From Shinella sp. CPCC 101442 (GTDB lineage Bacteria > Pseudomonadota > Alphaproteobacteria > Rhizobiales > Rhizobiaceae), in assembly GCF_024704725.1 (NCBI RefSeq), contig NZ_JALIQS010000003.1, forward strand, positions 930,001-994,000: a DNA stretch of 64,000 nucleotides, given 5' to 3'. Below are positions 1 through 64,000 of this stretch, in pieces (within the stretch, counting starts at the first letter, position 1; each line of letters opens with the position of its first letter). Under the pieces are notes generated by a model. The model searched no databases. It was not told where the DNA came from and was given only the letters and a program-made list of their open reading frames with translations. A program made the translations under genes and the position numbers.

Positions 1-2137
1 GGTTCGACTTGGCGAGCAGTTCCGCCATGCCGAGCACGCCGTTCATCGGCGTGCGGATCTCGTGGCTCATGTTGGCGAGGAATTCCGACTTCGCCTTGTC
101 GGCCGTCTCGGCGCGCAGCACGAGCCGGCGCAACTCGTCCTCGCGGCCCTTGAGGTCGGTGATGTCGGAGAAGACGATGACGCTGCGGCCACGGCTCGTC
201 GGCGTCACATCGAGCCGCAGCCAGCGCTCGTAGCCGCTCAACACCGTCAACGAGGCCGGCTTGCCGGTGAAGAGAATGGCGCCGAACCGGCTGGCATCCA
301 CGGGGTCCTCGCCGACGAAACCGGGGATCTTACGGTCGATGCAGCTCTGCAGCACGTCCTTGACCAGCGCGCCGGGCTGTAGCAGCCGAGGCGGCATCGC
401 GATCATGGTCGAAAGCGCCTCATTGGACAGCACCACCTTCTCGCCCTCGACGATGAGCAGGCCCTGGCTCATGGAGGAGACCGCATCCTCCATCAAGGTG
501 CCGACCTCTTCGAGCGCGCTGCGCGTCTCCAGCACCTCGCGCTCGCGCTCGCGACGCTCGGTGATGTCGATATAGGTGAGAAGGCAGCGCCCGCCCGAAA
601 TGGAACGGCCCGCCTCGATCAGCGTGCGGCCGTTCGCATAGGCGACTTCGCGTGCGGCGAAGGTGTCGGAGCGAATGCTGTGCAACGCCTGCTCGTGGCT
701 TTCCGGCGCAGTCGCGCAACCGTCCTCGCATGTCCCGCCCTGCGCCTCCTGGAAGCGCAGCAGCAGGCCGAGCGGCTTGCCCCTGAGATCCGGCAGCGCG
801 TCGTCCCACAGCGTCTCGAAGGCACCGTTGATCAGCTCGATATCGCCGGTCTCGTCGACGACGACGATGCCGACGGGAAGCGACTCCACCACGCTCGCAA
901 GGTCCGCGCGTGCCGCCTCGGCCTCACGCTGCGCTTCGATCAACTGTCCTTCGCGCTTTTTCAGAACCATCGTGTCGGTGATCGAACCGATCAGATAACT
1001 CTTTTCGTCAAGCGTCGTGACGCGGTAGAGCCGGGTAATCGTCGGCAGCACGAAACCGTCGGAACGGACATAGTCGATCTCGGTCTCGAACAGTTCGCCG
1101 GTGTCCAGCACGAACTGGTTCTGCGCGTGAAACGCCTCGCCCTGCTCCGGATACATGTCGAGCGTGGTGAGACCAAGCAGCTCCTCCGGCTGCTTGCCCG
1201 TCAGCTCCACATAGGCCCGGTTGGCGAAGATCATGCGCTGGCTCTCGTCACGCATGAAGCTTGCCACGGGGAGCTCGTCGAGCAGCGCGCGATAGAGACT
1301 GATTTCCTGTGAATGCTGGTTGAGCCGTGCCTCGCTCTCTTTCAGCGCCGTCACGTCCAGCCGGAAGGCGATGAGCCTTCCATCCGGGCGGCGCTGGGTG
1401 ACGAGGCGCATCCAGCCGCCGGCAAGCCGGGCGACCGTCTCGTAGAGCGGCAGGCCGTAGTTTGCCAGGCGCGCGGCAACCCATTGCTCCCGCTCGGCCG
1501 GCGTCGTGCGCCCGACCTCCATGTCATGCAGGGCCTCGGTAATGGAGGCCAGGCTGATCGGGCCGTCTGCGAGGTCGCCGACAAGCGTGCGATAGAATTC
1601 CCGCATGCAGCGATTGGCGTAACTCAACCGGTTGTCGGCGCCGAAGATCGCAATGCCGGCACCAAAAGCGTCCAACGCGCTTTCGACAGGATCGGCCTCG
1701 TCTGCCGGGGTCCCCGCCGCAGACGTCCCTGTCGGCTTGATATCCGTGTTGGCAACAGCGCGAACGGCCGAGGCCAGCGCCTCGATGGAGGGCGTGAAGA
1801 GGCCGACGAGGATGGAAAGCGCCGGTGACACGCGTTCGCGCTTCAGCGCGATATCGAAACTTCCACGGCCGAAAGGATGCGCGAAGCGGGCCCTTTCGGG
1901 ATTGCCGAAGATCAGGCAGCGGCGTTCGGGATCGTCCCGTTCGCCATGCCCGGGCAATTCGCCGATTTCATCGCTGCGCAGGCCGATCATATCGGCGGGG
2001 CTATGGCCGAAAAGGGCTGCGTAAGGCTCGTTCACCGCGAGATAACGCAGTTCGCTGCTCTTGACGTAGGCCGGATACGGATGCGCGCGAACGCGCGCCA
2101 TGGCCGCTACCAGCAATTCGTCTTGAGATTCAGTCAC
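1..2137 (-). CDS. Multi-PAS sensor histidine kinase, 3' part outside window
   Basis: The frame is open from a GTG at 2137 to the left edge of the window, giving at least 712 residues. PAS-like segments begin near residues 15, 150, 285, 420 and 550; typical cores are [18 protein letters not shown] and [21 protein letters not shown]. The frame reaches the phospho-acceptor box with [10 protein letters not shown], placing the predicted histidine at about residue 692 (bases 62-64). The ATPase domain and any receiver domain lie outside the window, so a hybrid architecture is only a guess. No clear transmembrane segment is visible, so it is probably a cytoplasmic sensor. GTG was chosen because GGGGAG lies about seven bases upstream and the nearby ATG (revcomp near 2140) runs straight into a stop. 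An internal ATG at about 2103 is an alternative start. The signal and the partner regulator are unknown. Confidence 0.85.
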
Positions 2138-2335
2138 GCATGCGCTCCCCGAAGCGGGACGGAAGAGAAATTTATACCTCTTGGGGAGTATCACCAATCC
2201 TTGAACGGATGGTTAACCGATCGTTGCCAAAGCCGCCCTTATCCATGGCGGCATTTCCCTGTCGCAAATGACGGGCCATCGCGTCGCAGGATATGCGATA
2301 CCGAAAAAAGGCAAACCAGACCGGGGCTGTGCTGC

Positions 2336-3931
2336 ATGGGTGACGTGATCAAACTCGAAAATCACCTCGAACAACCGGAGGCCGAAGATGCCCCCGTCGA
2401 GCGTCGCCGACGGGGCGGCGGGCGCGGTGCCGAACGCACGCGGCGCGCACCGGCCACCTCGAAATATCTCAATCTCGTCAACACCACGGCAAAGTCCACG
2501 GTGCTTTCGGAAGACGCGCTGGAGGCCATCCATCAGGCCTCGCTGACGATCCTCGAAGAGATCGGCATGGACGTCATCCTGCCGGAAGCCCGCGAACGCA
2601 TGAAGGCGGCCGGCGCCGACGTGACGCCGGGCACGGACCGCGTGCGGTTCGACCGCGGCCTCATCCTGGACATGCTGGCCTCGGTGCCGTCAGGTTTCAC
2701 CCTGCATGCCCGCAATCCAATACGCAACGTGGAGATCGGCGGCAACAACCTCGTCTTTGCGCAGATCGCCTCCGCCCCCTTCGTGGCCGACCGCGACGGC
2801 GGCCGGCGTGCGGGCAACCAGGACGATTTCCGCAAGCTGGTAAAGCTTGCCCAGTCCTATGACATCATTCATACGACAGGCGGATATCCGGTCGAACCGA
2901 TCGATATCCACGCTTCCATCCGCCATCTCGATTGCCTGTCGGACATGGTGAAGCTGACGGACAAGGTCTTTCACGTCTATTCCCTCGGAAAGCAGCGCAA
3001 TCTCGACGGTATCGAGATCGCCCGCATCGGCCGTGGCATTTCCATGGAGCAGATGGAGCGGGAGCCCTCGCTCTTCACCATCATCAACACATCCTCGCCG
3101 CTGCGCCTGGACGGACCGATGCTGCAGGGCATCATCGAAATGTCCTCGCGCAATCAGGTCGTCGTCGTGACACCTTTCACGCTGGCGGGTGCCATGGCGC
3201 CGGTGACGATCGCCGGCGCCGTCGTGCAGCAGAATGCCGAGGCGCTTGCCGGCATCGCCTTCACGCAAATGGTGCGCAAGGGCGCTCCAGTCATGTATGG
3301 CGGCTTCACCTCCAATGTCGACATGAAGACGGGCGCGCCCGCCTTCGGCACGCCGGAATACATGAAGGCGGTGGTCGCGGGCGGCCAGCTCGCCCGCAAA
3401 TACAACATCCCTTACCGCACCTCCAACACCAACGCCTCCAACACGCTGGACGCGCAGGCGGCCTATGAATCGGCTTTTTCGCTCTGGGCGCTGACGCAGG
3501 GCGGCGGCAATTTCATCATGCATTCGGCCGGCTGGAGCGAAGGCGGCCTGACGGCGTCCTTCGAAAAATTCATCCTCGATGTCGACATGCTGCAGATGGT
3601 GGCGGAATACCTGACGCCGCTCGATGTCAGCACCGATGCACTCGGCCTCGATGCCGTGCGCGACGTCGGCCCGGGCGGCCATTTCTTCGGCACGCCGCAC
3701 ACGCTGGCGCGCTATGAAACCGCGTTCTATTCGCCGATCCTGTCGGATTGGCGCAACTTCGAGACGTGGACGGAAGCCGGCCGGCCGACGACCTACGATC
3801 ACGCCAACCGGGTCTTCAAGGAAAAGCTCAATACTTATGAGAAGCCGCCGCTCGACCCGGCTATCGAGGACGAACTGGATGCGTTCGTCGCCAGGCGCAA
3901 GGAAGAGGGCGGCGTTCCCACGGATTTCTAA
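2336..3931 (+). CDS. MttB-superfamily (non-pyrrolysine) methyltransferase
   Basis: The predicted protein has 531 residues and belongs to the trimethylamine methyltransferase (MttB) family. Such proteins transfer methyl groups from quaternary or methylated amines to a corrinoid protein. Family features include the IHQASLTILEEIGMDV segment near residue 65 and SNTNASNTLDAQAAYESAFS around residue 365. There is no in-frame TAG, so this is a member without pyrrolysine, like the glycine-betaine demethylase MtgB. The first 45 residues are a low-complexity basic leader. ATG 2336 was chosen because the family homology starts soon after it; the frame stays open upstream to 1877 but that part looks like antisense of the kinase gene. 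No corrinoid protein or corrinoid-dependent methyltransferase lies nearby, so the substrate cannot be named. Confidence 0.85.
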   Translation: MGDVIKLENHLEQPEAEDAPVERRRRGGGRGAERTRRAPATSKYLNLVNTTAKSTVLSEDALEAIHQASLTILEEIGMDVILPEARERMKAAGADVTPGTDRVRFDRGLILDMLASVPSGFTLHARNPIRNVEIGGNNLVFAQIASAPFVADRDGGRRAGNQDDFRKLVKLAQSYDIIHTTGGYPVEPIDIHASIRHLDCLSDMVKLTDKVFHVYSLGKQRNLDGIEIARIGRGISMEQMEREPSLFTIINTSSPLRLDGPMLQGIIEMSSRNQVVVVTPFTLAGAMAPVTIAGAVVQQNAEALAGIAFTQMVRKGAPVMYGGFTSNVDMKTGAPAFGTPEYMKAVVAGGQLARKYNIPYRTSNTNASNTLDAQAAYESAFSLWALTQGGGNFIMHSAGWSEGGLTASFEKFILDVDMLQMVAEYLTPLDVSTDALGLDAVRDVGPGGHFFGTPHTLARYETAFYSPILSDWRNFETWTEAGRPTTYDHANRVFKEKLNTYEKPPLDPAIEDELDAFVARRKEEGGVPTDF

Positions 3932-3937
3932 AAGGCG

Positions 3938-4390
3938 TTACGCATCGAACATGATCGAGCGGACGGACGAGATCAGCTTGTCCGTCGGCAGGTTGGAAAA
4001 ATTCTTGTCGATTTCAGCCATGGTCAGAGTGCGGGACCTGTTCGAAAGCTTGTTGCGCAGGTCGCCGAGCGTCTGAGGTGCCGCGCAGACGACGAGCCGG
4101 TCGAAGGCGCCTTCGGCCGCGTAGCCGTCGATCAGGCCGGCGACTTCGGCGGTGAATTTCTGCTGCTCCTCCCGAACCGGATCGCTCGAATATTCCATGG
4201 CGGAACGACCATGCCCGACGGAGGAATGACTGCGGCCGGGCTTGTCGGCCATGATGTCCTGCGCCTTTTTCGGCTCCCAGCGAAAGACCTCCTGCTCCGG
4301 GCTCTGCTGGCCGTCCTTCAACAGGTTCACCCCCTTGAGCAGGCGGGCCTGATTGCCGTCGGCGGCGAGAATCCAAGTCGTAGCGGTCAT
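3938..4390 (-). CDS. Host attachment family protein
   Basis: This is a 150-residue soluble protein of the family described as 'required for attachment to host cells' (PF10116 type). Typical features are the N-terminal TTWILAADGNQARLL strand, the central segment with GRSHSSVGHGRSAMEYSSDP, and the C-terminal LVVCAAPQTLGDLRNKL followed by a short helix. The name is inherited from Agrobacterium work; the fold resembles the eRF1/archaeal-peptidyl-release-type domain and the biochemical role is not established. It converges with the MttB-like gene (six bases between the stops) and diverges from the AlkD-like gene. Confidence 0.8.
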   Translation of the reverse strand: MTATTWILAADGNQARLLKGVNLLKDGQQSPEQEVFRWEPKKAQDIMADKPGRSHSSVGHGRSAMEYSSDPVREEQQKFTAEVAGLIDGYAAEGAFDRLVVCAAPQTLGDLRNKLSNRSRTLTMAEIDKNFSNLPTDKLISSVRSIMFDA

Positions 4391-4600
4391 GTTTCACTCC
4401 CGTAGCGAGATTTGCGGACTGGCAGCGGATCTGCCTCGAAACGCATCCTGCCCGATTGCGGCAGGGTACGCGCTTACTCAAACGCCCCGCCCCGGCGCAT
4501 GTTCCGGGTGGTTTTGAAAATGAAGCTGTTGGAAAGCGTGCCGCACCCTATCCCCGCGCCGAAGCGGCCCGTTAGGGTGCCACCGACGACAGGAGCCCCC

Positions 4601-5701
4601 ATGGCAGAACCGCTGAAAAACCTGCTGCATCCCGGACTGGTGACGGACATGGCCAGCCACGTCTCCCGCGTCGCGCCCGGTTTCGACGCTGAGCGCTTCA
4701 GCGCATTGGCGACTGACGGCATGGACACGCTGGAACTGATGCAGCGCGCCGAGCGCATCAAGGACGCGCTGGCGCAAACGCTGCCCGCCGACTTTGCCGC
4801 GGCAGCAGACATCCTGCGCAAGGCCCTGCCTGATGACACCAGGCCGGGCCTCTCCGGTTGGGCGCTGCTGCCGGTCAACCAGTTCGTCTCCGAATACGGC
4901 CTCGGCCATTTCGACCTGTCGCTGGCACTCCTCAAGGCGCTGACGCCGCATTTCACCGCCGAGTTCGGCATCCGCCGCTTCATCCACGCCGAGCAGGACC
5001 GCGCGCTCGCCGAAATCTCCGGCTGGGTCACGGACATCAACCATCACGTCCGCCGTCTTGCCTCCGAAGGCACCCGTCCCCGCCTGCCCTGGGCGATGCG
5101 TCTTCCGGCGCTGGTAAAACAGCCCGCCCCCATCCTGCCGATCCTTGTCGCCCTCATCGACGATCCCGAGGATTATGTGCGCCGTTCCGTTGCCAACAGT
5201 CTCAACGACATCGCCAAGGACCACCCTGCCCTTGTCGCCGATTTCGTGGAACGCCACATCGACGATGCCTCGATCGCGCGGCGACAGTTGCTGCGCCATG
5301 CCTCGCGCACGCTGCTGAAGAAGGGCAATGCCAAGGCGCTCGCCAATTTCGGTTTTGCGGCCGCGCGCGGCATCGACACAAGCCTGACGCTCGCAACGCC
5401 CGTCGTCGTCTTCGGCGACACGCTTGGCTTTTCCATCACTGTCGGCAATGAAGACACAATGCCGCAACGGCTGATGATCGACTATGCCATCCACCACGTG
5501 AAGGCGAATGGCACGCTGGCGCCGAAGGTGTTCAAGTGGAAGACGCTCGACCTTCCCGCCGGCGGCCGGCAGTCGATCGACAAGGCCCACGCCATCCGCG
5601 CGATCACCACGCGCGTCTACTACCCCGGCAGGCACCGTATCGAAATTCTCATCAACGGCACGGTTTCCGCCGCTGCGGACTTCGATCTGCGCATGGATTG
5701 A
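4601..5701 (+). CDS. DNA alkylation repair protein, AlkC/AlkD-like HEAT repeat
   Basis: The protein has 366 residues. From about residue 90 to 250 it shows the all-helical HEAT-like array of the DNA alkylation repair family (PF08713), including a repeat with DDPEDYVRRSVANSLNDIAK, which is characteristic of AlkC/AlkD glycosylases that remove N3/N7-alkylpurines. The last 110 residues form a beta-rich extension (about 255-366) seen in AlkC-type proteins. ATG 4601 is preceded by AGGAG at 4591-4595. The frame stays open further upstream to 4412, but that stretch has no family similarity and lies in the divergent promoter region. It diverges from the host-attachment gene across about 210 bases. Confidence 0.85.
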   Translation: MAEPLKNLLHPGLVTDMASHVSRVAPGFDAERFSALATDGMDTLELMQRAERIKDALAQTLPADFAAAADILRKALPDDTRPGLSGWALLPVNQFVSEYGLGHFDLSLALLKALTPHFTAEFGIRRFIHAEQDRALAEISGWVTDINHHVRRLASEGTRPRLPWAMRLPALVKQPAPILPILVALIDDPEDYVRRSVANSLNDIAKDHPALVADFVERHIDDASIARRQLLRHASRTLLKKGNAKALANFGFAAARGIDTSLTLATPVVVFGDTLGFSITVGNEDTMPQRLMIDYAIHHVKANGTLAPKVFKWKTLDLPAGGRQSIDKAHAIRAITTRVYYPGRHRIEILINGTVSAAADFDLRMD

Positions 5702-5998
5702 GCGACTGCTTTCTCGCAACTGCGAAAGTAGCACTTGACTTTTTGCCGCAAAACAACGACATGAGCCGCAGCGTCGCCCTTCGGCCGCCGCGTGAGCGAG
5801 CCTGCGATTTCCCGTTACGGGATGCTAAGAAGGACAAGCGCAAGAGAACGATCCGCCTCCCATTTGCGGATGACTGCGCAGACGATAGCCAACCAACCCA
5901 CAAGTTCCCAATTCACGCGGGGTTCTTGACGCTGAACGAAACCGGAAACGCATGGTGCGTTCCGGCGATTTGCGTTTGGCGCCCCGAAAGGTATTCAA

Positions 5999-7426
5999 TT
6001 GACCACTTTCCACGACCTCGGCCTCTCGCAGACCATCGTCGCCACCCTCACCACGCTCGGCTTTGAAAAAGCGACGCCGATCCAGGAAAAGGCCATCCCG
6101 CTCGTCATGGAAGGCTCCGACCTGATCGGCCTGGCCCAGACCGGCACCGGCAAGACGGCCGCTTTCGGCCTGCCGATGATCGAAAAGCTCCTTGCGGACG
6201 CCCGCCGTCCCGACCCGCGCAATATCCGCGCCCTCATCCTCGCGCCGACCCGCGAACTGGTGAACCAGATCGCCGATAACCTGCGCGACTTCGTCAAGAA
6301 GACGCCGCTGCGCGTCGTGACCGTCGTTGGCGGCGCCTCCATCAACAAGCAGTCTGAAATGCTCTCGCGCGGCACCGACATTCTCGTCGCCACGCCCGGC
6401 CGCCTGCTCGATCTCGTCGCCCGCAAGGCCGTGACGCTGACGCAGGCCCGCTATCTCGTGCTCGACGAAGCCGACCAGATGCTCGACCTCGGCTTCATCC
6501 ACGATCTGCGCAAGATCTCCAAGATGGTGCCGAAAAACCGCCAGACGCTGCTCTTCTCGGCCACCATGCCGAAGCTGATCGGCGAACTTGCCGGCGAATA
6601 TCTCGTCAACCCGAAGAAGGTTGAAGTGACGCCTCCCGGCAAGGCTGCCGACAAGGTGGAGCAGTATGTCCACCACGTTCCCGGCAAGGACCAGAAGGCG
6701 CAGATCCTGCGCAAGACGCTGACCGACAACCCGGATGGCCTGTCGCTCGTCTTTTCGCGCACCAAGCATGGCGCCGAGAAGCTGATGAAGCATCTCGAGC
6801 ATATCGGCTTCAAGGCCGCCTCCATCCACGGCAACAAGAGCCAGGGCCAGCGCGAGCGCGCCCTCAAGGCCTTCCGTGACGGCGAGATCCGCGTGCTGGT
6901 CGCCACCGACGTCGCCGCCCGCGGCATCGACATTCCCGGTGTCACGCACGTCTACAACTACGACCTGCCCGAAGTGGCGGACGCCTATGTCCACCGCATC
7001 GGCCGCACGGCCCGCAACGGCCGCGACGGCATCGCGATTGCTTTCTGCACGCCGGACGAAGCGCATCTGCTGCGCGACATCGAGAAGCTGATGGGCATCC
7101 AGATCACCGTCGCCAGCGGTGAAGCGCCGGCATTCGTTTCCGCCGGCCCCGGCGGCAAGTCGCGCAAGCCGCGCAGCGGTAGCGGCCATCGCGCCAGCCA
7201 GGGTCGCGCAGGTCAGCGCCCGCCGCGCAAGCCATTCAGCGAGGGCGGCCAGGCAGCCGCCGACGGTGGCGCACCCGCAGCCGGCAAGCGCGCCCATGGC
7301 GGCCGCCCGCCGCAGAAGCAGGGCGAGCGCCAGAACCGCAACCACGGCGGCGGCAACGGCCAGGGCCGCCCGCAGAACCACGGCAAGCCGCGCCGGCCGG
7401 AAGGCCAGCGCCGCGAACAGGCATAA
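5999..7426 (+). CDS. DEAD-box ATP-dependent RNA helicase, RhlE-like
   Basis: The predicted protein has 475 residues and unwinds RNA, acting in ribosome assembly or mRNA turnover and often in cold adaptation. All core motifs are visible: Q motif (TPIQEKAIP), AQTGTGKT (Walker A), PTRELVNQI, TPGRLLD, DEAD at about residue 157, SAT, and in domain two ARGIDIP and HRIGRTARNGR. Residues from about 385 onward form a basic, Gly/Pro/Gln/Arg-rich tail of the RNA-binding type found in RhlE proteins. The start is a TTG with GAAAGG about eight bases upstream; no better start precedes the Q motif. The 297-base upstream region has no gene that I can support and could act as a long 5' leader. A strong terminator follows at 7446. 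Confidence 0.93.
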   Translation: MTTFHDLGLSQTIVATLTTLGFEKATPIQEKAIPLVMEGSDLIGLAQTGTGKTAAFGLPMIEKLLADARRPDPRNIRALILAPTRELVNQIADNLRDFVKKTPLRVVTVVGGASINKQSEMLSRGTDILVATPGRLLDLVARKAVTLTQARYLVLDEADQMLDLGFIHDLRKISKMVPKNRQTLLFSATMPKLIGELAGEYLVNPKKVEVTPPGKAADKVEQYVHHVPGKDQKAQILRKTLTDNPDGLSLVFSRTKHGAEKLMKHLEHIGFKAASIHGNKSQGQRERALKAFRDGEIRVLVATDVAARGIDIPGVTHVYNYDLPEVADAYVHRIGRTARNGRDGIAIAFCTPDEAHLLRDIEKLMGIQITVASGEAPAFVSAGPGGKSRKPRSGSGHRASQGRAGQRPPRKPFSEGGQAAADGGAPAAGKRAHGGRPPQKQGERQNRNHGGGNGQGRPQNHGKPRRPEGQRREQA

Positions 7427-7445
7427 GCGGGTAAACACCGAATAG

Positions 7446-7475
7446 AAAAACGGCGGGCTTCGGCCCGCCGTTTTT
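7446..7475. terminator. Bidirectional intrinsic terminator
   Basis: A perfect 13-base-pair stem (7446-7458 with 7463-7475) closes a TTCG tetraloop; the arms begin with AAAAA and end with TTTTT. It separates the convergent helicase gene (stop at 7426) and EamA transporter gene (stop at 7482) and can serve both strands. Confidence 0.93.
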
Positions 7476-7481
7476 GTTTGC

Positions 7482-8366
7482 TCAATCCGCCGGCGCCGGC
7501 GTCTTGCGGTTCGTGAGGTAGACCCCGACCACCACGATCAGCGTTCCGACGATCATCGGGATCGTCAGTTCCTCGCCGAAGGCGACCGCCGCCTGCAGGG
7601 CGGCAATGGGCGGCACGAGATAGATGAGCGAGGCTGCGCGGGAAACCTGGCCGCGGCGCAGCAGATAGAGCAGCAGCAGGATCGCGCCCATCGAAATGCC
7701 AAGCACGGACCAGGCGAGAAGCGCGACGAAGGCGAAGCCGAAATCGACATGCAGGCTTTCCAGCCCCAAGGCGAACGGGAAGGTGACGACGAGCGCACCG
7801 GCATATTGCAGGGTGGCGATAGTGCGGATGTCGCCGGTCTGCAGATATTGCTTCTGGTAGATCGTGCCATGGGTGACGGCGATCATGCCAAGCATGTTGA
7901 CGATGATGGCAAAGGCCGGGATTTCCGCCGCGCCATGTCCGAAGAATTTCGGCAGGACAGCGAGCAGCACGCCGAGAAAGCCAAGGCCGAGCCCCATCTT
8001 CTGCGTTCCGCTGAGCCGTTCGCCGATGAAGAAGGGTGCGGCCAGCGCCGTCATCAGCGGCTGGAGGGCGGCGATGATCGAGGACAGCGCCGCGGGCACG
8101 CCCTCGCCGATCGCCCACCAGACCGCACCCAGATAGAGGCCATGCAGGAAAGCACCGGAGACGACGGCATGCACGATGGTGCGCGTATCACGCGGCCAGG
8201 AGGCGCGGGTAACGAGACAGAAGCCGGTGAACAGGATCGCAGCCGTCGCGTAGCGGATGCTGAGAAAGGTCAGCGGCTCGGAAACGAAGGTGGCGTATTT
8301 GGCGACGACCCAGCCGGTCGACCAGAGCAGGACGAAAACGGCTGGCGCCAGGCGATCGAGGGACAT
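7482..8366 (-). CDS. EamA/DMT-family transporter
   Basis: The 294-residue protein has about ten predicted membrane helices and two EamA repeats (about residues 5-130 and 145-285), matching the drug/metabolite transporter family. These act as exporters or exchangers for amino acids and other small metabolites. Recognisable features are the N-terminal VFVLLWSTGWVVAKYA helix and the repeat-end motif around IGERLSGTQKMGLGLGFLGV, mirrored by FGEELTIPMIVGTLIVVVGV. ATG 8366 has GGAAG just upstream; an open extension to 8534 lacks hydrophobic character. No substrate can be assigned. The 291 bases upstream (8367-8657) are a divergent promoter region without a gene I can support. Confidence 0.88.
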   Translation of the reverse strand: MSLDRLAPAVFVLLWSTGWVVAKYATFVSEPLTFLSIRYATAAILFTGFCLVTRASWPRDTRTIVHAVVSGAFLHGLYLGAVWWAIGEGVPAALSSIIAALQPLMTALAAPFFIGERLSGTQKMGLGLGFLGVLLAVLPKFFGHGAAEIPAFAIIVNMLGMIAVTHGTIYQKQYLQTGDIRTIATLQYAGALVVTFPFALGLESLHVDFGFAFVALLAWSVLGISMGAILLLLYLLRRGQVSRAASLIYLVPPIAALQAAVAFGEELTIPMIVGTLIVVVGVYLTNRKTPAPAD

Positions 8367-8657
8367 GGGACTTCCGGCGGGATGACAAGGAATGCGCGAG
8401 CGATAGGCGCTGCCCCTGTGATGGTCAAAGGAATTTCCTTGATGCTTAGGTTCAGCGAAAGGTGCAGGTCGCGTATTCGGCATCTGCCCATCTTTTCGGC
8501 ACAGGCTGGTCCGGCGGTCGACCGACCGATGCATGCCTGCCCCAAAAAACCGTCGCGACGGCCGGTTTGATCGCGCTCAAAGCGGTATGAGAATTCTTTC
8601 CCGCTAATTGAGCATGGTTCTTGCATTGCCCCGGATGTTGTACTCAAATGGCGAAAA

Positions 8658-10082
8658 ATGGGGAACACGCCTTTGGCATTTGATGAAATGATAAACGCGG
8701 ACTCAAACCCGCGGCAGCCCTATGACAACTACCATGACTGGTATGAAGGACAGGATCGGGCCCGCCTGATCGCCAAATCGAGAGACGCGGAAAACCTCTT
8801 TCGAAAGACCGGCATCACCTTCGCGGTCTACGGACACGAAGACAGTTCAGAAAAGCTCATTCCCTTCGACATCATCCCCCGCATCATTTCAGGCCGAGAG
8901 TGGCGCAAGCTCGCCCAGGGCATTGAACAGCGGGTCATCGCCCTCAACGCCTTCCTCGACGACATCTACCACAAGCAGGAAATCATCAAGGCCGGCCGCG
9001 TGCCGCGCGAGCTGATCGAGCGCAACGTCGCCTTCCTGCCGCAGATGATCGGCTTCAAGCCGCCGGGCGGCGTCTATACCCACATCGTCGGCACGGATAT
9101 CGTGCGCACCGGCGAAGACCAGTTCTACGTGCTGGAAGACAATGCCCGCACCCCGTCCGGTGTCAGCTACATGCTGGAAAACCGGGAAACCATGATGCAG
9201 ATGTTCCCGGAGCTGTTCCACCTGAACAAGGTGCGCCCGGTCGAGGACTATCCGAAGCTGCTGCGCCAGAGCCTCGCTTCGCTCGCCCCGCCCGGCTGTT
9301 CCGGCAAACCACGTGTCGCGGTGCTGACCCCCGGCATCTTCAACTCCGCCTATTACGAACACTCGTTCCTGGCCGACATGATGGGCGTGGAACTGGTCGA
9401 GGGCTCGGACCTGCGCGTCGTCGACGGCAAGGTCAAGATGCGCACGACCCGCGGCTATGAGGCGATCGACGTGCTCTACCGCCGCGTCGATGACGATTTC
9501 CTCGATCCGCTGACCTTCCGGCCCGATTCAGCGCTCGGCATTCCCGGTATCATGGACGTCTACAAGGCCGGCAACATCACTATCGCCAATGCGCCGGGCA
9601 CCGGCATTTCCGACGACAAGGCGATCTATTCCTACATGCCCGAGATCGTCGAATTCTACACCGGCCGCAAGGCGCTTCTCGAAAACGTCCCGACATGGCG
9701 CTGCTCGGAGGAGGACAGCCTGAAATACGTGCTCGAACATCTCGACGAGCTGGTGGTGAAGGAAGTGCATGGCTCGGGGGGCTACGGCATGCTGGTCGGC
9801 CCGACCGCCTCGAAGAAGGAATGCGCGGCTTTTGCCGAAAAGCTCAAGGCCCGGCCGTCGAACTACATCGCGCAGCCGACGCTGTCGCTCTCCACAGTCC
9901 CCATTCTCGTCAACAAGGGCATCGCGCCCCGGCACGTCGACCTTCGGCCCTACGTGCTCGTTTCCGACAAGGTGCAGATCATTCCGGGCGGGTTGACCCG
10001 CGTGGCGCTCAAGGAAGGCTCGCTGGTGGTGAACTCCAGCCAGGGCGGCGGCACGAAGGACACCTGGGTACTGGAGGACTGA
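8658..10082 (+). CDS. Circularly permuted ATP-grasp type 2 protein
   Basis: The 474-residue protein belongs to the circularly permuted ATP-grasp type 2 family (DUF404/DUF407). Family signatures include NAFLDDIYHKQEIIKAGRVP near residue 95, the VLEDNARTPSGVSYMLENR segment near residue 160, LYRRVDDDFLDP near residue 275 and VVKEVHGSGGYGMLVGP near residue 368. The family is predicted to form amide or peptide-like bonds using ATP. It overlaps the alpha-E gene by one base (TGATG), and a transglutaminase-like gene follows. This trio is a known conserved set proposed to make and process a peptide tag or metabolite, but the product is unknown. An alternative start is ATG 8688. Confidence 0.88.
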   Translation: MGNTPLAFDEMINADSNPRQPYDNYHDWYEGQDRARLIAKSRDAENLFRKTGITFAVYGHEDSSEKLIPFDIIPRIISGREWRKLAQGIEQRVIALNAFLDDIYHKQEIIKAGRVPRELIERNVAFLPQMIGFKPPGGVYTHIVGTDIVRTGEDQFYVLEDNARTPSGVSYMLENRETMMQMFPELFHLNKVRPVEDYPKLLRQSLASLAPPGCSGKPRVAVLTPGIFNSAYYEHSFLADMMGVELVEGSDLRVVDGKVKMRTTRGYEAIDVLYRRVDDDFLDPLTFRPDSALGIPGIMDVYKAGNITIANAPGTGISDDKAIYSYMPEIVEFYTGRKALLENVPTWRCSEEDSLKYVLEHLDELVVKEVHGSGGYGMLVGPTASKKECAAFAEKLKARPSNYIAQPTLSLSTVPILVNKGIAPRHVDLRPYVLVSDKVQIIPGGLTRVALKEGSLVVNSSQGGGTKDTWVLED

Positions 10083-11029
10083 TGCCGATGCTCGGAAGAA
10101 CCGCAAACGGCCTATATTGGATGTTCCGCTATATCGAGCGGGCAGAAAACATCGCCCGCCTCATCGATGCGGGCCTGCGCATGGCGCTGACGCGCAGCGG
10201 CTCCACCGACGAGGACTGGGACGGCGTGCTGCAAAGCGCCGGCGTGCGCGAGGACTTCGACACCGTGCACGGCAAGCTGACGAGCGCCGATGCCATCGAC
10301 TACCTGCTGCGCGACCGGGCCAACCCGTCGAGCGTGATGTCCTGCATCGACGCCGCCCGCAACAATGCCCGCATGGTGCGCACCGCGCTGACACGGGAGA
10401 CCTGGGAAGCGACGAACGAATGCTGGATCGAATTCAAGGAGATGCTTTCCAAGCGCGTCCGCCCGGCGGAAATGCCTGAGGTGATCGATGCGATCAAGCG
10501 GCGCACCGGCCTCATCCGCGGCGCCTTCCACGGAACCATGCTGCGCGACGATATCTACAACTTCTCACGCATCGGCACCTTCATCGAGCGCGCGGACAAC
10601 ACGACGCGCATCCTCGACGTAAAGTACTACGTGCTGCTGCCGGCAATCGCCACGGTGGGCTCGTCACTCGACAACAAGCAGTGGGAATCGATCCTGCGTT
10701 CGGTCTCGGCGCACCGCTCCTACAGCTGGGTCTATGACGGCGACTACTCGCCCGCCAACATCGCGGATTTCCTGATCCTCAACGACCGCATGCCACGCTC
10801 GCTTGCCTACAGCTACGACAAGATCGTCAGCAATCTAGGTTATCTCGCAAAGCTCTATGGCGACAACCACGCGGCGCACGAGACGGCCTCCGCCACGCTG
10901 ATGCTGCTCAGGAGCCGTACCATGGACGATATCATGGAACAGGGTCTTCACGAGTTCATCGAGGAGTTCATCTCGCACAACAACCGCCTCGGAGAGGAAA
11001 TCTCCGAGGGCTACCGCTTCTATCGCTAG
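10082..11029 (+). CDS. Alpha-E domain protein (DUF403)
   Basis: This is a 315-residue helical protein of the alpha-E superfamily, opening with the diagnostic MLGRTANGLYWMFRYIERAE. A second copy-like segment with FSRIGTFIERADNTTRILD occurs near residue 165. Alpha-E proteins always travel with the permuted ATP-grasp partner, and here the start codon overlaps that gene's stop, implying translational coupling. The role is unknown; it is thought to assist the ATP-grasp ligase. The frame is open back to 9695, but that part lies inside the ATP-grasp gene and is not coding in this frame. Confidence 0.87.
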   Translation: MPMLGRTANGLYWMFRYIERAENIARLIDAGLRMALTRSGSTDEDWDGVLQSAGVREDFDTVHGKLTSADAIDYLLRDRANPSSVMSCIDAARNNARMVRTALTRETWEATNECWIEFKEMLSKRVRPAEMPEVIDAIKRRTGLIRGAFHGTMLRDDIYNFSRIGTFIERADNTTRILDVKYYVLLPAIATVGSSLDNKQWESILRSVSAHRSYSWVYDGDYSPANIADFLILNDRMPRSLAYSYDKIVSNLGYLAKLYGDNHAAHETASATLMLLRSRTMDDIMEQGLHEFIEEFISHNNRLGEEISEGYRFYR

Positions 11030-11044
11030 GGCTGAGGACGTGCA

Positions 11045-11866
11045 ATGCGACTGAAAATCAGCCACACGACCGAGTACCACTACGACGACCCGGTGCAGTA
11101 TTCGCTGCAAAGGCTGCGGCTGACGCCGAAAAACCAGCCGGGCCAGATCGTGCGCGAGTGGAAGACCACCGTACACGGCGCCCGCCTGGAAGCGGGTTAC
11201 ACGGACCATTTCGGCAACCATGTCGATCTCGTCAGCACCAATGCCGAACAGGTGACGATCCGTATCGTCGCCGAGGGCGAGGTGGAAACGCAGGATCGGG
11301 CTGGTGTCTTCGGCCCGCATCAGGGGTTCGTGCCGCTCTGGCTCTATCTGCGCGAGACGCCGCTGACCACGCCCGGCACGCTTGTCCGCGGCCTCGCCAA
11401 AGCCGCGACCGGCGACAATGAGCTGGCACGCATGCACGCCCTGATGGCCGCCATTCACGAAGGCGTCGAATACAAGCCGGGCGAAACGGCCTCCGACACC
11501 ACCGCCGAACAGGCGCTGGAAAAGAAGCAGGGCGTCTGCCAGGACCACGCCCATATCTTCCTTTCGGTTGCCCGCCATCTCGGCATCCCCGCCCGCTACG
11601 TCTCCGGCTATCTTCTGATGGACGCACCGGACCAGACGGCGAGCCATGCCTGGGCGGAGGTGCACCTGCAGGGCCTCGGCTGGGTCGGCTTCGATGCCGC
11701 CAACAAGATCTGCCCCGATGCGCGCTATGTCCGTCTCTCGACCGGCCTCGACTACACCGACGCCGCTCCCATCTCCGGCATGGTCATGGGCAGCGCCTCG
11801 GAAACGATGAGCGTCGCCATCAAGGTGGAAGCGGCCGGCCAGAGCCAATCGCAAAGCCAGAGCTGA
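11045..11866 (+). CDS. Transglutaminase-like cysteine protease
   Basis: The 273-residue protein has an N-terminal bacterial transglutaminase-associated beta domain (about residues 1-90; starts MRLKISHTTEYHYDDPV) and a papain-like transglutaminase core. The catalytic triad can be read as Cys in KKQGVCQDHAH (about residue 163), His in SHAWAEVHL (about residue 200) and Asp in WVGFDAANK (about residue 217). Proteins of this type are probable peptidases or amidases. It is 15 bases downstream of the alpha-E gene and is the third member of the ATP-grasp unit. The C-terminus is a short Gln/Ser repeat. Confidence 0.88.
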   Translation: MRLKISHTTEYHYDDPVQYSLQRLRLTPKNQPGQIVREWKTTVHGARLEAGYTDHFGNHVDLVSTNAEQVTIRIVAEGEVETQDRAGVFGPHQGFVPLWLYLRETPLTTPGTLVRGLAKAATGDNELARMHALMAAIHEGVEYKPGETASDTTAEQALEKKQGVCQDHAHIFLSVARHLGIPARYVSGYLLMDAPDQTASHAWAEVHLQGLGWVGFDAANKICPDARYVRLSTGLDYTDAAPISGMVMGSASETMSVAIKVEAAGQSQSQSQS

Positions 11867-12188
11867 CGGTCGAATTCGACCAGCGCCGCATCATAGTCGC
11901 CGAAGTCACGGATCGCATCACGGTCTGGGCGCGAGCCTGTGTCTCCACCACCGGAATTGTTGCCACCATCGACATCGGCCAGGCCTCGCGATCCGCCGAC
12001 ATCGGCATTTGCGAGACCCTTGCCGGCACGTCCGCGCTGGACAGGCACGGCAAGAACGACCGCGGCCAGAAGGGCCGCAGAAGCTTCGGGATCGATACAT
12101 CCGCGTGATGCGACGGTCGGCAACAGGGAAAAAGGAAAAGTTGCGCTCGCCCTTGAGAACGCCGCGATCTGTTTCGCGACGATACAAA
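11867..12188 (-). other. Gap with a doubtful small leftward open frame
   Basis: No confident gene lies here. On the minus strand a frame with a TTG at 12123 reads a hydrophobic stretch (ASAALLAAVVLAVPV) followed by a Gly/Asp/Asn-rich segment, somewhat like a small exported protein. It lacks a convincing ribosome binding site, and its open frame runs about 115 bases into the transglutaminase gene on the other strand. In many rhizobia a proteasome-type peptidase gene follows the transglutaminase gene; nothing like it is visible here. Confidence 0.3.
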
Positions 12189-12217
12189 TCGGGCGCGGTT
12201 TTCAAGACCGCGCCCGA
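12189..12217 (-). terminator. Terminator of the chvE/ggu/arabinose operon
   Basis: An 11-base-pair perfect stem (12189-12199 with 12207-12217) with a seven-base loop lies seven bases past the dehydratase stop. On the minus strand it is followed by TTTG, so the U-tract is short. Confidence 0.7.
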
Positions 12218-12223
12218 AAAACC

Positions 12224-13963
12224 TCAGTGGCTGTCCTTACCGACGGCACTGCCGCGACATCCCTTGAGGAAGTCGAGATCGGCGCCGGTATCGGCCCCCT
12301 GAACGTGCTGCTGGTGCAGCCAGGCGTAACCCGACGCGGGCAGTTCGTGGTTGGGCTGCCATGCGGCAAGCCGGCTTGCCAGTTCCTCGTCGGAAATGTC
12401 GAGATGCAGGCGACGGTTCGGCACGTCGAGCTCGATCATGTCACCGTTCTTGACGACCGCCAGCGGGCCGCCGACGGCGGCTTCCGGCGAGGTGTGCAGG
12501 ACGACGGTGCCATAGGCCGTGCCGGACATGCGGGCATCCGAGATGCGAACCATGTCGGTGATGCCCTTCTTGAGCACTTTCGGAGGAAGCCCCATATTGC
12601 CGACCTCGGCCATGCCGGGATAACCCTTGGGACCACAGTTCTTCATGACCATGATGCAGGTCTCGTCGATATCGAGAGCATCGTCGTTGATCTTCGCCTT
12701 GTAGTCGTCGATATCCTCGAACACCACGGCGCGGCCGCGATGCGTCAAGAGATGCGGCGAGGCTGCCGACGGCTTCAGCACGGCACCCTTCGGCGCCAGA
12801 TTGCCGCGCACGACGACGATGCCGCCCGACTGCGTCAGCGCCTTTTCGGCTGGCAGGATGACGTCCTCGTTCCAGTTGACAACGTCCTTGACCTCGTCCC
12901 AGACGGTTTCGCCCGAGACAGTGATCGCATCCTTGTGCAGAAGTCCGGCTTCGCCGAGGCGCTTTAGCACGACCGGCAGACCACCGGCATAGAAGAACTC
13001 TTCCATCAGGTACTTGCCCGACGGCATCAGGTTGACGATGGTCGGAACGTCGCGGCCACAGCGGTCCCAATCGTCCAGCGTCAGGTCGATGCCGACACGG
13101 CCGGCCATGGCGAGCAGGTGGATGACGGCATTGGTCGAGCCGCCGATGGCCGCATTGGTGCGGATGGCGTTCTCGAAGGCCTGCTTGGTCATGATGTCTG
13201 ACGGCTTCAGGTCGTCCTTGACCATCTGCACGATGCGGCGGCCGGTAAGCTGCGCCATGACCTTGCGGCGCGAATCGACGCCGGGGATGGCGGCATTGCC
13301 GGACAGCGCCATGCCGAGCGCTTCGGCCATGGAGGCCATGGTAGAGGCCGTGCCCATCGTGTTGCAGGTGCCCGACGAGCGGCTCATCGAGGCTTCCGCC
13401 TCGAGGAATTCCTCCTGCGTCATCTCGCCGGCCTTCACCATCTCGGAGAACTTCCAGAGGTGCGTGCCGGAGCCAACGCGCTCACCGCGGAAATAGCCGT
13501 TCAGCATCGGGCCGCCGGTGACGACGATCGACGGCAGGTCGACGGAGGCCGCCGCCATGATCAGCGACGGCGTGGTCTTGTCGCAGCCGACCATCAACAC
13601 GCAACCGTCCATCGGCTGGCCGCGGATGGTTTCCTCGATCGCGAGGGCCGCAAGGTTGCGGTACATCATCGCTGTCGGGCGGAAGGTGTTTTCCGAAGCC
13701 GAGAAGACCGGCACTTCCATCGGGAAGCCGCCGGCCTCCCAGATACCCGCCTTCACCTTTTCGGCAAGCTCGCGCAGATGGCCGTTGCACGGGGTCATGT
13801 CCGACCAGGTGTTGAGAATGCCGATAACAGGGCGTCCGTCGAACAGGTCGTGCGGATATCCCTGGTTCTTCATCCAGCCACGGTGATAGATCACGTCACG
13901 GCTGGTGCCGCCGTACCATTCCTGTGAGCGCAGCCTGCGCGGCCATTCCGCTTTCTTCGTCAT
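12224..13963 (-). CDS. L-arabinonate dehydratase (IlvD/EDD family)
   Basis: The enzyme removes water from L-arabinonate to give L-2-keto-3-deoxyarabonate in the non-phosphorylating arabinose pathway. The 579-residue length and sequence agree closely with my recollection of the characterised Rhizobium leguminosarum enzyme. The three [2Fe-2S] cysteines are visible: Cys59 in SDMTPCNGHL, Cys127 in VGCDKTTP and Cys200 in SSGTCNTMG. The catalytic serine lies in RMSGTAYGTVVLHTSPE near residue 480. The start at 13963 (MTKKAEWPRRLRSQEW) matches the family; an open extension of ten codons is not needed. It is last in a leftward operon behind chvE, gguA, gguB, gguC and the semialdehyde dehydrogenase, consistent with feeding imported aldoses to alpha-ketoglutarate. 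D-fuconate or D-galactonate may be secondary substrates. Confidence 0.93.
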   Translation of the reverse strand: MTKKAEWPRRLRSQEWYGGTSRDVIYHRGWMKNQGYPHDLFDGRPVIGILNTWSDMTPCNGHLRELAEKVKAGIWEAGGFPMEVPVFSASENTFRPTAMMYRNLAALAIEETIRGQPMDGCVLMVGCDKTTPSLIMAAASVDLPSIVVTGGPMLNGYFRGERVGSGTHLWKFSEMVKAGEMTQEEFLEAEASMSRSSGTCNTMGTASTMASMAEALGMALSGNAAIPGVDSRRKVMAQLTGRRIVQMVKDDLKPSDIMTKQAFENAIRTNAAIGGSTNAVIHLLAMAGRVGIDLTLDDWDRCGRDVPTIVNLMPSGKYLMEEFFYAGGLPVVLKRLGEAGLLHKDAITVSGETVWDEVKDVVNWNEDVILPAEKALTQSGGIVVVRGNLAPKGAVLKPSAASPHLLTHRGRAVVFEDIDDYKAKINDDALDIDETCIMVMKNCGPKGYPGMAEVGNMGLPPKVLKKGITDMVRISDARMSGTAYGTVVLHTSPEAAVGGPLAVVKNGDMIELDVPNRRLHLDISDEELASRLAAWQPNHELPASGYAWLHQQHVQGADTGADLDFLKGCRGSAVGKDSH

Positions 13964-14011
13964 CTTTCCAGTCCTCGAAGGGGCCACCCGCAAGACCGGG
14001 CGGCCTTTGTC

Positions 14012-15445
14012 TCACGCCAGGGTGTAGGCGGTCTTGACGGTTGTGTAGAATTCGTTGGCGTATTTGCCCTGCTCGCGCGAGCCGTGCGACGAGCCCTTGC
14101 GCCCGCCGAAGGGCACATGGAAATCGACGCCCGCCGTCGGCAGGTTGACCATCACCATGCCGGCTTCGGCATTGCGCTTGAAATGCGTCGCGTGCTTGAG
14201 GCTGGTCGTCGCGATGCCCGAGGAAAGGCCGAAGGGCGTGTCGTTGGCGACAGCCAGCGCTTCCTCGTAGTCCTTGACGCGGATGACCGCCGCGACGGGG
14301 CCAAAAATTTCCTCGCGCGAGATGCGCATGTCGTTCGTCGCTTCGGTGAAGAGTGCCGGCGCCAGATAAAAACCGGGTGTGTCGCGCTTCAGAATCTCGC
14401 CACCGAAGGCGAGCTTGGCGCCCTCTTGTCTGCCGATCTCGATATAGTCCGTATCCTGCTTCAACTGGCTCTGATCGACGACAGGGCCGATATGCGTGCC
14501 GGCCTTCAGCGCATCGTCAACGACGACGCTCTTCAGGCGCTCGCCGACGGCCGCGACGAACCGATCGTGAATGCCTTCCGTCACGATGACGCGCGAGGAG
14601 GCCGTGCAGCGCTGGCCGGTCGAGAAGAAGGCCGAATTGACGGCGGCTTCCACGGCGACGGTGAGGTCCGCATCGTCGAGCACGACGAAGGGGTTCTTGC
14701 CGCCCATTTCGAGCTGGTATTTTCTGTTATGCTCGACCGAGGCCAAAGCAACGCGCTTACCGGTGCCAGTGGAGCCCGTAAACGTGACGGCGTTGACATC
14801 GGGGCTGTCGAGCATGGTCTGGCCGACGACGGAGCCCTTACCCATGACAAGATTCAAGACGCCCTTCGGCAGGCCGGCGCGCACCAGGATATCGACGATG
14901 GCCCAGGAACAGCCGGGCACCAGTTCGGCAGGCTTGAAGACGACCGTGTTGCCATAGCAGAGCGCCGGCGCGATCTTCCAGGCGGGAATGGCGATCGGGA
15001 AATTCCACGGCGTGATGATGCCGACGACGCCGGCCGGTTCGCGGGTGATCTCGACACCGATATTCGGCCGCACCGACGGCAGCGTCTCGCCGGCAAGGCG
15101 CAAACACTCGCCCGCGAAGAAATCGAAGATCTGTCCGGCGCGCACGGTCTCGCCGATGCCTTCGGCCAGCGTCTTGCCCTCTTCGCGCGACAACAGGCGG
15201 CCGAGTTCGTCCTTGCGGGCAAGGATCTCGTCGGCGGTCTTGCGCAGAATGGCGTGGCGCTCGAGGATGCCGGAACGCGACCAGGCCGGGAATGCGGCCT
15301 TCGCCGCAGCGATCGCCGTCCTGGTGTCCTCGACGGAGGCGCGCGCATAGATGCCGACGACATCGCCCGTGTTCGACGGGTTGATGTTCTCGATGGCATC
15401 GGAGCCGACCCATTCGCCGGCGATCAGGTTCTGGTGGATGGTCAT
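14012..15445 (-). CDS. Alpha-ketoglutarate semialdehyde dehydrogenase
   Basis: The 477-residue protein is an NAD(P)-dependent aldehyde dehydrogenase. The catalytic glutamate is in LEMGGKNPFVVLDDADL (about residue 250) and the catalytic cysteine in FFSTGQRCTASSR (about residue 284); the cofactor segment is TFTGSTGTGKRVA. Family members of this type oxidise 2,5-dioxopentanoate to alpha-ketoglutarate. Its position between gguC and L-arabinonate dehydratase makes it the last step of the arabinose route. The gap to the dehydratase is about 50 bases and to gguC 23 bases, fitting one transcript. Specificity for the semialdehyde is inferred from context and overall similarity. Confidence 0.88.
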   Translation of the reverse strand: MTIHQNLIAGEWVGSDAIENINPSNTGDVVGIYARASVEDTRTAIAAAKAAFPAWSRSGILERHAILRKTADEILARKDELGRLLSREEGKTLAEGIGETVRAGQIFDFFAGECLRLAGETLPSVRPNIGVEITREPAGVVGIITPWNFPIAIPAWKIAPALCYGNTVVFKPAELVPGCSWAIVDILVRAGLPKGVLNLVMGKGSVVGQTMLDSPDVNAVTFTGSTGTGKRVALASVEHNRKYQLEMGGKNPFVVLDDADLTVAVEAAVNSAFFSTGQRCTASSRVIVTEGIHDRFVAAVGERLKSVVVDDALKAGTHIGPVVDQSQLKQDTDYIEIGRQEGAKLAFGGEILKRDTPGFYLAPALFTEATNDMRISREEIFGPVAAVIRVKDYEEALAVANDTPFGLSSGIATTSLKHATHFKRNAEAGMVMVNLPTAGVDFHVPFGGRKGSSHGSREQGKYANEFYTTVKTAYTLA

Positions 15446-15468
15446 GGCCTCAGCCTCCTGTCCGTCGC

Positions 15469-16464
15469 CTACAATTGGCGGATTTCGATTTCTTCTTCCT
15501 TGGCAATCGCCAGGGGATTGCGCAGCGGCAGACCGAAACCGTCTGCGCCGATCTCGAACACGTCGCCTTCCTCGGTGCGGATGCCGTCGCCGAAGGACAA
15601 CGTCGCCGTGCCGAACATGTGGACGTGGATATCGCCCGGCGCGCGGAACAGACCGTATTTGAAATGATGGTATTCCAGGTTGGCGAAGGTATGGGACATG
15701 TTCGCTTCACCGGAGACGAACGGCTTTTCCCAGAGAACCTCGCCGCCACGCACGATGCGCGAGAAGCCTCGGATATCATCGGGGGCCGCACCCACGCGGA
15801 TTTCCGGGCCGAAGCTCGCCTGGCGCAGCTTGGAATGCGCGAGATAGAGATAGTTGATGCGCTCCGTCACATGGTCGGAGAACTCGTTCGACACGGCAAA
15901 GCCGATGCGAAACGGCGAACCATCGGCGGCGATGATATAGATGCCCGCCATTTCGGGCTCCTCGCCGCCATCGAGCGCGAAGGAGGGAGACGTCAGCGCG
16001 GAACCCGGTGCGACGGCCTGGCTGCCATTGCCCTTGTAGAACCATTCCGGCTGCACGCCTTTTTCACCGGCCTTCGGCTTGCCGTTCTCGAGACCCATGC
16101 GGAACATCTTCATGGAGTCCGTCAGCGTCTCTTCGGCGGCTTCAGAGGTCTTCTTGTGCATGGAATCGCGTGTGGCGGCTGAGCCGAGATGCGTCAGGCC
16201 CGTGCCGGTCAGGTGCAGATGCGCAGCGTCCGGATGGGTGATCGGCGACAGCAGCCGGCCATCGGCATAGGCCTCTTCCAGATCGACCTCGTCGCCAAGA
16301 CCCTTGGCATCGATGACGGCCTTCAGCGACTGGCCGTTATTGGCGGCTTCCAGCGCCAGCGCATAGACGCTAACGGCATCCTTGACGGCACGACCCGCGC
16401 CGCCCTCTTCCCGCACCACCACGGTGATGGAACCGTCGGCATTTGCTACCTGCGAAATCAGCAT
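15469..16464 (-). CDS. gguC: GguC / AraD1-family protein
   Basis: The 331-residue protein is GguC, the fourth gene of the Agrobacterium chvE-gguABC locus, in the AraD1 branch of the fumarylacetoacetate hydrolase superfamily. The C-terminal core shows SGEANMSHTFANLEYHHFKY followed by DIHVHMFGTATLSFGDGI, where metal-binding acidic residues are expected. Its place between transporter genes and two arabinose-pathway enzymes supports a role as L-2-keto-3-deoxyarabonate dehydratase, the one step of the route otherwise missing here; no DHDPS-type dehydratase is nearby. ATG 16464 was chosen because AGGAAGG lies about nine bases upstream; the frame is open to 16530. The assignment of the reaction is inference. 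Confidence 0.88.
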   Translation of the reverse strand: MLISQVANADGSITVVVREEGGAGRAVKDAVSVYALALEAANNGQSLKAVIDAKGLGDEVDLEEAYADGRLLSPITHPDAAHLHLTGTGLTHLGSAATRDSMHKKTSEAAEETLTDSMKMFRMGLENGKPKAGEKGVQPEWFYKGNGSQAVAPGSALTSPSFALDGGEEPEMAGIYIIAADGSPFRIGFAVSNEFSDHVTERINYLYLAHSKLRQASFGPEIRVGAAPDDIRGFSRIVRGGEVLWEKPFVSGEANMSHTFANLEYHHFKYGLFRAPGDIHVHMFGTATLSFGDGIRTEEGDVFEIGADGFGLPLRNPLAIAKEEEIEIRQL

Positions 16465-16591
16465 TTCCGTTTCCTTCCTAAGGCCCATTCCGGCCAAAGC
16501 TCCGCACCTGCGGCGGACAAATGTCACCACACTGGCCGCACCGGCGGCCGGTCGAAGTATCCAGCAATCGGGTGGGCGACCGGTTCTCCGG

Positions 16592-17800
16592 TCAACCCTT
16601 GTTCTTGTTGTAGACGTCGAAGAACACGGCGGCGAGCAGCACCAGGCCCTTGATGAGCTGCTGGTAATCGATGCCGATGCCCATGATCGACATGCCGTTG
16701 TTCATGACGCCCATGATGAACGCGCCAATGACCGCGCCGGTGATCTTGCCGACGCCGCCCGAAGCCGATGCGCCGCCGATGAAGCAGGCCGCGATGACGT
16801 CGAGCTCGAAGCCGACGCCGGCCTTCGGCGTCGCCGAATTGAGACGGGCCGCGATGATCATGCCGGCGAGCGCCGCAAGCGCACCCATGTTGACGAAGGT
16901 ATAGAAGGTCAGCCGCTCGGTATTGATGCCCGAAAGCTTCGCCGCCTTCTCGTTGCCGCCCATCGCATAGATGCGGCGACCGATTGTCGTGCGGGTCGTC
17001 ACGAAAGCGTAGAGCGCGATCAGGATGCCCATGATGACGAGAACGTTCGGCAGGCCGCGATAGGTCGAAAGCTGGAAACCGATGAAGATCGCGACGACAC
17101 CGATGATCGCCATCTGCACGGCAAAGAAGCCGAAGGGCTCGTTTTCCGTCTCGTTGACGGCATTGAGGCGACGCTCACGCAGGCCGGCATAGAAGGCGTA
17201 ACCAACGAGCAGCAGCACGGCGACGAGCGCGACATAGTTCTTGATGAGGCTGGTCGAGGGATCGGTGATGGACAGGAAGTCCGGCACGAAGCCCGTGGAG
17301 AGGACCTGGAATTCCTTCGGGAACGGACCGACCGGACGACCCGACAGCACGACATAGGTCATGCCGCGGAAGACCAGCATGCCGGCAAGCGTCACGATGA
17401 AGGACGGGATCTTCTGATAGGCGACCCAATAGCCCTGTGCCGCACCCATGATGGCACCCATGAGGATCGCGAGTGGCACGACGGCAATGGCCGGAAGGCC
17501 CCATTTCACCAGCATGATCGCCGACATGGCGCCCGTGAAGGCGACGATGGAGCCGACCGACAGGTCGATATGCCCCGCCACGATGATCAGCAGCATGCCC
17601 AGCGCCATGATGACGATGAACGAGTTCTGCAACACCAGGTTGGTGATGTTGACCGGGCGGAACAGCACACCGTTGGTCAGGATCTGGAAGAAGATCATGA
17701 TCACGACGAGCGCGACCAGGAGGCCGTATTCGCGGATGTTCTTCTTGAGATATTCCCCCACCGAAGGCTGGGTCGTCTTGGTCGCGGTATCGGTGGACAT
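16592..17800 (-). CDS. gguB: Sugar ABC transporter permease GguB
   Basis: The 402-residue inner-membrane permease of the CUT2 (ribose/xylose-type) family has about ten hydrophobic segments. The conserved [19 protein letters not shown] motif is near residue 77, and the C-terminal half has ARLNSATPKAGVGFELDVIAACFIGGASASGGVGK. The N-terminal 20 residues are polar and cytoplasmic. With GguA and ChvE it imports aldoses such as galactose, glucose, arabinose and xylose. Its ATG overlaps the gguA stop (TAATG), so translation is coupled. About 127 bases separate it from gguC. Confidence 0.95.
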   Translation of the reverse strand: MSTDTATKTTQPSVGEYLKKNIREYGLLVALVVIMIFFQILTNGVLFRPVNITNLVLQNSFIVIMALGMLLIIVAGHIDLSVGSIVAFTGAMSAIMLVKWGLPAIAVVPLAILMGAIMGAAQGYWVAYQKIPSFIVTLAGMLVFRGMTYVVLSGRPVGPFPKEFQVLSTGFVPDFLSITDPSTSLIKNYVALVAVLLLVGYAFYAGLRERRLNAVNETENEPFGFFAVQMAIIGVVAIFIGFQLSTYRGLPNVLVIMGILIALYAFVTTRTTIGRRIYAMGGNEKAAKLSGINTERLTFYTFVNMGALAALAGMIIAARLNSATPKAGVGFELDVIAACFIGGASASGGVGKITGAVIGAFIMGVMNNGMSIMGIGIDYQQLIKGLVLLAAVFFDVYNKNKG

Positions 17801-19335
17801 TAGTGTTTCTCCCCGGAGCGCATGATGGCGCGCATGATGGATTCCTGGCTTGCTTCCGCCTTCGAAAGCTCGGCCACGATGCGTCCTTCGTTCATGACAT
17901 AGATGCGATCGCAGGTCCCGAGCAGTTCCGGCATCTCCGACGAGATCATGAGGATGCCCTTGCCCTCGGCGGCAAGCTGGTTGATGATGGAATAGATTTC
18001 GAACTTGGCGCCGACATCGATACCGCGCGTGGGTTCATCGAGGATCAGCACCTCGGGATTGGTGAAGAGCCACTTCGACAACACGACCTTCTGCTGGTTG
18101 CCGCCGGAAAGATTGACCGTTTCCTGATAGATCGAATGCGAGCGGATGCGCAGCTTCGAGCGATAGTCCGAGGCGACCTTGGCTTCCTGCCGGTCGTTGA
18201 TGATGGTGTTCGACGAGACGCCCTCGAGATTGGCCAGCGTCGTGTTGTGCATGATGTTGTTGATCAGCACGAGGCCGAGATGCTTGCGGTCCTCGGTGAC
18301 ATAGGCAAGGCCGGCATCGATCGCCTTGGGGATCGTGCTGACATCCACCGGCTTGCCGCGCATGGAGACGTCGCCGGTGATCTTGTGGCCCCAGCTCTTG
18401 CCGAAGATGCTCATCGCCGTTTCGGTACGGCCGGCGCCCATCAGACCGGCAATGCCGACCACTTCGCCGGCACGGACCGTGAAGCTCACATCGTGCAGGA
18501 ACTGGCGGTCACGGTGATGCTGGTGGAAGACGTTCCAGTTCTTCACCTCCAGCAGCGTTTCGCCGATCTTGGGCTCGCGCGCGGGGTAGCGGTCTTCCAT
18601 CTCGCGGCCGACCATGCCCTTGATGATGCGGTCTTCCGAGATATCCTCGTGATGACAGTCCAGCGTTTCCACCGTGCCGCCATCGCGCAGGATGGTGATC
18701 TGGTCCGCGACCTTTTTGATCTCGTTCAGCTTGTGCGAAATGATGATCGAGGTCATGCCCTGCGTGCGGAACTCCATGAGCAGCTTCAGGAGCGCGTCGG
18801 AGTCCTTCTCGTTGAGCGAGGCGGTCGGCTCGTCGAGGATGAGCAGGCGCACCTTCTTGGACAGTGCCTTGGCGATTTCCACGAGCTGCTGCTTGCCGAC
18901 GCCGATATCGGTGATCAGCGTGCTCGGAGAATCCTTGAGGCCCACCTTGTCGAGCAGTTCTTGCGTGCGGCGGAACGTCTGCTTCCAGTCGATGACGCCG
19001 TTCGTCGCGACCTCGTTGCCGAGGAAGATGTTTTCGGCAATCGACAGGAGCGGCACCAGCGCCAGCTCCTGGTGGATGATGATGATGCCCAGATGCTCGC
19101 TGTCGGAGATCGTGGAGAAGTGACGGACTTGGCCGTCGAAATGGATTTCGCCCTCGTAGGAGCCGGCCGGATAGACGCCGCTCAACACTTTCATGAGGGT
19201 GGATTTGCCGGCGCCGTTTTCGCCGACAAGGGCGTGAATCTCGCCTTCGCGGACCTTCAGATTGACGTTGTCGAGCGCCTTCACGCCCGGGAACGTCTTC
19301 GTGATGCCACGCATTTCGAGAAGGGTCTTGCTCAT
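17800..19335 (-). CDS. gguA: Sugar ABC transporter ATPase GguA
   Basis: The 511-residue protein has two fused nucleotide-binding domains, as in RbsA/MglA/XylG. Domain one shows Walker [17 protein letters not shown] (about residue 38), signature [13 protein letters not shown] and Walker [16 protein letters not shown]. Domain two has a degenerate Walker A in [16 protein letters not shown], signature [15 protein letters not shown] and Walker [18 protein letters not shown]. Only domain one looks fully catalytic, as is usual in the family. It powers the ChvE-GguB importer. It lies 122 bases downstream of chvE beyond a hairpin, and overlaps gguB by one base. Confidence 0.95.
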
Positions 19336-19412
19336 GTACCAGTTTCCAGCGGCCAGTGATCGCCCTTCAGCAGGGAGACCGAGCCTATTCGCTCTGCGAT
19401 CCGGAGAAAAGA

Positions 19413-19438
19413 GGGTTCGCGCTGGAACGCGCGAACCC
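19413..19438 (-). terminator. Intra-operon hairpin after chvE
   Basis: A ten-base-pair stem (19413-19422 with 19429-19438, six-base loop) sits 20 bases past the chvE stop; on the minus strand it is followed by CCCTCTTTTCTCC. It probably acts as a leaky terminator or 3' stabiliser, so that more ChvE than GguA/GguB is made. Confidence 0.7.
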
Positions 19439-19457
19439 CGGAGAGATTTGAGAACGA

Positions 19458-20531
19458 TTAGTTCTTCAGCTGATCAGCCGTGTAGTAGGCCGAGTCCGTG
19501 ACGAGGATCTTCTCGGCGTTGGACTTGTCGACGGCAACCGGCTTCAGGAGGTAGGACGGGATGACCTTGACGCCGTTGTCATAGGTCTTCGTGTCGTTGA
19601 CCTCAGGTTCCTTGCCTTCGAGGATCGAGTTGACCATGCTGACGGTGACCTTGGCGAGTTCGCGCGTGTCCTTGAAGACCGTCGAATACTGTTCGTCGGC
19701 GAGGATCGACTTGACGGACGGCAGTTCGGCGTCCTGGCCGGTGACGATCGCCATGGCCTGGTCGCCCGAGCCGTAGCCGACGCCCTTCAGGGCCGACAGG
19801 ATACCGATGGAGAGGCCGTCATAGGGCGACAGAACGCCATCGACGCGGCCGTCGGTGTAGGTCGAGGAGAGCAGGTTTTCCATGCGAGCCTGGGCAACGG
19901 CACCGTCCCAACGCAGCGTGCCGACGGTTTCCATGCCGGTCTGGCCCGACTTGACGACGATCGCGCCACTGTCGATCAGCGGCTGGAGGACCGACATCGC
20001 GCCATCGTAGAAGAAGAAGGCGTTGTTATCGTCAGGCGAACCGCCGAAGAGTTCGACGTTCCACGGCTTGGTGTCCGGGAACTTCGCCTTCAGGCCGTCG
20101 ACGAGGCTGGTGGCCTGGAGAACGCCGACCTGGAAGTTGTCGAAGGTGGCGTAGTAGCTGACATTGCCCGAGTCGCGGATGAGGCGGTCGTAAGCGATGA
20201 CCTTAACGCCGGCGTCCGCTGCCTTCTGCAGGATGTCGGAGAGCGTCGTGCCGTCGATGGCGCCGATGACGAGAACCTTGGCACCCTTGGTGACCATGTT
20301 TTCGATCTGGGCCAGCTGGTTCGGAATGTCGTCGTCAGCAAACTGCAGGTCCGGCGTGTAGCCGGCGTCCTTGAACAGCTTTTCCATCGTCTCGCCGTCG
20401 GAAATCCAGCGGGTCGAGGTCTTGGTGGGCATGGAAATGCCGACCATGCCCTTGTCCTGGGCAAAAGCCGGGGCAACGAACGACGCGACGCTGATGGCAG
20501 CCGCCGCGAGAAGCGAGGTGATCATTTTCAT
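19458..20531 (-). CDS. chvE: Periplasmic sugar-binding protein ChvE
   Basis: The 357-residue precursor has a Sec signal peptide (about residues 1-25; [19 protein letters not shown] then PAFA before QDKG) and a type-1 periplasmic binding fold. Segments such as [21 protein letters not shown] and [24 protein letters not shown] match ChvE/MmsB. In Agrobacterium ChvE binds galactose, glucose, arabinose, xylose and acidic sugars, feeds GguAB, and also signals sugars to VirA. GGGAGAG lies about eight bases before the ATG at 20531. It is the first gene of the leftward operon and is divergent from gbpR, its expected activator. No virulence genes are in the window, so the signalling role here is unknown. 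Confidence 0.95.
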
Positions 20532-20784
20532 TGAAAGGTCTCTCCCTTGTGCGCACTGGCCAATTAAGCCAGGCATTGTTCTGTGCACGGGCGGGGTCGC
20601 TTTCAGGCGACGGCCTGGACTGGTGAGCATAGAGCCCGCCGGTCCCCACTCCCAAGGACCCCAGCGCACATTGGCGAAACCTCGTACGAATTGCCATAAC
20701 TGTCAAATGCAATAAGCTTCTAATTCGATATCAAAATTGATATACAATGACGGAAATATAATATTTTTACCGATCGAGGTAACC
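20532..20784. promoter_or_regulatory. Divergent chvE / gbpR control region
   Basis: This 253-base region separates chvE (leftward) from gbpR (rightward). The gbpR-proximal third (20700-20770) is strikingly AT-rich compared with its surroundings (runs such as AATTGATATACAATG and AATATAATATTTTT), as expected for promoters and a LysR-type binding site. I could not fix the exact operator by eye. Confidence 0.6.
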
Positions 20785-21792
20785 ATGCGTTTGGAAGACG
20801 ACATCGACGAACCGCTTTTTCCGGATGAAGGCGGCGACAATTTGCACGGCGTCGGCCTTCTGCGCAGCGGCCTGAAACTTAGCCACCTGCGCATGATCGT
20901 GGCGATCGAGGAGCACAAACAGGTGAGCGCCGCGGCCGACATGCTCAACATCTCCCAGCCCGCCGCATCCCGCATGCTGACGGAAATGGAGACGATCCTC
21001 AAGGCGCAATTGTGCGAGCGGGTCTCGCGCGGTGTGGCGCTGACGGCCTTCGGCCGAGCCTTCGCGCGGCGGGCACGCACGATCCTGCTTGAACTGCGCG
21101 AAGTGGACCGCGAGCTTTCCGCGTTGAAATCCGGCACCGGCGGTTCGGTCTATCTGGGTTCCGTCACCGCGCCGGCGATCAGCCTCGCCGTGCCGGCGAT
21201 CCAGCAGGTCAGCGCCGCCTATCCCGGCATCGAGGTGAATGTACGCGTGGAAACAAGCAACGTGCTCGCCCGCGAACTGCTCGCCGCCCAGCAGGATTTC
21301 ATCATCGCCCGCGTACCCGACGACCTCAACCCCCGCCTCTTCAACGTCACCGAGATCGGCATCGAAAAGGCCTGTCTCATCGTGCGGAAAGGCCATCCGC
21401 TGACGGAAAAACCCGTCGTCGGTCTTGCCGACCTGCCGCATTTCGACTGGGTGTTCCAGCCTGCCGGCACGCTGCTGCGGCGGCGCATCGAAGAGCTTTT
21501 CATCGCCGCCGGCGTGGCGCTGCCCTCCACCGTCGTCAATACGTCGTCGATCCTGCTGACGACGGCCATCGTCTGCGGCTCGAATGCCATTGCGCCCGTC
21601 GCTCGCGACATGGCCGTCTTCATCGCCGATGTCGGCGCGCAGGCGGGCGAGATCAGCATCCTCAACACGGATTTCGACATCGACATCAAACCCTACAGCC
21701 TGATTTCCGTGAAAGGCCGGGCGCTCCCCCCAAGCGCCAAACTGCTCTATGATCTCATCCTGCAACGCAGCCGGATGCTTTCACCGGACTGA
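20785..21792 (+). CDS. gbpR: LysR-type regulator of chvE (GbpR-like)
   Basis: The 335-residue LysR-type regulator has a helix-turn-helix at about residues 35-95 (HLRMIVAIEEHKQVSAAADM then LNISQPAASRMLTEME) and an inducer-binding domain thereafter. The 30-residue acidic N-terminal extension before the helix-turn-helix resembles GbpR. In Agrobacterium GbpR is divergent to chvE and activates it in response to sugars such as arabinose, fucose and galactose. ATG 20785 is preceded by GAGGT at 20776-20780; a TTG at 20737 in the same frame is less likely. A small J-domain-like gene follows after 15 bases. Confidence 0.88.
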   Translation: MRLEDDIDEPLFPDEGGDNLHGVGLLRSGLKLSHLRMIVAIEEHKQVSAAADMLNISQPAASRMLTEMETILKAQLCERVSRGVALTAFGRAFARRARTILLELREVDRELSALKSGTGGSVYLGSVTAPAISLAVPAIQQVSAAYPGIEVNVRVETSNVLARELLAAQQDFIIARVPDDLNPRLFNVTEIGIEKACLIVRKGHPLTEKPVVGLADLPHFDWVFQPAGTLLRRRIEELFIAAGVALPSTVVNTSSILLTTAIVCGSNAIAPVARDMAVFIADVGAQAGEISILNTDFDIDIKPYSLISVKGRALPPSAKLLYDLILQRSRMLSPD

Positions 21793-21807
21793 ACGGAGAA
21801 AGACACC

Positions 21808-22311
21808 ATGTTCGGCCTGACCGTTTTCGAATCCGTGCTGGAAAGGCTGAAGGCCGAGGCGCGCCAGGCGGAGGAAGACGCTGCCGACGACGCCATGGAA
21901 GACGACGGCCCGGGTGAGATTCGCGGATTGACCTCGGGTTTTGCGGGCATCGGCACCGGCAGCATCTTCGTCTCCGGCTCGCAAGCCGCTGCCGCCTATC
22001 TCGATCTCTACGAGGAGCCCCGCCCTGCTCCGCCGGAGCCGCAACCGGCGCCCGAACCGCCCCCTGCCCCGCCGCCGCATCTCCTGCGCGTCGCGCCGGA
22101 CGAAATTGCGGAAGATCTGTCACTGAACGGCAAGGAAAGCGTGGACGAGCTTCTCGCCCGCCGCCGCAGCTTTGCGCGTGAAAACCATCCCGACCGCGCA
22201 CCGGAAGATATGCGCGCCAATGCGACGCTGCGCATGAAGATCGCCAACATGCTGATCGACGAGACGATACGGAGACTTAAAGTGGAAGAGAGTTTTGGGC
22301 TTTCGCGCTAG
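21808..22311 (+). CDS. Small protein with J-domain-like C-terminus
   Basis: The 167-residue protein has an acidic, helical N-terminus (residues 1-35), a Pro-rich linker (about 72-95, runs such as PPEPQPAPEPPPAPPP) and a C-terminal J-like region. The Hsp40 signature HPD is visible in RSFARENHPDRAPEDM near residue 130, flanked by helices as in DnaJ domains. It may recruit DnaK to some client. It probably shares a transcript with gbpR (15-base gap) and overlaps the next, convergent gene by four bases. Function unknown. Confidence 0.75.
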   Translation: MFGLTVFESVLERLKAEARQAEEDAADDAMEDDGPGEIRGLTSGFAGIGTGSIFVSGSQAAAAYLDLYEEPRPAPPEPQPAPEPPPAPPPHLLRVAPDEIAEDLSLNGKESVDELLARRRSFARENHPDRAPEDMRANATLRMKIANMLIDETIRRLKVEESFGLSR

Positions 22312-22529
22312 CTCTTGGTTTCCTCCGGCGGCTTGGCGGCCGGGTCGGAAGGCTTGAAGAACAGGATGAGGTTGGCGAAGACATAGGCGGTGACGACGAG
22401 GAAGATCGTGCCCCAGGTCTGTTCGCCGTTATAGAATTCCACGCCCGTCCACGCCGCGCAGGACCCGACCAGCAACACCCGTCGCCAGAGCGGACGGTAG
22501 AACGGATGGTCGGGGTCGATGAATTTCAT
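22308..22529 (-). CDS. Small inner-membrane protein, DUF3329-like
   Basis: The 73-residue protein begins with MKFIDPDHPFYRPLWRRVL and has two predicted membrane helices (about residues 17-33 and 38-57), followed by a polar Pro/Lys/Glu tail. The FDP-type start and length resemble small DUF3329 proteins of rhizobia. Function unknown. Confidence 0.7.
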   Translation of the reverse strand: MKFIDPDHPFYRPLWRRVLLVGSCAAWTGVEFYNGEQTWGTIFLVVTAYVFANLILFFKPSDPAAKPPEETKS

Positions 22530-22589
22530 GAATGTCTCCTCACGTCTTCCGGCCTACATAGGCGGTTTTCCAGCGTGAGGAAACCGGGT

Positions 22590-23384
22590 TCATGAACCGA
22601 GGCGTTCAAGGAAGGCTGCAAGCTCCGACGGCTCGATGCCGACGAGATGGCCGTTTTCCGGATAGGCGCCGGAGCGCACGTCCTCGGCATATTCGCGGAA
22701 GGCCGCGATGCGCTCCTGCTGCAGGCGATCATATTCCGCCGCGAAATTGCGGTAGACCTTTGCATGGCGCGGATAATGGCCGCGATTCTGGCCGAGCACG
22801 TCGTCGGCAAAGAGATATTGCGCATCGCAGCCCGTGCCAGCCCCCATGGAGAGCATGACGAGCGCGGTTTTTGCGCTGATCGCCGCAGCGATCTCACCCG
22901 GCACGACCTCGATTTCGGCGGCAAAGGCGCCCGCCTCCTCCAGCGCCTTCACCTGTCTGAAAATCTCCAGCGCGCTGTCCGCCGTTTTGCCGACGGCGCG
23001 GAAACCGCCCGTCCAGGTGGCCTTGGAGGGAATGAGGCCGACATGGCCACAGACCGGAATCCCCTCTTCACGCAGGCGCCGCACCGTGGAAAGGCCGGCC
23101 GCGCAATAGACGGCATCGCCGCCCGCCCGCATCGCCTGGAATGCGCCGCGGAGATAGTCGTCCGCCGTGACGAAATCGCCGTATTCGAGGCCGGGAAAAG
23201 CAAACACGGTGGGCGCCGCTTCGCGAAAAGCCGGGCCCAGCAGGGCCGGCGGCACGGAAACGAGGTCGATGCCCGCCTGTTCGGCGGCGGCAGCTTCTTC
23301 CAGCGTCACGACGCGCAGCATGGTGAGTTGGCGCTTACCCTTCATCGCCCGGATGTCGGCGACGGTCGGTCTCTTGGTCTTCAC
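22590..23384 (-). CDS. PanB-superfamily protein with non-canonical active site
   Basis: The 264-residue protein is related to ketopantoate hydroxymethyltransferase (PanB), visible in PVCGHVGLIPSKATWTGGFR near residue 100, the following helix, and EIEVVPGEIAAAIS near residue 150, where PanB has its general-base glutamate. The Mg-binding aspartates expected in VGDSLG and LADLPF are not present (this protein has VSVPPALLG and FAFPGLEYGD instead), and the Lys-x-Glu-Gly site reads VYCAAGLS. It is therefore unlikely to make ketopantoate. The start is GTG 23384, with GGGAG six bases upstream. It is fourth in the leftward mocD-mocE-mocF operon, 11 bases after mocF, so a role connected with one-carbon release or ring processing is conceivable. 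Confidence 0.75.
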   Translation of the reverse strand: MKTKRPTVADIRAMKGKRQLTMLRVVTLEEAAAAEQAGIDLVSVPPALLGPAFREAAPTVFAFPGLEYGDFVTADDYLRGAFQAMRAGGDAVYCAAGLSTVRRLREEGIPVCGHVGLIPSKATWTGGFRAVGKTADSALEIFRQVKALEEAGAFAAEIEVVPGEIAAAISAKTALVMLSMGAGTGCDAQYLFADDVLGQNRGHYPRHAKVYRNFAAEYDRLQQERIAAFREYAEDVRSGAYPENGHLVGIEPSELAAFLERLGS

Positions 23385-23395
23385 TATGGTCTCCC

Positions 23396-24619
23396 TCAGG
23401 CGGCGAGCAGTTTCTTGAGCTTGGTGTCCGGCGAAGCAAGTTCGGCCGGATCGGGGTGGATGCGGGCGGCGATCAGCATTTCGGCGAGACGGATGTCGCG
23501 AGCGACCGCATTGCCCGGCCCGATGCCGCTGGCCGCGATCAGACGCCCCCCGGCATCGAGGTGAAAGAGGATGAACGCGCCCTCGCCCATATCGCGACGC
23601 ACCGTGCGAACCGCGCCATCGGCAAGGCCGGCGATCTGCAGCGTCATGTCGTACTGATCCGACCAGAACCACGGCACGGCGGCATGCGCCTCGGTGCCAC
23701 CCAGCATGTTTGCTGCGGCAAGCTGGCCCTGCTCCTGTGCATTGCGCCAGGATTCGAGCCGGATACGGCGGTCGCCATAGAGCGGCAGCGGATAAGAGGT
23801 GCAATCGCCCGCTGCAAAGATATCGGGATCGGAGGTGCACAGCAGGCCATCCACGGCAATGCCGTTTTCGACGGCCAGACCGGCGGCTTCCGCCAGCTCC
23901 GTATTCGGCACCGCACCGATGCCGACGACGAGCAGGCTGGCGCTGACAACGCGCCCGTCTTCCAGCGTGATGCGCACGTCACCCGGGCCGTTCTCGACGC
24001 CCGACACCTTCGCGCCGCAGAGAATGTTCACACCCTCCGCCGCGTGGCGGCTTGCGACGATTTCAGCGATCTCCGCCGGTACGCCACGGCTCAGGACGCG
24101 CGGCAGGCCTTCGACAAGCGTAACGCTCGCGCCGAGCTTTCGAGCACTGGCGGCAAGCTCGAGACCGATGAAGCCACCGCCGAGAATGGCGATAGGACTA
24201 CCCTCGACCAGATGTTCTCGGATACGCGTCGCATCGTCATGGCTGCGCAGCGCAAGGATACGTCCGCCGTGGGTCGCCCCCGGCAATGCCCGTGGGCGCG
24301 CGCCGGTTGCCAGAAGCAGCTTGTCGTAGGGAACGACCGCGCCATCCCCCAGCACGACACGCTTTGCGGCACGGTCGATCCCGGACACCGTGCGGCCCAG
24401 CAGCAGGTCGATCCCGGCTTCGACATAGCGCCCCGGCTCGGCGACGAATTTCGGACCGGCGCCAGCGACCAACGCCTCCTTGGAAAGCGGCGGGCGCTCA
24501 TAGGGCGGATGCGTTTCGCTGCCGATCAGGGTCAACGTGCCGTCAAAGCCCTTTTCGCGGAGCGCGAAGGCTGCGCGTGCGCCGCATTCGCCGGCGCCGA
24601 CGATCACGAAATTCGCCAT
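23396..24619 (-). CDS. mocF: Ferredoxin reductase, MocF-like
   Basis: The 407-residue FAD-dependent NAD(P)H:ferredoxin reductase resembles the BphA4/rhodocoxin reductase group. An N-terminal FAD-binding site (FVIVGAGECGARAAFALRE, a GxGxxG variant), a central NAD-binding site (IAILGGGFIGLELAASARKL near residue 150) and the second FAD motif (DIFAAGDCTSYP near residue 275) are visible. It should pass electrons to the adjacent MocE-like ferredoxin. In Ensifer meliloti MocF acts with MocD and MocE in rhizopine catabolism. The gap to mocE is ten bases. The start at 24619 is set by the FAD motif; the open frame upstream to 24739 is inside mocE. Confidence 0.87.
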   Translation of the reverse strand: MANFVIVGAGECGARAAFALREKGFDGTLTLIGSETHPPYERPPLSKEALVAGAGPKFVAEPGRYVEAGIDLLLGRTVSGIDRAAKRVVLGDGAVVPYDKLLLATGARPRALPGATHGGRILALRSHDDATRIREHLVEGSPIAILGGGFIGLELAASARKLGASVTLVEGLPRVLSRGVPAEIAEIVASRHAAEGVNILCGAKVSGVENGPGDVRITLEDGRVVSASLLVVGIGAVPNTELAEAAGLAVENGIAVDGLLCTSDPDIFAAGDCTSYPLPLYGDRRIRLESWRNAQEQGQLAAANMLGGTEAHAAVPWFWSDQYDMTLQIAGLADGAVRTVRRDMGEGAFILFHLDAGGRLIAASGIGPGNAVARDIRLAEMLIAARIHPDPAELASPDTKLKKLLAA

Positions 24620-24629
24620 GGCGGTTCCC

Positions 24630-24944
24630 TCAGATCCCGATGAAGACCGTGCCGCCCTCGACCTTGACCGGATAGGTCTTGAGGTCGACGCAGACGGGCG
24701 CACCCTTGGCCTCGCCGGTCTTGTAGTTGAAGCGGCCATTGTGCTTGGGACATTCGATGATGTGGTCCATCACAAGCCCATCCGCGAGGTGGATCTTTTC
24801 GTGGGTGCAGAGCCCGTCCGTCGCGTGATAGGTGTCCTCCGGGCTGCGGTAGACCGCAAAAGTGCGGCCCGCATGATCGAAGCGGATGACATCCTCCTCG
24901 TCGATATCATCGGCTGCGCAGACTTCGATCCAGGTGTCGCTCAT
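24630..24944 (-). CDS. mocE: Rieske-type ferredoxin, MocE family
   Basis: The 104-residue soluble protein has the Rieske [2Fe-2S] ligands Cys46-x-His48 (GLCTHEKIHL) and Cys65-x-x-His68 (IECPKHNGRF). Length and sequence match the MocE family of ferredoxins. It should carry electrons from the MocF-like reductase to the MocD-like oxygenase. It lies between those two genes with gaps of 10 and 27 bases. ATG 24944 was chosen over an upstream ATG at 24959 because the family begins with MSDTWIEV. Confidence 0.92.
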   Translation of the reverse strand: MSDTWIEVCAADDIDEEDVIRFDHAGRTFAVYRSPEDTYHATDGLCTHEKIHLADGLVMDHIIECPKHNGRFNYKTGEAKGAPVCVDLKTYPVKVEGGTVFIGI

Positions 24945-24971
24945 GGGTCTCTCCTCCAAAGACGTAGGGTG

Positions 24972-26057
24972 TTATTCGGCGGCGGCGAAAGCCGGTTCGG
25001 CGTGGAATTCTTCCTTGTAGGGCCGTGCGGTTTCGGGCAGCGCGCGCTTGAGGAAGTAGTCTTCGTTGCGCAACTGGCGCAGGAAGGCCGGCAGCATTTC
25101 CCGGTAGCCGTGCCACATGGACGGGTTCGGCGTGGGAAGGTCGTGCCTGATCATGGCGTGCAGCCGCGGCAGGGCATGATAGGGCACCATCGGGAACATG
25201 TGGTGCTCCACGTGATAGTTCATGTTCCAATAGATGAAGCGGCTGATCGGGTTCATATAGACCGTGCGGCTGTTCAAGCGGTGGTCGACAACGTTGTCGG
25301 CCAGGCCGCCATGCTGCAACAGACCGGTGAGCACATGGTGCCAGGCGCCGTAGAGCCTGGGCAAACCGATGAACATGGCCGGCAGGATGGAGCCGAAATA
25401 GAGGCAGGTGGCGATCGTCGCGAGATAGATGGCGAGCCAGATGCGGGCGATGCGGATCGCCTTCGGCTGTTCCGTTTCCGGAACGAAGGTCTTTTCCGCC
25501 TCGCTCATGACGCCGGCCGCGTTGCGCACCATGTCGACGACAGCGTGCCAGGCATCGAGAATACCGAAGAAGTTCAGCACGAGGCGAACGAGATCCGGCG
25601 GGCGCATGACGGCGATTTCCGGATCGCGGCCAACGATGACCGTGTCCGTGTGATGGCGCGTATGGCTCCAGCGCCAGGTGACCGGGTTGCGCATGATCAT
25701 GAAGCAGGCGATCTGGTAGACGGCATCGTTCATCCACATCGTCTTGAAGGCCGTGCCGTGGCCGCATTCGTGCCAGCGGCTATCTGACGCCGAGCCGTAA
25801 AGCACGCCGTAGATCAGAAAGAAGGGTACGGCAGCCCAGCTTCCCCAGAACCAGGCGCCGAGCGCACCGGAGAGGACCATCGCGCCGAGCCAGATCGCCG
25901 TGTCGCGAATGGCGGGAGCATCGCTGCGCTGCATCAGCGCCTTCATCTCTTTGCGGGCGACATCGGTGTGATACCACTCGGCCGCGGCCAGACCGTTGGC
26001 AACGGCCGCTTCGGCATCCCGGCCAAGAAGACTATAGTCCCGCTTCGTCGGCTTCAT
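24972..26057 (-). CDS. mocD: Membrane di-iron oxygenase/desaturase, MocD-like
   Basis: The 361-residue membrane protein of the fatty acid desaturase/hydroxylase superfamily carries the histidine boxes HECGH (residues 96-100), HTRHH (132-136) and HVEHH (282-286) that bind a di-iron centre. Hydrophobic segments occur near residues 52-90 and 205-235. In Ensifer meliloti L5-30, MocD with MocE and MocF is needed to use the O-methylated rhizopine, consistent with oxidative O-demethylation. The ATG at 26057 has GGAGG seven bases upstream. It is the first gene of the operon and divergent to a LacI regulator. A role on another methylated cyclitol or even a lipid cannot be excluded. Confidence 0.85.
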   Translation of the reverse strand: MKPTKRDYSLLGRDAEAAVANGLAAAEWYHTDVARKEMKALMQRSDAPAIRDTAIWLGAMVLSGALGAWFWGSWAAVPFFLIYGVLYGSASDSRWHECGHGTAFKTMWMNDAVYQIACFMIMRNPVTWRWSHTRHHTDTVIVGRDPEIAVMRPPDLVRLVLNFFGILDAWHAVVDMVRNAAGVMSEAEKTFVPETEQPKAIRIARIWLAIYLATIATCLYFGSILPAMFIGLPRLYGAWHHVLTGLLQHGGLADNVVDHRLNSRTVYMNPISRFIYWNMNYHVEHHMFPMVPYHALPRLHAMIRHDLPTPNPSMWHGYREMLPAFLRQLRNEDYFLKRALPETARPYKEEFHAEPAFAAAE

Positions 26058-26218
26058 CGCTTTTCCTCCCTGCAAGGCGCTTTCCGGCGACCCGCCTCAT
26101 CTGATGGACAAACGATAACGCCGCCGCTTGCATCTCTCAATCCCGCCATGATAGAATGCGTCAAAATCCATCATTAGCTATCATTCAATATTGATGGAAA
26201 GATTTCAGGGAGAGCCAC
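26058..26218. promoter_or_regulatory. Divergent mocD / lacI promoter region with inverted repeats
   Basis: Two imperfectly overlapping inverted repeats lie here: ATGATAG (26148-26154) with CTATCAT (26178-26184), and TCCATCA (26167-26173) with TGATGGA (26192-26198). They lie between divergent start codons at 26057 and 26219 and are candidate binding sites for the adjacent LacI-type regulator. Confidence 0.45.
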
Positions 26219-27250
26219 ATGGCATCGAGACCCACCATCTCTGACCTTGCGCAGGCGGCCGGCGTCAGCGTGGCAACGGTCGATCGCGTGCTGAACGGCC
26301 GTCACAAGGTGCGGGAGGAAACGGCGCGCCGGGTCTATGATGCCGCCAACGCGATCGGCTATCACGCCATCGGCCTCATCCGGCAGCGCGTCTTCGAGGA
26401 CCTGCCGCAATATCGCCTGGGCTTCAGTTTCCAGCGCCCGAACCAGGCCTTCTACCAGAATTTCGCCCGCGAGATCGAAATCGCATGCAACGCCTGCACG
26501 GTCGCGCGCATCGTGCCGCAAATCGAATTCATCAATGCGCAGACGCCGGCTGCGATGACCGAAATGCTGCGCCAGCTATCGACGCGCAACCAGGCGCTTG
26601 CCGTCGTGGCACCCGACTATCCCGCAACGACGACAATGGCGGAAGACCTGAAAAATCGGGGCATCCCGCTGTTCTGCCTGCTGTCCGATTTCGCCATGGA
26701 CGTGCGTCAGGGCTATATCGGCCTCAACAATATGAAGGTCGGCCGCACCGCCGCCTGGATGATCGCGCACGGCGCCAAACGGCCGGGCAAGGTGGCGATC
26801 TTCGTCGGCAGTCACCGCTTTCATGGCCATGAACTGCGCGAGATCGGCTTCCGCTCCTTCTTCCGCGAGAAGGGCCAGGGGTTCGAGGTCCTGGATACGC
26901 TCGTCAATCTCGACACCAGCGAGATCACCCACGAGGCGACCGCCAACCTGCTTGCCCAGCATCCCGATCTTGTCGGCCTCTACGTGGCAGGCGGCGGCAT
27001 GGAGGGTGCGATTTCGGCCGTGCGCGAAGAGGGTTACGCCGGCAAGATCCAGCTCATCGTCAACGAGCTGACGCCGGAATCGAAGGCCGGGCTTGCCGAC
27101 GATATCGTAACGATGGCGATCCATACGCCGCTTGCAGCACTTTGCCGGGAGCTCGTCTCGCTGATGGTGACGGCGATCGAAAAGGGGGAGAATGCCGTGC
27201 CGGGCCAGACCTTCCTGCCGTTCGAGCTCTTCACGCCGGAAAACATCTGA
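26219..27250 (+). CDS. LacI-family regulator of the moc/inositol cluster
   Basis: The 343-residue protein has an N-terminal LacI helix-turn-helix (TISDLAQAAGVSVATVDRVL followed by NGRHKVREET, residues 5-40), a hinge helix region, and a periplasmic-binding-protein-like sensor domain (about 65-343). It starts at ATG 26219 after GGGAGAG. It diverges from the mocDEF operon and leads into the rightward isomerase, transporter and idhA genes, so it could control both arms. The effector is unknown; a cyclitol or its keto product fits the context. Confidence 0.87.
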   Translation: MASRPTISDLAQAAGVSVATVDRVLNGRHKVREETARRVYDAANAIGYHAIGLIRQRVFEDLPQYRLGFSFQRPNQAFYQNFAREIEIACNACTVARIVPQIEFINAQTPAAMTEMLRQLSTRNQALAVVAPDYPATTTMAEDLKNRGIPLFCLLSDFAMDVRQGYIGLNNMKVGRTAAWMIAHGAKRPGKVAIFVGSHRFHGHELREIGFRSFFREKGQGFEVLDTLVNLDTSEITHEATANLLAQHPDLVGLYVAGGGMEGAISAVREEGYAGKIQLIVNELTPESKAGLADDIVTMAIHTPLAALCRELVSLMVTAIEKGENAVPGQTFLPFELFTPENI

Positions 27251-27413
27251 CGTCGCCTTGATAGTTTTCTCTCACGTGAAGCCCTTAATCTTTCAACAAT
27301 GAGGGCGCCGACAGCACCTCGGACTTTGACGCCCGTCAAGGGCTCCCCGATCCTCATGCGTGCATGCGAGGCGGCCCTGTCGGTGGCCTCGACTACCGGA
27401 GGACACCCATTTC

Positions 27414-28220
27414 ATGCCGACTTTCGCCATCAACCACATGACCGCGCCCGCGCTGAAACTCGACGCCTTCTTCGCGCTTGCCGTCTCCCTCGGCACCAGC
27501 GCTGTCGAAATCCGCAACGATCTTGATGGCAACGCCATTCTCGACGGCACCACGCCGGCCGAGGTGAAGGCACTCGCCGAGCGCCACGGCGTGACGATCA
27601 TCTCCATCAATGCCCTGCAGCGTTTCAACGAATGGACGCCCGCCCGCGCCGCCGAGGCAAGGGACCTGATCGACTATGCAAGCGCCTGTGGCGCAAAGGC
27701 CCTCGTGCTCGTACCGCAGAACGACGGCACCGGCCAGGCCGACGGCGAGCGGCAGGCCAATCTTCAGCAGTCACTGACCGCTCTCAAGCCGCTGCTTGAC
27801 GCCGCCGGCATCCTTGGCCTCGTCGAGCCGCTCGGCTTCGAGATCTGCTCGCTGCGCTCCAAACGTGAGGCCGTCGAAGCAATCAAGACCGTCGCCGGAG
27901 AACAGACATTCCGCCTGGTACATGACACGTTCCACCATCATCTGGCAGGCGAGCCGGACATCTTTGCCGATTTTACCGGCCTGGTTCATATCTCGGGTGT
28001 GGAGGACGCCGATATCGCCATCTCCGATATGCGCGATGGCCATCGCGTGCTCGTCGGCCCGGCAGACAGGCTGGCAAATACCAGCCAGATCAGGGCCTTG
28101 ATCGCTGCCGGCTATGCCGGGCCGCTGTCCTTCGAGCCCTTCTCGCCGGCCGTGCACGGCGTCGCCGATCCAAAGACCGCGATTGCCGAAAGCATCGCCT
28201 TCCTTCGCGCAAACATCTGA
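27414..28220 (+). CDS. TIM-barrel sugar isomerase/epimerase, IolI/MocC-like
   Basis: The 268-residue protein belongs to the xylose isomerase-like TIM-barrel superfamily (AP_endonuc_2 fold). Expected metal-binding positions are suggested by AVEIRNDLDG near residue 30, LVEPLGFEICSL (Glu near residue 140), LVHDTFHHHLAG (Asp/His near residue 175) and LSFEPFSP (Glu near residue 240). Such proteins isomerise or dehydrate inososes (IolI, IolE, MocC). Its location between the LacI regulator and an inositol-type transporter supports a role on keto-inositols. CGGAGGA at 27397-27403 precedes ATG 27414. Confidence 0.82.
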   Translation: MPTFAINHMTAPALKLDAFFALAVSLGTSAVEIRNDLDGNAILDGTTPAEVKALAERHGVTIISINALQRFNEWTPARAAEARDLIDYASACGAKALVLVPQNDGTGQADGERQANLQQSLTALKPLLDAAGILGLVEPLGFEICSLRSKREAVEAIKTVAGEQTFRLVHDTFHHHLAGEPDIFADFTGLVHISGVEDADIAISDMRDGHRVLVGPADRLANTSQIRALIAAGYAGPLSFEPFSPAVHGVADPKTAIAESIAFLRANI

Positions 28221-28320
28221 GAAATCCGGTGGCAACAGCCTGCCACCGCCACTTTTCCCCAGCCCGACCAAAATCCCCTTCCGCCAAAATGGAACGGGCT
28301 TGACGCCATAAACAGAAAAT

Positions 28321-28363
28321 GGAATAAACATTCCGCAATACGGAATTCGCGGTTTGTTTATTC
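28321..28363. promoter_or_regulatory. IolR-like palindrome upstream of the transporter operon
   Basis: GGAA-N6-TTCC occurs at 28321-28334 (GGAATAAACATTCC), the form I recall for the RpiR-type inositol repressor IolR in Ensifer meliloti. It overlaps a second inverted repeat, ATTCCG/CGGAAT (28330-28346), and an outer pair GAATAAACA (28322-28330) with TGTTTATTC (28355-28363). The whole lies about 110-150 bases before the binding-protein gene. Confidence 0.65.
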
Positions 28364-28474
28364 TGTTTTGGCCTTTGCCTCCCGGGAGGAGCGACGGCCG
28401 GGGCGCCCGCAGGGGAAGCCATCCGGATTAAGTCAGTGGTGCTGCCGGACACCACGTTGAGGAGGAGAACGAAC

Positions 28475-29404
28475 ATGAAAAAATTCATCCTGAGCTCGGC
28501 ACTTGCCGTAATGATGTCGACGGCTGCCCACGCTGAGACGATCGGCGTTTCCATGGCGCTGTTCGACGACAACTTCCTGACCGTTCTGCGCAACGGCATG
28601 ACCGACTACGCCAAGACGCTCGACGGCGTCGACCTGCAGGTCGAAGACGCCCAGAACGATGTCGCCAAGCAGCAGAGCCAGATCCAGAACTTCATCGCCT
28701 CCGGCGTCAGCGCCATCATCGTCAACCCGGTCGATACCGATGCGACGGCGGCTCTCTCGAAGGCTGCCGCAGACGCCGGCATTCCGCTCGTCTACGTCAA
28801 CCGCGAACCGGCAAACATCAACGAACTGCCGGAAAAGCAGGCGTTCGTCGCCTCCAACGAGCAGGAATCCGGTACGCTGGAAACCAAGGAAGTCTGCCGC
28901 CTCCTGAACGGCAAAGGCAAGGTCGTCGTCATGATGGGCGAACTGTCCAACCAGGCCGCGCGCATGCGCACGCAGGATATCAAGGACGTCATCGCGACCG
29001 ACGAGTGCAAGGGCCTGACCATCGTCGAAGAGCAGACGGCCAACTGGTCGCGCACGCAGGGCGCCGACCTGATGACCAACTGGCTCTCCGCCGGCCTGGA
29101 ATTCGACGCCGTCATCTCCAACAATGACGAAATGGCGATCGGCGCCATTCAGGCCCTGAAGGCCGCCGGCCGCTCGATGGACAGCGTCGTCGTTGCAGGC
29201 ATCGACGCCACGCAGGACGCCCTTGCCGCCATGGCTGCCGGCGACCTCGACGTGACGGTCTTCCAGGACGCCGCCGGCCAGGGCAAGGGATCGGTCGATG
29301 CCGCGCTCAAGCTCGCCAAGGGCGAAAAGGTCGAGACGAAGGTTTACATCCCCTTCCAGCTCGTCACGCCGGCAAACATCGCTGACTTCCAGGCGAAGAA
29401 CTGA
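28475..29404 (+). CDS. Periplasmic inositol/rhizopine-type binding protein
   Basis: The 309-residue precursor has a signal peptide (residues 1-20; MKKFILSSALAVMMSTAAHA before ETIG) and a type-1 periplasmic binding fold. Segments ETIGVSMALFDDNFLTVLRN, IIVNPVDTDATAALSKAAAD and ISNNDEMAIGAIQALKAAG match the IbpA/MocB group that binds myo-inositol or related cyclitols. GAGGAGGAGAA precedes the ATG at 28475. It heads an operon with the ATPase, permease and idhA. The nearest-function choice between inositol and rhizopine is inferred from context. Confidence 0.88.
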   Translation: MKKFILSSALAVMMSTAAHAETIGVSMALFDDNFLTVLRNGMTDYAKTLDGVDLQVEDAQNDVAKQQSQIQNFIASGVSAIIVNPVDTDATAALSKAAADAGIPLVYVNREPANINELPEKQAFVASNEQESGTLETKEVCRLLNGKGKVVVMMGELSNQAARMRTQDIKDVIATDECKGLTIVEEQTANWSRTQGADLMTNWLSAGLEFDAVISNNDEMAIGAIQALKAAGRSMDSVVVAGIDATQDALAAMAAGDLDVTVFQDAAGQGKGSVDAALKLAKGEKVETKVYIPFQLVTPANIADFQAKN

Positions 29405-29443
29405 TCGGCTCACCGGTCTCGTGAATATCCGCTAGACTATGAA

Positions 29444-29473
29444 GGACGCGCGCACGCGGGCGTGCGCGCGTCC
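29444..29473 (+). terminator. Intra-operon hairpin after the binding-protein gene
   Basis: A perfect 13-base-pair GC-rich stem (29444-29456 with 29461-29473, loop CGGG) lies 40 bases past the binding-protein stop and upstream of the ATPase gene. There is no U-tract, so mRNA stabilisation or a pause site is likelier than full termination. Confidence 0.72.
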
Positions 29474-29508
29474 AACCTGTTTCAGGTTGCTCCGGGAGGG
29501 AGGGGACG

Positions 29509-31047
29509 ATGGTCAGTCCAACCACCATGGCCGCGGTTCGCGCAAGCGGCGCCATTCCGAATGCCGAATATCTCTTGTCTGCGGAAGGCGTCCGCAAGGA
29601 ATTCCCGGGCGTCGTCGCGCTCGATGATGTCCAGTTCAAGCTGAGACGCGGTTCCGTGCATGCCTTGATGGGCGAGAACGGCGCCGGAAAGTCCACGCTG
29701 ATGAAGATCCTTGCCGGCATCTACACGCCCGACCAGGGCGAGGTGCTGCTGAAGGGGCAGAAGATCCGCCTGAAATCACCGCTCGACGCGCTGGAGAACG
29801 GCATCGCCATGATCCATCAGGAACTGAACCTGATGCCTTTCATGACGGTTGCGGAAAATATCTGGATCCGCCGCGAACCGAAGAACCGCTTCGGCTTCGT
29901 CGATCACGGCGAGATGCACCGTAAGACCGCCGAACTCTTCAAGCGCCTCAACATCGTGATGGACCCGGAAGTGCAGGTGCGCGACCTCTCCGTCGCCAAC
30001 CGCCAGATGGTCGAGATCGCCAAGGCCGTTTCCTATGAGAGCGATGTGCTCATCATGGACGAGCCGACCTCGGCGCTGACCGAGCGCGAGGTGGACCACC
30101 TCTTCACGATCATCCGCGACCTGCGTTCGCAGGGCATCGGCATCGTCTACATCACCCACAAGATGAACGAGCTGTTCGAGATCGCCGACGAATTCTCGGT
30201 GTTCCGCGACGGCAAATATATCGGCACGCATGCCTCTACCGACGTGACCCGCGACGACATCATCCGCATGATGGTCGGCCGCGAGATCACCCAGATGTTC
30301 CCGAAAGAGGACGTGCCGATCGGAGACGTCGTTCTGTCGGTCAGGAACCTCAACCTCAAGGGCGTCTTTCACGACATCTCCTTCGACGTGCGCGCCGGGG
30401 AAATCCTGGGTATCGCCGGCCTCGTCGGCTCGGGCCGCTCGAATGTCGCCGAGACGATCTTCGGCGTGACGCCTGCGACGTCAGGCACGATCTCGATCAA
30501 CGGCAAGCAAGTCAACATCGACAGCCCGAACACCGCAATCAAGCACCGCATGGCGTTCCTGACGGAAGACCGCAAGGACACGGGCTGTCTGCTGATCCTC
30601 GACATCCTGGAAAACATGCAGATCGCCGTGTTGCAGGACAAGTTCGTCAAGAACGGCTTCGTTTCCGAGGGCGCGCTGACGAAGGTCTGCGAGGAGATGA
30701 GCAAGAAGCTCAGGGTCAAGACGCCCAACCTGTCGGAGCGCATCGAGAACCTGTCGGGCGGCAACCAGCAGAAGGTGCTGATCGGCCGCTGGCTGCTCAC
30801 CAATCCGCGCATCCTCATCCTCGACGAGCCGACCCGCGGCATCGATGTCGGCGCCAAGGCGGAAATCCACCGCTTCGTCACCGAACTCGCCAAGGACGGC
30901 GTCGCCGTCATCATGATCTCGTCGGAAATGCCGGAAGTGCTCGGCATGAGCGATCGCGTCATGGTCATGCACGAGGGCCGCGTCACCGGCATTCTCGACC
31001 GCGCCGAGGCAACGCAGGTCAAGGTCATGGAACTGGCGGCCCAGTAA
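29509..31047 (+). CDS. Inositol-type ABC transporter ATPase (two domains)
   Basis: The 512-residue protein has two nucleotide-binding domains. Domain one has Walker [17 protein letters not shown] near residue 60 and Walker [16 protein letters not shown]; domain two has [32 protein letters not shown] and [15 protein letters not shown]. It is of the RbsA/IatA type and would power uptake together with the permease that follows after 64 bases. GGGAGGGAGGGG lies before the ATG. The 20-residue N-terminal extension ([16 protein letters not shown]) is longer than in GguA. Confidence 0.92.
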
Positions 31048-31111
31048 GAGCGGGTCCCAAGGTTGGGCCAGTGAGATTTAAGGCCGCCGAGCGGCCATCA
31101 GGGAGGTAATC

Positions 31112-32131
31112 ATGAGCACGAATTCCGCCGCGCAGGCTCAAAGCCCCGCGCAGAAATCTGCCCGCCGGCTCCCGCCGGAACTCAACATCTTTCTCGTCCT
31201 CGTCGGCATTGCGCTGGTCTACGAAGTCCTTGGCTGGATTTTCGTCGGCCAGAGCTTCCTGATGAACCCGCAGCGCCTGACGATCATCATCCTGCAGGTT
31301 TCCGTCATCGGCATCATCGCCGTGGGTGTGACGCAGGTCATCATTACCGGGGGCATCGACCTGTCGTCCGGCTCCGTCGTCGGCATGACGGCGATGTTCA
31401 CGGCCTCGCTGGCGCAAGCCTCGACCTGGCCGCGCGCGCTCTATCCCTCGCTGACGGACATGCCGGTCATCGTGCCGGTGGTGGTCGGCATCGGCGTCGG
31501 CCTGCTCGCCGGCTTCATCAACGGCCAGCTCATCGCCAAGACCAAGATCCCGCCCTTCATCGCCACGCTCGGCATGATGGTGTCGGCACGCGGCATCTCC
31601 AAGTGGTACACGAAGGGCCAGCCGGTCTCGGGCCTCACGGAACAGTTCAACTTCATCGGCACCGGCATCTGGCCCGTCGTGATCTTCCTCGTCGTCGCCG
31701 TGATCTTCCACATCGCGCTACGCTACACCCGCTACGGCAAGTTCACCTATGCGATCGGCGCCAATGTGCAGGCCGCCCGCGTCTCCGGCATCAATGTCGA
31801 ATCCCATCTCGTGAAGGTCTATGCGATTGCCGGTGCGCTCGCTGGCCTCGCCGGTGTCGTCACTGCCGCCCGCGCCCAGACCGCGCAGGCCGGCATGGGC
31901 GTGATGTACGAACTCGATGCCATCGCCGCGACCGTCATCGGCGGCACCTCGCTTGCCGGCGGTGTGGGCCGCATCACCGGCACGGTCATCGGCACCGTCA
32001 TCCTCGGCGTCATGACCTCGGGCTTTACCTTCCTGCGCGTCGATGCTTTCTACCAGGAGATCGTCAAGGGCGTGATCATCGTGGCCGCCGTCGTCGTCGA
32101 CGTCTACCGCCAGAAGAAGCGCAAGACGTAA
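31112..32131 (+). CDS. Inositol-type ABC transporter permease
   Basis: The 339-residue membrane protein of the CUT2 permease family has about nine hydrophobic segments. The family motif QVIITGGIDLSSGSVVGMTA lies near residue 75, and the EAA-like and C-terminal segments [20 protein letters not shown] are present. It corresponds to the IatP role of inositol importers. The gene ends with a basic YRQKKRKT tail. The next gene, idhA, starts 105 bases on. Confidence 0.92.
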   Translation: MSTNSAAQAQSPAQKSARRLPPELNIFLVLVGIALVYEVLGWIFVGQSFLMNPQRLTIIILQVSVIGIIAVGVTQVIITGGIDLSSGSVVGMTAMFTASLAQASTWPRALYPSLTDMPVIVPVVVGIGVGLLAGFINGQLIAKTKIPPFIATLGMMVSARGISKWYTKGQPVSGLTEQFNFIGTGIWPVVIFLVVAVIFHIALRYTRYGKFTYAIGANVQAARVSGINVESHLVKVYAIAGALAGLAGVVTAARAQTAQAGMGVMYELDAIAATVIGGTSLAGGVGRITGTVIGTVILGVMTSGFTFLRVDAFYQEIVKGVIIVAAVVVDVYRQKKRKT

Positions 32132-32236
32132 CCGAAATCCTCGCGGTTCGCCGCGACGCTTTTGCGGGGCGAGCGTATCGCCCCGCCCCTCCTCCCGCAT
32201 GATCCCCAAGCATGCGGCTTACTTGAGAGAATGAAG

Positions 32237-33229
32237 ATGACTGTGAGATTTGGTCTTCTCGGCGCAGGCCGCATCGGCAAGGTGCATGCCAAGGCCCTGA
32301 CAGGCAATCCCGATGCCGTGCTCGTCGCCGTCGCCGATGCCTTCCCGGCGGCCGCCGACGCCATCGCCAAGCAGTATGGCTGCGATGTGCGCACGATCGA
32401 GGCGATCGAAGCCGCCAAGGACATCGATGCCGTCGTGATCTGCACGCCGACCGACACCCATGCCGACCTCATCGAACGCTTTTCCCGCGCCGGCAAGGCG
32501 ATCTTCTGCGAAAAGCCGATCGACCTCGACGTCGACCGCGTGCGCGCCTGCATGAAGGTGGTGGAAGAAACCAAGGGCAAGCTGATGGTCGGCTTCAACC
32601 GCCGCTTCGACCCCCATTTCATGGCCGTGCGCAAGGCGATCGACGACGGCAAGATCGGCGACGTCGAGATAGTCACCATCACGTCGCGCGATCCCGGCGC
32701 CCCGCCGGTCGACTACATCAAACGTTCCGGCGGCATCTTCCGCGACATGACGATCCACGACTTCGACATGGCCCGCTTCCTGCTGGGCGAAGAGGTCGCC
32801 TCGGTCTCGGCGACCGCCGCCGTTCTGGTCGACCCGGAAATCGGCAAGGCCGGTGACTATGACAGCGTCTCGGTCATCCTCCAGACCAAGTCCGGCAAGC
32901 AGGCGATCATCTCCAACTCCCGCCGCGCCACCTACGGCTACGACCAGCGTATCGAGGTACACGGCTCTAAGGGCGTCGTCTCCGCCGAAAACCAGCGCCC
33001 CGTCTCCATCGAAATCGCCAATGGAGACGGCTACACCCGCCCACCGCTGCACGACTTCTTCATGACCCGCTATACGGAAGCCTACGCCAACGAGATCGCG
33101 GCCTTCATCGCCGCCATCGAAAAGGGCGCCACCATCACCCCCTCCGGCGCCGACGGCCTCGCCGCCCTGGCACTCGCCGATGCGGCCGTAAGGTCTGTCG
33201 AAGAAAAGCGCCATATCTCCGTCGCCTGA
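32237..33229 (+). CDS. idhA: Inositol 2-dehydrogenase (IdhA/IolG, MocA-type)
   Basis: The 330-residue Gfo/Idh/MocA oxidoreductase oxidises myo-inositol (or scyllo-inositol-like cyclitols) to the 2-keto form with NAD. The dinucleotide site LLGAGRIGKVHAKALTG is at the N-terminus, CEKPIDLD carries the catalytic-lysine motif near residue 97, and GGIFRDMTIHDFDMARFLLG contributes the Asp/His active-site pair near residues 172-176. The length and sequence agree closely with my recollection of rhizobial IdhA. ATG 32237 was chosen for family length; an in-frame ATG two codons upstream is possible. It ends the operon and is followed by a terminator. Confidence 0.92.
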   Translation: MTVRFGLLGAGRIGKVHAKALTGNPDAVLVAVADAFPAAADAIAKQYGCDVRTIEAIEAAKDIDAVVICTPTDTHADLIERFSRAGKAIFCEKPIDLDVDRVRACMKVVEETKGKLMVGFNRRFDPHFMAVRKAIDDGKIGDVEIVTITSRDPGAPPVDYIKRSGGIFRDMTIHDFDMARFLLGEEVASVSATAAVLVDPEIGKAGDYDSVSVILQTKSGKQAIISNSRRATYGYDQRIEVHGSKGVVSAENQRPVSIEIANGDGYTRPPLHDFFMTRYTEAYANEIAAFIAAIEKGATITPSGADGLAALALADAAVRSVEEKRHISVA

Positions 33230-33255
33230 CGGATCAAAGCTCCCAAGGCAACTGG

Positions 33256-33284
33256 CCGGGCGATTATGTCGCCCGGTCTTTTTG
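33256..33284 (+). terminator. Intrinsic terminator after idhA
   Basis: An eight-base-pair perfect stem CCGGGCGA/TCGCCCGG (33256-33263 and 33269-33276) with a five-base loop is followed by TCTTTTTG, 26 bases past the idhA stop. Confidence 0.9.
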
Positions 33285-33612
33285 TTGGGCAATTGATCGC
33301 GTCCGCAGGCATCGCTGCCACTCCGTTGAAGAGCGACCAAAGCCCGTGAAAGGCCAATAGCGTTAAGCCCACCGCACGATCCATCTTAATTTGCGAACGT
33401 GCCGCCCGCCCAGGTGATTTGACCAGGTGTCGGCGTATCGTCTTGGTATCACTGGATAATGCATGTGCCCGGCCAATCACGGCAGGAGTTTCGTGCACAG
33501 CCCGCAGTGTAAACACCTATGGCAGTGAGACAGATGATGACAACGATCTTTCGAATCACGATGCGATCCTCACGGGTGTCGTGGTCGACGCCTTGCAAAT
33601 CGTTGAAAAAAT
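33285..33612. other. Intergenic stretch without a supported gene
   Basis: This 328-base stretch lies between the idhA terminator and the tRNA. Short open frames exist on both strands, but none shows a ribosome binding site together with plausible protein composition. It has no integrase remnant or attachment-like repeat that I could find beside the tRNA. Confidence 0.5.
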
Positions 33613-33689
33613 TGGCGCACCCGACAGGATTCGAACCTGTGACCTTTGGAATCGGAATCCAACACTCTATCCAGCTGAGCTACGGGTGC
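33613..33689 (-). tRNA. tRNA-Arg (anticodon CCG)
   Basis: Read on the minus strand, the 77-base gene folds as a cloverleaf. The acceptor arms GCACCCG/CGGGTGC pair perfectly, the D arm contains AGCTCAGCTGGAT, the anticodon stem TTGGA/TCCAA encloses loop TTCCGAT with anticodon CCG, and the T arm has GGTTCGAATCC. The CCA end is encoded (33613-33615). It reads CGG codons. Confidence 0.96.
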
Positions 33690-33810
33690 ATCCGTAGGCG
33701 ATGACTCGCCTGTCCGATGGAAGGGTCTTAGCCCAGGTGCGGGCGGGCTTCAATCGGGAAATTGTTGAAAGGGGAGCTGTTTTTGCTTTGCAGGGTGGTT
33801 ACCGGGAAAT

Positions 33811-33842
33811 AAGCGGGCCGCCGGGGTGCCGGCGGCCCGCTT
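33811..33842 (-). terminator. Terminator of the xylose-type transporter operon
   Basis: A perfect 14-base-pair stem (33811-33824 with 33829-33842, loop GGTG) sits 17 bases beyond the ATPase stop on the minus strand and is followed there by TTATTTCCC, a short U-rich tract. Confidence 0.82.
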
Positions 33843-33859
33843 TGGGTGTGGCCGTTCGG

Positions 33860-34648
33860 TCAGGCCGTCTGCATGGCGCCGGGGCCGGGAATGGCCTTGG
33901 GCGGCACCTTGCCGAGGATGATCATGCCGAGGACTTCGTCCTTGGTGACGTCCTCGGTGCGGGCGTGGCCGACAACCTGGCCGTTCTTCATGACCGAGAC
34001 GCGGTCGGCCAAATCGAAGACGTCGTGGATGTCGTGGCTGATCAGGAAGATGCCGATACCTTCCTTCTTCAGCTGCTTGATCAGCTCGCCGACCTGCGCC
34101 GTCTCCTGCGGGCCGAGCGCCGCCGTCGGCTCGTCCATGATCAGGATGCGGGCGTTGAACAGGATCGCCCGGGCGATCGCCACCGACTGGCGCTGGCCGC
34201 CGGAGAGCGCCTTCACCGGCTCCTTGAAGCGCTGGAAGTTCGGGTTGAGGCGGCCCATCACTTCGCGGGTCTTGGCCTCCATCGCGACATCGTCGAGCGT
34301 ACCCCAGGGGGTGCGCAGTTCGCGGCCGAGATAGAGGTTGGCGGCGGCATCGACATTATCGGCCACGGCGAGCGTCTGGTAGATCGTCTCGATGCCGTAT
34401 TTCTTGGCGTCGCGCGGGTTGCCGATGTCGGCGGGTTCGCCGTTGATCAGGATCTCGCCGCCATCGCGCTTGTAGGCACCGGAGAGAACCTTGATCAGCG
34501 TCGACTTGCCGGCGCCGTTATGACCGAGAAGTGCCACGACCTCGCCGGGGTAGAGATCGACCGAGGCATTGTCCACGGCGTGGATGCCGCCGAAGGAGAT
34601 GGAAATGTTCTTCAGCTCCACGAGCGGCGTACGGGTGGTGTCCGTCAT
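33860..34648 (-). CDS. xylG: Xylose-type ABC transporter ATPase, single domain
   Basis: The 262-residue protein has one nucleotide-binding domain only: Walker [19 protein letters not shown] (about residue 40), Q-loop near [10 protein letters not shown], signature [17 protein letters not shown] and Walker [16 protein letters not shown]. Most CUT2 ATPases are double-length, as are the other two in this window, but half-size versions (FrcA type) are known in rhizobia and work as dimers. The C-terminal tail after about residue 235 is Pro/Gly-rich. It is 14 bases downstream of the permease gene. The xylose assignment is shared with the binding protein and remains provisional. Confidence 0.85.
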
Positions 34649-34662
34649 TGGTCCAACTCCTC

Positions 34663-35976
34663 TTACTTAGCGCGGGCGCGGTAGACCGTGTCGAGCCAGA
34701 CGGCAACGACGAGGACCATACCGACCACGATGCGCTGGAACGGGGTGTCGATGCCAACAAGCACCATGCCCGATTGCAGCGATTGCATGACGAGGGCGCC
34801 GAGCATGGCGCCAGCGATTGTGCCCATGCCGCCCGCAAGCGACGTGCCGCCGATCACGGCGGCCGCGATCGTATAGAGCTCGTCGAGTTCGCCCTGCGCA
34901 TTGGTCGCGGCATTGAGGCGGGCGGTGGAAATGGCGGCTGCGACGGCGCAGAGAATGCCCATCAGCGCGAAGATCTTGACGGTCACCCAGCGGGTCTTGA
35001 TGCCCGCGAGTTCCGCCGCCTCGGGATTGCCGCCGAGCGCGAAAACGTAGCGGCCGAAGCGCAGGCGCGTCGAGATGAAGGTCATGACGATGCCGACGAC
35101 GATGGCGATCAGCACGGGAATGGCGATGCCATGGGGGATGAACAATCCGCCCTCCGGCCAGGCGATGCCGTTGGCATCTGCGAATTTGCGGGCGATGGCG
35201 ACGGGCCAGGGATAGCTGTTGACGATCAAGACGGCGCCGAGCACCAGCGCGCAGCCGATGGCGACCAGGAAATACTCGGCCCACATCGGACGCAGCGGGA
35301 AGCCGAAGCGTTTGCGCTGCTTGCGGGAATTGGCGATCGTCGCGACGATGGCCGCGCAGGCGAGCGCGCCGACGATCCAGCTCGCCGTTGCCCCGATCGA
35401 GCCCTCGGTGCCGCCGCCCATCAGGCGGAAGGTGGCATCCATGGGGGCCACGGTGCGGCCGCTGGTGACGAACCAGGTGGCGCCGCGCCAGACGAGCAGG
35501 CCGCCGAGCGTGACGATGAAGGAGGGAACGTTGAGGAAGGCGATGATCGAGCCATGCAGCGCGCCGATCGCGGCACCGAGCAGCAGGCCACAGAGCAGCG
35601 TGACGATCCAGATCGCCGGATGATTGAAGCCGAGCAGCTGCGGCAGCAGTTCGGCCTGCAGCACACCCATGATCATGCCGACGAAACCGAGGATGGAACC
35701 GACGGAAAGATCGATGTTGCGCGTCACGATGACCAGCACCATGCCGGTCGCCATGACGGCGACGGAGGCCGTCTGGACGGAGAGGTTCCAGAGGTTGCGG
35801 GGCGTGAGGAACAGGCCACCGGACAAGATGTTGAAGCCGATCCAGATGATCAGCAGCGCGCCGACCATGCCGAGCAGGCGCGTATCGATTTCGGTGGCGC
35901 GGAAGAAGCGCTTCACCGGGTTCTCGCTTGCCGATCGCGCACGATTGGCAGAAGCGGTCGTCGTGATGTCGGCCAT
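34663..35976 (-). CDS. xylH: Xylose-type ABC transporter permease
   Basis: The 437-residue permease is of the XylH type, with roughly 12 hydrophobic segments. [20 protein letters not shown] (about residue 83) is the conserved motif. An N-terminal cytoplasmic stretch of about 30 residues precedes the first helix, and the C-terminal domain has [20 protein letters not shown] then [16 protein letters not shown] 35976 ([14 protein letters not shown]) is the likely start; an in-frame extension to 36063 overlaps no known domain. It follows xylF with a 217-base gap that contains a hairpin. Confidence 0.9.
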
Positions 35977-36127
35977 GGTTTGCCGTTCCCCCACTTTTGT
36001 TGAACGTGTCGTCCGGGCGTATCCAAGAGTTGGAGAAGGATGTTCCGGAAAACCGGTTCCCACTTTTCCTCATCCTGCTTTCGAGGATGTGTCGTCGCAT
36101 CATCCTCCGCCCGCTGCCCATCTTGCG

Positions 36128-36160
36128 CAAGCGCCGCAACGGAAGCCGCTGCGGCGCTTG
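36128..36160 (-). terminator. Intra-operon hairpin after xylF
   Basis: Perfect 11-base arms CAAGCGCCGCA (36128-36138) and TGCGGCGCTTG (36150-36160) form a stem with an 11-base loop 33 bases past the xylF stop and upstream of xylH. It lacks a clear U-tract and may stabilise xylF mRNA or reduce read-through into xylH. Confidence 0.7.
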
Positions 36161-36193
36161 TCGATGGTCAGGTCAGTACCGGATGGTCGCTAC

Positions 36194-37237
36194 TCAGTTG
36201 CAGGCTGCAACGGAGCCGGCGGCAACGCCCTGGCAAGCCGTTTCCTTCGGGATCCAGCCGGCGTCGATGACGACGTTCAGATTGTCCTTGGTGATCGGCA
36301 GCGGCGCGAGGAAGACCGACTTCATCTCGACGCCCTTCGGGCCGCCGTTGAAGGTGGTGACGCCTTCGATCTCGTCCATGGTCTTGCCGCTGGCGAGCGT
36401 CGCTGCGATTTCCGCAGCACGCTTGCCGAGTTCACGCGAGTCTTTCCAGACCGAAACGGTCTGGGTGCCGAGAGCGACGCGGTTCAGCGCGGCGTGGTCG
36501 GCGTCCTGGCCGGAAACCGGTACGGTGCCGGCAAGGCCCTGTGCGGAAAGCGCTGCGATCGCGCCGCCGGCCGTGCCGTCGTTCGAGGCAACGACCGCGT
36601 CGACCTTGTTGTCGTTCGCCGTCAGGAACTGTTCCATGTTCTTCTGGGCGTTTTCCGGCTTCCAGCCGTCGGTGTAGGCTTCACCGACATTCTTGATCTT
36701 GCCGGCGTCGATCGCTTCCTTCAGCACTTCCTGCTGACCAGCGAAGAGGAAGTCGGCGTTCGGGTCGGACGAGGAGCCCTTGATGAAGACGTAGTTGCCT
36801 TCCGGCTTCACCTTGAACACTTCGCGGGCCTGCATGCGGCCGACTTCCTTGTTGTCGAAGGTGATGTAAAAGGCAGCCGGGTTTTCGATCAGGCGGTCGT
36901 AGCCGACGACCGGAATGCCTTCAGCGGCAGCCTTTTCGATGGCCGGACCGATGGCTTCGGAATCCTGGGCGAGAACGATGATGGCATTGGCGCCCTGGGC
37001 GATCAGCGACTCGACGTCGGTCAGCTGCTTGGCGGCAGACGACTGGGCGTCAGCAGAAATGTACTTGTCGCCGGACGCTTCGAGAGCGGCCTTGATGGCG
37101 GCTTCGTCGGTTTTCCAACGCTCTTCCTGGAAGTTCGACCAGGAAACGCCGACCACCAGATCCTTGGCGTGCGCAATACCGGAATGCAGGGAAACGATGA
37201 TGGCAGCCCCTGCCATCAGCTTCAAAACGGACTTCAT
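36194..37237 (-). CDS. xylF: D-xylose-type periplasmic binding protein
   Basis: The 347-residue precursor has a signal peptide (about residues 1-24; [20 protein letters not shown] then IAHA before KDLV). The mature part fits Xyl[21 protein letters not shown] at the N-lobe, [20 protein letters not shown] in the hinge region and [20 protein letters not shown] near residue 255. It captures D-xylose or a similar pentose for the XylH/XylG pair. It is the first gene of a leftward operon facing a ROK repressor across a palindromic operator. A role for another aldose is possible. Confidence 0.9.
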
Positions 37238-37342
37238 ATTATCCTCCCAAGTGAACACCGGCCGCCTGGACGAACCTCCCGCCCAATCAACGACCAGCCA
37301 CGATAACACTGTCTCGATACCCCTCCCGATGTGCTGGGACTT

Positions 37343-37363
37343 TTTTCTCGACAGTCGAGAAAA
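37343..37363. promoter_or_regulatory. Palindromic operator between xylF and the ROK repressor
   Basis: A perfect inverted repeat has ten-base arms, TTTTCTCGAC (37343-37352) and GTCGAGAAAA (37354-37363), around one central base. It lies 106 bases before xylF and 118 bases before the ROK gene and is the obvious binding site for that repressor. Confidence 0.85.
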
Positions 37364-37480
37364 TAAATGTCAGAACTTTTCCAGGCTGTCAACACGGCTT
37401 GAAAGGCCTTGAATGACGGCGTGACTGATGCTTTGGGAGGGGCATGGGTTGCAGCCTGTGAAAGCGAGCGGAAACAAAAG

Positions 37481-38701
37481 ATGCTGGTGAAGTCGAGCAC
37501 GGAGCTTGTGCGTCAGCAGAACAGCGCGCTCGTGCTTGCCTCGCTGCGCCGGCACGGTCCCCTCGCCCACACGGACATGTCCCAGCATACCGGCCTTGCC
37601 TCGGCGACGATCTCGGCAATCACCGCGGAACTGGAAAAGGCGGAGGTGCTGGAGCGGCGCGAACAGCAGGCATCGGCTTCGCGCGGGCGGCCGCGCGTCA
37701 TCTTCGGCCAGCGGCGCGATGCCGGCTATCTCGCCACCGTGCGCATCTCCTCCGACGTCGTGCAATATTCGCTGGCCGATTATGGCGGCACGCTGCTCGA
37801 CCGGTTCGAGGAGCCGCGCAACCATGCCGACACAGCCACCCAGCCCTTTGCGGATGCCTTCGTCGCCGCGCTGGAAAAGCTGGCGACACGCTCGCGCATC
37901 ATGCGGGAACAGGTTCTGGTCGTCTCGATCAGCAGCAAGGGGCTGGTCGATCCGGCGGCGGCAAAACTCGTCTGGTCACCGGTCTTCGGATCGCAGCAGG
38001 TGGATTTCGCCGCCCTGCTCGCACCGCACTGGCGGGCGAAAATCCTCATCAGCAACGAGACGCTGCTCGTCGCCCATGCCATGGCGCTGCGCATGGAAAA
38101 GGCCGGTGTGAAGAACCTTCAGGCGGTCGCGGCTCTTTCGCTCGGCCACAGCATCGGGCTCGGCATCGCCCGCTTCGAGCGGACGGGGGAGCTAACCGTC
38201 ACCGCCCCCAATTTCGGGCACATGCTGAACTCTTCGGACGGAAAACTGTGTCGCTGCGGATCGCAGGGCTGCATCGAGGCGTCGGCCGGCTTTTACGGCA
38301 TCCTGCGCACCGCCTTTGAAGTGCCGCCCGATACGATCCCCGCGAAATTCGTGCCGCTCGCCGAGATGGACAAGATCGCGCTGCGCGCACGCCAGGGGCA
38401 CCGCATGTCGGAATATGCCTTCCGCCAGGCCGGTCTTGCGCTGGGCCAAGGCCTGTCGCGGATGGTGAGCCTCTACGAAAACATGCCGATCGCCATCACG
38501 GGTCCGGGCACGCGCTATTTCGATCTCCTCCAGCGCGGCCTCGAAGAGGGGCTTGCCCAGTCGCAACAGGTCCGCCTCTTCGGCGCGCCGCCGATAACAG
38601 TCGTGCCGGAGGAGGCGACGCTGGTGCTGGAGGGCCATCTCGACCGGGCGCTGGCGGAGATGGATCACGATATCATCGCGGCGCGAACGGACAATGCCTG
38701 A
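37481..38701 (+). CDS. xylR: ROK-family transcriptional repressor (XylR-like)
   Basis: The 406-residue protein has an N-terminal winged helix (about residues 10-70; NSALVLASLRRHGPLAHTDM then SQHTGLASATISAITAEL) and a ROK/sugar-kinase-like domain (about 85-390). The ROK zinc-site segment reads CRCGSQGCIEASAG near residue 275, so the metal cysteines are retained, and the glycine-rich LSLGHSIGLGIARF precedes it. It should repress the divergent xylF operon and release it on sugar binding. ATG 37481 was chosen because homology begins soon after; the frame stays open to 37409. Confidence 0.88.
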   Translation: MLVKSSTELVRQQNSALVLASLRRHGPLAHTDMSQHTGLASATISAITAELEKAEVLERREQQASASRGRPRVIFGQRRDAGYLATVRISSDVVQYSLADYGGTLLDRFEEPRNHADTATQPFADAFVAALEKLATRSRIMREQVLVVSISSKGLVDPAAAKLVWSPVFGSQQVDFAALLAPHWRAKILISNETLLVAHAMALRMEKAGVKNLQAVAALSLGHSIGLGIARFERTGELTVTAPNFGHMLNSSDGKLCRCGSQGCIEASAGFYGILRTAFEVPPDTIPAKFVPLAEMDKIALRARQGHRMSEYAFRQAGLALGQGLSRMVSLYENMPIAITGPGTRYFDLLQRGLEEGLAQSQQVRLFGAPPITVVPEEATLVLEGHLDRALAEMDHDIIAARTDNA

Positions 38702-38707
38702 CCGGTA

Positions 38708-39616
38708 TTACGAGCGCGGGGCGCCCTGCTTGGCATAGCGCCCAGGCGGTTGGCCGACATGGCGGGTGAAGGCGGTGCTGAACGTGCTGGCCGAACCATA
38801 GCCCACTCGCTCGGCGACCTCGGCGATATCGGTCTTGCGGCGGCGCAGCAGGTCCTTGGCAAGCGCCATGCGCCAGCCCAGCAGATATTCCATCGGCGCC
38901 ACGCCGACATGGCGCGAAAAACGCTCGAAGAACGAGGAGCGGGAAAGCGCCGAGGCTTTGGCAAGCTCGGCCATCGTCCAGGCGCGGGCAGGATCGCCGT
39001 GCATCTGGCGGAGGGATGCGGCCAGGCGCGCATCGCCGAGGCCCCGCAGCAAACCGGCGGGCGCATCCGGCGACGGCGTCAGCCGCAGCGCTTCGACCAG
39101 CACGATTTCGACAAGCCGGGTGAGCACGAGGTCGCGACCCGGCCGATCCGAATCCGCTTCATCGATGAGCAGCCTGACCAATGTCGACAAGCGCTCGACG
39201 CCGCGCACATGCACCTGCCCCGGCAAGAGCGAGACCAGCAGCCCAGAATCCTCACCCTGGAAAACAAAGTAGCCGCCGAGGATGCGAACGTCTGGCGGGC
39301 CGTCCTGCCGGCCGTGGCGGACTTCGCCGACCGCCAGTGCCGCGGCGTGCGGATCGATGACCTGCGGCCGGACGGGCTCAAAACCCGTCATCGTGAAACC
39401 CGGCGTCTTCGGCAGCAGCACGAAATCCCCGGCCTGAAGGATCAGCTCGGGCTGTCCATCGACGGCAAGTCGGCAGGCGCCCTCGATCACGACGGCAAAA
39501 CTCGGATGGCCGAAATCCGTATAGCGCACGCCCCAGCGCCCTGCCCCGCTGATGCCTTTGGTGAACACGGCATGGGGACGGAGAAGCCCGATGATTTCGG
39601 AGAGTGGGTCGACCAT
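38708..39616 (-). CDS. AraC-family regulator with cupin-type sensor
   Basis: The 302-residue protein has an N-terminal cupin-like sensor region (about residues 1-170, family AraC_binding type; FAVVIEGACRLAVDGQPELI) and a C-terminal double helix-turn-helix (about 195-300), including MAELAKASALSRSSFFERFS and VAERVGYGSASTFSTAFTRH. It diverges from a short-chain dehydrogenase gene over 98 bases, a typical arrangement for controlling that gene. Its stop is six bases from the stop of the convergent ROK gene. Effector unknown. Confidence 0.88.
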   Translation of the reverse strand: MVDPLSEIIGLLRPHAVFTKGISGAGRWGVRYTDFGHPSFAVVIEGACRLAVDGQPELILQAGDFVLLPKTPGFTMTGFEPVRPQVIDPHAAALAVGEVRHGRQDGPPDVRILGGYFVFQGEDSGLLVSLLPGQVHVRGVERLSTLVRLLIDEADSDRPGRDLVLTRLVEIVLVEALRLTPSPDAPAGLLRGLGDARLAASLRQMHGDPARAWTMAELAKASALSRSSFFERFSRHVGVAPMEYLLGWRMALAKDLLRRRKTDIAEVAERVGYGSASTFSTAFTRHVGQPPGRYAKQGAPRS

Positions 39617-39714
39617 TTCCGGACTTTAACAAACAAAAAGCGGACCATCAATCGTATTTAGTCCGAACAAGCCGCGTTAGATTTGGATCATCAACCCAAC
39701 AAGGAGATGACCTC

Positions 39715-40458
39715 ATGAAGACCATCCTGATTACCGGCACCTCGTCCGGCTACGGCCTCGAAACGGCCCGCCATTTCCTCGCGCAGAACTGGTCCGTGAT
39801 CGCAACCATGCGCACCCCGCGCGCAGATATCCTGCCGTCGTCGCCGAACCTGCGCATCCTGCCGCTCGACGTAACCGACGAGGCCAGCATCGCGGCCGCC
39901 ATCGCGGCGGCCGGCCCCATTGATGCGCTCGTCAACAATGCCGGCATCGGCGTCGTCGGCGCGTTCGAGGCCACGCCGATGGCCCATATCCGCAAGGTGT
40001 TGGACGCCAACACGTTCGGCGTCATGGCCATGGCGCAGGCCGTCATTCCGCAGATGCGGGCGCGGCGGTCGGGCGTCATCGTCAATGTCACCTCGAGCGC
40101 GACGCTGGCGCCGATGCCGCTCGCCGCCGCCTATACCGCCAGCAAGCAGGCGATCGAGGGTTTTACGGGATCGCTTGCCCATGAACTCGCGCATTTCGGC
40201 ATCAGCGCCAAGCTGGTCGAGCCCGGCTACGCACCGACCACGCGGTTCGCCCAGAATACATCTGTAAAGGTCGAGGACCTGATCCCGGAAGCCTATGCCG
40301 ACTTCGCCGCACCGATCTTTGCACAGTTCGCGCAGCCGGCGCTGACCACCAAGGAAACCGATGTCGCAGAAGCCGTCTGGGCCGCCGTCAACGATGCCAC
40401 CGGCACGCTTCGCTTCCCGGCAGGACAGGATGCGGTGGCGCTTTTCCGCGCTGCATGA
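39715..40458 (+). CDS. Short-chain dehydrogenase/reductase
   Basis: The 247-residue classical SDR has the cofactor motif ILITGTSSGYGLETARHFL (TGxxxGxG), NNAGIG at about residue 80, catalytic Ser in VNVTSSATLAPM and the YxxxK pair in AAYTASKQAIEGF near residue 140. Arg32 after the second strand (MRTP) suggests NADP preference. The start at 39715 follows AAGGAGATG. It is divergent from the AraC gene and probably under its control. The substrate is not evident. Confidence 0.9.
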   Translation: MKTILITGTSSGYGLETARHFLAQNWSVIATMRTPRADILPSSPNLRILPLDVTDEASIAAAIAAAGPIDALVNNAGIGVVGAFEATPMAHIRKVLDANTFGVMAMAQAVIPQMRARRSGVIVNVTSSATLAPMPLAAAYTASKQAIEGFTGSLAHELAHFGISAKLVEPGYAPTTRFAQNTSVKVEDLIPEAYADFAAPIFAQFAQPALTTKETDVAEAVWAAVNDATGTLRFPAGQDAVALFRAA

Positions 40459-40480
40459 GATCAGGCCGAGGCCAAAAGAG

Positions 40481-40507
40481 AAAGGGCGGCCCGACGGCCG
40501 CCCTTTT
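40481..40507. terminator. Bidirectional terminator between SDR and Wzz-like genes
   Basis: A perfect 11-base-pair stem AAAGGGCGGCC/GGCCGCCCTTT (40481-40491, 40496-40506) with loop CGAC is followed by T on the plus strand. It sits between two convergent genes. Confidence 0.9.
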
Positions 40508-40531
40508 CATTTCTGGAGCCGGTGGACCCCG

Positions 40532-42160
40532 TCATGCCTCTCGCGTCATCCTCGAAAGGTTGTCGCGCAGGCGGGGGTTCCGCACCATCGTCCTGACAAG
40601 CGCGATGACAAGGCCAAGACCGAAACCGGCGATACCCCCGGCAACGAGGCCTGCGACAAGCAGGATACTGCGGCCGGGACCATCGGCCGTCTGCGGCGTC
40701 GACGCTTCGGAAAGAACACGGATATTGCTGCGGGCGAGGTTCTTCTCCTCGCTCGTCTCGCGCACGCGCTTCAGCACGGCTTCGTAGATTTCACGCGCGG
40801 CCGTCGCGCGACGCTGGAGATCGTTGAGGCCGACCTGGCGCTGCTGCGTGTTGTTCTGCAGCGACTTCTGGATGGAAAGTTCCTTGGCGACCTGCTGCTC
40901 GGACTGCTGGGCCTGCGCCAGCTCGGCGCGGGCGCGGGCAAGATTGCGCTGCAACTCTGCCTGGATTTCCGTCTGGAGGCCCTTCAGAGACGCCTTGGCG
41001 GCAAGCAACTGCGGATGACGGGCACCGAGCGCGCTTTCGAGACTGCCGACCGTCGCGGATTGCTGCGCATATTGCCGGCGAAGGTCGGTGAGCGCGGCCG
41101 ACGTCTGCTGCTGCTGGCCGCCGTTGGTCGAGATCGCGTCTTCAAGCTTGAGGCTCACCGCCGCATCCACGCGCGACTTCGCCTCGATCGACGCCTTCTG
41201 CGCCGTCGTGAGCAGCTCGTTGAGCTGCACCAGCCGTTTGTCGGCGATCAGATTGCCGTCGGCGGTGACCATGTCGTTGCTGGCCTTGTAGCTTTCGACA
41301 GCCTCTTCGGCCCTCTGCACCTCTTCGCTGAGTTCGCGCAGACGGCTGTCGAGGGCGGAATTCGTGCGCTGATAGATCGAGGAATACGCCTGGTTCTCTT
41401 CCTCGAGGAACGCATCCACGAGGCCATTCGCCACTTCGGCGGAAACGCCGCCATCCGCCGTCGTCACCGAAAGCGTCACGACGTAGGAGCTGGATTCCAG
41501 CGCCACCGTCGCGGATTTTCGCAACGTCGCAACGATCGCCGCCCTGCGCGATGCGGGATCACCGGTAATGCCGGAGAAAAGGGAATTGTCCGCCAGGTTG
41601 AGCTTGTCGACCACCTGACCGATCGCTTTCGGCGACGTCAGGATCTTCGACTGGCTGTTGATCATCGACACGATGACCTCGGAGGAAGCGCCGCTCTGCG
41701 AATTCGTATCGCTGAGCTCGATCTGGCGCGGGTCGAAATAGATGCTGGTCTGCGCCGTGTACTTGCGCGGCATCGTCGGCACGAAGAGGGCGCCAAGCAC
41801 GGCAAAGAGTGCCATGAGGGCAAGAATGAGCAGACGGTGGCTCCAGACGGCGCGCAACAGCGTGCCGATGTCGAGCAGCGGCGCGTTGCGCGAAGGCTCC
41901 TCCTCTACCGAAGCGGCCGTCACGGTTTCGCGTACCGGCTCGCGGGCCGCGCGCGGCAATGGCTCTGTTTCGACGGCGGAAAGCGCAGCTTCGGACACCC
42001 CTCCCCGGCGTGGCGCGGCGGCGTCATCCCGGCGGCTGAGCGTGTCGGCAGTATCGGCGGCGGGGCCACGGCGCGAGGCTGGATGGGTCGACAGCACGGG
42101 GCTGCCCCGGCGTCTGCCCGGAAGCCCCTTCAAGTCATCGTTTTTTCCAGCTCGGCTCAT
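40532..42160 (-). CDS. Wzz/GumC-type polysaccharide chain-length protein
   Basis: The 542-residue inner-membrane protein has an unstructured Arg/Ser/Ala-rich N-terminus (about 1-90), a first membrane helix (HRLLILALMALFAVLGALFV, about 108-127), a Wzz domain (about 95-225), a long periplasmic coiled coil (about 265-480, repeated Ala/Gln/Glu heptads) and a second helix near 500-525 (SILLVAGLVAGGIAGFGLGL). No Walker motifs or tyrosine cluster follows, so it lacks the BY-kinase domain of full-length ExoP. It should help polymerise and export an extracellular polysaccharide with the polymerase 2.3 kb upstream. The gap to the GH5 gene is 111 bases. Confidence 0.85.
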   Translation of the reverse strand: MSRAGKNDDLKGLPGRRRGSPVLSTHPASRRGPAADTADTLSRRDDAAAPRRGGVSEAALSAVETEPLPRAAREPVRETVTAASVEEEPSRNAPLLDIGTLLRAVWSHRLLILALMALFAVLGALFVPTMPRKYTAQTSIYFDPRQIELSDTNSQSGASSEVIVSMINSQSKILTSPKAIGQVVDKLNLADNSLFSGITGDPASRRAAIVATLRKSATVALESSSYVVTLSVTTADGGVSAEVANGLVDAFLEEENQAYSSIYQRTNSALDSRLRELSEEVQRAEEAVESYKASNDMVTADGNLIADKRLVQLNELLTTAQKASIEAKSRVDAAVSLKLEDAISTNGGQQQQTSAALTDLRRQYAQQSATVGSLESALGARHPQLLAAKASLKGLQTEIQAELQRNLARARAELAQAQQSEQQVAKELSIQKSLQNNTQQRQVGLNDLQRRATAAREIYEAVLKRVRETSEEKNLARSNIRVLSEASTPQTADGPGRSILLVAGLVAGGIAGFGLGLVIALVRTMVRNPRLRDNLSRMTREA

Positions 42161-42271
42161 TAAAAATCCAGTTGATTCGTCGGCGTGGCCGAGTCGCGAT
42201 CCGGTCTGGAATCTATTGCCTTATGGTTAACGAGCCGTAACTTGCGAGCGTTCTGGACACCAAAAGGGCCA

Positions 42272-43318
42272 TCAGGCCGGCGGCATGGTCACGCAGGCCG
42301 CCGCATCCGGCTGCTTCCCGGATGTCAACGGCAACCCCGAGAGCTGTTTGCGGTCGCCCTTCGCCGTTGGCTGCACATTGTTGATCTCGGTTTCGGGCCA
42401 CCATTCGCCGGCCGCCCAGTAGCTGAAGCCGAGCCAGGCGTCGGCATTGTCGTCGAGCACGGCCGTCATCGCCTTCAGGCCGGCAATGCAGGCATCGTCC
42501 TGCGAACCGCCGAACTCGCCGAGAAAACCCTTCCTGCCGGTCTCACGCAGCCAGGCCGTGACGTCGACGAGCGCCGCGGTGGCCGCGTCGGCCGCTGCAC
42601 ATCCGCCTTTCGTACCCGAGGAATCGGGGTCCATATATTGGTGGAATTCGTAGGCGTAGTTGTCGATGGGGTCCTTTACCCCGCGCATGACATCGGCATT
42701 CGAGCCGCCGGGATACTCGGCCCGCCAGCCATGCGCGCCGCTCCAGCGCGTACCGGGCACCAGCACGAGATTGCGCGCACCGACGCTGCGGATACCGGCG
42801 ATCGCGCCATTGGCGATGGCAAGCCATTCGGTCGCGGGAATGTCATAGGGCTCGTTCATCAGGCCGAAGAGCACGTCGGGCTCGTTGGCAAACTCCGCAG
42901 CGAGACGGATCCAGAGATCGGCGAAGGCAAAGCCCGGCGCTTCAGGCGTGCCGAGCCGCGCCTTGTCGTAGTAGCCGAAGGCGTGCGGATCGAGCAGCAC
43001 CGTCATGCCGTGATCGCGCAGCCGCTGTACGGCCGCCTTGAGCCGATCGACCTCCACGACGCTCAGCGGGCTGTTCAGCGTTGGCTGCAGGCGTTCCCAG
43101 GAAAAGGGAAGCCGGACGATGTTCATACCCTTGCCGGCAAAATAGGCGACGGTCTTTTCCGATGGATAGGTGAAATTCAGGTTTTCGACGCCATGGCGAT
43201 CGCCGTATTCCGCCCCCGAAAGATTGACACCCTTGAAGCACACACCGGCGGCGGCCGCCGGTTGAGCTGCGACAACGACAGCGGCAAGTGCCGCAAACAA
43301 GGATCGCATGGACGACAT
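42272..43318 (-). CDS. Secreted GH5-family glycoside hydrolase
   Basis: The 348-residue protein has a signal peptide (residues 1-24, hydrophobic LFAALAAVVVAAQPAAAA) and a GH5 TIM barrel. The catalytic acid/base glutamate is in LFGLMNEPYD near residue 162 and the nucleophile in GFLGEFGGSQDD near residue 275. VCFKGVNLSGAEYG is the usual first strand. It would cut a beta-glucan or the locus's own polysaccharide in the periplasm or outside. Its ATG overlaps the acyltransferase stop (TGATG), so it is co-translated. Endoglucanase activity is likely but not provable here. Confidence 0.88.
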   Translation of the reverse strand: MSSMRSLFAALAAVVVAAQPAAAAGVCFKGVNLSGAEYGDRHGVENLNFTYPSEKTVAYFAGKGMNIVRLPFSWERLQPTLNSPLSVVEVDRLKAAVQRLRDHGMTVLLDPHAFGYYDKARLGTPEAPGFAFADLWIRLAAEFANEPDVLFGLMNEPYDIPATEWLAIANGAIAGIRSVGARNLVLVPGTRWSGAHGWRAEYPGGSNADVMRGVKDPIDNYAYEFHQYMDPDSSGTKGGCAAADAATAALVDVTAWLRETGRKGFLGEFGGSQDDACIAGLKAMTAVLDDNADAWLGFSYWAAGEWWPETEINNVQPTAKGDRKQLSGLPLTSGKQPDAAACVTMPPA

Positions 43319-44373
43319 CAGACCGGCCTCGCTGGAGACAGTCGCGCCGGCGCCTGGCGGCGGTTGCGCAGGAAACGATCCATCGGCTTCTCGAAGAGCA
43401 TGTGCAGCAGCACGGCTGCGACCGACGAGGCGACGAGGCAGAGTACGACGAAGAGCACCTCGTTGCGCATCCAGTCGAAGGGCAGCTTGCCATAGATCAT
43501 GCGCGCACCGGCGAGCACGAAGATATGGCTGAGATAGAGGCTGAAGGAGGCGTCGCCGAGAAGATTGAGCCAGCCGATCACCGGCTTGCGGGAAAAATCG
43601 ACGAGCGCCACGCAGCCGACGACGATGGCGGCGGGCACGCCGACCGAGAACAGGCGTGGCACATCCCATTCCATCCAGTCGTTGTAGACCATGACGGCCC
43701 CGGCGACGGCGATGAGCGGCCAGGCAACGGTTCCGCCAAGGCGCCGGCCGTCCAGATAGATCTTGCCGATCAGCACGCCGAGCACGAATTCGAAGATGAC
43801 GGAATCGCCGTAGAAACGCGCGGCCGTCACATCCTGCGGCAGCAATTGGCAAAGCAGGAAGATGACGAGGAGCAGACCCGCCAGCGCATAGGGGCGGACG
43901 GCCTTCGACAGGCCGAGAAGCGCGCCGAAAAGCAGGTAGAAGTACATCTCGTAGTTCAGCGTCCAGCCCGGGACGATGACGGGCGCGATCATGTATCCGG
44001 CCGGGTCCGCGGGGTTGATCCAGGGCAGGAAGAGCAGCGTCGCGATGACATGCGGCAGGTCGAAGACCGTCGATTTCAGGATCGATGGGACGACGAAGGC
44101 GACGAAGGCCGCCAGCAGCGACAGCGCCCAGTAGAGCGGCACGATGCGAAGGATGCGGCGGATATAGAATTCGCGCGCGCCGATCGCCTTGTCCGCCGTG
44201 GTGATCCACATGACGAAACCGCTCAGCACGAAGAACAGGTCGACCCCGCTCTTGCCGAAAAGCGCGCCGTTCAGCAGCGCGTCGGGCTGAACGTTGCGAA
44301 GCTGGAGGATGGCGTGGAAATAGACCACCATGAGGGCGGCGATCGCACGCAGATACTGGAGCTGTACAAGCAT
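43318..44373 (-). CDS. Acyltransferase 3 family membrane protein
   Basis: The 351-residue protein has about ten membrane helices. The family start YLRAIAALMVVYFHAILQLR carries the conserved R-x10-H pattern, followed by GKSGVDLFFVLSGFVMW and the motif REFYIRRILRIVPLYW near residue 68. These O-acyltransferases add acetyl or succinyl groups to exported polysaccharides. It lies between the polymerase and GH5 genes in the same direction. Confidence 0.9.
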   Translation of the reverse strand: MLVQLQYLRAIAALMVVYFHAILQLRNVQPDALLNGALFGKSGVDLFFVLSGFVMWITTADKAIGAREFYIRRILRIVPLYWALSLLAAFVAFVVPSILKSTVFDLPHVIATLLFLPWINPADPAGYMIAPVIVPGWTLNYEMYFYLLFGALLGLSKAVRPYALAGLLLVIFLLCQLLPQDVTAARFYGDSVIFEFVLGVLIGKIYLDGRRLGGTVAWPLIAVAGAVMVYNDWMEWDVPRLFSVGVPAAIVVGCVALVDFSRKPVIGWLNLLGDASFSLYLSHIFVLAGARMIYGKLPFDWMRNEVLFVVLCLVASSVAAVLLHMLFEKPMDRFLRNRRQAPARLSPARPV

Positions 44374-44419
44374 TGCCTATCCTGAGCGGGCCGGACGCCG
44401 CGCAACCGGCCGCTTGGCC

Positions 44420-45676
44420 CTACGTCTGCTTGCGGACCGAGGCGGCACCTGCCTGCAACGCGGGCGTACGGTCATGGCTTTCGCGGCCGCCCGGCGCAAA
44501 TTTGAGGTAGCCGGCCAGGAACCAGAGCAGCGCTGCCACCTTGATCGAGAACACGGCGTTTCCGCCAATCATCATGTTCACGAAAAGAAAAATAGAAAGT
44601 AAATGCGCGAACCGGCGCTGCTCGGCCGTCTGGCCGGCCGGGAAGAGACAGACGAAGAGCCAGAAGAGCACGAGCCCGAAGACCGTTCCCGCATAGACGG
44701 CATAGACATAGCCGCTGTCGGCGAACTGCGCCGCCTTGGCGGCCTCGAGGCCGAGCAGCGCGAAGACGTCGATCTCCATGATATGCTTGACGGTCAGCAC
44801 GACGCGCCCGTCCAGCGTATCGCCGTCCGCGCCGGGGCGCAGGAAGTAGACGACGAAACCGAGCACCAGCACCAGCGGCATGTAGACGAGCGTCCAGGCC
44901 GTCGGAATGCGCGGGAAGAGAAAATAGCCGGCAAGGCAGACGAACGAGAACATCAGCATGGTGCGGGAATCGTTCGTCAGCAGGATCAGGATGATCGTCG
45001 CGAAGAACAGCAGCCGCTCGCCGCGTTTCAGGTTGCCCCAGAATGTGGTGAGGAAAATGAGCAAAACGCCGCAGAAATTGGCGAGCGACACCTGCTCGAG
45101 GAAGATCGAGGCGGCGCGATGATCGATGATGCCGAAGGAGAAGCGGCCGGGAATGCGCAGCACGTTCTGGAACAGCTTGCTGCCGTCGAAGGAGATCTGT
45201 TCCAGGCCGCGCGTGTTCTCGAAATAGCTCATCGGGTAGAACAGCGTTCCGTAGAGATCGAGCAGGAAGATCTCGATCATCAGGCCGCCGAGCACGCACC
45301 AGCACGACCATTTGAACGCGGTGCGCACCGTTCCCCGGTTGGCCCATGTCCCGAGGATGGCAAAGCAGAAGATGATGAGCACGTTGCGGAAATAGTCGAT
45401 GAAGACGGTGCGGTTGACCGCCGACATGTAGGCCGCCATCGCCAGTGTGAAGGCGGCGAAGAGAAGGACGCCGATATCCTCCTCGTAGAGCCCTTTGCGC
45501 AGGATGAAGACGAGGCCGGCGAAGAGGATGAGAATTTCCGTCAGTGCCACATGGGCAAAACCGAGCCGCATCACGTTCGCGTTGATCATCGCGAGCACGC
45601 AATTGTAGAGTACGGAAGAAAGCACGACGCCGATCACATAGTAATCGCGCGTCTCCAGGGTTCTGTTGTCTATCAC
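44420..45676 (-). CDS. Wzy-like polysaccharide polymerase / O-antigen ligase-like
   Basis: The 418-residue integral membrane protein has about 11 hydrophobic helices and a large polar loop around residues 135-205 (NTRGLEQISFDGSKLFQNVL then RIPGRFSFGIIDHRAA), the pattern of Wzy polymerases and O-antigen ligases. These families conserve topology better than sequence, so the call rests on architecture and on its neighbours. The start is GTG 45676. It is first in the leftward polysaccharide operon and is divergent from the large RTX gene. Confidence 0.75.
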   Translation of the reverse strand: MIDNRTLETRDYYVIGVVLSSVLYNCVLAMINANVMRLGFAHVALTEILILFAGLVFILRKGLYEEDIGVLLFAAFTLAMAAYMSAVNRTVFIDYFRNVLIIFCFAILGTWANRGTVRTAFKWSCWCVLGGLMIEIFLLDLYGTLFYPMSYFENTRGLEQISFDGSKLFQNVLRIPGRFSFGIIDHRAASIFLEQVSLANFCGVLLIFLTTFWGNLKRGERLLFFATIILILLTNDSRTMLMFSFVCLAGYFLFPRIPTAWTLVYMPLVLVLGFVVYFLRPGADGDTLDGRVVLTVKHIMEIDVFALLGLEAAKAAQFADSGYVYAVYAGTVFGLVLFWLFVCLFPAGQTAEQRRFAHLLSIFLFVNMMIGGNAVFSIKVAALLWFLAGYLKFAPGGRESHDRTPALQAGAASVRKQT

Positions 45677-45948
45677 TGCGCCCGACGCCGACGAATCGCT
45701 ATCCGCGAAGGATAACAGAGCCGCGCATCGGGAAAAAGCGACGCCCGGCCCGAGGCGGGCGACAATTCAAAACAACCATCACGTTTACTTTCTCCGTCGC
45801 CGGATTGCACAGGCCTACGCAAGATGGTAGCTGTGTAGATACGCCATACGGGGAAGGCGCACTGCACCAGAACGAGAATGACATGGACCTGGCGGCCTCG
45901 CCGCCGGGTCGGAAGCTTGCGGCGCGATCTTGCCTTTGGGGACAGGCC

Positions 45949-48900
45949 ATGACAGTCGCAGGCACGGACGAGATGCTCGTCAACAGCTATGTGGACGGCG
46001 CTCAGAGCGGGCCGCGCATCGCCGTGACGGACAATGGCGGCTGGGTGGTGACATGGATGTCCGACGGCCAGGACGGGTCGGACTTTGGCGTCTACCAGCA
46101 GGCCTTCTCCGCGGCCGGTCAGCCGCTCGGCTCCGAACGCCAGGTAAACGCCACACCGGACAACAAGCAGTATCAACAGCAGATCGCCGTCCTGCAGGGT
46201 GGCGGATGGGTGGTCGTCTGGCAATCCACCGGACAGGACGGATCGGGCAACGGCATCTACCAGCAGGTCTTCGACGCTGCAGGCGATCCAACGGGGCCTG
46301 AGACCCTTGTCAATTCCACCACGACCAACAGCCAGATCCTGCCGCAGATTGCCGCCCTTCCCGGCGGCGGCTGGGTCGTCACCTGGCAGTCCTATGGGCA
46401 GGATGGCTCCAACTGGGGCGTTTACCAGCAGGTCTACGGCGCCGATGGCCAGACGGTCGGCGCCGAGGCGCGCGTCAATGTAGCGACCGCCGGCGGCCAA
46501 TCCGACGCCCGGATTGCTCTTCTCGCCAGTGGCGGCTGGGTGGTGATCTGGCATTCCGAAAGCCAGAACCAGGGCGGCCTGGATATCTTCCAGCGGGTTT
46601 TTGCCGCCGACGGCATCGCCCTCACCTCCGAAATGCGCGTCCATGTCGCCAGCGCCGGACACCAGACGAATGGACAGGTCACACTGCTTTCGGATGACGG
46701 ATGGGTCGTCACATGGCAGGCGCCGGGCGCCTCGGGGCTCGACATTTTCCAGCGAGCCTTCAACGTCGATGGAACCGCACGCACCCCGGATATCCGCGTC
46801 AGCAGCCATGATTCCGGTGACCAGGTCTTGCCGAAAATCACGGCGCTCGCCGACGGATGGGTCGTCACATGGCAATCCGGCGGCCAGGACGACACGCTCA
46901 GCACCGGCATCTACCAGCAGGTCTTCGACAGCCAGGGCAACGCGCTCGGCGAGGAGCGGCAGGTCAATACCCATACGCCAGCCGATCAGGTCGAACCGGG
47001 GATCACCACGCTTTCGAATGGCGGATGGGTCGTCACATGGAACTCCTTCTATCAGGACGGCGACGTCGGGGGCGTCTATCAACAGGCCTTCAACGCAAAC
47101 GGCGAGCCCGTCGGCGACGAGATCCGCATCAACATCCATACGACAGGGAGCCAGCTCCTGCCCGAAGTTAAGGCGCTGCCGAACGATGCCTGGATCGTCG
47201 CCTGGGAATCCAGCGACCAGGACGGCTCCGGCAACGGCATCTACCAGCGCGTCTTCTGGATCAACGACGCACCGACGGCAGAGGCCATCCCGCAACAGAC
47301 CGCGCCGGAGGACCAGCCGTTCAGCTTCACGCTGGCGGCAAACACCTTCAAGGACCCGGATACGTTCGACAGTTTCACCCGAAGCGCGAAGCTGGAAAGC
47401 GGCGCTCCGCTTCCGGCCTGGCTGCATTTCGATCCGGCCACGGGAACATTTTCCGGCACGCCCGGGAATGACGATGTCGGCACGCTCCTCATCCGTGTGA
47501 CTGCGACCGATACCAGCGGCGCGGCCGGATCGGAAACTCTCACGCTGGTCGTGCAGAATGTGAACGATGATCCGCAGGTCGTCGCCGCAATTCCGACGCG
47601 GACGGCGACCGAAGACCAGCCCTTCAGCTACACCGTTCCCGCCGGCACCTTCATCGATCCCGACACATCAGACACACTGGCCTACAGTACAAAACTCGCC
47701 AATGGCAGCGCCCTGCCAGCATGGCTCAAGTTCAATCCCACCACGCGCACGTTCTCGGGCACACCCGACAATGACGCCGTCGGTACTCTCGCCATCCGGA
47801 TGACGGCGACCGACGCCAGCGGGAAAACGGCAGGCACCACGTTCAATCTGACAGTCACCAATGTGAACGACGACCCGCAGGTTGCCGCAACCATTCCCGC
47901 CCAGACAGCGACCGAAGACAAGGCCTTCACCTACACCGCCCCTTCCGGCATCTTCATCGACCCCGACAAGGCCGACACGTTGAGCTACAGCGCCAAGCTT
48001 GCAAGTGGCAGTGCCCTGCCCGGCTGGCTCAAATTCAATCCAGCCACGCGCACCTTCTCGGGCACGCCCGACAACGATGCCGTCGGCACGCTCGCCGTCC
48101 GCATGATAGCCGCCGACACCGGCGGGCGAACGGCACAAACCACCTTCAATCTGACCGTCGCCAATGTGAACGACGCCCCGCAGATCGCAGCCGTCATTCC
48201 CGCCCAGAAGGCAACGGAGGACAAGGCCTATACCTATTCCGTGCCTTCAACCGTCTTCGTCGATCCCGACAAGGCCGACACGCTGACCTACAGTGCGAAG
48301 CTTGCAAGCGGCAGCGCTCTGCCCGGTTGGCTCAAGTTCAATCCGGCAACGCGCACCTTCTCCGGCACGCCCGACAACGATGCCGTGGGTGTCCTCAGCA
48401 TCCGCATGATCGCAACCGACACCGGCGGACGGACGGCGCAAACCACCTTCGCGCTCACCGTCGCCAATGTGAACGACCGGCCTATTCTACCGGCAACCAC
48501 CGCCGCTGCCACCTTCGAGAACGCACCGCTCTTCCTCAACGTGCTTTCCCGCGCGCATGACGACGACGGCGATGTTCTCACGGTGACAGCCGCATCCGTC
48601 CGCTCCGGTTTCGGCAGCGTTTCCATCGCTGCGGACGGACGGCTGCGCTACGATCCGACCCTTGCCGCCAATCAGAACATCGGCGCTGGCGAGGCGAAGG
48701 CCGTTGTCATTCGTTATACCGTTTCCGACGGCAAGGGCGGCACGGCGGCGGCCGACATCACCCTCACGGTCAAAGGCATCTCGCCGGATATCTTCAAGGG
48801 CGGCGCCGGCAACGACACGCTGCGCGGCAGCAAGGACGGCGACGTCCTCTACGGCTATTCCGGCCACGATACGCTCGATGGCGGCACGGGTGCCGACCGC

Positions 48901-49500
48901 CTGTATGGCAGCATCGGCAACGACACCTACGTCGTCGACAATCTGAAAGACGTGACGGGCGAAAATGCCAATGAAGGCACCGACCTCGTCAAGGCCTCCA
49001 TCAACTGGACCCTGAGCGCGAATACCGAGAACCTGACATTGACAGGCGCGGCACGGATCAACGGGATAGGCAACACCGTCGCAAACACGCTCGTCGGGAA
49101 TACCGGCGACAACGTGCTCGATGGCCGCGCCGGCGACGACACGCTGACGGGCGGACGCGGCGCCGACGATCTCTATGGCGGGGCGGGCAAGGACCTCTTC
49201 GTTTTCCTCACCGCCGCGGATTCCACCGTGGCGACGGCGGGGCGCGATACGATCTTCGACTTCACCAAGGGCGACAGGATGGACCTGCGCCCTATTGACG
49301 CGAACCTGAAGCTCGCCGCCGACCAGGCCTTCACCTTCATCGGCACGGAAAAATTCCACAAGAAGGCGGGGGAGTTGCGCTACGACAAGGCGCTGTCCGA
49401 CACCTATATCTACGGCGATACGAATGGCGATGGCCTTGCCGACTTCGCGATCCACCTCGACGATCCCGTCATCCTGGTGGCGGGCGATTTTATGCTCTAG
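45949..49500 (+). CDS. Large repeat-rich RTX protein (putative adhesin)
   Basis: The 1,183-residue secreted protein has three parts. Residues about 12-435 hold eight degenerate repeats of about 54 residues with a GGWVVTWQS-x-GQDGS core. Residues about 437-840 hold four Ig-like (He_PIG/cadherin-type) domains of about 100 residues each, ending in NVNDxPQ. Residues about 840-942 form a further cadherin-like domain, and 943-1183 hold RTX calcium-binding nonapeptides (GGAGNDTLRG, GYSGHDTLDGG, GRAGDDTLTGG) and a serralysin-like C-terminal domain, the usual type I secretion signal. No N-terminal signal peptide is evident, as expected. ATG 45949 was chosen; in-frame ATG 45883 is an alternative. It diverges from the polysaccharide genes, so a matrix or surface role is plausible. 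No type I exporter genes are nearby. Confidence 0.85.
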   Translation: MTVAGTDEMLVNSYVDGAQSGPRIAVTDNGGWVVTWMSDGQDGSDFGVYQQAFSAAGQPLGSERQVNATPDNKQYQQQIAVLQGGGWVVVWQSTGQDGSGNGIYQQVFDAAGDPTGPETLVNSTTTNSQILPQIAALPGGGWVVTWQSYGQDGSNWGVYQQVYGADGQTVGAEARVNVATAGGQSDARIALLASGGWVVIWHSESQNQGGLDIFQRVFAADGIALTSEMRVHVASAGHQTNGQVTLLSDDGWVVTWQAPGASGLDIFQRAFNVDGTARTPDIRVSSHDSGDQVLPKITALADGWVVTWQSGGQDDTLSTGIYQQVFDSQGNALGEERQVNTHTPADQVEPGITTLSNGGWVVTWNSFYQDGDVGGVYQQAFNANGEPVGDEIRINIHTTGSQLLPEVKALPNDAWIVAWESSDQDGSGNGIYQRVFWINDAPTAEAIPQQTAPEDQPFSFTLAANTFKDPDTFDSFTRSAKLESGAPLPAWLHFDPATGTFSGTPGNDDVGTLLIRVTATDTSGAAGSETLTLVVQNVNDDPQVVAAIPTRTATEDQPFSYTVPAGTFIDPDTSDTLAYSTKLANGSALPAWLKFNPTTRTFSGTPDNDAVGTLAIRMTATDASGKTAGTTFNLTVTNVNDDPQVAATIPAQTATEDKAFTYTAPSGIFIDPDKADTLSYSAKLASGSALPGWLKFNPATRTFSGTPDNDAVGTLAVRMIAADTGGRTAQTTFNLTVANVNDAPQIAAVIPAQKATEDKAYTYSVPSTVFVDPDKADTLTYSAKLASGSALPGWLKFNPATRTFSGTPDNDAVGVLSIRMIATDTGGRTAQTTFALTVANVNDRPILPATTAAATFENAPLFLNVLSRAHDDDGDVLTVTAASVRSGFGSVSIAADGRLRYDPTLAANQNIGAGEAKAVVIRYTVSDGKGGTAAADITLTVKGISPDIFKGGAGNDTLRGSKDGDVLYGYSGHDTLDGGTGADRLYGSIGNDTYVVDNLKDVTGENANEGTDLVKASINWTLSANTENLTLTGAARINGIGNTVANTLVGNTGDNVLDGRAGDDTLTGGRGADDLYGGAGKDLFVFLTAADSTVATAGRDTIFDFTKGDRMDLRPIDANLKLAADQAFTFIGTEKFHKKAGELRYDKALSDTYIYGDTNGDGLADFAIHLDDPVILVAGDFML
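46042..47250 (+). repeat. Eight ~162-base coding repeats
   Basis: Units starting near 46042, 46201, 46369, 46531, 46696, 46855, 47020 and 47185 each encode a [GD]-[GA]-W-[VI]-V-x-W core followed by [IV][YF]Q[QR][VA][FY]. The spacing is 159-168 bases. The repeats are diverged at the DNA level but clear in protein. Confidence 0.85.
47560..48465 (+). repeat. Three ~302-base Ig-domain repeats, nearly alike
   Basis: Domains two to four of the Ig-like array (starts near 47560, 47860 and 48163) are highly similar, sharing SGTPDNDAVG, LKFNP-T/A-TRTFSGTP and ATEDxxFxY motifs. A first, more diverged copy begins near 47258. The likeness suggests recent duplication. Confidence 0.85.
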
Positions 49501-49535
49501 CTTTTCCTGATCGCGTTATACGGTCCGGAGATGCT

Positions 49536-50090
49536 CTATGTACCGGCCATTTCCAGCGCTTCCCAGCTTTCGTCCATGGCGTAGGTCGGCGATAGCACCG
49601 GAATGCCGATATGACCGTAACGCACCGAAAGCTGTCGCTCGGCCGTCGCCTCATCCACCTTGGCAACCTTTGCGAGGTAGATGACGGAGACGAGGCCCGT
49701 GCGGTCGGCGCCGGACCGGCAATGGATGAGGATCGGTCGGGGAGCGTCCTTCAGGATCGCGACGAGCCGTGCGGCACCCTGCGCATCCAGGTGCTGGTCG
49801 GCAACCATCGGGAAATCGACGAGCCCGATTCCCAGGCGTTTTGCGGCCGCCACCTCATCCTCGTACCAGGCGGCATTTTCCTCCCGGCCCCGAAGATTGA
49901 TGATCGTGCGGATACCGTAGCGTCCGGCATAGGCGGCGATATCGGCCGCCGTCGGTTGGTTCGAACGGTAGACTTCGCCGGGCACGACGGCTGCAAAATT
50001 GCCCGTGAGCTGAATGGTCACGAGATAGGTGCCGAGTGCTGCGGCGCCTAGGCCGAGGAAGAGTGCCGCCGTCTTGAAAAGTCCGTTCAT
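49536..50090 (-). CDS. Dual-specificity/tyrosine phosphatase-like protein
   Basis: The 184-residue protein has an N-terminal hydrophobic helix (about residues 6-28) that anchors or exports it and a cysteine phosphatase fold. The P-loop is visible as ILIHCRSGADRTG near residue 121 (HCx5R with the catalytic Cys and Arg). GEVYRSNQPTAADIAAYAGR and TIINLRGREEN are typical of DSP proteins of this type. A periplasmic location would suit a phospholipid- or phosphosugar-directed activity, but the substrate is unknown. Confidence 0.85.
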   Translation of the reverse strand: MNGLFKTAALFLGLGAAALGTYLVTIQLTGNFAAVVPGEVYRSNQPTAADIAAYAGRYGIRTIINLRGREENAAWYEDEVAAAKRLGIGLVDFPMVADQHLDAQGAARLVAILKDAPRPILIHCRSGADRTGLVSVIYLAKVAKVDEATAERQLSVRYGHIGIPVLSPTYAMDESWEALEMAGT

Positions 50091-50149
50091 CTGCGATCCT
50101 GCCGTTGATGGCTGCAGGATCGGTCATGCGGCTGACAGGGCGCTGAACG

Positions 50150-50833
50150 TCAGTCCGGCCGGCGCAGGGCCGCCACATGCATGGACCGCCGCTGCGAAAA
50201 TCCGATCGCCTCGTAGAGCCCGATGGCGGCCGTGTTGCTGGCATAGGCATGAAGATACGGCTGGGCACCAGCCTCGAGGATCCGGGCGGCGACGTGGAGC
50301 GACAAGCGCCGCGCATGGCCCTTGCCGCGATGGTCGGGATGGGTGCAGACGCCGCTGAGTTCGGTATAGCCCGGCTGCTTCATGCGCTCGCCGGCCATCG
50401 CGACGATCCGCCCGCCCTCGCGCACGCCCCAGAAGCGGCCGAGCTCCTGCGATTTCAGCGAAAACGGCCCCGGCTTGGTGAGGGTGGCAAGTGTCATCAT
50501 CTCTTCGGCGTCGCCCTCCCCGAGCGCCACGATGGCCTCGTCCGGTACAGCGGCGGGAACATTCTGCGCGACCATCTGAACCGCCTCCGCCGCGACCAGC
50601 ACCTCGAAGCCGGCAGCTGGCGGAACGGGGTCGGCCTGTAGAAAATAGAGGGTTTCGCCGGGACGCACGAGCGCGGCAAAGTCGGCCATCGCCTCAGGCG
50701 TATCCATCTCCGTACCGGCAAAAGCCAGGAGCCCCGGCCTATAGCGGCGCGCAAGGCCGGCACCTTCGCCGAGCGCGGCATGAACGGTTGCAAGGGCGCT
50801 CCAGATCGGCCGATCGAGCAGGGTGTTCCTCAT
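50150..50833 (-). CDS. GNAT-family N-acetyltransferase
   Basis: The 227-residue protein has a C-terminal GNAT fold (about residues 115-225) with the acetyl-CoA loop around LSGVCTHPDHRGKGHARRLS and a final helix with NTAAIGLYEAIGFSQRR. The N-terminal half is family-specific (FR47-like arrangement). It overlaps the marR stop by four bases (ATGA), so it is translationally coupled to the regulator. The acceptor is unknown; detoxification is possible. Confidence 0.87.
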   Translation of the reverse strand: MRNTLLDRPIWSALATVHAALGEGAGLARRYRPGLLAFAGTEMDTPEAMADFAALVRPGETLYFLQADPVPPAAGFEVLVAAEAVQMVAQNVPAAVPDEAIVALGEGDAEEMMTLATLTKPGPFSLKSQELGRFWGVREGGRIVAMAGERMKQPGYTELSGVCTHPDHRGKGHARRLSLHVAARILEAGAQPYLHAYASNTAAIGLYEAIGFSQRRSMHVAALRRPD

Positions 50834-51333
50834 GGGCGGGTTCCTTCCGTATCGAGGGCGCGGCGGTGAAGCGGTTTTTCCCGAAGCGCATCCTCCAACT
50901 GGTCGAGCCGGTCGAGCAGGCTGCCATCGAGGGCATCGCAGACATTGCGCACCGCCGCTTCGATCACGGGCCAGATTTCCTGTTTCGAGCGGGCGACCAG
51001 CGCCTCGCCTTCGGGTGTCAGCGAGAGGCGGCGAATGCGCTGGTCGCTCTTCTCCTTGCGCGCGGTGAGGTAGCCTGCTTCGGCCAAGAGGCCCGCCGCG
51101 CGAGTGACGCCCGGCTGCGTGACGCCGAGCGCCTCCGAGAGCTCGCCGACCGACAACGGCCCCAGCCGGTCGATGGCGGCCAGCAACGGGTACTGCCCGG
51201 CCTGCAAGGTTACGTCCAGACGCTCCATGATGCGCTGGGTATCCGACTGCACCTGCTCTCCGATGCGCTTGAGGCGGCTGCCGAGGCAGAGGTAGCCGAG
51301 CATGCGCACAATATCGTCCGACATGAGTTCCAT
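50830..51333 (-). CDS. MarR-family transcriptional regulator
   Basis: The 167-residue regulator has the MarR winged helix-turn-helix at about residues 45-120 (LSVGELSEALGVTQPGVTRA followed by KEKSDQRIRRLSLTPEGEAL). It lies just beside a 16-base palindrome at 51342-51357 and is divergent from arsC, so it probably regulates itself, the GNAT gene and arsC. Two starts, 51333 and 51324, are possible. Confidence 0.88.
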   Translation of the reverse strand: MELMSDDIVRMLGYLCLGSRLKRIGEQVQSDTQRIMERLDVTLQAGQYPLLAAIDRLGPLSVGELSEALGVTQPGVTRAAGLLAEAGYLTARKEKSDQRIRRLSLTPEGEALVARSKQEIWPVIEAAVRNVCDALDGSLLDRLDQLEDALREKPLHRRALDTEGTRP

Positions 51334-51341
51334 TCCCAGTT

Positions 51342-51357
51342 ATATAACAAGTTATAT
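51342..51357. promoter_or_regulatory. MarR operator candidate
   Basis: A perfect inverted repeat ATATAAC-AA-GTTATAT occupies 51342-51357, ten bases before the marR start and about 100 bases before arsC. It is AT-rich in a GC-rich background, as MarR sites often are. Confidence 0.8.
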
Positions 51358-51456
51358 TTATGATCGCACCTTCCGTCAAGTTGCGTCACGTCTTGACGTT
51401 CGCCGCATGACGCGTATGGCCTTCTCTGGACATGTGCTTGTGAAAAGGCCCGAAAC

Positions 51457-51879
51457 ATGGACGCGACGATCTATCACAACCCGAAATGCGGCACCTCGCG
51501 TAACACGCTGGCCCTCATCCGCAATGCGGGCATCGAGCCGACGATCATCGATTATCTCGCCACGCCGCCGTCAAAGGCCGAGCTGGCTGCGATGATCGCC
51601 GCAGCAGGGCTCACCATCCGAGAGGCCGTGCGCGAGAAGGACACGCCCTTTTCGGTGCTCGGCCTTGCCGACCCATCGCTCTCCGATGAAGCCTTGCTCG
51701 ACCACATGATCGCCCATCCCATCCTCATCAACCGGCCCTTCGTCAAGACGCCGCTCGGCACGCGGCTCTGCCGTCCGTCGGAACAGGTGCTCGATATCCT
51801 TCCCGATACGCATTCAGGCCCCTTCGCGAAGGAAGACGGTGAGCAAGTGATCGGCGAGGACGGCAAGCGTCTCATCTGA
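51457..51879 (+). CDS. arsC: Arsenate reductase, glutaredoxin-dependent
   Basis: The 140-residue ArsC reduces arsenate to arsenite using glutathione/glutaredoxin. The catalytic cysteine is in IYHNPKCGTSRNTLAL (about residue 11), and the arginines of the arsenate site are in LINRPFVKTPLGTRLCRPSE near residues 90-108. No arsB, acr3 or arsR gene is next to it; it stands alone, divergent from marR. Confidence 0.93.
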   Translation: MDATIYHNPKCGTSRNTLALIRNAGIEPTIIDYLATPPSKAELAAMIAAAGLTIREAVREKDTPFSVLGLADPSLSDEALLDHMIAHPILINRPFVKTPLGTRLCRPSEQVLDILPDTHSGPFAKEDGEQVIGEDGKRLI

Positions 51880-51885
51880 GACCGC

Positions 51886-53004
51886 TCACGCTTCGGCCGC
51901 AACCGTTCTCGCGGCAAGCCCCAAAGCAGCGCGCAGCCGCGTCTCGCTTTGAAGAGTGAAGTCGCGGGCCATACGTCGCCCCCGCATCGCATCGTGCGGC
52001 GGCAGTGGACCGGCGAGACGAAGCGCGACGCCCTCCGCTGTCGCAGCCACATGCGGAATGTTTTCCACGGCGCAAAGGCGATGCGCGAGCGACCCCTCCC
52101 GCACGAAGACGGGAATGCCGAGCTGCGCGGCCCGACCGAGAACACCCGTGGCATGATCGCCAACCGGCGGATAAAGACACCAGACCAAATCGCTCGCCGC
52201 ATAGGCGCCGAGCAGTTCGGCATCCGAGATGACGCGGTCGACGACCACCCCGCCCGCCCCGCGAAACGCCGTGGCGCGGTCGGCAAGCGCTGGTACCACC
52301 TTGCCGCAGGCAATGAAGCGGAAGCGGTCGCGCAACCCGGCGCAACGCCCGTAGCTTTCGGTGAAAAGATCGAACCCCTTCCGCGCACTCTGCCGGCCAA
52401 GGGACGTCAGGACCAGCCGATCGCCCGGCCGTCGTTCCTGCCGCAGGCATTCCACCGCCGCGCGCTCCTCATCCGTCAGGTCCCAAAGCTCGATGTCATA
52501 GATCCAGTCCCTTGCGACAAAGGCCGCCGCCGGAAGCACCGTGAAGGGAAGAATGGTCAGCGTCTGGACCGCTTCGAGACGCTTGAGCCAATGCAGAAGC
52601 GTGCGCTTGATCCGGTAGTGTAGGCGGCTCGACGCCACGAGGGGCATGGGACGCAGAAGCAGCCCCGCCGTTCGCCTGCCGACGGCCGCGCGCAACAGGC
52701 AGATGACGATGTAAGAAATGAAGGCGTCCTCGATCATCAGAAAGAGCACGGGCGCACGCGACAGAAGGATCCTGCCGAGGCCGGCTCGCCGGGCGCCGAA
52801 CAGGCGATCCAGTGTGCGAAGATAGGCAGGCCGGCGTCCGGTCTGCGTGGCGCTGTAGACCAGAAACGTCTCCGGTCGACAGGGCGACTGTGCTGCCCCC
52901 ATCCACCGAAACCAGCCGCTTGCCGCGCTCCGGCCCTCCTCCGCGACGAGATCCGACCGCGCAGACGGACCTGCTGCGGCAGCCCCATCTGTGCCCGCCA
53001 GCAT
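51886..53004 (-). CDS. Glycosyltransferase-like protein
   Basis: The 372-residue protein has a C-terminal half resembling GT4-type transferases: RLVLTSLGRQSARKGFDLFT (about residue 198) is the usual start of the nucleotide-sugar domain, and SDAELLGAYAASDLVWCLYP near residue 268 carries the acceptor-phosphate region. A hydrophobic helix lies at about residues 85-105. The donor and acceptor are unknown. It converges with arsC, six bases away. Confidence 0.7.
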   Translation of the reverse strand: MLAGTDGAAAAGPSARSDLVAEEGRSAASGWFRWMGAAQSPCRPETFLVYSATQTGRRPAYLRTLDRLFGARRAGLGRILLSRAPVLFLMIEDAFISYIVICLLRAAVGRRTAGLLLRPMPLVASSRLHYRIKRTLLHWLKRLEAVQTLTILPFTVLPAAAFVARDWIYDIELWDLTDEERAAVECLRQERRPGDRLVLTSLGRQSARKGFDLFTESYGRCAGLRDRFRFIACGKVVPALADRATAFRGAGGVVVDRVISDAELLGAYAASDLVWCLYPPVGDHATGVLGRAAQLGIPVFVREGSLAHRLCAVENIPHVAATAEGVALRLAGPLPPHDAMRGRRMARDFTLQSETRLRAALGLAARTVAAEA

Positions 53005-53327
53005 GGCATCCCCCCGAAAATGATCGCCAAACTTTCCGCGCCGTCGCGCTGAAGGCGTTTTCCAGGACGCAGGTCAACGCCGCCTGCGCCATATAAAACC
53101 CGCATGCGCGTCCGGTCGAACCTTGTCCGAAACACAACCTTATCGTTAATAATATTACTTTAGCGTGCTATTTTGAGAATACAAGCAGCATTGTGCAACC
53201 TGACATCAGCGGCTTCTGAGAGCCGGCACCGGTCCCCCGAAAGAGATTCGCCCCTCCTCCGCACCTTCGCTTGCTGCATCGTATCGGACGGTTCATAAAG
53301 GCGGCGAACGACCGTCAGGGACGAAGG
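53005..53327. other. Divergent intergenic region, no gene seen
   Basis: The 323-base stretch between the glycosyltransferase and lacI genes has an AT-rich core at about 53140-53190 (TATCGTTAATAATATTACTT) likely to carry promoters for both sides. I find no supported open frame or structured RNA. Confidence 0.5.
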
Positions 53328-54344
53328 ATGAACCTCAAGGAGTTTGCCGCTCGCATCGGCCTTTCCCAGACGACGGTAAGCCGTGCGATGAGCGGATATC
53401 CGGAGGTGAGGCCCGAGACGCGGGCGCGCGTGCTGGAAGCCGCGGAACGGCTCGGTTATCGGCCCAATATCAGTGCGCAGCGACTGGCGACCGGCCGCGC
53501 CGGCGCGATCGGCATCGTCTTCCGGGGCGGCGGGCGTTTCGGGCCGCATTCCAGCGAATTCATGGGCGGTCTTTCAACGCGCCTGCAAAAGGATGGCATC
53601 GATATTCTCCTCTCGACCGTCGAGACGGAGGACGACGAGGCCGCTGCCTATCGCCGGCTTGCCGCAAGCAAGAGAGTGGATGCCGTCATTGTTCATACAC
53701 CCGCCTGCACGGACGACCGTATCGTGCTTCTTCGGGCACTCGGTCTGCCGTTCATCCTGCATGGACGCAGCGAGGCCAAAAAACCCTTCGCCTATCTCGA
53801 CATCGACAATTTCGGCGCCATCGAAACGGCGACCCGGTACCTTGCCGGTCTCGGCCACCGCCGCATCGCGCTGATCAACGGCGATACCGCCAGCACCTAT
53901 GCACGCGACCGCGACGACGGTTTTCGCGCCGCGCTCGAGGTTTGCGGCCTGTCGCTCGATGCTGCCCTCACCGGCCATGGCGAGTTCACGGACGAGACCG
54001 GCTTTCGGCTGATGCAAGCCTTCCTCGCCTTGCCCGCCCCACCGACCGCCGTCATCGCGGGCTCCATGATGTCGGCACTCGGTGCCATGCGAGCGATCCG
54101 CATCGCCGGGCTGACCGTCGGTCGCGACGTCTCGCTCATCGCCCATGACGACGTGTTCCCCTATCTGAGCCCCGACAATCTCATGCCGGCGCTCACCACG
54201 ACGCAATCGCCGATCCGCGCGGCTGGCGAGCGGATCGGCGACATGGTCTTGCGGATGTTACAGGGCGAAGCGGTCGAGACCTTGCAGGAGGTGTGGCCGG
54301 TCGAATTCATCGTCCGCGGCTCGACAGGTCCGGCGCCGGCCTGA
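53328..54344 (+). CDS. LacI-family regulator, probably of thuAB
   Basis: The 338-residue regulator has a helix-turn-helix at the N-terminus (NLKEFAARIGLSQTTVSRAM followed by SGYPEVRPET) and an AglR/ThuR-like sensor domain. Its stop is two bases from the thuB stop, convergent, and a 44-base palindrome lies upstream of thuA, so it is the obvious candidate to bind there. ATG 53328 was chosen because the helix-turn-helix starts right after; the frame is open to 53271. Likely effector: trehalose or another alpha-glucoside, by family. Confidence 0.85.
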   Translation: MNLKEFAARIGLSQTTVSRAMSGYPEVRPETRARVLEAAERLGYRPNISAQRLATGRAGAIGIVFRGGGRFGPHSSEFMGGLSTRLQKDGIDILLSTVETEDDEAAAYRRLAASKRVDAVIVHTPACTDDRIVLLRALGLPFILHGRSEAKKPFAYLDIDNFGAIETATRYLAGLGHRRIALINGDTASTYARDRDDGFRAALEVCGLSLDAALTGHGEFTDETGFRLMQAFLALPAPPTAVIAGSMMSALGAMRAIRIAGLTVGRDVSLIAHDDVFPYLSPDNLMPALTTTQSPIRAAGERIGDMVLRMLQGEAVETLQEVWPVEFIVRGSTGPAPA

Positions 54345-54346
54345 CC

Positions 54347-55390
54347 TCAGACCTTCATTTCCCGACGCTCTTTCTCAGTCTCGATGGCGAGATCGAGAAT
54401 CTTCTGCAGTTCCGCAGCATGGCGGAAACCGGGCTCGACCTGCTCGCCGGCCGCGACCGCCGCAGCGAAACGCTGATAGTTGGTCAGCACCGTACCGGCA
54501 TCGATATCCCGCCATATTGCCTTCTCGACATCCTCGCCGAGGCAGCCGCGCAGTTGAGATCCCTCCGTCGAATGGATGACCTCCAGCGCGCCCTTGTCGC
54601 CATGCATGCGCAGGCGAAGCTCGTTGAGATGGCCCGTCGCCCAGCGGCTGGAGTGAATGACGCCGAGTGCGCCATTGGCGAAATCCACGGTCATGGTGAA
54701 GCTGTCATTGGCGTCGAGATCATATTCGCCGATGCGGTTGTCCGGCGCCTTGTCGAAGGCCTTGAGCCGGGCGAAGACGTGTTCCACGTCGCTGCCCGCG
54801 CCATAGCTGGCGAAATCGAGGATATGGATGCCGACGTCGCCGAGCACGCCGTTCGAGCCGTGCCGGGTGGAAAGACGCCAGAGCCATTGGCTTTCCGTCG
54901 CCCAGTTGCCCCAGGCCTTGGAGACGAGCCAGCTTTGCAGGTAGGAGGCTTCGACGTGGCGCACGCGGCCGATCTCGCCCGCCAGCACCATTTCGCGCGC
55001 CCTCTGCAAGGGTGCGACATTGCGATAGGTGAGGTTGACCATGGTGACCAGCCCGGAGGCTTCGGCCGCACGCGCCATCTCGTCGGCCTTGGCGTAGGTC
55101 TCCGCCAAGGGCTTCTCGCACATGACATGTTTGCCCGCAGCCAGCAGCGCCAGCGTCGTCGGATGATGCGCGCGGTCGGGCGTCACATTGGTTGCCGCGT
55201 CGAATTCGCCCCAGGCGATCGCGTCTTCCAGCGAGGTGAAGACGTTGGGAATGCCGTGCGTATCAGCAAACGCTTTTGCGCGCGAGGGGTCCACATCGAC
55301 GGCGCCGACCAGTTCGACGCCATCGATTGCGGCAAAGTGCTGGGCATGGGTATTGGCCATGCCGCCGGTTCCAAGAATGAGAAGACGCAT
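54347..55390 (-). CDS. thuB: Gfo/Idh/MocA oxidoreductase, ThuB-like
   Basis: The 347-residue NAD(P)-dependent oxidoreductase has the dinucleotide motif LLILGTGGMANTHAQHF and the EKP motif in HVMCEKPLAETYAKAD near residue 92, with GDVGIHILDFASYG (Asp-His) near residue 185. In Ensifer meliloti ThuA and ThuB convert trehalose and related disaccharides to 3-keto derivatives. Its start follows thuA by seven bases. The transport genes thuEFGK are not in the window. Confidence 0.87.
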   Translation of the reverse strand: MRLLILGTGGMANTHAQHFAAIDGVELVGAVDVDPSRAKAFADTHGIPNVFTSLEDAIAWGEFDAATNVTPDRAHHPTTLALLAAGKHVMCEKPLAETYAKADEMARAAEASGLVTMVNLTYRNVAPLQRAREMVLAGEIGRVRHVEASYLQSWLVSKAWGNWATESQWLWRLSTRHGSNGVLGDVGIHILDFASYGAGSDVEHVFARLKAFDKAPDNRIGEYDLDANDSFTMTVDFANGALGVIHSSRWATGHLNELRLRMHGDKGALEVIHSTEGSQLRGCLGEDVEKAIWRDIDAGTVLTNYQRFAAAVAAGEQVEPGFRHAAELQKILDLAIETEKERREMKV

Positions 55391-55397
55391 GAAAACC

Positions 55398-56183
55398 TCA
55401 GCGGTATCCGGCTTCGCCGGCCTGGTGGAGTCTCGGGCCGCGCTCGACGATCGGCTCCAGCGCATTCTCGACCGGTACATTCGGCGCATCGTGGATGGCC
55501 GTATAGGTGCCCTGCGGGTTGAAGGCCCATTTCACGCCGTTGACCAGCACCTTCTGGACATTGGCATCGTGATAGGTCGGATAGGTCTCGTGGCCGGGGC
55601 GGAAATAGAAGATGTTGCCCGCACCACGGCGCCAGGTCAGGCCCGAACGGAAGACCTCGCCGCCGGCAAACCAGGAAATGAACACCGTCTCGAGCGGCTC
55701 GGGAACGGAAAACTGCTCGCCGTACATTTCCTCGTTTTCAAGCACGAAATTGTCGCCGAGGCCCTCGGTTATGGGATGGCGCGGATTGATGTTCCACAGC
55801 CGCTCGCGCTCGCCGGCCTCGCGCCATTTCAATGCGCAGGGCGTGCCCATCAGCCGCTTGAAGATTTTCGAGAAGTGGCCGGAATGCAGCACGAGAAGGC
55901 CCATGCCCTCCCAGACGCGCTTTGCGACGCGCTCGACCACCGCGTCATCGACGGCGCCGTGGTCCTTATGCCCCCACCAGATCAGCACGTCCGTCTCGGC
56001 AAGACGCGCTTCCGTCAGGCCGTGTTCCGGCTCTTGAAGAGTCGCGGTCGTCGCCGAAATCGCGGCATCCCTGTTCAGCGCATCCGCGATCGTGTTGTGC
56101 ATGCCGTTCGGATAGATCGAGCGGACGACTTCATTCGTCTGCTCGTGAATATTCTCACCCCATACGATGGTGCGGATTGCCAT
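55398..56183 (-). CDS. thuA: ThuA-domain trehalose utilisation protein
   Basis: The 261-residue protein starts MAIRTIVWGENIHEQTNEVV and has the ThuA glutamine-amidotransferase-like fold, with VLIWWGHKDHGAVDDAVVER, LLVLHSGHFSKIFKRLMGT and YFRPGHETYPTYHDANVQ as clear family segments. It matches my memory of rhizobial ThuA in length and sequence. It is first in a thuA-thuB operon, with a large palindrome 13 bases upstream. Confidence 0.9.
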   Translation of the reverse strand: MAIRTIVWGENIHEQTNEVVRSIYPNGMHNTIADALNRDAAISATTATLQEPEHGLTEARLAETDVLIWWGHKDHGAVDDAVVERVAKRVWEGMGLLVLHSGHFSKIFKRLMGTPCALKWREAGERERLWNINPRHPITEGLGDNFVLENEEMYGEQFSVPEPLETVFISWFAGGEVFRSGLTWRRGAGNIFYFRPGHETYPTYHDANVQKVLVNGVKWAFNPQGTYTAIHDAPNVPVENALEPIVERGPRLHQAGEAGYR

Positions 56184-56195
56184 GGGTCTTACCTC

Positions 56196-56239
56196 TCGAT
56201 TCCGTAAAATTGAAAGCGGTTTCAAATTTACGGAATCGA
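56196..56239. promoter_or_regulatory. Large palindromic operator before thuA
   Basis: Arms of 20 bases (56196-56215 and 56220-56239) flank GCGG with one mismatch. The outer part is CGATTCCGTAAA/TTTACGGAATCG and the inner part TTGAAA/TTTCAA, the latter like a LacI-family half-site pair. It lies 13 bases upstream of thuA and could contain both a repressor site and an overlapping second site. Confidence 0.85.
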
Positions 56240-56291
56240 TAAGGCCCGGCCCCGCTTTTGGCAAGCGGGTGCGTTTCAATTCCAGCCTCTT

Positions 56292-56633
56292 TCAATGAAA
56301 AGTCGACTTGGAGAAAAGGTTCAGCACAAGAACGCCGGCAATGATGAGGCCGAGACCACAAATGGCGGCGAAATCGAGCTTCTGGCCGAAAACGAAGTAG
56401 CCCACGACCGAGATCAGCACGATGCCGAGGCCACTCCAGATGGCGTAGGCGATGCCGACGGGAATGTAGCGCAGGCTCCACGACAGGAAGAAGAAAGCGA
56501 TGGCGTAGCAGACGATCATCATGGCCGTCGGCACCACGCGGGTAAAATGCTGCGCGGCCTGCATGGCGGACGTGCCGAGCACTTCAAAGACGATGGCGAC
56601 GACGAGAACGGCATAGACGACGGTGAGGTTCAT
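56292..56633 (-). CDS. Small multidrug resistance (SMR) efflux protein
   Basis: The 113-residue protein has four predicted membrane helices. The first carries the key glutamate in VVAIVFEVLGTSAMQAAQ (residue about 17), and the loop-helix WSLRYIPVGIAYAIWSGLG is diagnostic of SMR (EmrE/Qac-type) drug/proton antiporters. It lies 37 bases downstream of tetR, so it is probably under that repressor. Confidence 0.9.
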   Translation of the reverse strand: MNLTVVYAVLVVAIVFEVLGTSAMQAAQHFTRVVPTAMMIVCYAIAFFFLSWSLRYIPVGIAYAIWSGLGIVLISVVGYFVFGQKLDFAAICGLGLIIAGVLVLNLFSKSTFH

Positions 56634-56670
56634 GGGTCTGTCTCCGGCGCGGGGCGCCCAAAAATTCGGG

Positions 56671-57231
56671 TCAGAGGCGTGAGATCGCCAGCAGCTTGTC
56701 CATCATGGCGGCGCGGTTTGCCGCGTCGATCGTGGGCGAGCCAAGCAGGTCGGCAAGCCAGAGGCCGTCCACCGCATAGCGCACCAGCATGGCATCGAGC
56801 GCCGAGTCCGTACCGACATTCTCCGAAAGATGGCGTTCCACCCAATGGCGCCAGCGCTCGCGCAGGTGCGGTTCCGAAATCAGCGCGATCGTCAGCACCT
56901 GCCACTTCTCGCCATCCGCCATGCCCTCGGGCTGGAAGAAAACCGAGACATAGGCGCGGGTGAAACGGCCCTTCGGCTCGGGATCGTCGCGCATTTTCTC
57001 GGCCAGCGCCTGGTCGAGCCTGTCCGTGAGGTCGGCGAAAAGGCCGTCGAGCAGCGACAGCTTGTTGGGAAAGTGATGCAGCAGGCCACCCTTGCTGACG
57101 CCAGCCGCCTGTGAGACCGCATCGAGCGTGACGCTCGCCGGCCCCTTCTCCAGCGACAGCTTTGCCGCGACCTCCAGCAATTGCTGGCGGACGGCTTCGG
57201 GATGTTTTTTGCGATGGTGTGCCTGGCTCAT
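56671..57231 (-). CDS. TetR-family repressor
   Basis: The 186-residue regulator has an N-terminal TetR helix-turn-helix (residues about 10-65; GPASVTLDAVSQAAGVSKGG then LLHHFPNKLSLLDGLF) and a ligand-binding helical domain with a TetR_C-type end. A perfect palindrome lies 12 bases upstream of its start. It is in an operon with the SMR pump, suggesting drug-induced release. Confidence 0.9.
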   Translation of the reverse strand: MSQAHHRKKHPEAVRQQLLEVAAKLSLEKGPASVTLDAVSQAAGVSKGGLLHHFPNKLSLLDGLFADLTDRLDQALAEKMRDDPEPKGRFTRAYVSVFFQPEGMADGEKWQVLTIALISEPHLRERWRHWVERHLSENVGTDSALDAMLVRYAVDGLWLADLLGSPTIDAANRAAMMDKLLAISRL

Positions 57232-57242
57232 TCTTAAAACAT

Positions 57243-57256
57243 ACCGTCTGGACGGT
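57243..57256. promoter_or_regulatory. TetR operator candidate
   Basis: A perfect palindrome ACCGTC-TG-GACGGT at 57243-57256 lies directly before tetR (start 57231) and next to the divergent globin promoter. Confidence 0.8.
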
Positions 57257-57356
57257 TTCTTGTCAATCCACTGAAAACACGCTGCTTGGCGCGCTTCGTC
57301 GCAGTCGATCGGGTCGGCATTGCCTGCGGCGGAACGCGGCGCTAAGACCTTGGGCC

Positions 57357-57773
57357 ATGACGGATACGAACGAGAACCAAAGCAAGCAGGGCGAGACGAT
57401 CACGCTCTATGAAGCCGTCGGCGGCGATGCCGCCGTGCGGGCGCTGACGCGCCGCTTCTACGCGCTGATGGACACCCTGCCGGAGGCCGCGCGCTGCCGC
57501 GCAATCCATCCTCCGGATCTCTCCGGAAGCGAGGAAAAGCTCTACGAATACCTGACGGGCTGGCTCGGCGGGCCACCCCTCTATACGGAAAAGCGCGGCC
57601 ATCCCATGCTGCGCCGCCGCCATTTCGCCGCACCGATCGGCCCGGCCGAGCGCGACGAATGGTTGCTCTGCTTCGTCCAGGCTCTGGAGGAAACGGTGCC
57701 GGGCGAAGGCCTGCGGAAAATCATTCTCGAGCCCGTAACAAGGCTCGCCCATCACATGCAGAACCAGGAATAG
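57357..57773 (+). CDS. Truncated haemoglobin, group II
   Basis: The 138-residue protein fits the 2/2 haemoglobin fold. ITLYEAVGGDAAVRALTRRF is the typical N-terminus (group II), LTGWLGGPPLYTEKRGHPML holds the conserved Gly-Gly-Pro and the TyrCD1-type tyrosine, and HFAAPIGPAERDEWLLCF contains the proximal His, with Trp at the G8 position. It probably handles oxygen, NO or other ligands. The start 57357 is set by homology; a DUF423 gene follows by eight bases. Confidence 0.9.
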   Translation: MTDTNENQSKQGETITLYEAVGGDAAVRALTRRFYALMDTLPEAARCRAIHPPDLSGSEEKLYEYLTGWLGGPPLYTEKRGHPMLRRRHFAAPIGPAERDEWLLCFVQALEETVPGEGLRKIILEPVTRLAHHMQNQE

Positions 57774-57781
57774 GAAGCCCC

Positions 57782-58147
57782 ATGTCGTTTTCGCTGCGCT
57801 CTGCCAGCCTTCTCGTTGCCGGCCTGATGGGGCTGGCGGGCGTCGTTGCCGCCGCCGCCGCCTCGCATGGCAGCGATCCGCGCCTGATGGCCGGCGCCTC
57901 GGCCATGTGCCTCGCGCACGCACCGGCGCTGGTGGCGCTCTATGCCGCGTGGCCGTCGATGCGTGCCGCCCCCTTCGCGGCGATCCTGCTCGCGCTCGGC
58001 ACCGCGCTCTTTGCCGGAGACCTCGTTTTCCGCCATTCGACAGGATACGGGCTCTTCCCCATGTCGGCGCCGACGGGCGGAGTGATCATGATGGCGGGAT
58101 GGCTGGTGGTGGCGCTCGCGCCGTTCCTGCCGAGGAAAGACAACTGA
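57782..58147 (+). CDS. DUF423 family membrane protein
   Basis: The 121-residue protein has four predicted helices (LLVAGLMGLAGVVAAAAASH; LAHAPALVALYAA; FAAILLALGTALFAGDL; MMAGWLVVALAPF). The HG motif near residue 29 and the GTALFAGDL segment fit DUF423, whose function is unknown. It follows the globin gene at eight bases and converges with the monooxygenase gene. Confidence 0.82.
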   Translation: MSFSLRSASLLVAGLMGLAGVVAAAAASHGSDPRLMAGASAMCLAHAPALVALYAAWPSMRAAPFAAILLALGTALFAGDLVFRHSTGYGLFPMSAPTGGVIMMAGWLVVALAPFLPRKDN

Positions 58148-58156
58148 GGCTGGGCC

Positions 58157-58471
58157 TCAAGCGCCTTCGACGGCGCTGAAACCTTCGAATTTCGGCGGCC
58201 CGAGATAGATCGCCTTGTTCTCGGTCGCATTCTTGTGGGCAGCCCGGAAATTCTCCGACTTCGTCCAGGCGACGAAGTCGTCCTTGCTGGCCCAGATCGA
58301 ATGGGAGGCGAAGAGGGTAAAACCCTCTTCGGTATTCGTGTCGCCCCGCAGGAGATGGAAGGACTGGAAGCCCGGCATCTCCGCCAGGCTCGACTCCCGC
58401 CCCTTCCATATCGCCTCGAACGCCTCTTCGTGGCCGATGGCGATCCGGAAGCGGTTCATGGCGAAGAACAT
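58157..58471 (-). CDS. IsdG-type haem monooxygenase
   Basis: The 104-residue ABM-fold protein shows the IsdG catalytic pattern: Asn6 (MFFAMNRF), Trp69 and His79 (FVAWTKSENFRAAHKN), with the same ten-residue Trp-to-His spacing known for IsdG. Such enzymes open the haem ring and release iron; HmuQ/HmuD are rhizobial members. It is the last gene of a leftward three-gene unit (DUF2325, 89-residue protein, monooxygenase) behind an iron-responsive operator. An antibiotic-biosynthesis-type monooxygenase is the alternative. Confidence 0.85.
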   Translation of the reverse strand: MFFAMNRFRIAIGHEEAFEAIWKGRESSLAEMPGFQSFHLLRGDTNTEEGFTLFASHSIWASKDDFVAWTKSENFRAAHKNATENKAIYLGPPKFEGFSAVEGA

Positions 58472-58486
58472 GTCAAACCTCAGTCG

Positions 58487-58756
58487 TTAGACGGAATCCC
58501 GCCGGATACGGCGCGGTGCGGGAAAGGCTACGACATTGTCGTTGCGCGCTTCAAGTGCGCGCGTGTCTTCGAAGCTTGTGGCACGCGCCGGCGGGCGGGC
58601 GCTCGCCAGCGGGAACTCCGTGACATTCTCGCTCTCCAGCATGTCGGCGCGGCGGGTCAGAAGAGCATACAATTCCGGCACCAGGCCGTCGCCGTTCTGT
58701 GCGGCCAGTTTATGCAGGCCGATCATCATGAAGGCTTCGGGTCTTTCGTCACTCAC
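58487..58756 (-). CDS. Unknown 89-residue protein in the iron unit
   Basis: The start is GTG 58756, which overlaps the DUF2325 stop (GTGA), so translation is coupled. The first half is helical and mildly hydrophobic (MMIGLHKLAAQNGDGLVPEL, then LYALLTRRADML); the second half is Arg/Ala/Pro-rich with no known domain. I do not recognise it. Its position suggests a role with iron or haem. Confidence 0.75.
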   Translation of the reverse strand: MSDERPEAFMMIGLHKLAAQNGDGLVPELYALLTRRADMLESENVTEFPLASARPPARATSFEDTRALEARNDNVVAFPAPRRIRRDSV

Positions 58757-59415
58757 TGCGCATTGTCTCCCTGGCTCATGCTCTGCAGGGCGCGCTCGAA
58801 GGAGGATTTGCTGCCGTTGCGCAGCGGCACGAAGGCCTTTTCCCACTTCTTGCAGCCCGTTTTCACGCGGATGCAGGCATCATGGCTGATACAGTCGATG
58901 GGGCAGAAGACGCAGTCGACCGAAGGCAGCACGTTGTCGATGCGCGACACCGCTTCGCGCAGGCCGCCATCATGGTGGATGAGATTCGCGCCGTAGGAGC
59001 TGGCGATCTGGCGCAGATGGGCCACCTGGCAATCCCGGCCGCCGACATAGAGGAAGCTGCGCCCCTCGAGTCCTGCCTTGGCATCGGCCTTGTCGCCCGT
59101 CTCGGCCTCCCGGCGGGCCTGCTGCTGCCTGTGCTTCTCGCGCATCGCCTTCCTCTCCGCTTCGCCGGTCCGGCGTTTGACTTTGCTGATTTCCACGCTG
59201 CGGGGTGCCGGCTGCGCCTGCACCTCGATACGCGGCGCAGCCTCAACGACCACTGCCGCGGCGCCTTGTGCAGCCACCGGCGCGTCCGGCACTGCGGCGG
59301 CCATCTGCTTCTTCAGCGCGTTAAGCTGGCGCTCCAGATCGGCGATCCGCCGGTCGCGCTCGGCAATCGCCGCCTTCAAGACCGATTCGATACGGCCAGC
59401 CGTCATTCCATTCAT
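58753..59415 (-). CDS. DUF2325 domain protein
   Basis: The 220-residue protein has an N-terminal coiled coil (about residues 8-40), an Ala/Pro-rich linker and a basic helical stretch (RKAMREKHRQQQARREAE), and then a DUF2325 domain (about 125-205) with FLYVGGRDCQVAHLRQIASS and DCVFCPIDCISHDACIRVK. Four cysteines in that last segment could bind metal or a cluster. ATG 59415 has AAAGGGGAATG upstream. It is the first gene behind the operator at 59504-59518. Function unknown. Confidence 0.82.
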   Translation of the reverse strand: MNGMTAGRIESVLKAAIAERDRRIADLERQLNALKKQMAAAVPDAPVAAQGAAAVVVEAAPRIEVQAQPAPRSVEISKVKRRTGEAERKAMREKHRQQQARREAETGDKADAKAGLEGRSFLYVGGRDCQVAHLRQIASSYGANLIHHDGGLREAVSRIDNVLPSVDCVFCPIDCISHDACIRVKTGCKKWEKAFVPLRNGSKSSFERALQSMSQGDNAQ

Positions 59416-59503
59416 GCAGCATTCCCCTTTGGCACTCCGCATTGACGGAGCCTCAGTTCGGCTGCAACCTACAAAACATGAGTATCAGAGTAAAGTATAA
59501 ACA

Positions 59504-59518
59504 TGACTATGAAAGTCA
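59504..59518. promoter_or_regulatory. Iron-responsive operator (TGA-N9-TCA)
   Basis: TGACTATGAAAGTCA matches the TGA-N9-TCA element recognised by the Fe-S regulator RirA in rhizobia and sits inside the larger palindrome ATGACT-ATGAA-AGTCAT. It is 89 bases upstream of the DUF2325 gene. Confidence 0.75.
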
Positions 59519-59570
59519 TATTTTCGTGCAAAAAATTCCCGCCGGATCGCTCGCGGCGGGAACTGGCATC

Positions 59571-60467
59571 CTACTTAAAGACAATCGGCACATTGAAGGG
59601 CCAGCTCGACCGTCCCGCACCTTCCGGAATCTTCGGGAAGGGCGATGCGCGCTGCACCGATTCGAGCGCCGCCTGGTCGAGCGCAGCGGAGCCGGAACTG
59701 CGCGCCACCCGGACGCCGCTCGCCTGCCCGCCCGCGCTGACCGTGAAGCTGACCACCACGGTGCCGCGGTCGCCGCCCTTGACCCGCCGCTTGGCGCGGT
59801 TGATCTTGTTGCGGACCTTGCCCTTGTAGTTGCTGACGGCGGCATCGCCCGCCACGGACGAATTGCCCTTCTTCTGGCCGCCGACAGCCTCGGTCTTCGC
59901 CTCGTCCGAGCCATCGATCGAACCCTTCTTGAGGCTCTGGGCGGACTTGCCGTCGTCGCCGGCCTTCCTGACCGGCTTTTCCTTCGGCTTTTTGCGTTCG
60001 ACCTTCTTGACCGGCTTTTCCTTCTTCACCTCGGGGACCGGCTTGATCTCTTCTTCCGGCTCGATTTCCGGCTTGATCTCAGGGACCGGAACGGCGGCGA
60101 TCTCCACGTCCGCGGAGGGAACGATCAGCTCCTGCACCGGTTCCGACACGACGGGATCGGTCGGCGAGACGATCTCGGTCGTCTCCGGCTGGATTTCGGT
60201 CGGCTGGATTTCCGTCACTTGCTGAGGCTCGGGCTCGCTCACATCGGGCTCGACGGTCTCAGGCTTGATGACATCCTCGATCTTGCCCGATTCCATGGCG
60301 TCGAAGGCGTTGCTACCCAGCATCGCCACTTCCGCGACGACGCCGCCGGCGATCATCGCCGGCTCCTCTTCCTGTGCGGGCGACATGGTCAGGATGGCTG
60401 CGGCGGTCGCATGCGCCAGCAGGGAAAGTGCGCCACCGCCGAACCAAAGCCACTTGCTTCCAGACAT
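59571..60467 (-). CDS. tonB: TonB energy-transducing protein
   Basis: The 298-residue protein has one N-terminal membrane helix (about 7-30; WLWFGGGALSLLAHATAAAI), a long Pro/Glu/Lys-rich periplasmic spacer (about 60-170) and a TonB C-terminal domain (about 215-298) with GTVVVSFTVSAGGQASGVRV and ASPFPKIPEG. It couples proton-motive force to outer-membrane receptors, here presumably for haem. ATG 60467 is preferred because GGGTGAG lies before it; GTG 60476 is possible. No exbB/exbD genes are in the window. Confidence 0.92.
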   Translation of the reverse strand: MSGSKWLWFGGGALSLLAHATAAAILTMSPAQEEEPAMIAGGVVAEVAMLGSNAFDAMESGKIEDVIKPETVEPDVSEPEPQQVTEIQPTEIQPETTEIVSPTDPVVSEPVQELIVPSADVEIAAVPVPEIKPEIEPEEEIKPVPEVKKEKPVKKVERKKPKEKPVRKAGDDGKSAQSLKKGSIDGSDEAKTEAVGGQKKGNSSVAGDAAVSNYKGKVRNKINRAKRRVKGGDRGTVVVSFTVSAGGQASGVRVARSSGSAALDQAALESVQRASPFPKIPEGAGRSSWPFNVPIVFK

Positions 60468-60520
60468 CTTGCTCACCCGTCATTCATTTACGCATTCGGC
60501 GCGTCATGCGCCCGATAGTA

Positions 60521-60946
60521 TCAACCCTCGAGGCCGGCCGCCGCCTTGCTGCGCGTGACGATGCCATCCATGCAGCGGCCCTTTTCGATGTCCGCGCCTT
60601 CGCAGACCGGCGCGTCGTTGATCAGCAGGTTCTTCACGCTCTCGCACTTGACGCCGGGCACGTCGAACTGACGCACCTTGGATTTTCCAGCCGGCAGGTC
60701 GCGGAAATCAAGCAGCGCCAGGCGCTCGACCGTGCCCTTGTCGTTGAAGATCACGAATTCGAAGGAGACCTTGGAAAGATCGTTTTCCAGCCCGTTTCCG
60801 GCGACGAAGGTGAAAAGGCACCCCTTCTGCGAACTCGCCAGCGCGTTCAGCTCCACGTCCAGCCCCTTGGCAGCCTCCTGGGCTGCAACGCCGGAAACGG
60901 CGGCAGCGGACAAGAGCGCGGATAGAAGAAGCGTGCGTACGGTCAT
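60521..60946 (-). CDS. Exported protein of unknown function before tonB
   Basis: The 141-residue protein has a signal peptide (about 1-22; TVRTLLLSALLSAAAVSGVA, then AQ) and a beta-rich domain with Cys43, Cys101 and two more cysteines near 114-124 that could form disulfides. NDLSKVSFEFVIFNDKGTVE is the clearest segment. It precedes tonB by 53 bases on the same strand. A periplasmic role linked to TonB-dependent transport is an inference. Confidence 0.8.
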   Translation of the reverse strand: MTVRTLLLSALLSAAAVSGVAAQEAAKGLDVELNALASSQKGCLFTFVAGNGLENDLSKVSFEFVIFNDKGTVERLALLDFRDLPAGKSKVRQFDVPGVKCESVKNLLINDAPVCEGADIEKGRCMDGIVTRSKAAAGLEG

Positions 60947-61195
60947 GGTGTCGCCTGTGCTAAAGTGCGGTTCGGGTGCCGGCCGAAGGTCCCGGCCACG
61001 ATCATCAGCCCGCCGCCATCGGAAGAATTAACATGACTTTAAGGCGCCGGTATTGCGTGCATAGATAAATATGAGTAATGAAGTCAAGATAGTAATCGCC
61101 AATTTCCCGGCAAACCACTGTTCTGCCTACATAATTTTCCGGCGGAAAAGATTGGGCACGGGAAGGCGCCCTGCATAGCGACGAAGGCCGAGCCC
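60947..61195. promoter_or_regulatory. Divergent promoter region of tonB and hmuS units
   Basis: The 249-base region lies between the leftward tonB unit and rightward hmuSTU. It contains the TGA-N9-TCA element at 61072-61086 and AT-rich stretches around 61060-61090. Confidence 0.65.
61072..61086. promoter_or_regulatory. Iron-responsive operator before hmuS
   Basis: TGAGTAATGAAGTCA fits the RirA-type TGA-N9-TCA element and lies 110 bases upstream of the hmuS start, in the divergent region shared with the tonB unit. Confidence 0.75.
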
Positions 61196-62242
61196 ATGAC
61201 TGAAACGACCCGACCGACCCCTGCCGAAATCCGCGCCTTCCGCGCCGAAAACCCGAAGATGCGCGAGCGCGACATCGCCGCCCAGCTCAACATCTCCGAA
61301 GCCGCCCTCGTCGCGGCTGAAGTCGGGCTCACCGCGATCCGCATCGATGCCGATGCCAACCGGTTCCTGGAGCGCTCCGAGGCGCTTGGCGAGATCATGG
61401 CGCTGACCCGCAACGAGAGCGTGGTGCACGAGAAGATCGGCGTTTTCGAAAAGATCACCACGGGCAAACACGCCTCGATCGTACTCGGCGAGAACATCGA
61501 CCTGCGCATCTTCCCCGGCACATGGGCGCATGGCTTCGCCGTCACCAAGACGGATGGCGATCAGGTCCGGCGCAGCCTGCAGTTCTTCGACAAGGCCGGC
61601 ATGGCCGTGCACAAGGTGCACCTGCGCCCCGCCTCCAACCTCGAAGCCTATGAGGCGATCGTCGCCGATTTCCGCCTGGAAGACCAGTCGCAGGACTTCA
61701 CCGAAGTCGTCTCCACCAAGGTCGAGGAGACCGGTCCGGTCGATGTCGCGGCACTGCGCGAAAGCTGGGCAGCCATGACCGATACGCACCAGTTCTTCGG
61801 TCTGCTGCGCAAACTGAAGATCGCCCGCCAGGATGCCGTGCGCAGCGTCGGCGAGGATTTCGCCCATGAGGTGCGCGCCGATGCCGTCGGCGACCTGATG
61901 CGCGGTGCCGCCGAGCGCGATGCCGACATCATGTGCTTCGTCGGCAATCACGGCACGATCCAGATCCACACCGGCACCGTGAAGAACATCCAGCCGATGG
62001 GCCCGTGGCTCAACGTCATGGACCCGACCTTCCACATGCACCTGCGCATGGACCATATCGCCGAGTGCTGGGTCGTGCGCAAGCCGACCGTCGACGGCTT
62101 CGTCACCTCGCTCGAAGCCTATGACGCGAGCGGCGAAATGATCATCCAGTTCTTCGGCAAGCGGAAAGAAGGCATGACCGAGCGTGCCGACTGGCGCGAA
62201 ATCCTCGCCAGCCTGCCGCGTCCCGACAGCGTCGCAGCGTAA
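61196..62242 (+). CDS. hmuS: Haem-degrading/chaperone protein HmuS
   Basis: The 348-residue cytoplasmic protein matches the HmuS/HemS/ChuS family, which receives and may degrade imported haem. Two internal repeats are visible (about 30-170 and 200-345), with the conserved FVGNHGTIQIHTGTVKNIQP and LRMDHIAECWVVRKPTVDGF in the second; His-containing segments occur near residues 195 and 245. It starts at ATG 61196 and is followed by hmuT after 13 bases. Confidence 0.93.
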   Translation: MTETTRPTPAEIRAFRAENPKMRERDIAAQLNISEAALVAAEVGLTAIRIDADANRFLERSEALGEIMALTRNESVVHEKIGVFEKITTGKHASIVLGENIDLRIFPGTWAHGFAVTKTDGDQVRRSLQFFDKAGMAVHKVHLRPASNLEAYEAIVADFRLEDQSQDFTEVVSTKVEETGPVDVAALRESWAAMTDTHQFFGLLRKLKIARQDAVRSVGEDFAHEVRADAVGDLMRGAAERDADIMCFVGNHGTIQIHTGTVKNIQPMGPWLNVMDPTFHMHLRMDHIAECWVVRKPTVDGFVTSLEAYDASGEMIIQFFGKRKEGMTERADWREILASLPRPDSVAA

Positions 62243-62255
62243 GAAGGATCCGACC

Positions 62256-63197
62256 ATGAGCAAGAGCTTCGACTTCCGCCGCGCCCGCCCGTGGGAAGTG
62301 GCACTGACCGTCTTCGCCCTGTCCGCACCGCTGCTTCTGCCGCTCGCCGCACCCGGCGCCGGTGGTTTTATCCGCAAGGCGGTGGCCGAGGACATGCAGA
62401 AGGTCGATAGCTCGAAGCTCGTGGCGATCGGCGGCGCGGTAACGGAAATCGTCTATGCGCTTGGCGAAGGCGGCCGGCTGGTCGCGCGCGATTCCACCAG
62501 CACCTTCCCCGAGGAAGCGCTGAAGCTGCCCGATGTCGGCTACATGCGCCAGCTCTCGCCGGAGGGTGTTATCGCCGTCAACCCGACCGCGATCCTTGCC
62601 GTCGAAGGCAGTGGCCCGCCGGATGCGCTGGCGGTGCTGAAGAGCGCCGGCATCCCCTTCGAGACCGTGCCCGAGGGGTATGACCGCGCAGCGATCCTGA
62701 AGAAGATCGACGTCGTCGGCAAATTCCTCGGTGCGGAAGACAAGGCGAAGGAATTGGAAGCGCAGGTCGGCGCCGACCTCGATGCAGCCATCGCCGATGC
62801 CGCCAAGCGGCCGGAAACCGAACGCAAGCGCGTGCTCTTCATCCTGAGCTTCCAGAACGGCAAGGTGATGGCGGCGGGTGGCCACACGGCCGCCGCCGGC
62901 ATCATCGCCCTAGCCGGGGCGGTCAATGCGACGGAAGGCTCTTTCGAAGGCTACAAACCGCTCACCGACGAGGCGATCATCGAGGCGAAGCCCGATGTGA
63001 TCATGGTCATGAGCCGCCCCGGCAGCGGTGCAAGCGACGCGGAAATTCTGGCGCACCCCGCCATCTCCGTGACGCCGGCTGCGGCAAAAAAGGCGATCCT
63101 GCGCATGAACAGCCTGCATCTTCTGGGCTTCGGGCCCCGCACGGCCTCCGCTATCCGCGATCTCAACAAAGAACTTTACGGCAATGTCTCTCAATGA
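62256..63197 (+). CDS. hmuT: Haemin ABC transporter binding protein HmuT
   Basis: The 313-residue periplasmic binding protein has an N-terminal signal (about residues 14-40; ALTVFALSAPLLLPLAAPGA) and a type-3 cobalamin/haem-binding fold, with LVAIGGAVTEIVYALGEGGR at the start of the mature part. It delivers haem to HmuU. It overlaps hmuU by 14 bases, and ATG 62256 follows GAAGGA. Confidence 0.92.
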   Translation: MSKSFDFRRARPWEVALTVFALSAPLLLPLAAPGAGGFIRKAVAEDMQKVDSSKLVAIGGAVTEIVYALGEGGRLVARDSTSTFPEEALKLPDVGYMRQLSPEGVIAVNPTAILAVEGSGPPDALAVLKSAGIPFETVPEGYDRAAILKKIDVVGKFLGAEDKAKELEAQVGADLDAAIADAAKRPETERKRVLFILSFQNGKVMAAGGHTAAAGIIALAGAVNATEGSFEGYKPLTDEAIIEAKPDVIMVMSRPGSGASDAEILAHPAISVTPAAAKKAILRMNSLHLLGFGPRTASAIRDLNKELYGNVSQ

Positions 63198-64000
63198 TGC
63201 CGTGCGCGGCAACAGCGCGCGCGGACTTTCCCTGATGCGCTCCGCCCAGTCCCCGGTCGCCGGCGACCGGGCGGCGATCGCACGCCTGACGCTCGCCGTT
63301 CTGGTCGTCGTCTCGCTCGCCGCACTCGCGCTGTCGATCACGACCGGCGCCTCCGACGCTTCGGCGATCAATGTGATCGCCGCGCTGTTCAGCGGCGCGG
63401 AAGAGACGGCGCTGAGCGTGCGCGACCGTATCATCGTCTTCGACATCCGCATGCCCCGCGCGCTGCTGGGTTTCCTGATCGGTGCGGCCCTTGCCATGTC
63501 CGGCGCGGTCATGCAGGGCCTGTTCCGCAATCCGCTTGCCGATCCCGGCCTTGTGGGCATCTCCTCGGGCTCGGCGCTCGGCGCGGTGCTGATGATCGTG
63601 CTCGGCGCGAGCCTGCCGGCCGGTCTGATGCTGACGCTCGGCGCCTTCGCCCTGCCGCTTGCCGCCTTCATTGGCGGCCTCCTGACGACGCTCCTGCTCT
63701 ACCGCATCGCCACGCGCAGCGGGCAGACCTCCGTCGCGACGATGCTCCTGGCCGGCATCGCCATTGCCGCCCTTGCCGGCGCCGTCACCGGCATCCTCAT
63801 CTACATGGCCGATGACAAGCAGCTGCGCGACATCACCTTCTGGAGCCTCGGTTCGCTCTCGGGCATGACCTGGGCGAAGCTTTTTGCCGCCGGACCGATC
63901 ATCCTGCTTGCACTCCTTGTCGTTCCCTTCCTGTCGCGCGGTCTCAACGCCATCACGCTCGGCGAGGCGGCGGCCTTCCACATGGGCGTGAAGGTGCAGC
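63184..64000 (+). CDS. hmuU: Haemin ABC transporter permease HmuU, 3' part outside window
   Basis: The frame runs off the right edge. The 272 residues seen include several helices of the BtuC/FecCD family: RIIVFDIRMPRALLGFLIGA, LAMSGAVMQGLFRNPLADPG and LVGISSGSALGAVLM, with the characteristic GxLMQGxxRNPLADP-like motif. It starts at ATG 63184, overlapping the hmuT end by 14 bases. An ATPase gene hmuV would be expected next, beyond the window. Confidence 0.92.
   Translation, partial: MSLNDAVRGNSARGLSLMRSAQSPVAGDRAAIARLTLAVLVVVSLAALALSITTGASDASAINVIAALFSGAEETALSVRDRIIVFDIRMPRALLGFLIGAALAMSGAVMQGLFRNPLADPGLVGISSGSALGAVLMIVLGASLPAGLMLTLGAFALPLAAFIGGLLTTLLLYRIATRSGQTSVATMLLAGIAIAALAGAVTGILIYMADDKQLRDITFWSLGSLSGMTWAKLFAAGPIILLALLVVPFLSRGLNAITLGEAAAFHMGVKVQ

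Follow-up and report, generated by a model that had tools for sequence, protein, structure and literature searches.

Results

Gene content of the cluster

The window (the whole stretch of 64,000 nucleotides that was analyzed) comes from a soil bacterium related to the rhizobia. It contains a run of four genes, mocD, mocE, mocF and a PanB-family gene that we call panBl, which diverges from lacI and is accompanied on the other side by genes for an isomerase, a sugar ABC transporter and an inositol dehydrogenase (Table 1). An earlier note had described mocD, mocE and mocF as one operon beside LacI, isomerase, transporter and inositol dehydrogenase genes, and this description is borne out: every gene it named is an intact open frame with domain matches. 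The PanB-family gene falls inside the range given there but was left unnamed.

Table 1. Features of the cluster, with positions in the window.
Feature	Position	Strand	Evidence
panBl: divergent PanB-fold protein, fourth gene of the mocDEF operon	22590..23384	-	PF02548, E 7e-42
mocF: FAD-dependent ferredoxin reductase	23396..24619	-	Pyr_redox_2 and Reductase_C
mocE: Rieske-type [2Fe-2S] ferredoxin	24630..24944	-	TIGR02377, 178 bits (cut-off 136)
mocD: membrane di-iron oxygenase, proposed O-demethylase	24972..26057	-	PF00487; three histidine boxes
lacI-mocD spacer: candidate LacI operator region	26058..26218	.	four TGATNGA half-sites
lacI: FixV-like group regulator	26219..27250	+	PF00356 and Peripla_BP_4
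IolI-type TIM-barrel isomerase, Msi119-like	27414..28220	+	PF01261
MocB-like sugar/cyclitol-binding protein	28475..29404	+	81% identity to MocB of L185
Sugar ABC transporter ATPase	29509..31047	+	family profile matches
Sugar ABC transporter permease	31112..32131	+	family profile matches
iolG/idhA: inositol 2-dehydrogenase	32237..33229	+	TIGR04380, 426 bits (cut-off 355)

The histidine boxes of MocD (H96/H100, H132/H135/H136 and H282/H285/H286) are invariant in 29 aligned sequences; a search of solved structures with the MocD profile gave no match. The dehydrogenase matches the solved chain 4hkt (E 8e-189) and is one of three IolG genes over the cut-off in this 6.1 Mb genome. For the binding protein, the closest solved chain is 4yo7 (45% identity). 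The isomerase matches PDB entries 2q02 and 4hgx with E-values of about 3e-40 but IolI (1i60) only distantly (E 6.5e-6), and NCBIfam contains no match for it. It had been labeled IolI/MocC. The MocC half of that label has to be dropped, since MocC of the rhizopine-type locus is of the IolE type and shows no similarity to the window's isomerase.

The spacer between lacI and mocD carries TGATNGA half-sites at 26102, 26149, 26167 and 26192, whereas a palindrome search for a LacI operator found nothing consistent. The enrichment of these half-sites is somewhat flattered, because they were chosen from 8-mers common to the same spacers and the control consisted of single-base shuffles only.

Conservation of the neighborhood

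We compared stretches of up to 10 kb on each side of mocD in 71 named relatives with a MocD identity of at least 74%. MocE is present in all 71, LacI and MocF in 68 each. An IolI-type gene and the binding protein each occur in 42 stretches and IolG in 29, spread over several genera; 61 stretches contain at least one of these three. Because LacI, MocE, MocF and other cluster genes recur across the 71 relatives, the arrangement is not due to chance. Together with the 81% identity between the binding protein and MocB of L185, a rhizopine-type locus whose ligand class is an O-methylated cyclitol amine, these counts support the original idea of a catabolic cluster of the O-methyl-inositol type.

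The transporter and IolG are not found nearby in many loci of R. leguminosarum and S. meliloti, and therefore may be separable from the mocDEF core. One could argue that two separate systems simply adjoin each other, with LacI-mocDEF-panBl demethylating another methylated sugar and the transporter and IolG serving myo-inositol. In many loci of Rhizobium and Sinorhizobium the LacI-mocDEF core stands without the transporter and IolG, which fits this view, as does a second group of MocD relatives that is flanked by a different sugar transporter, a Gfo/Idh gene and DUF4432. Nevertheless, we consider it unlikely. The binding protein and IolG accompany close MocD relatives in several genera, the binding protein is a close relative of MocB, and in Peteryoungia iolG directly follows panBl within the mocDEF-panBl run.

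Comparison with rhizopine loci

The earlier note listed the rhizopine 3-O-methyl-scyllo-inosamine among the possible substrates. In favor of a rhizopine catabolic locus, MocD, MocE, PanBl and the binding protein are 80–86% identical to their counterparts in the rhizopine-type locus on pSymA of S. meliloti T073. That locus, however, has MocR, moc-boxes, MocA and MocC/IolE. In the window LacI takes the place of MocR, and the best MocR match in the whole genome reaches 40%, compared to 83% between the MocR proteins of two rhizopine-type loci. No moc-box pair was found in the window's mocD spacer with up to two mismatches, whereas L185 has two exact moc-boxes before mocD, 24 bases apart. Only this exact pair is telling, as counts over whole sequences with up to two mismatches do not exceed chance (42 against 38 expected in the window, 25 against 19 in L185). 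The window holds no MocC/IolE-like gene; L185 MocC has no match in it at E 1e-8. Finally, the binding protein lacks nine residues that are common to two rhizopine MocB proteins. Hence, the rhizopine option is not supported, and we judge it very unlikely that the cluster serves rhizopine catabolism. In our tree both rhizopine-type loci fall inside the LacI-associated clade, with support there of only 81–92.

These comparisons use gene order, MocR and moc-boxes to recognize rhizopine-type loci. We did not keep the profile NF052284 (rhizopine catabolism ABC transporter substrate-binding protein) as a marker: no MocD was seen in eight loci chosen from its best matches, and MocB of the T073 locus, at 46 bits, falls far short of the cut-off of 420.

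The same differences emerge from the published rhizopine locus of S. meliloti L5-30 and its relatives (mocDEF, mocR, mocBA and mocC), as far as the relevant passages of PMC10107442 describe it. MocD, MocE, MocF and a MocB-like protein are shared, and the T073 locus is also alike in PanBl. The window departs from that locus in having LacI rather than MocR as regulator, IolG and an IolI-type isomerase where that locus has MocA and MocC/IolE, all components of an ABC transporter next to the binding protein, and no moc-box pair.

The fourth gene of the operon

The start codon of panBl is a GTG 11 bases after mocF. Public annotation labels such proteins ketopantoate hydroxymethyltransferase, and the predicted model agrees with the name: its first 28 PDB matches are all PanB chains (TM-scores 0.63–0.70). 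It could be an ordinary ketopantoate hydroxymethyltransferase that was recruited for pantothenate synthesis, but we see very little chance of this. Against the NCBIfam PanB profiles, PanBl stays below the cut-offs (130 vs 272 bits and 110 vs 208 bits). In an alignment with E. coli PanB, residues D84, K112 and E114, which we take to be the metal and keto-acid site, are replaced by G65, Y93 and A95. These replacements are kept in most of 90 aligned sequences (G in 83, Y in 86, and A or S in 80). Furthermore, 44 of 50 loci across the order encode an oxygenase no more than 10 kb away from PanBl; this oxygenase can be MocD or belong to one of two unrelated families (FA_hydroxylase and Rieske oxygenases). 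On these three grounds we reject a true PanB identity.

We propose that PanBl may be an enzyme so far unrecognized, responsible for the one-carbon step of oxidative O-demethylation. Among the genomic clues to the release of a one-carbon unit, it is the best one. In the 50 order-wide loci, PurU was found within 10 kb of PanBl only three times and FolD once, and among the stretches of the 71 close MocD relatives the two occur in 12 and four, respectively. Agrobacterium HAMBI 105 has panBl followed by PurU and FolD, and the T073 rhizopine-type locus itself carries mocDEF-panBl-purU. A PanBl of at least 60% identity is absent from the examined stretch in 31 of the 71 relatives. Among 297 genomes searched, PanBl was found in 30, including 26 of the 42 with MocD, counts that come from hand-transcribed genome lists and are uncorrected for kinship. 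Our literature searches found no published record of a link between PanBl and mocDEF.

Discussion

We think it likely that the genes form a catabolic cluster under LacI control whose substrate is a non-amine O-methyl inositol, D-pinitol being the most probable one and ononitol the second choice. The MocB-like binding protein and the ABC transporter would import the methylated cyclitol, and LacI would sense it and act at the lacI-mocD spacer. Electrons would pass from NAD(P)H through MocF and MocE to MocD, which would hydroxylate the O-methyl group, and the product would then break up, yielding a one-carbon unit along with the free inositol. PanBl could accept this unit, as formaldehyde or as a bound hydroxymethyl group, and direct it toward tetrahydrofolate. 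The free inositol would be oxidized by IolG, and the IolI-type isomerase would convert 1-keto-D-chiro-inositol to scyllo-inosose, from where the ordinary iol pathway would take over. A related solution exists in marine bacteria, where P450-based demethylation of 6-O-methyl-D-galactose uses an oxygenase, a ferredoxin and a reductase to remove the sugar's O-methyl group as formaldehyde. The cluster differs in its membrane di-iron oxygenase, its presumed cyclitol substrate and PanBl as the likely one-carbon handler.

D-pinitol is 3-O-methyl-D-chiro-inositol. It is the most likely substrate because IolG and an inosose isomerase make up the D-chiro-inositol route, as described in part of the B. subtilis iol work (PMC3176187). 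Compared to that system, the window adds a presumed O-demethylation module in front, and its isomerase resembles IolI only distantly. According to passages of PMC5789663, R. mesoamericanum upregulates mocDEF (BN77v1_0504-0506), a transporter homologous to MocB, idhA and iol genes in Mimosa root exudate, the top component of which is pinitol; the authors of that study credit the induction to rhizopine.

It is extremely unlikely that MocDEF acts as a desaturase/hydroxylase system for lipids or alkanes and stands beside inositol genes by accident: although MocD is a member of the fatty acid desaturase superfamily and relatives of 28–36% identity are widespread across the order, the stable linkage of close relatives to LacI, the sugar transporter, the isomerase and IolG leads us to reject this role, MocDEF is part of the rhizopine regulon in the sections of PMC10107442 that cover it, and the comparison of MocD neighborhoods proposed earlier gave no lipid or alkane pattern in those read, in which not every neighbor gene was named.

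Parts of the cluster are already in print. The paper on FixV of M. loti (PMC3538637) describes, in the passages that concern us, a relation of the cluster's LacI to FixV as well as FixV-mocDEF-msi119 neighborhoods in rhizobia. As in the window, LacI is divergent from mocDEF and an epimerase gene lies downstream of LacI, and the two cores are probably the same cluster. Those passages link the neighborhoods to rhizopine and do not mention PanBl, the transporter or IolG.

A bolder, combined proposal is possible but doubtful as a whole. PanBl could be the first recognized member of a new kind of enzyme that keeps the PanB fold but lacks PanB's residues for the metal and the keto acid. It would trap what oxidative demethylation yields, a hydroxymethyl group or formaldehyde, probably by transfer to tetrahydrofolate, and three unrelated oxygenase families would have recruited it, including in rhizopine use. 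At the same time, the cluster's LacI would be the catabolic counterpart of FixV, and O-methyl inositol in the nodule (e.g., pinitol in Lotus) would be the signal by which nifA2 is switched on in M. loti.

Pinitol and ononitol occur widely among legumes and build up in nodules, as stated in parts of PMC8730688. Our literature searches did not turn up any set of bacterial genes for breaking them down; the cluster, which many rhizobia possess, is a concrete candidate. It predicts a one-carbon enzyme behind the public "PanB" label. It also suggests that one demethylation module is common to rhizopine catabolism and a more widespread O-methyl-inositol system, and it offers a candidate ligand class for FixV, the regulator behind the onset of nitrogen fixation in M. 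loti.

Cluster layout and conservation

The cluster consists of two divergent units separated by a 161-base spacer. For three of its genes, the start codons taken for the searches lie up to three codons further upstream. The genome is of Rhizobiaceae type and comprises 29 contigs with 6.1 Mb in total. It holds three IolG genes above cut-off in total, and two matches to the KduI/IolB family lie elsewhere in it.

Genes of the cluster at 22590-33229 of the window
Gene	Position	Unit	Remark
mocD	24972-26057	leftward	
mocE	24630-24944	leftward	
mocF	23396-24619	leftward	
panBl	22590-23384	leftward	left unnamed in the earlier note
lacI	26219-27250	rightward	
TIM-barrel isomerase	27414-28220	rightward	
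sugar-binding protein	28475-29404	rightward	
ABC ATPase	29509-31047	rightward	
permease	31112-32131	rightward	
inositol 2-dehydrogenase	32237-33229	rightward	

Named genome contigs were scanned with a MocD alignment and the best 80 of 583 confirmed stretches were kept, so that close relatives are over-represented. The counts omit one 4-kb locus; 71 of the remaining 79 have a MocD of at least 74% identity, and neighbours were counted up to 10 kb on each side at fixed identity thresholds. The closest named relatives of the window MocD among these best 80 of 583 are from Shinella (94 and 90%). A plasmid match reaches 91.7%.

Comparing MocD neighbourhoods in this way, as the earlier note had suggested, shows that the association of the cluster genes exceeds chance and is conserved. 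Among the 71 close relatives (of the best 80 of 583), LacI is nearby in 68, MocE in 71, MocF in 68, an IolI-type gene in 42, the binding protein in 42, the permease in 37, the ATPase in 21, IolG in 29, PanBl in 40, PurU in 12 and FolD in 4. At least one of IolI-type gene, binding protein and IolG is present in 61; the other 10 have none of the three, and at least five of these are short-flanked. The 54 loci of the best 80 of 583 with at least 9 kb on both sides give LacI in 52, IolI-type gene and binding protein in 33 each, IolG in 26, PanBl in 28, PurU in 11 and FolD in 4. In Peteryoungia, panBl is followed by iolG in the same direction. The protein cluster whose scanned representative is of the KduI/IolB family has a member gene in two Devosia loci and one uncultured Rhizobium locus.

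At 12224-21792 the window carries a distinct set of sugar genes that resembles a non-phosphorylating sugar pathway, with a dihydroxy-acid-type dehydratase, an aldehyde dehydrogenase, a sugar ABC transporter and a LysR regulator. This set is also found beside mocDEF in other Shinella loci and in Aminobacter. The ATPase, permease and binding protein of a further sugar ABC transporter are encoded at 33860-37309, together with a ROK-family gene at 37409-38701.

Relation to the rhizopine system

The role of mocDEF in rhizopine use was already known, and the earlier note had called the cluster rhizopine-type. The comparison speaks against that label. We compared the window with L185, a rhizopine-type locus on pSymA of S. 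meliloti T073, which comprises MocC (IolE-type, TIGR04379 above cut-off), a Gfo/Idh gene at the place of MocA, a MocB-type binding-protein gene, a GntR-aminotransferase gene at the place of MocR, and then mocD, mocE, mocF, panBl and purU; the names MocA, MocB, MocC and MocR rest here on layout and families, not on the L5-30 sequences. Both loci share mocD, mocE, mocF and panBl, and the window binding protein is 81% identical to the MocB of L185. L185 has the published moc-box twice, exact and 24 bases apart, before mocD, with repeat length and spacing as given in PMC10107442. A second such locus, in R. bangladeshense 1002 (L157), has MocR and MocC 83% and 80% identical to those of L185. Where these loci have MocR, the window has LacI; the best MocR match in its genome reaches 40%, no moc-box pair was found in its mocD spacer and no MocC-like gene in the window. 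At nine positions (V26A, L30V, N34K, L36G, Q61L, N85Q, Q248D, A268V, V291I) the two MocB proteins agree on a residue that is absent from all 23 other proteins of the alignment, among them the window's (the alignment leaves out one more distant protein); our guess is that some of the nine line the ligand pocket.

In a MocD tree (120 rows, quick method) L185 and L157 both group within the LacI-associated clade, where L185 is next to the copy from pSymB of S. meliloti Rm41. At the support of 81-92 seen there, the rhizopine mocDEF may have derived from the LacI cluster.

Two further observations concern L185. At L185:3558-3592, upstream of the MocC/IolE-type gene, there is a further moc-box pair, again spaced by 24 bases, of which one copy is exact and the other has 2 mismatches, in contrast to the L5-30 mocC promoter, reported as constitutive (PMC10107442). 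The model NF052284 (rhizopine catabolism substrate-binding protein) scores the MocB-type protein at L185:9313-10242 at 46 bits against a cut-off of 420 and gives 507 to the protein at L057:17567-18433, from a locus without MocD. The model's name may be misleading.

The substrate

The other part of the earlier note's proposal, O-methyl-inositol catabolism, fared well: it is the best reading of a real, conserved cluster, and we consider it quite probable. The closest solved relative of the window binding protein is 4yo7 (45% identical), whose ligand we take to be myo-inositol. Demethylation of pinitol gives D-chiro-inositol; that of ononitol gives myo-inositol, for which the isomerase is not needed. 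In B. subtilis, D-chiro-inositol is first oxidised by IolG, and IolI then isomerises the product, 1-keto-D-chiro-inositol, to scyllo-inosose (PMC3176187). Pinitol would therefore be the best fit for a cluster that places IolG and a putative inosose isomerase next to a putative demethylase. The argument is limited by the distant relationship of the window isomerase to IolI. Overall, pinitol seems somewhat likelier than ononitol. In R. mesoamericanum, Mimosa root exudate induces a mocDEF set, a MocB-homologue transporter, idhA and iol genes; pinitol is the most concentrated listed exudate component (145 uM), and the authors propose rhizopine for the induction (PMC5789663).

A second group comprises MocD relatives of about 71% identity. 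Its loci carry a Gfo/Idh gene, a TIM-barrel isomerase, a different sugar transporter and DUF4432, and most of them also MocE and PanBl. This group probably demethylates another methylated sugar or cyclitol. Our literature search, which covered few subscription papers, found no record of a bacterial O-methyl-inositol demethylation cluster or of a PanB-like gene in mocDEF operons.

A PanB-like protein in putative demethylation clusters

PanBl, the divergent PanB paralogue, has a PanB fold according to its predicted model (mean pLDDT 91; the first 28 PDB matches are all PanB chains, TM-scores 0.63-0.70). Neither its score nor its residues are those of a PanB. Relative to E. coli PanB, D84 is replaced by G65, K112 by Y93 and E114 by A95, and H136 (H114) and E181 (E159) are kept. 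Among 90 aligned sequences including the window's, position 65 is G in 83, position 93 Y in 86 and position 95 A or S in 80; H114 and H207 occur in all 90, and E157, E159 and D187 in 89 each. We read PanBl as a probable new one-carbon enzyme.

Across 297 genomes of the order PanBl occurs in 30, and in 26 of the 42 with MocD (relatedness uncorrected). At E 1e-50 or better, 51 matches to PanBl were found. In the 50 examined, MocD lies within 10 kb in 33, an FA_hydroxylase-like gene in 10, a Rieske oxygenase in 1 and none of these in 6, one of which is on a 3-kb contig; families were confirmed for four of the FA_hydroxylase genes and the Rieske gene. By its coordinates, the 51st match has a MocD at a distance of about 2 kb. 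MocE is near 37 of the 50, MocF 14, PurU 3 and FolD 1. The common factor of these clusters could be disposal of the one-carbon unit after oxidative demethylation. In Agrobacterium HAMBI 105 panBl is followed by PurU and FolD, in S. meliloti T073 by PurU; the folate link is recurrent, yet confined to a minority of loci. PanBl is not nearby in 31 of the 71 close MocD relatives (of the best 80 of 583), prominently Mesorhizobium and the R. tropici group. Hence, it is not indispensable everywhere.

The window genome has a second PanBl cluster (L186; contig C8, about 202.7-212.8 kb) with an FA_hydroxylase-type gene (84% to the example in locus L188), a sugar transporter, MocE, a TIM-barrel gene, PanBl, IolG above cut-off, MocF, PurU and a FolD-like frame of 103 residues. 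It appears to be a parallel module for demethylation, based on an unrelated oxygenase. At L194:8910-12521 a distant MocD (36%), MocE, an M24/creatinase-type gene and PanBl follow one another, which may point to the demethylation of a different class of compound.

Regulation and FixV

Half-sites of the form TGATNGA occur in the lacI-mocD spacers at a mean of 2.02 per locus over 94 distinct loci, whereas shuffled spacers give 0.075; 65 loci have at least two, and the window has four. FixV, the LacI-type regulator that turns on nifA2 in M. loti, has nearest relatives that adjoin mocDEF and an epimerase, a neighbourhood already known from PMC3538637, where a derivative of inositol is proposed to be the inducer. 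A possible further FixV-like recruitment is seen in M. carmichaelinearum (L218:4429-15567), whose genome has fixG, fixP, fixO and a dicarboxylate transporter gene in the vicinity of a LacI that shares 56% identity with that of the window. Lotus nodules accumulate pinitol and ononitol (PMC8730688). Because the neighbourhoods of FixV relatives mostly have no rhizopine regulator, an O-methyl inositol would be a natural candidate for the inducer of FixV-type regulators.
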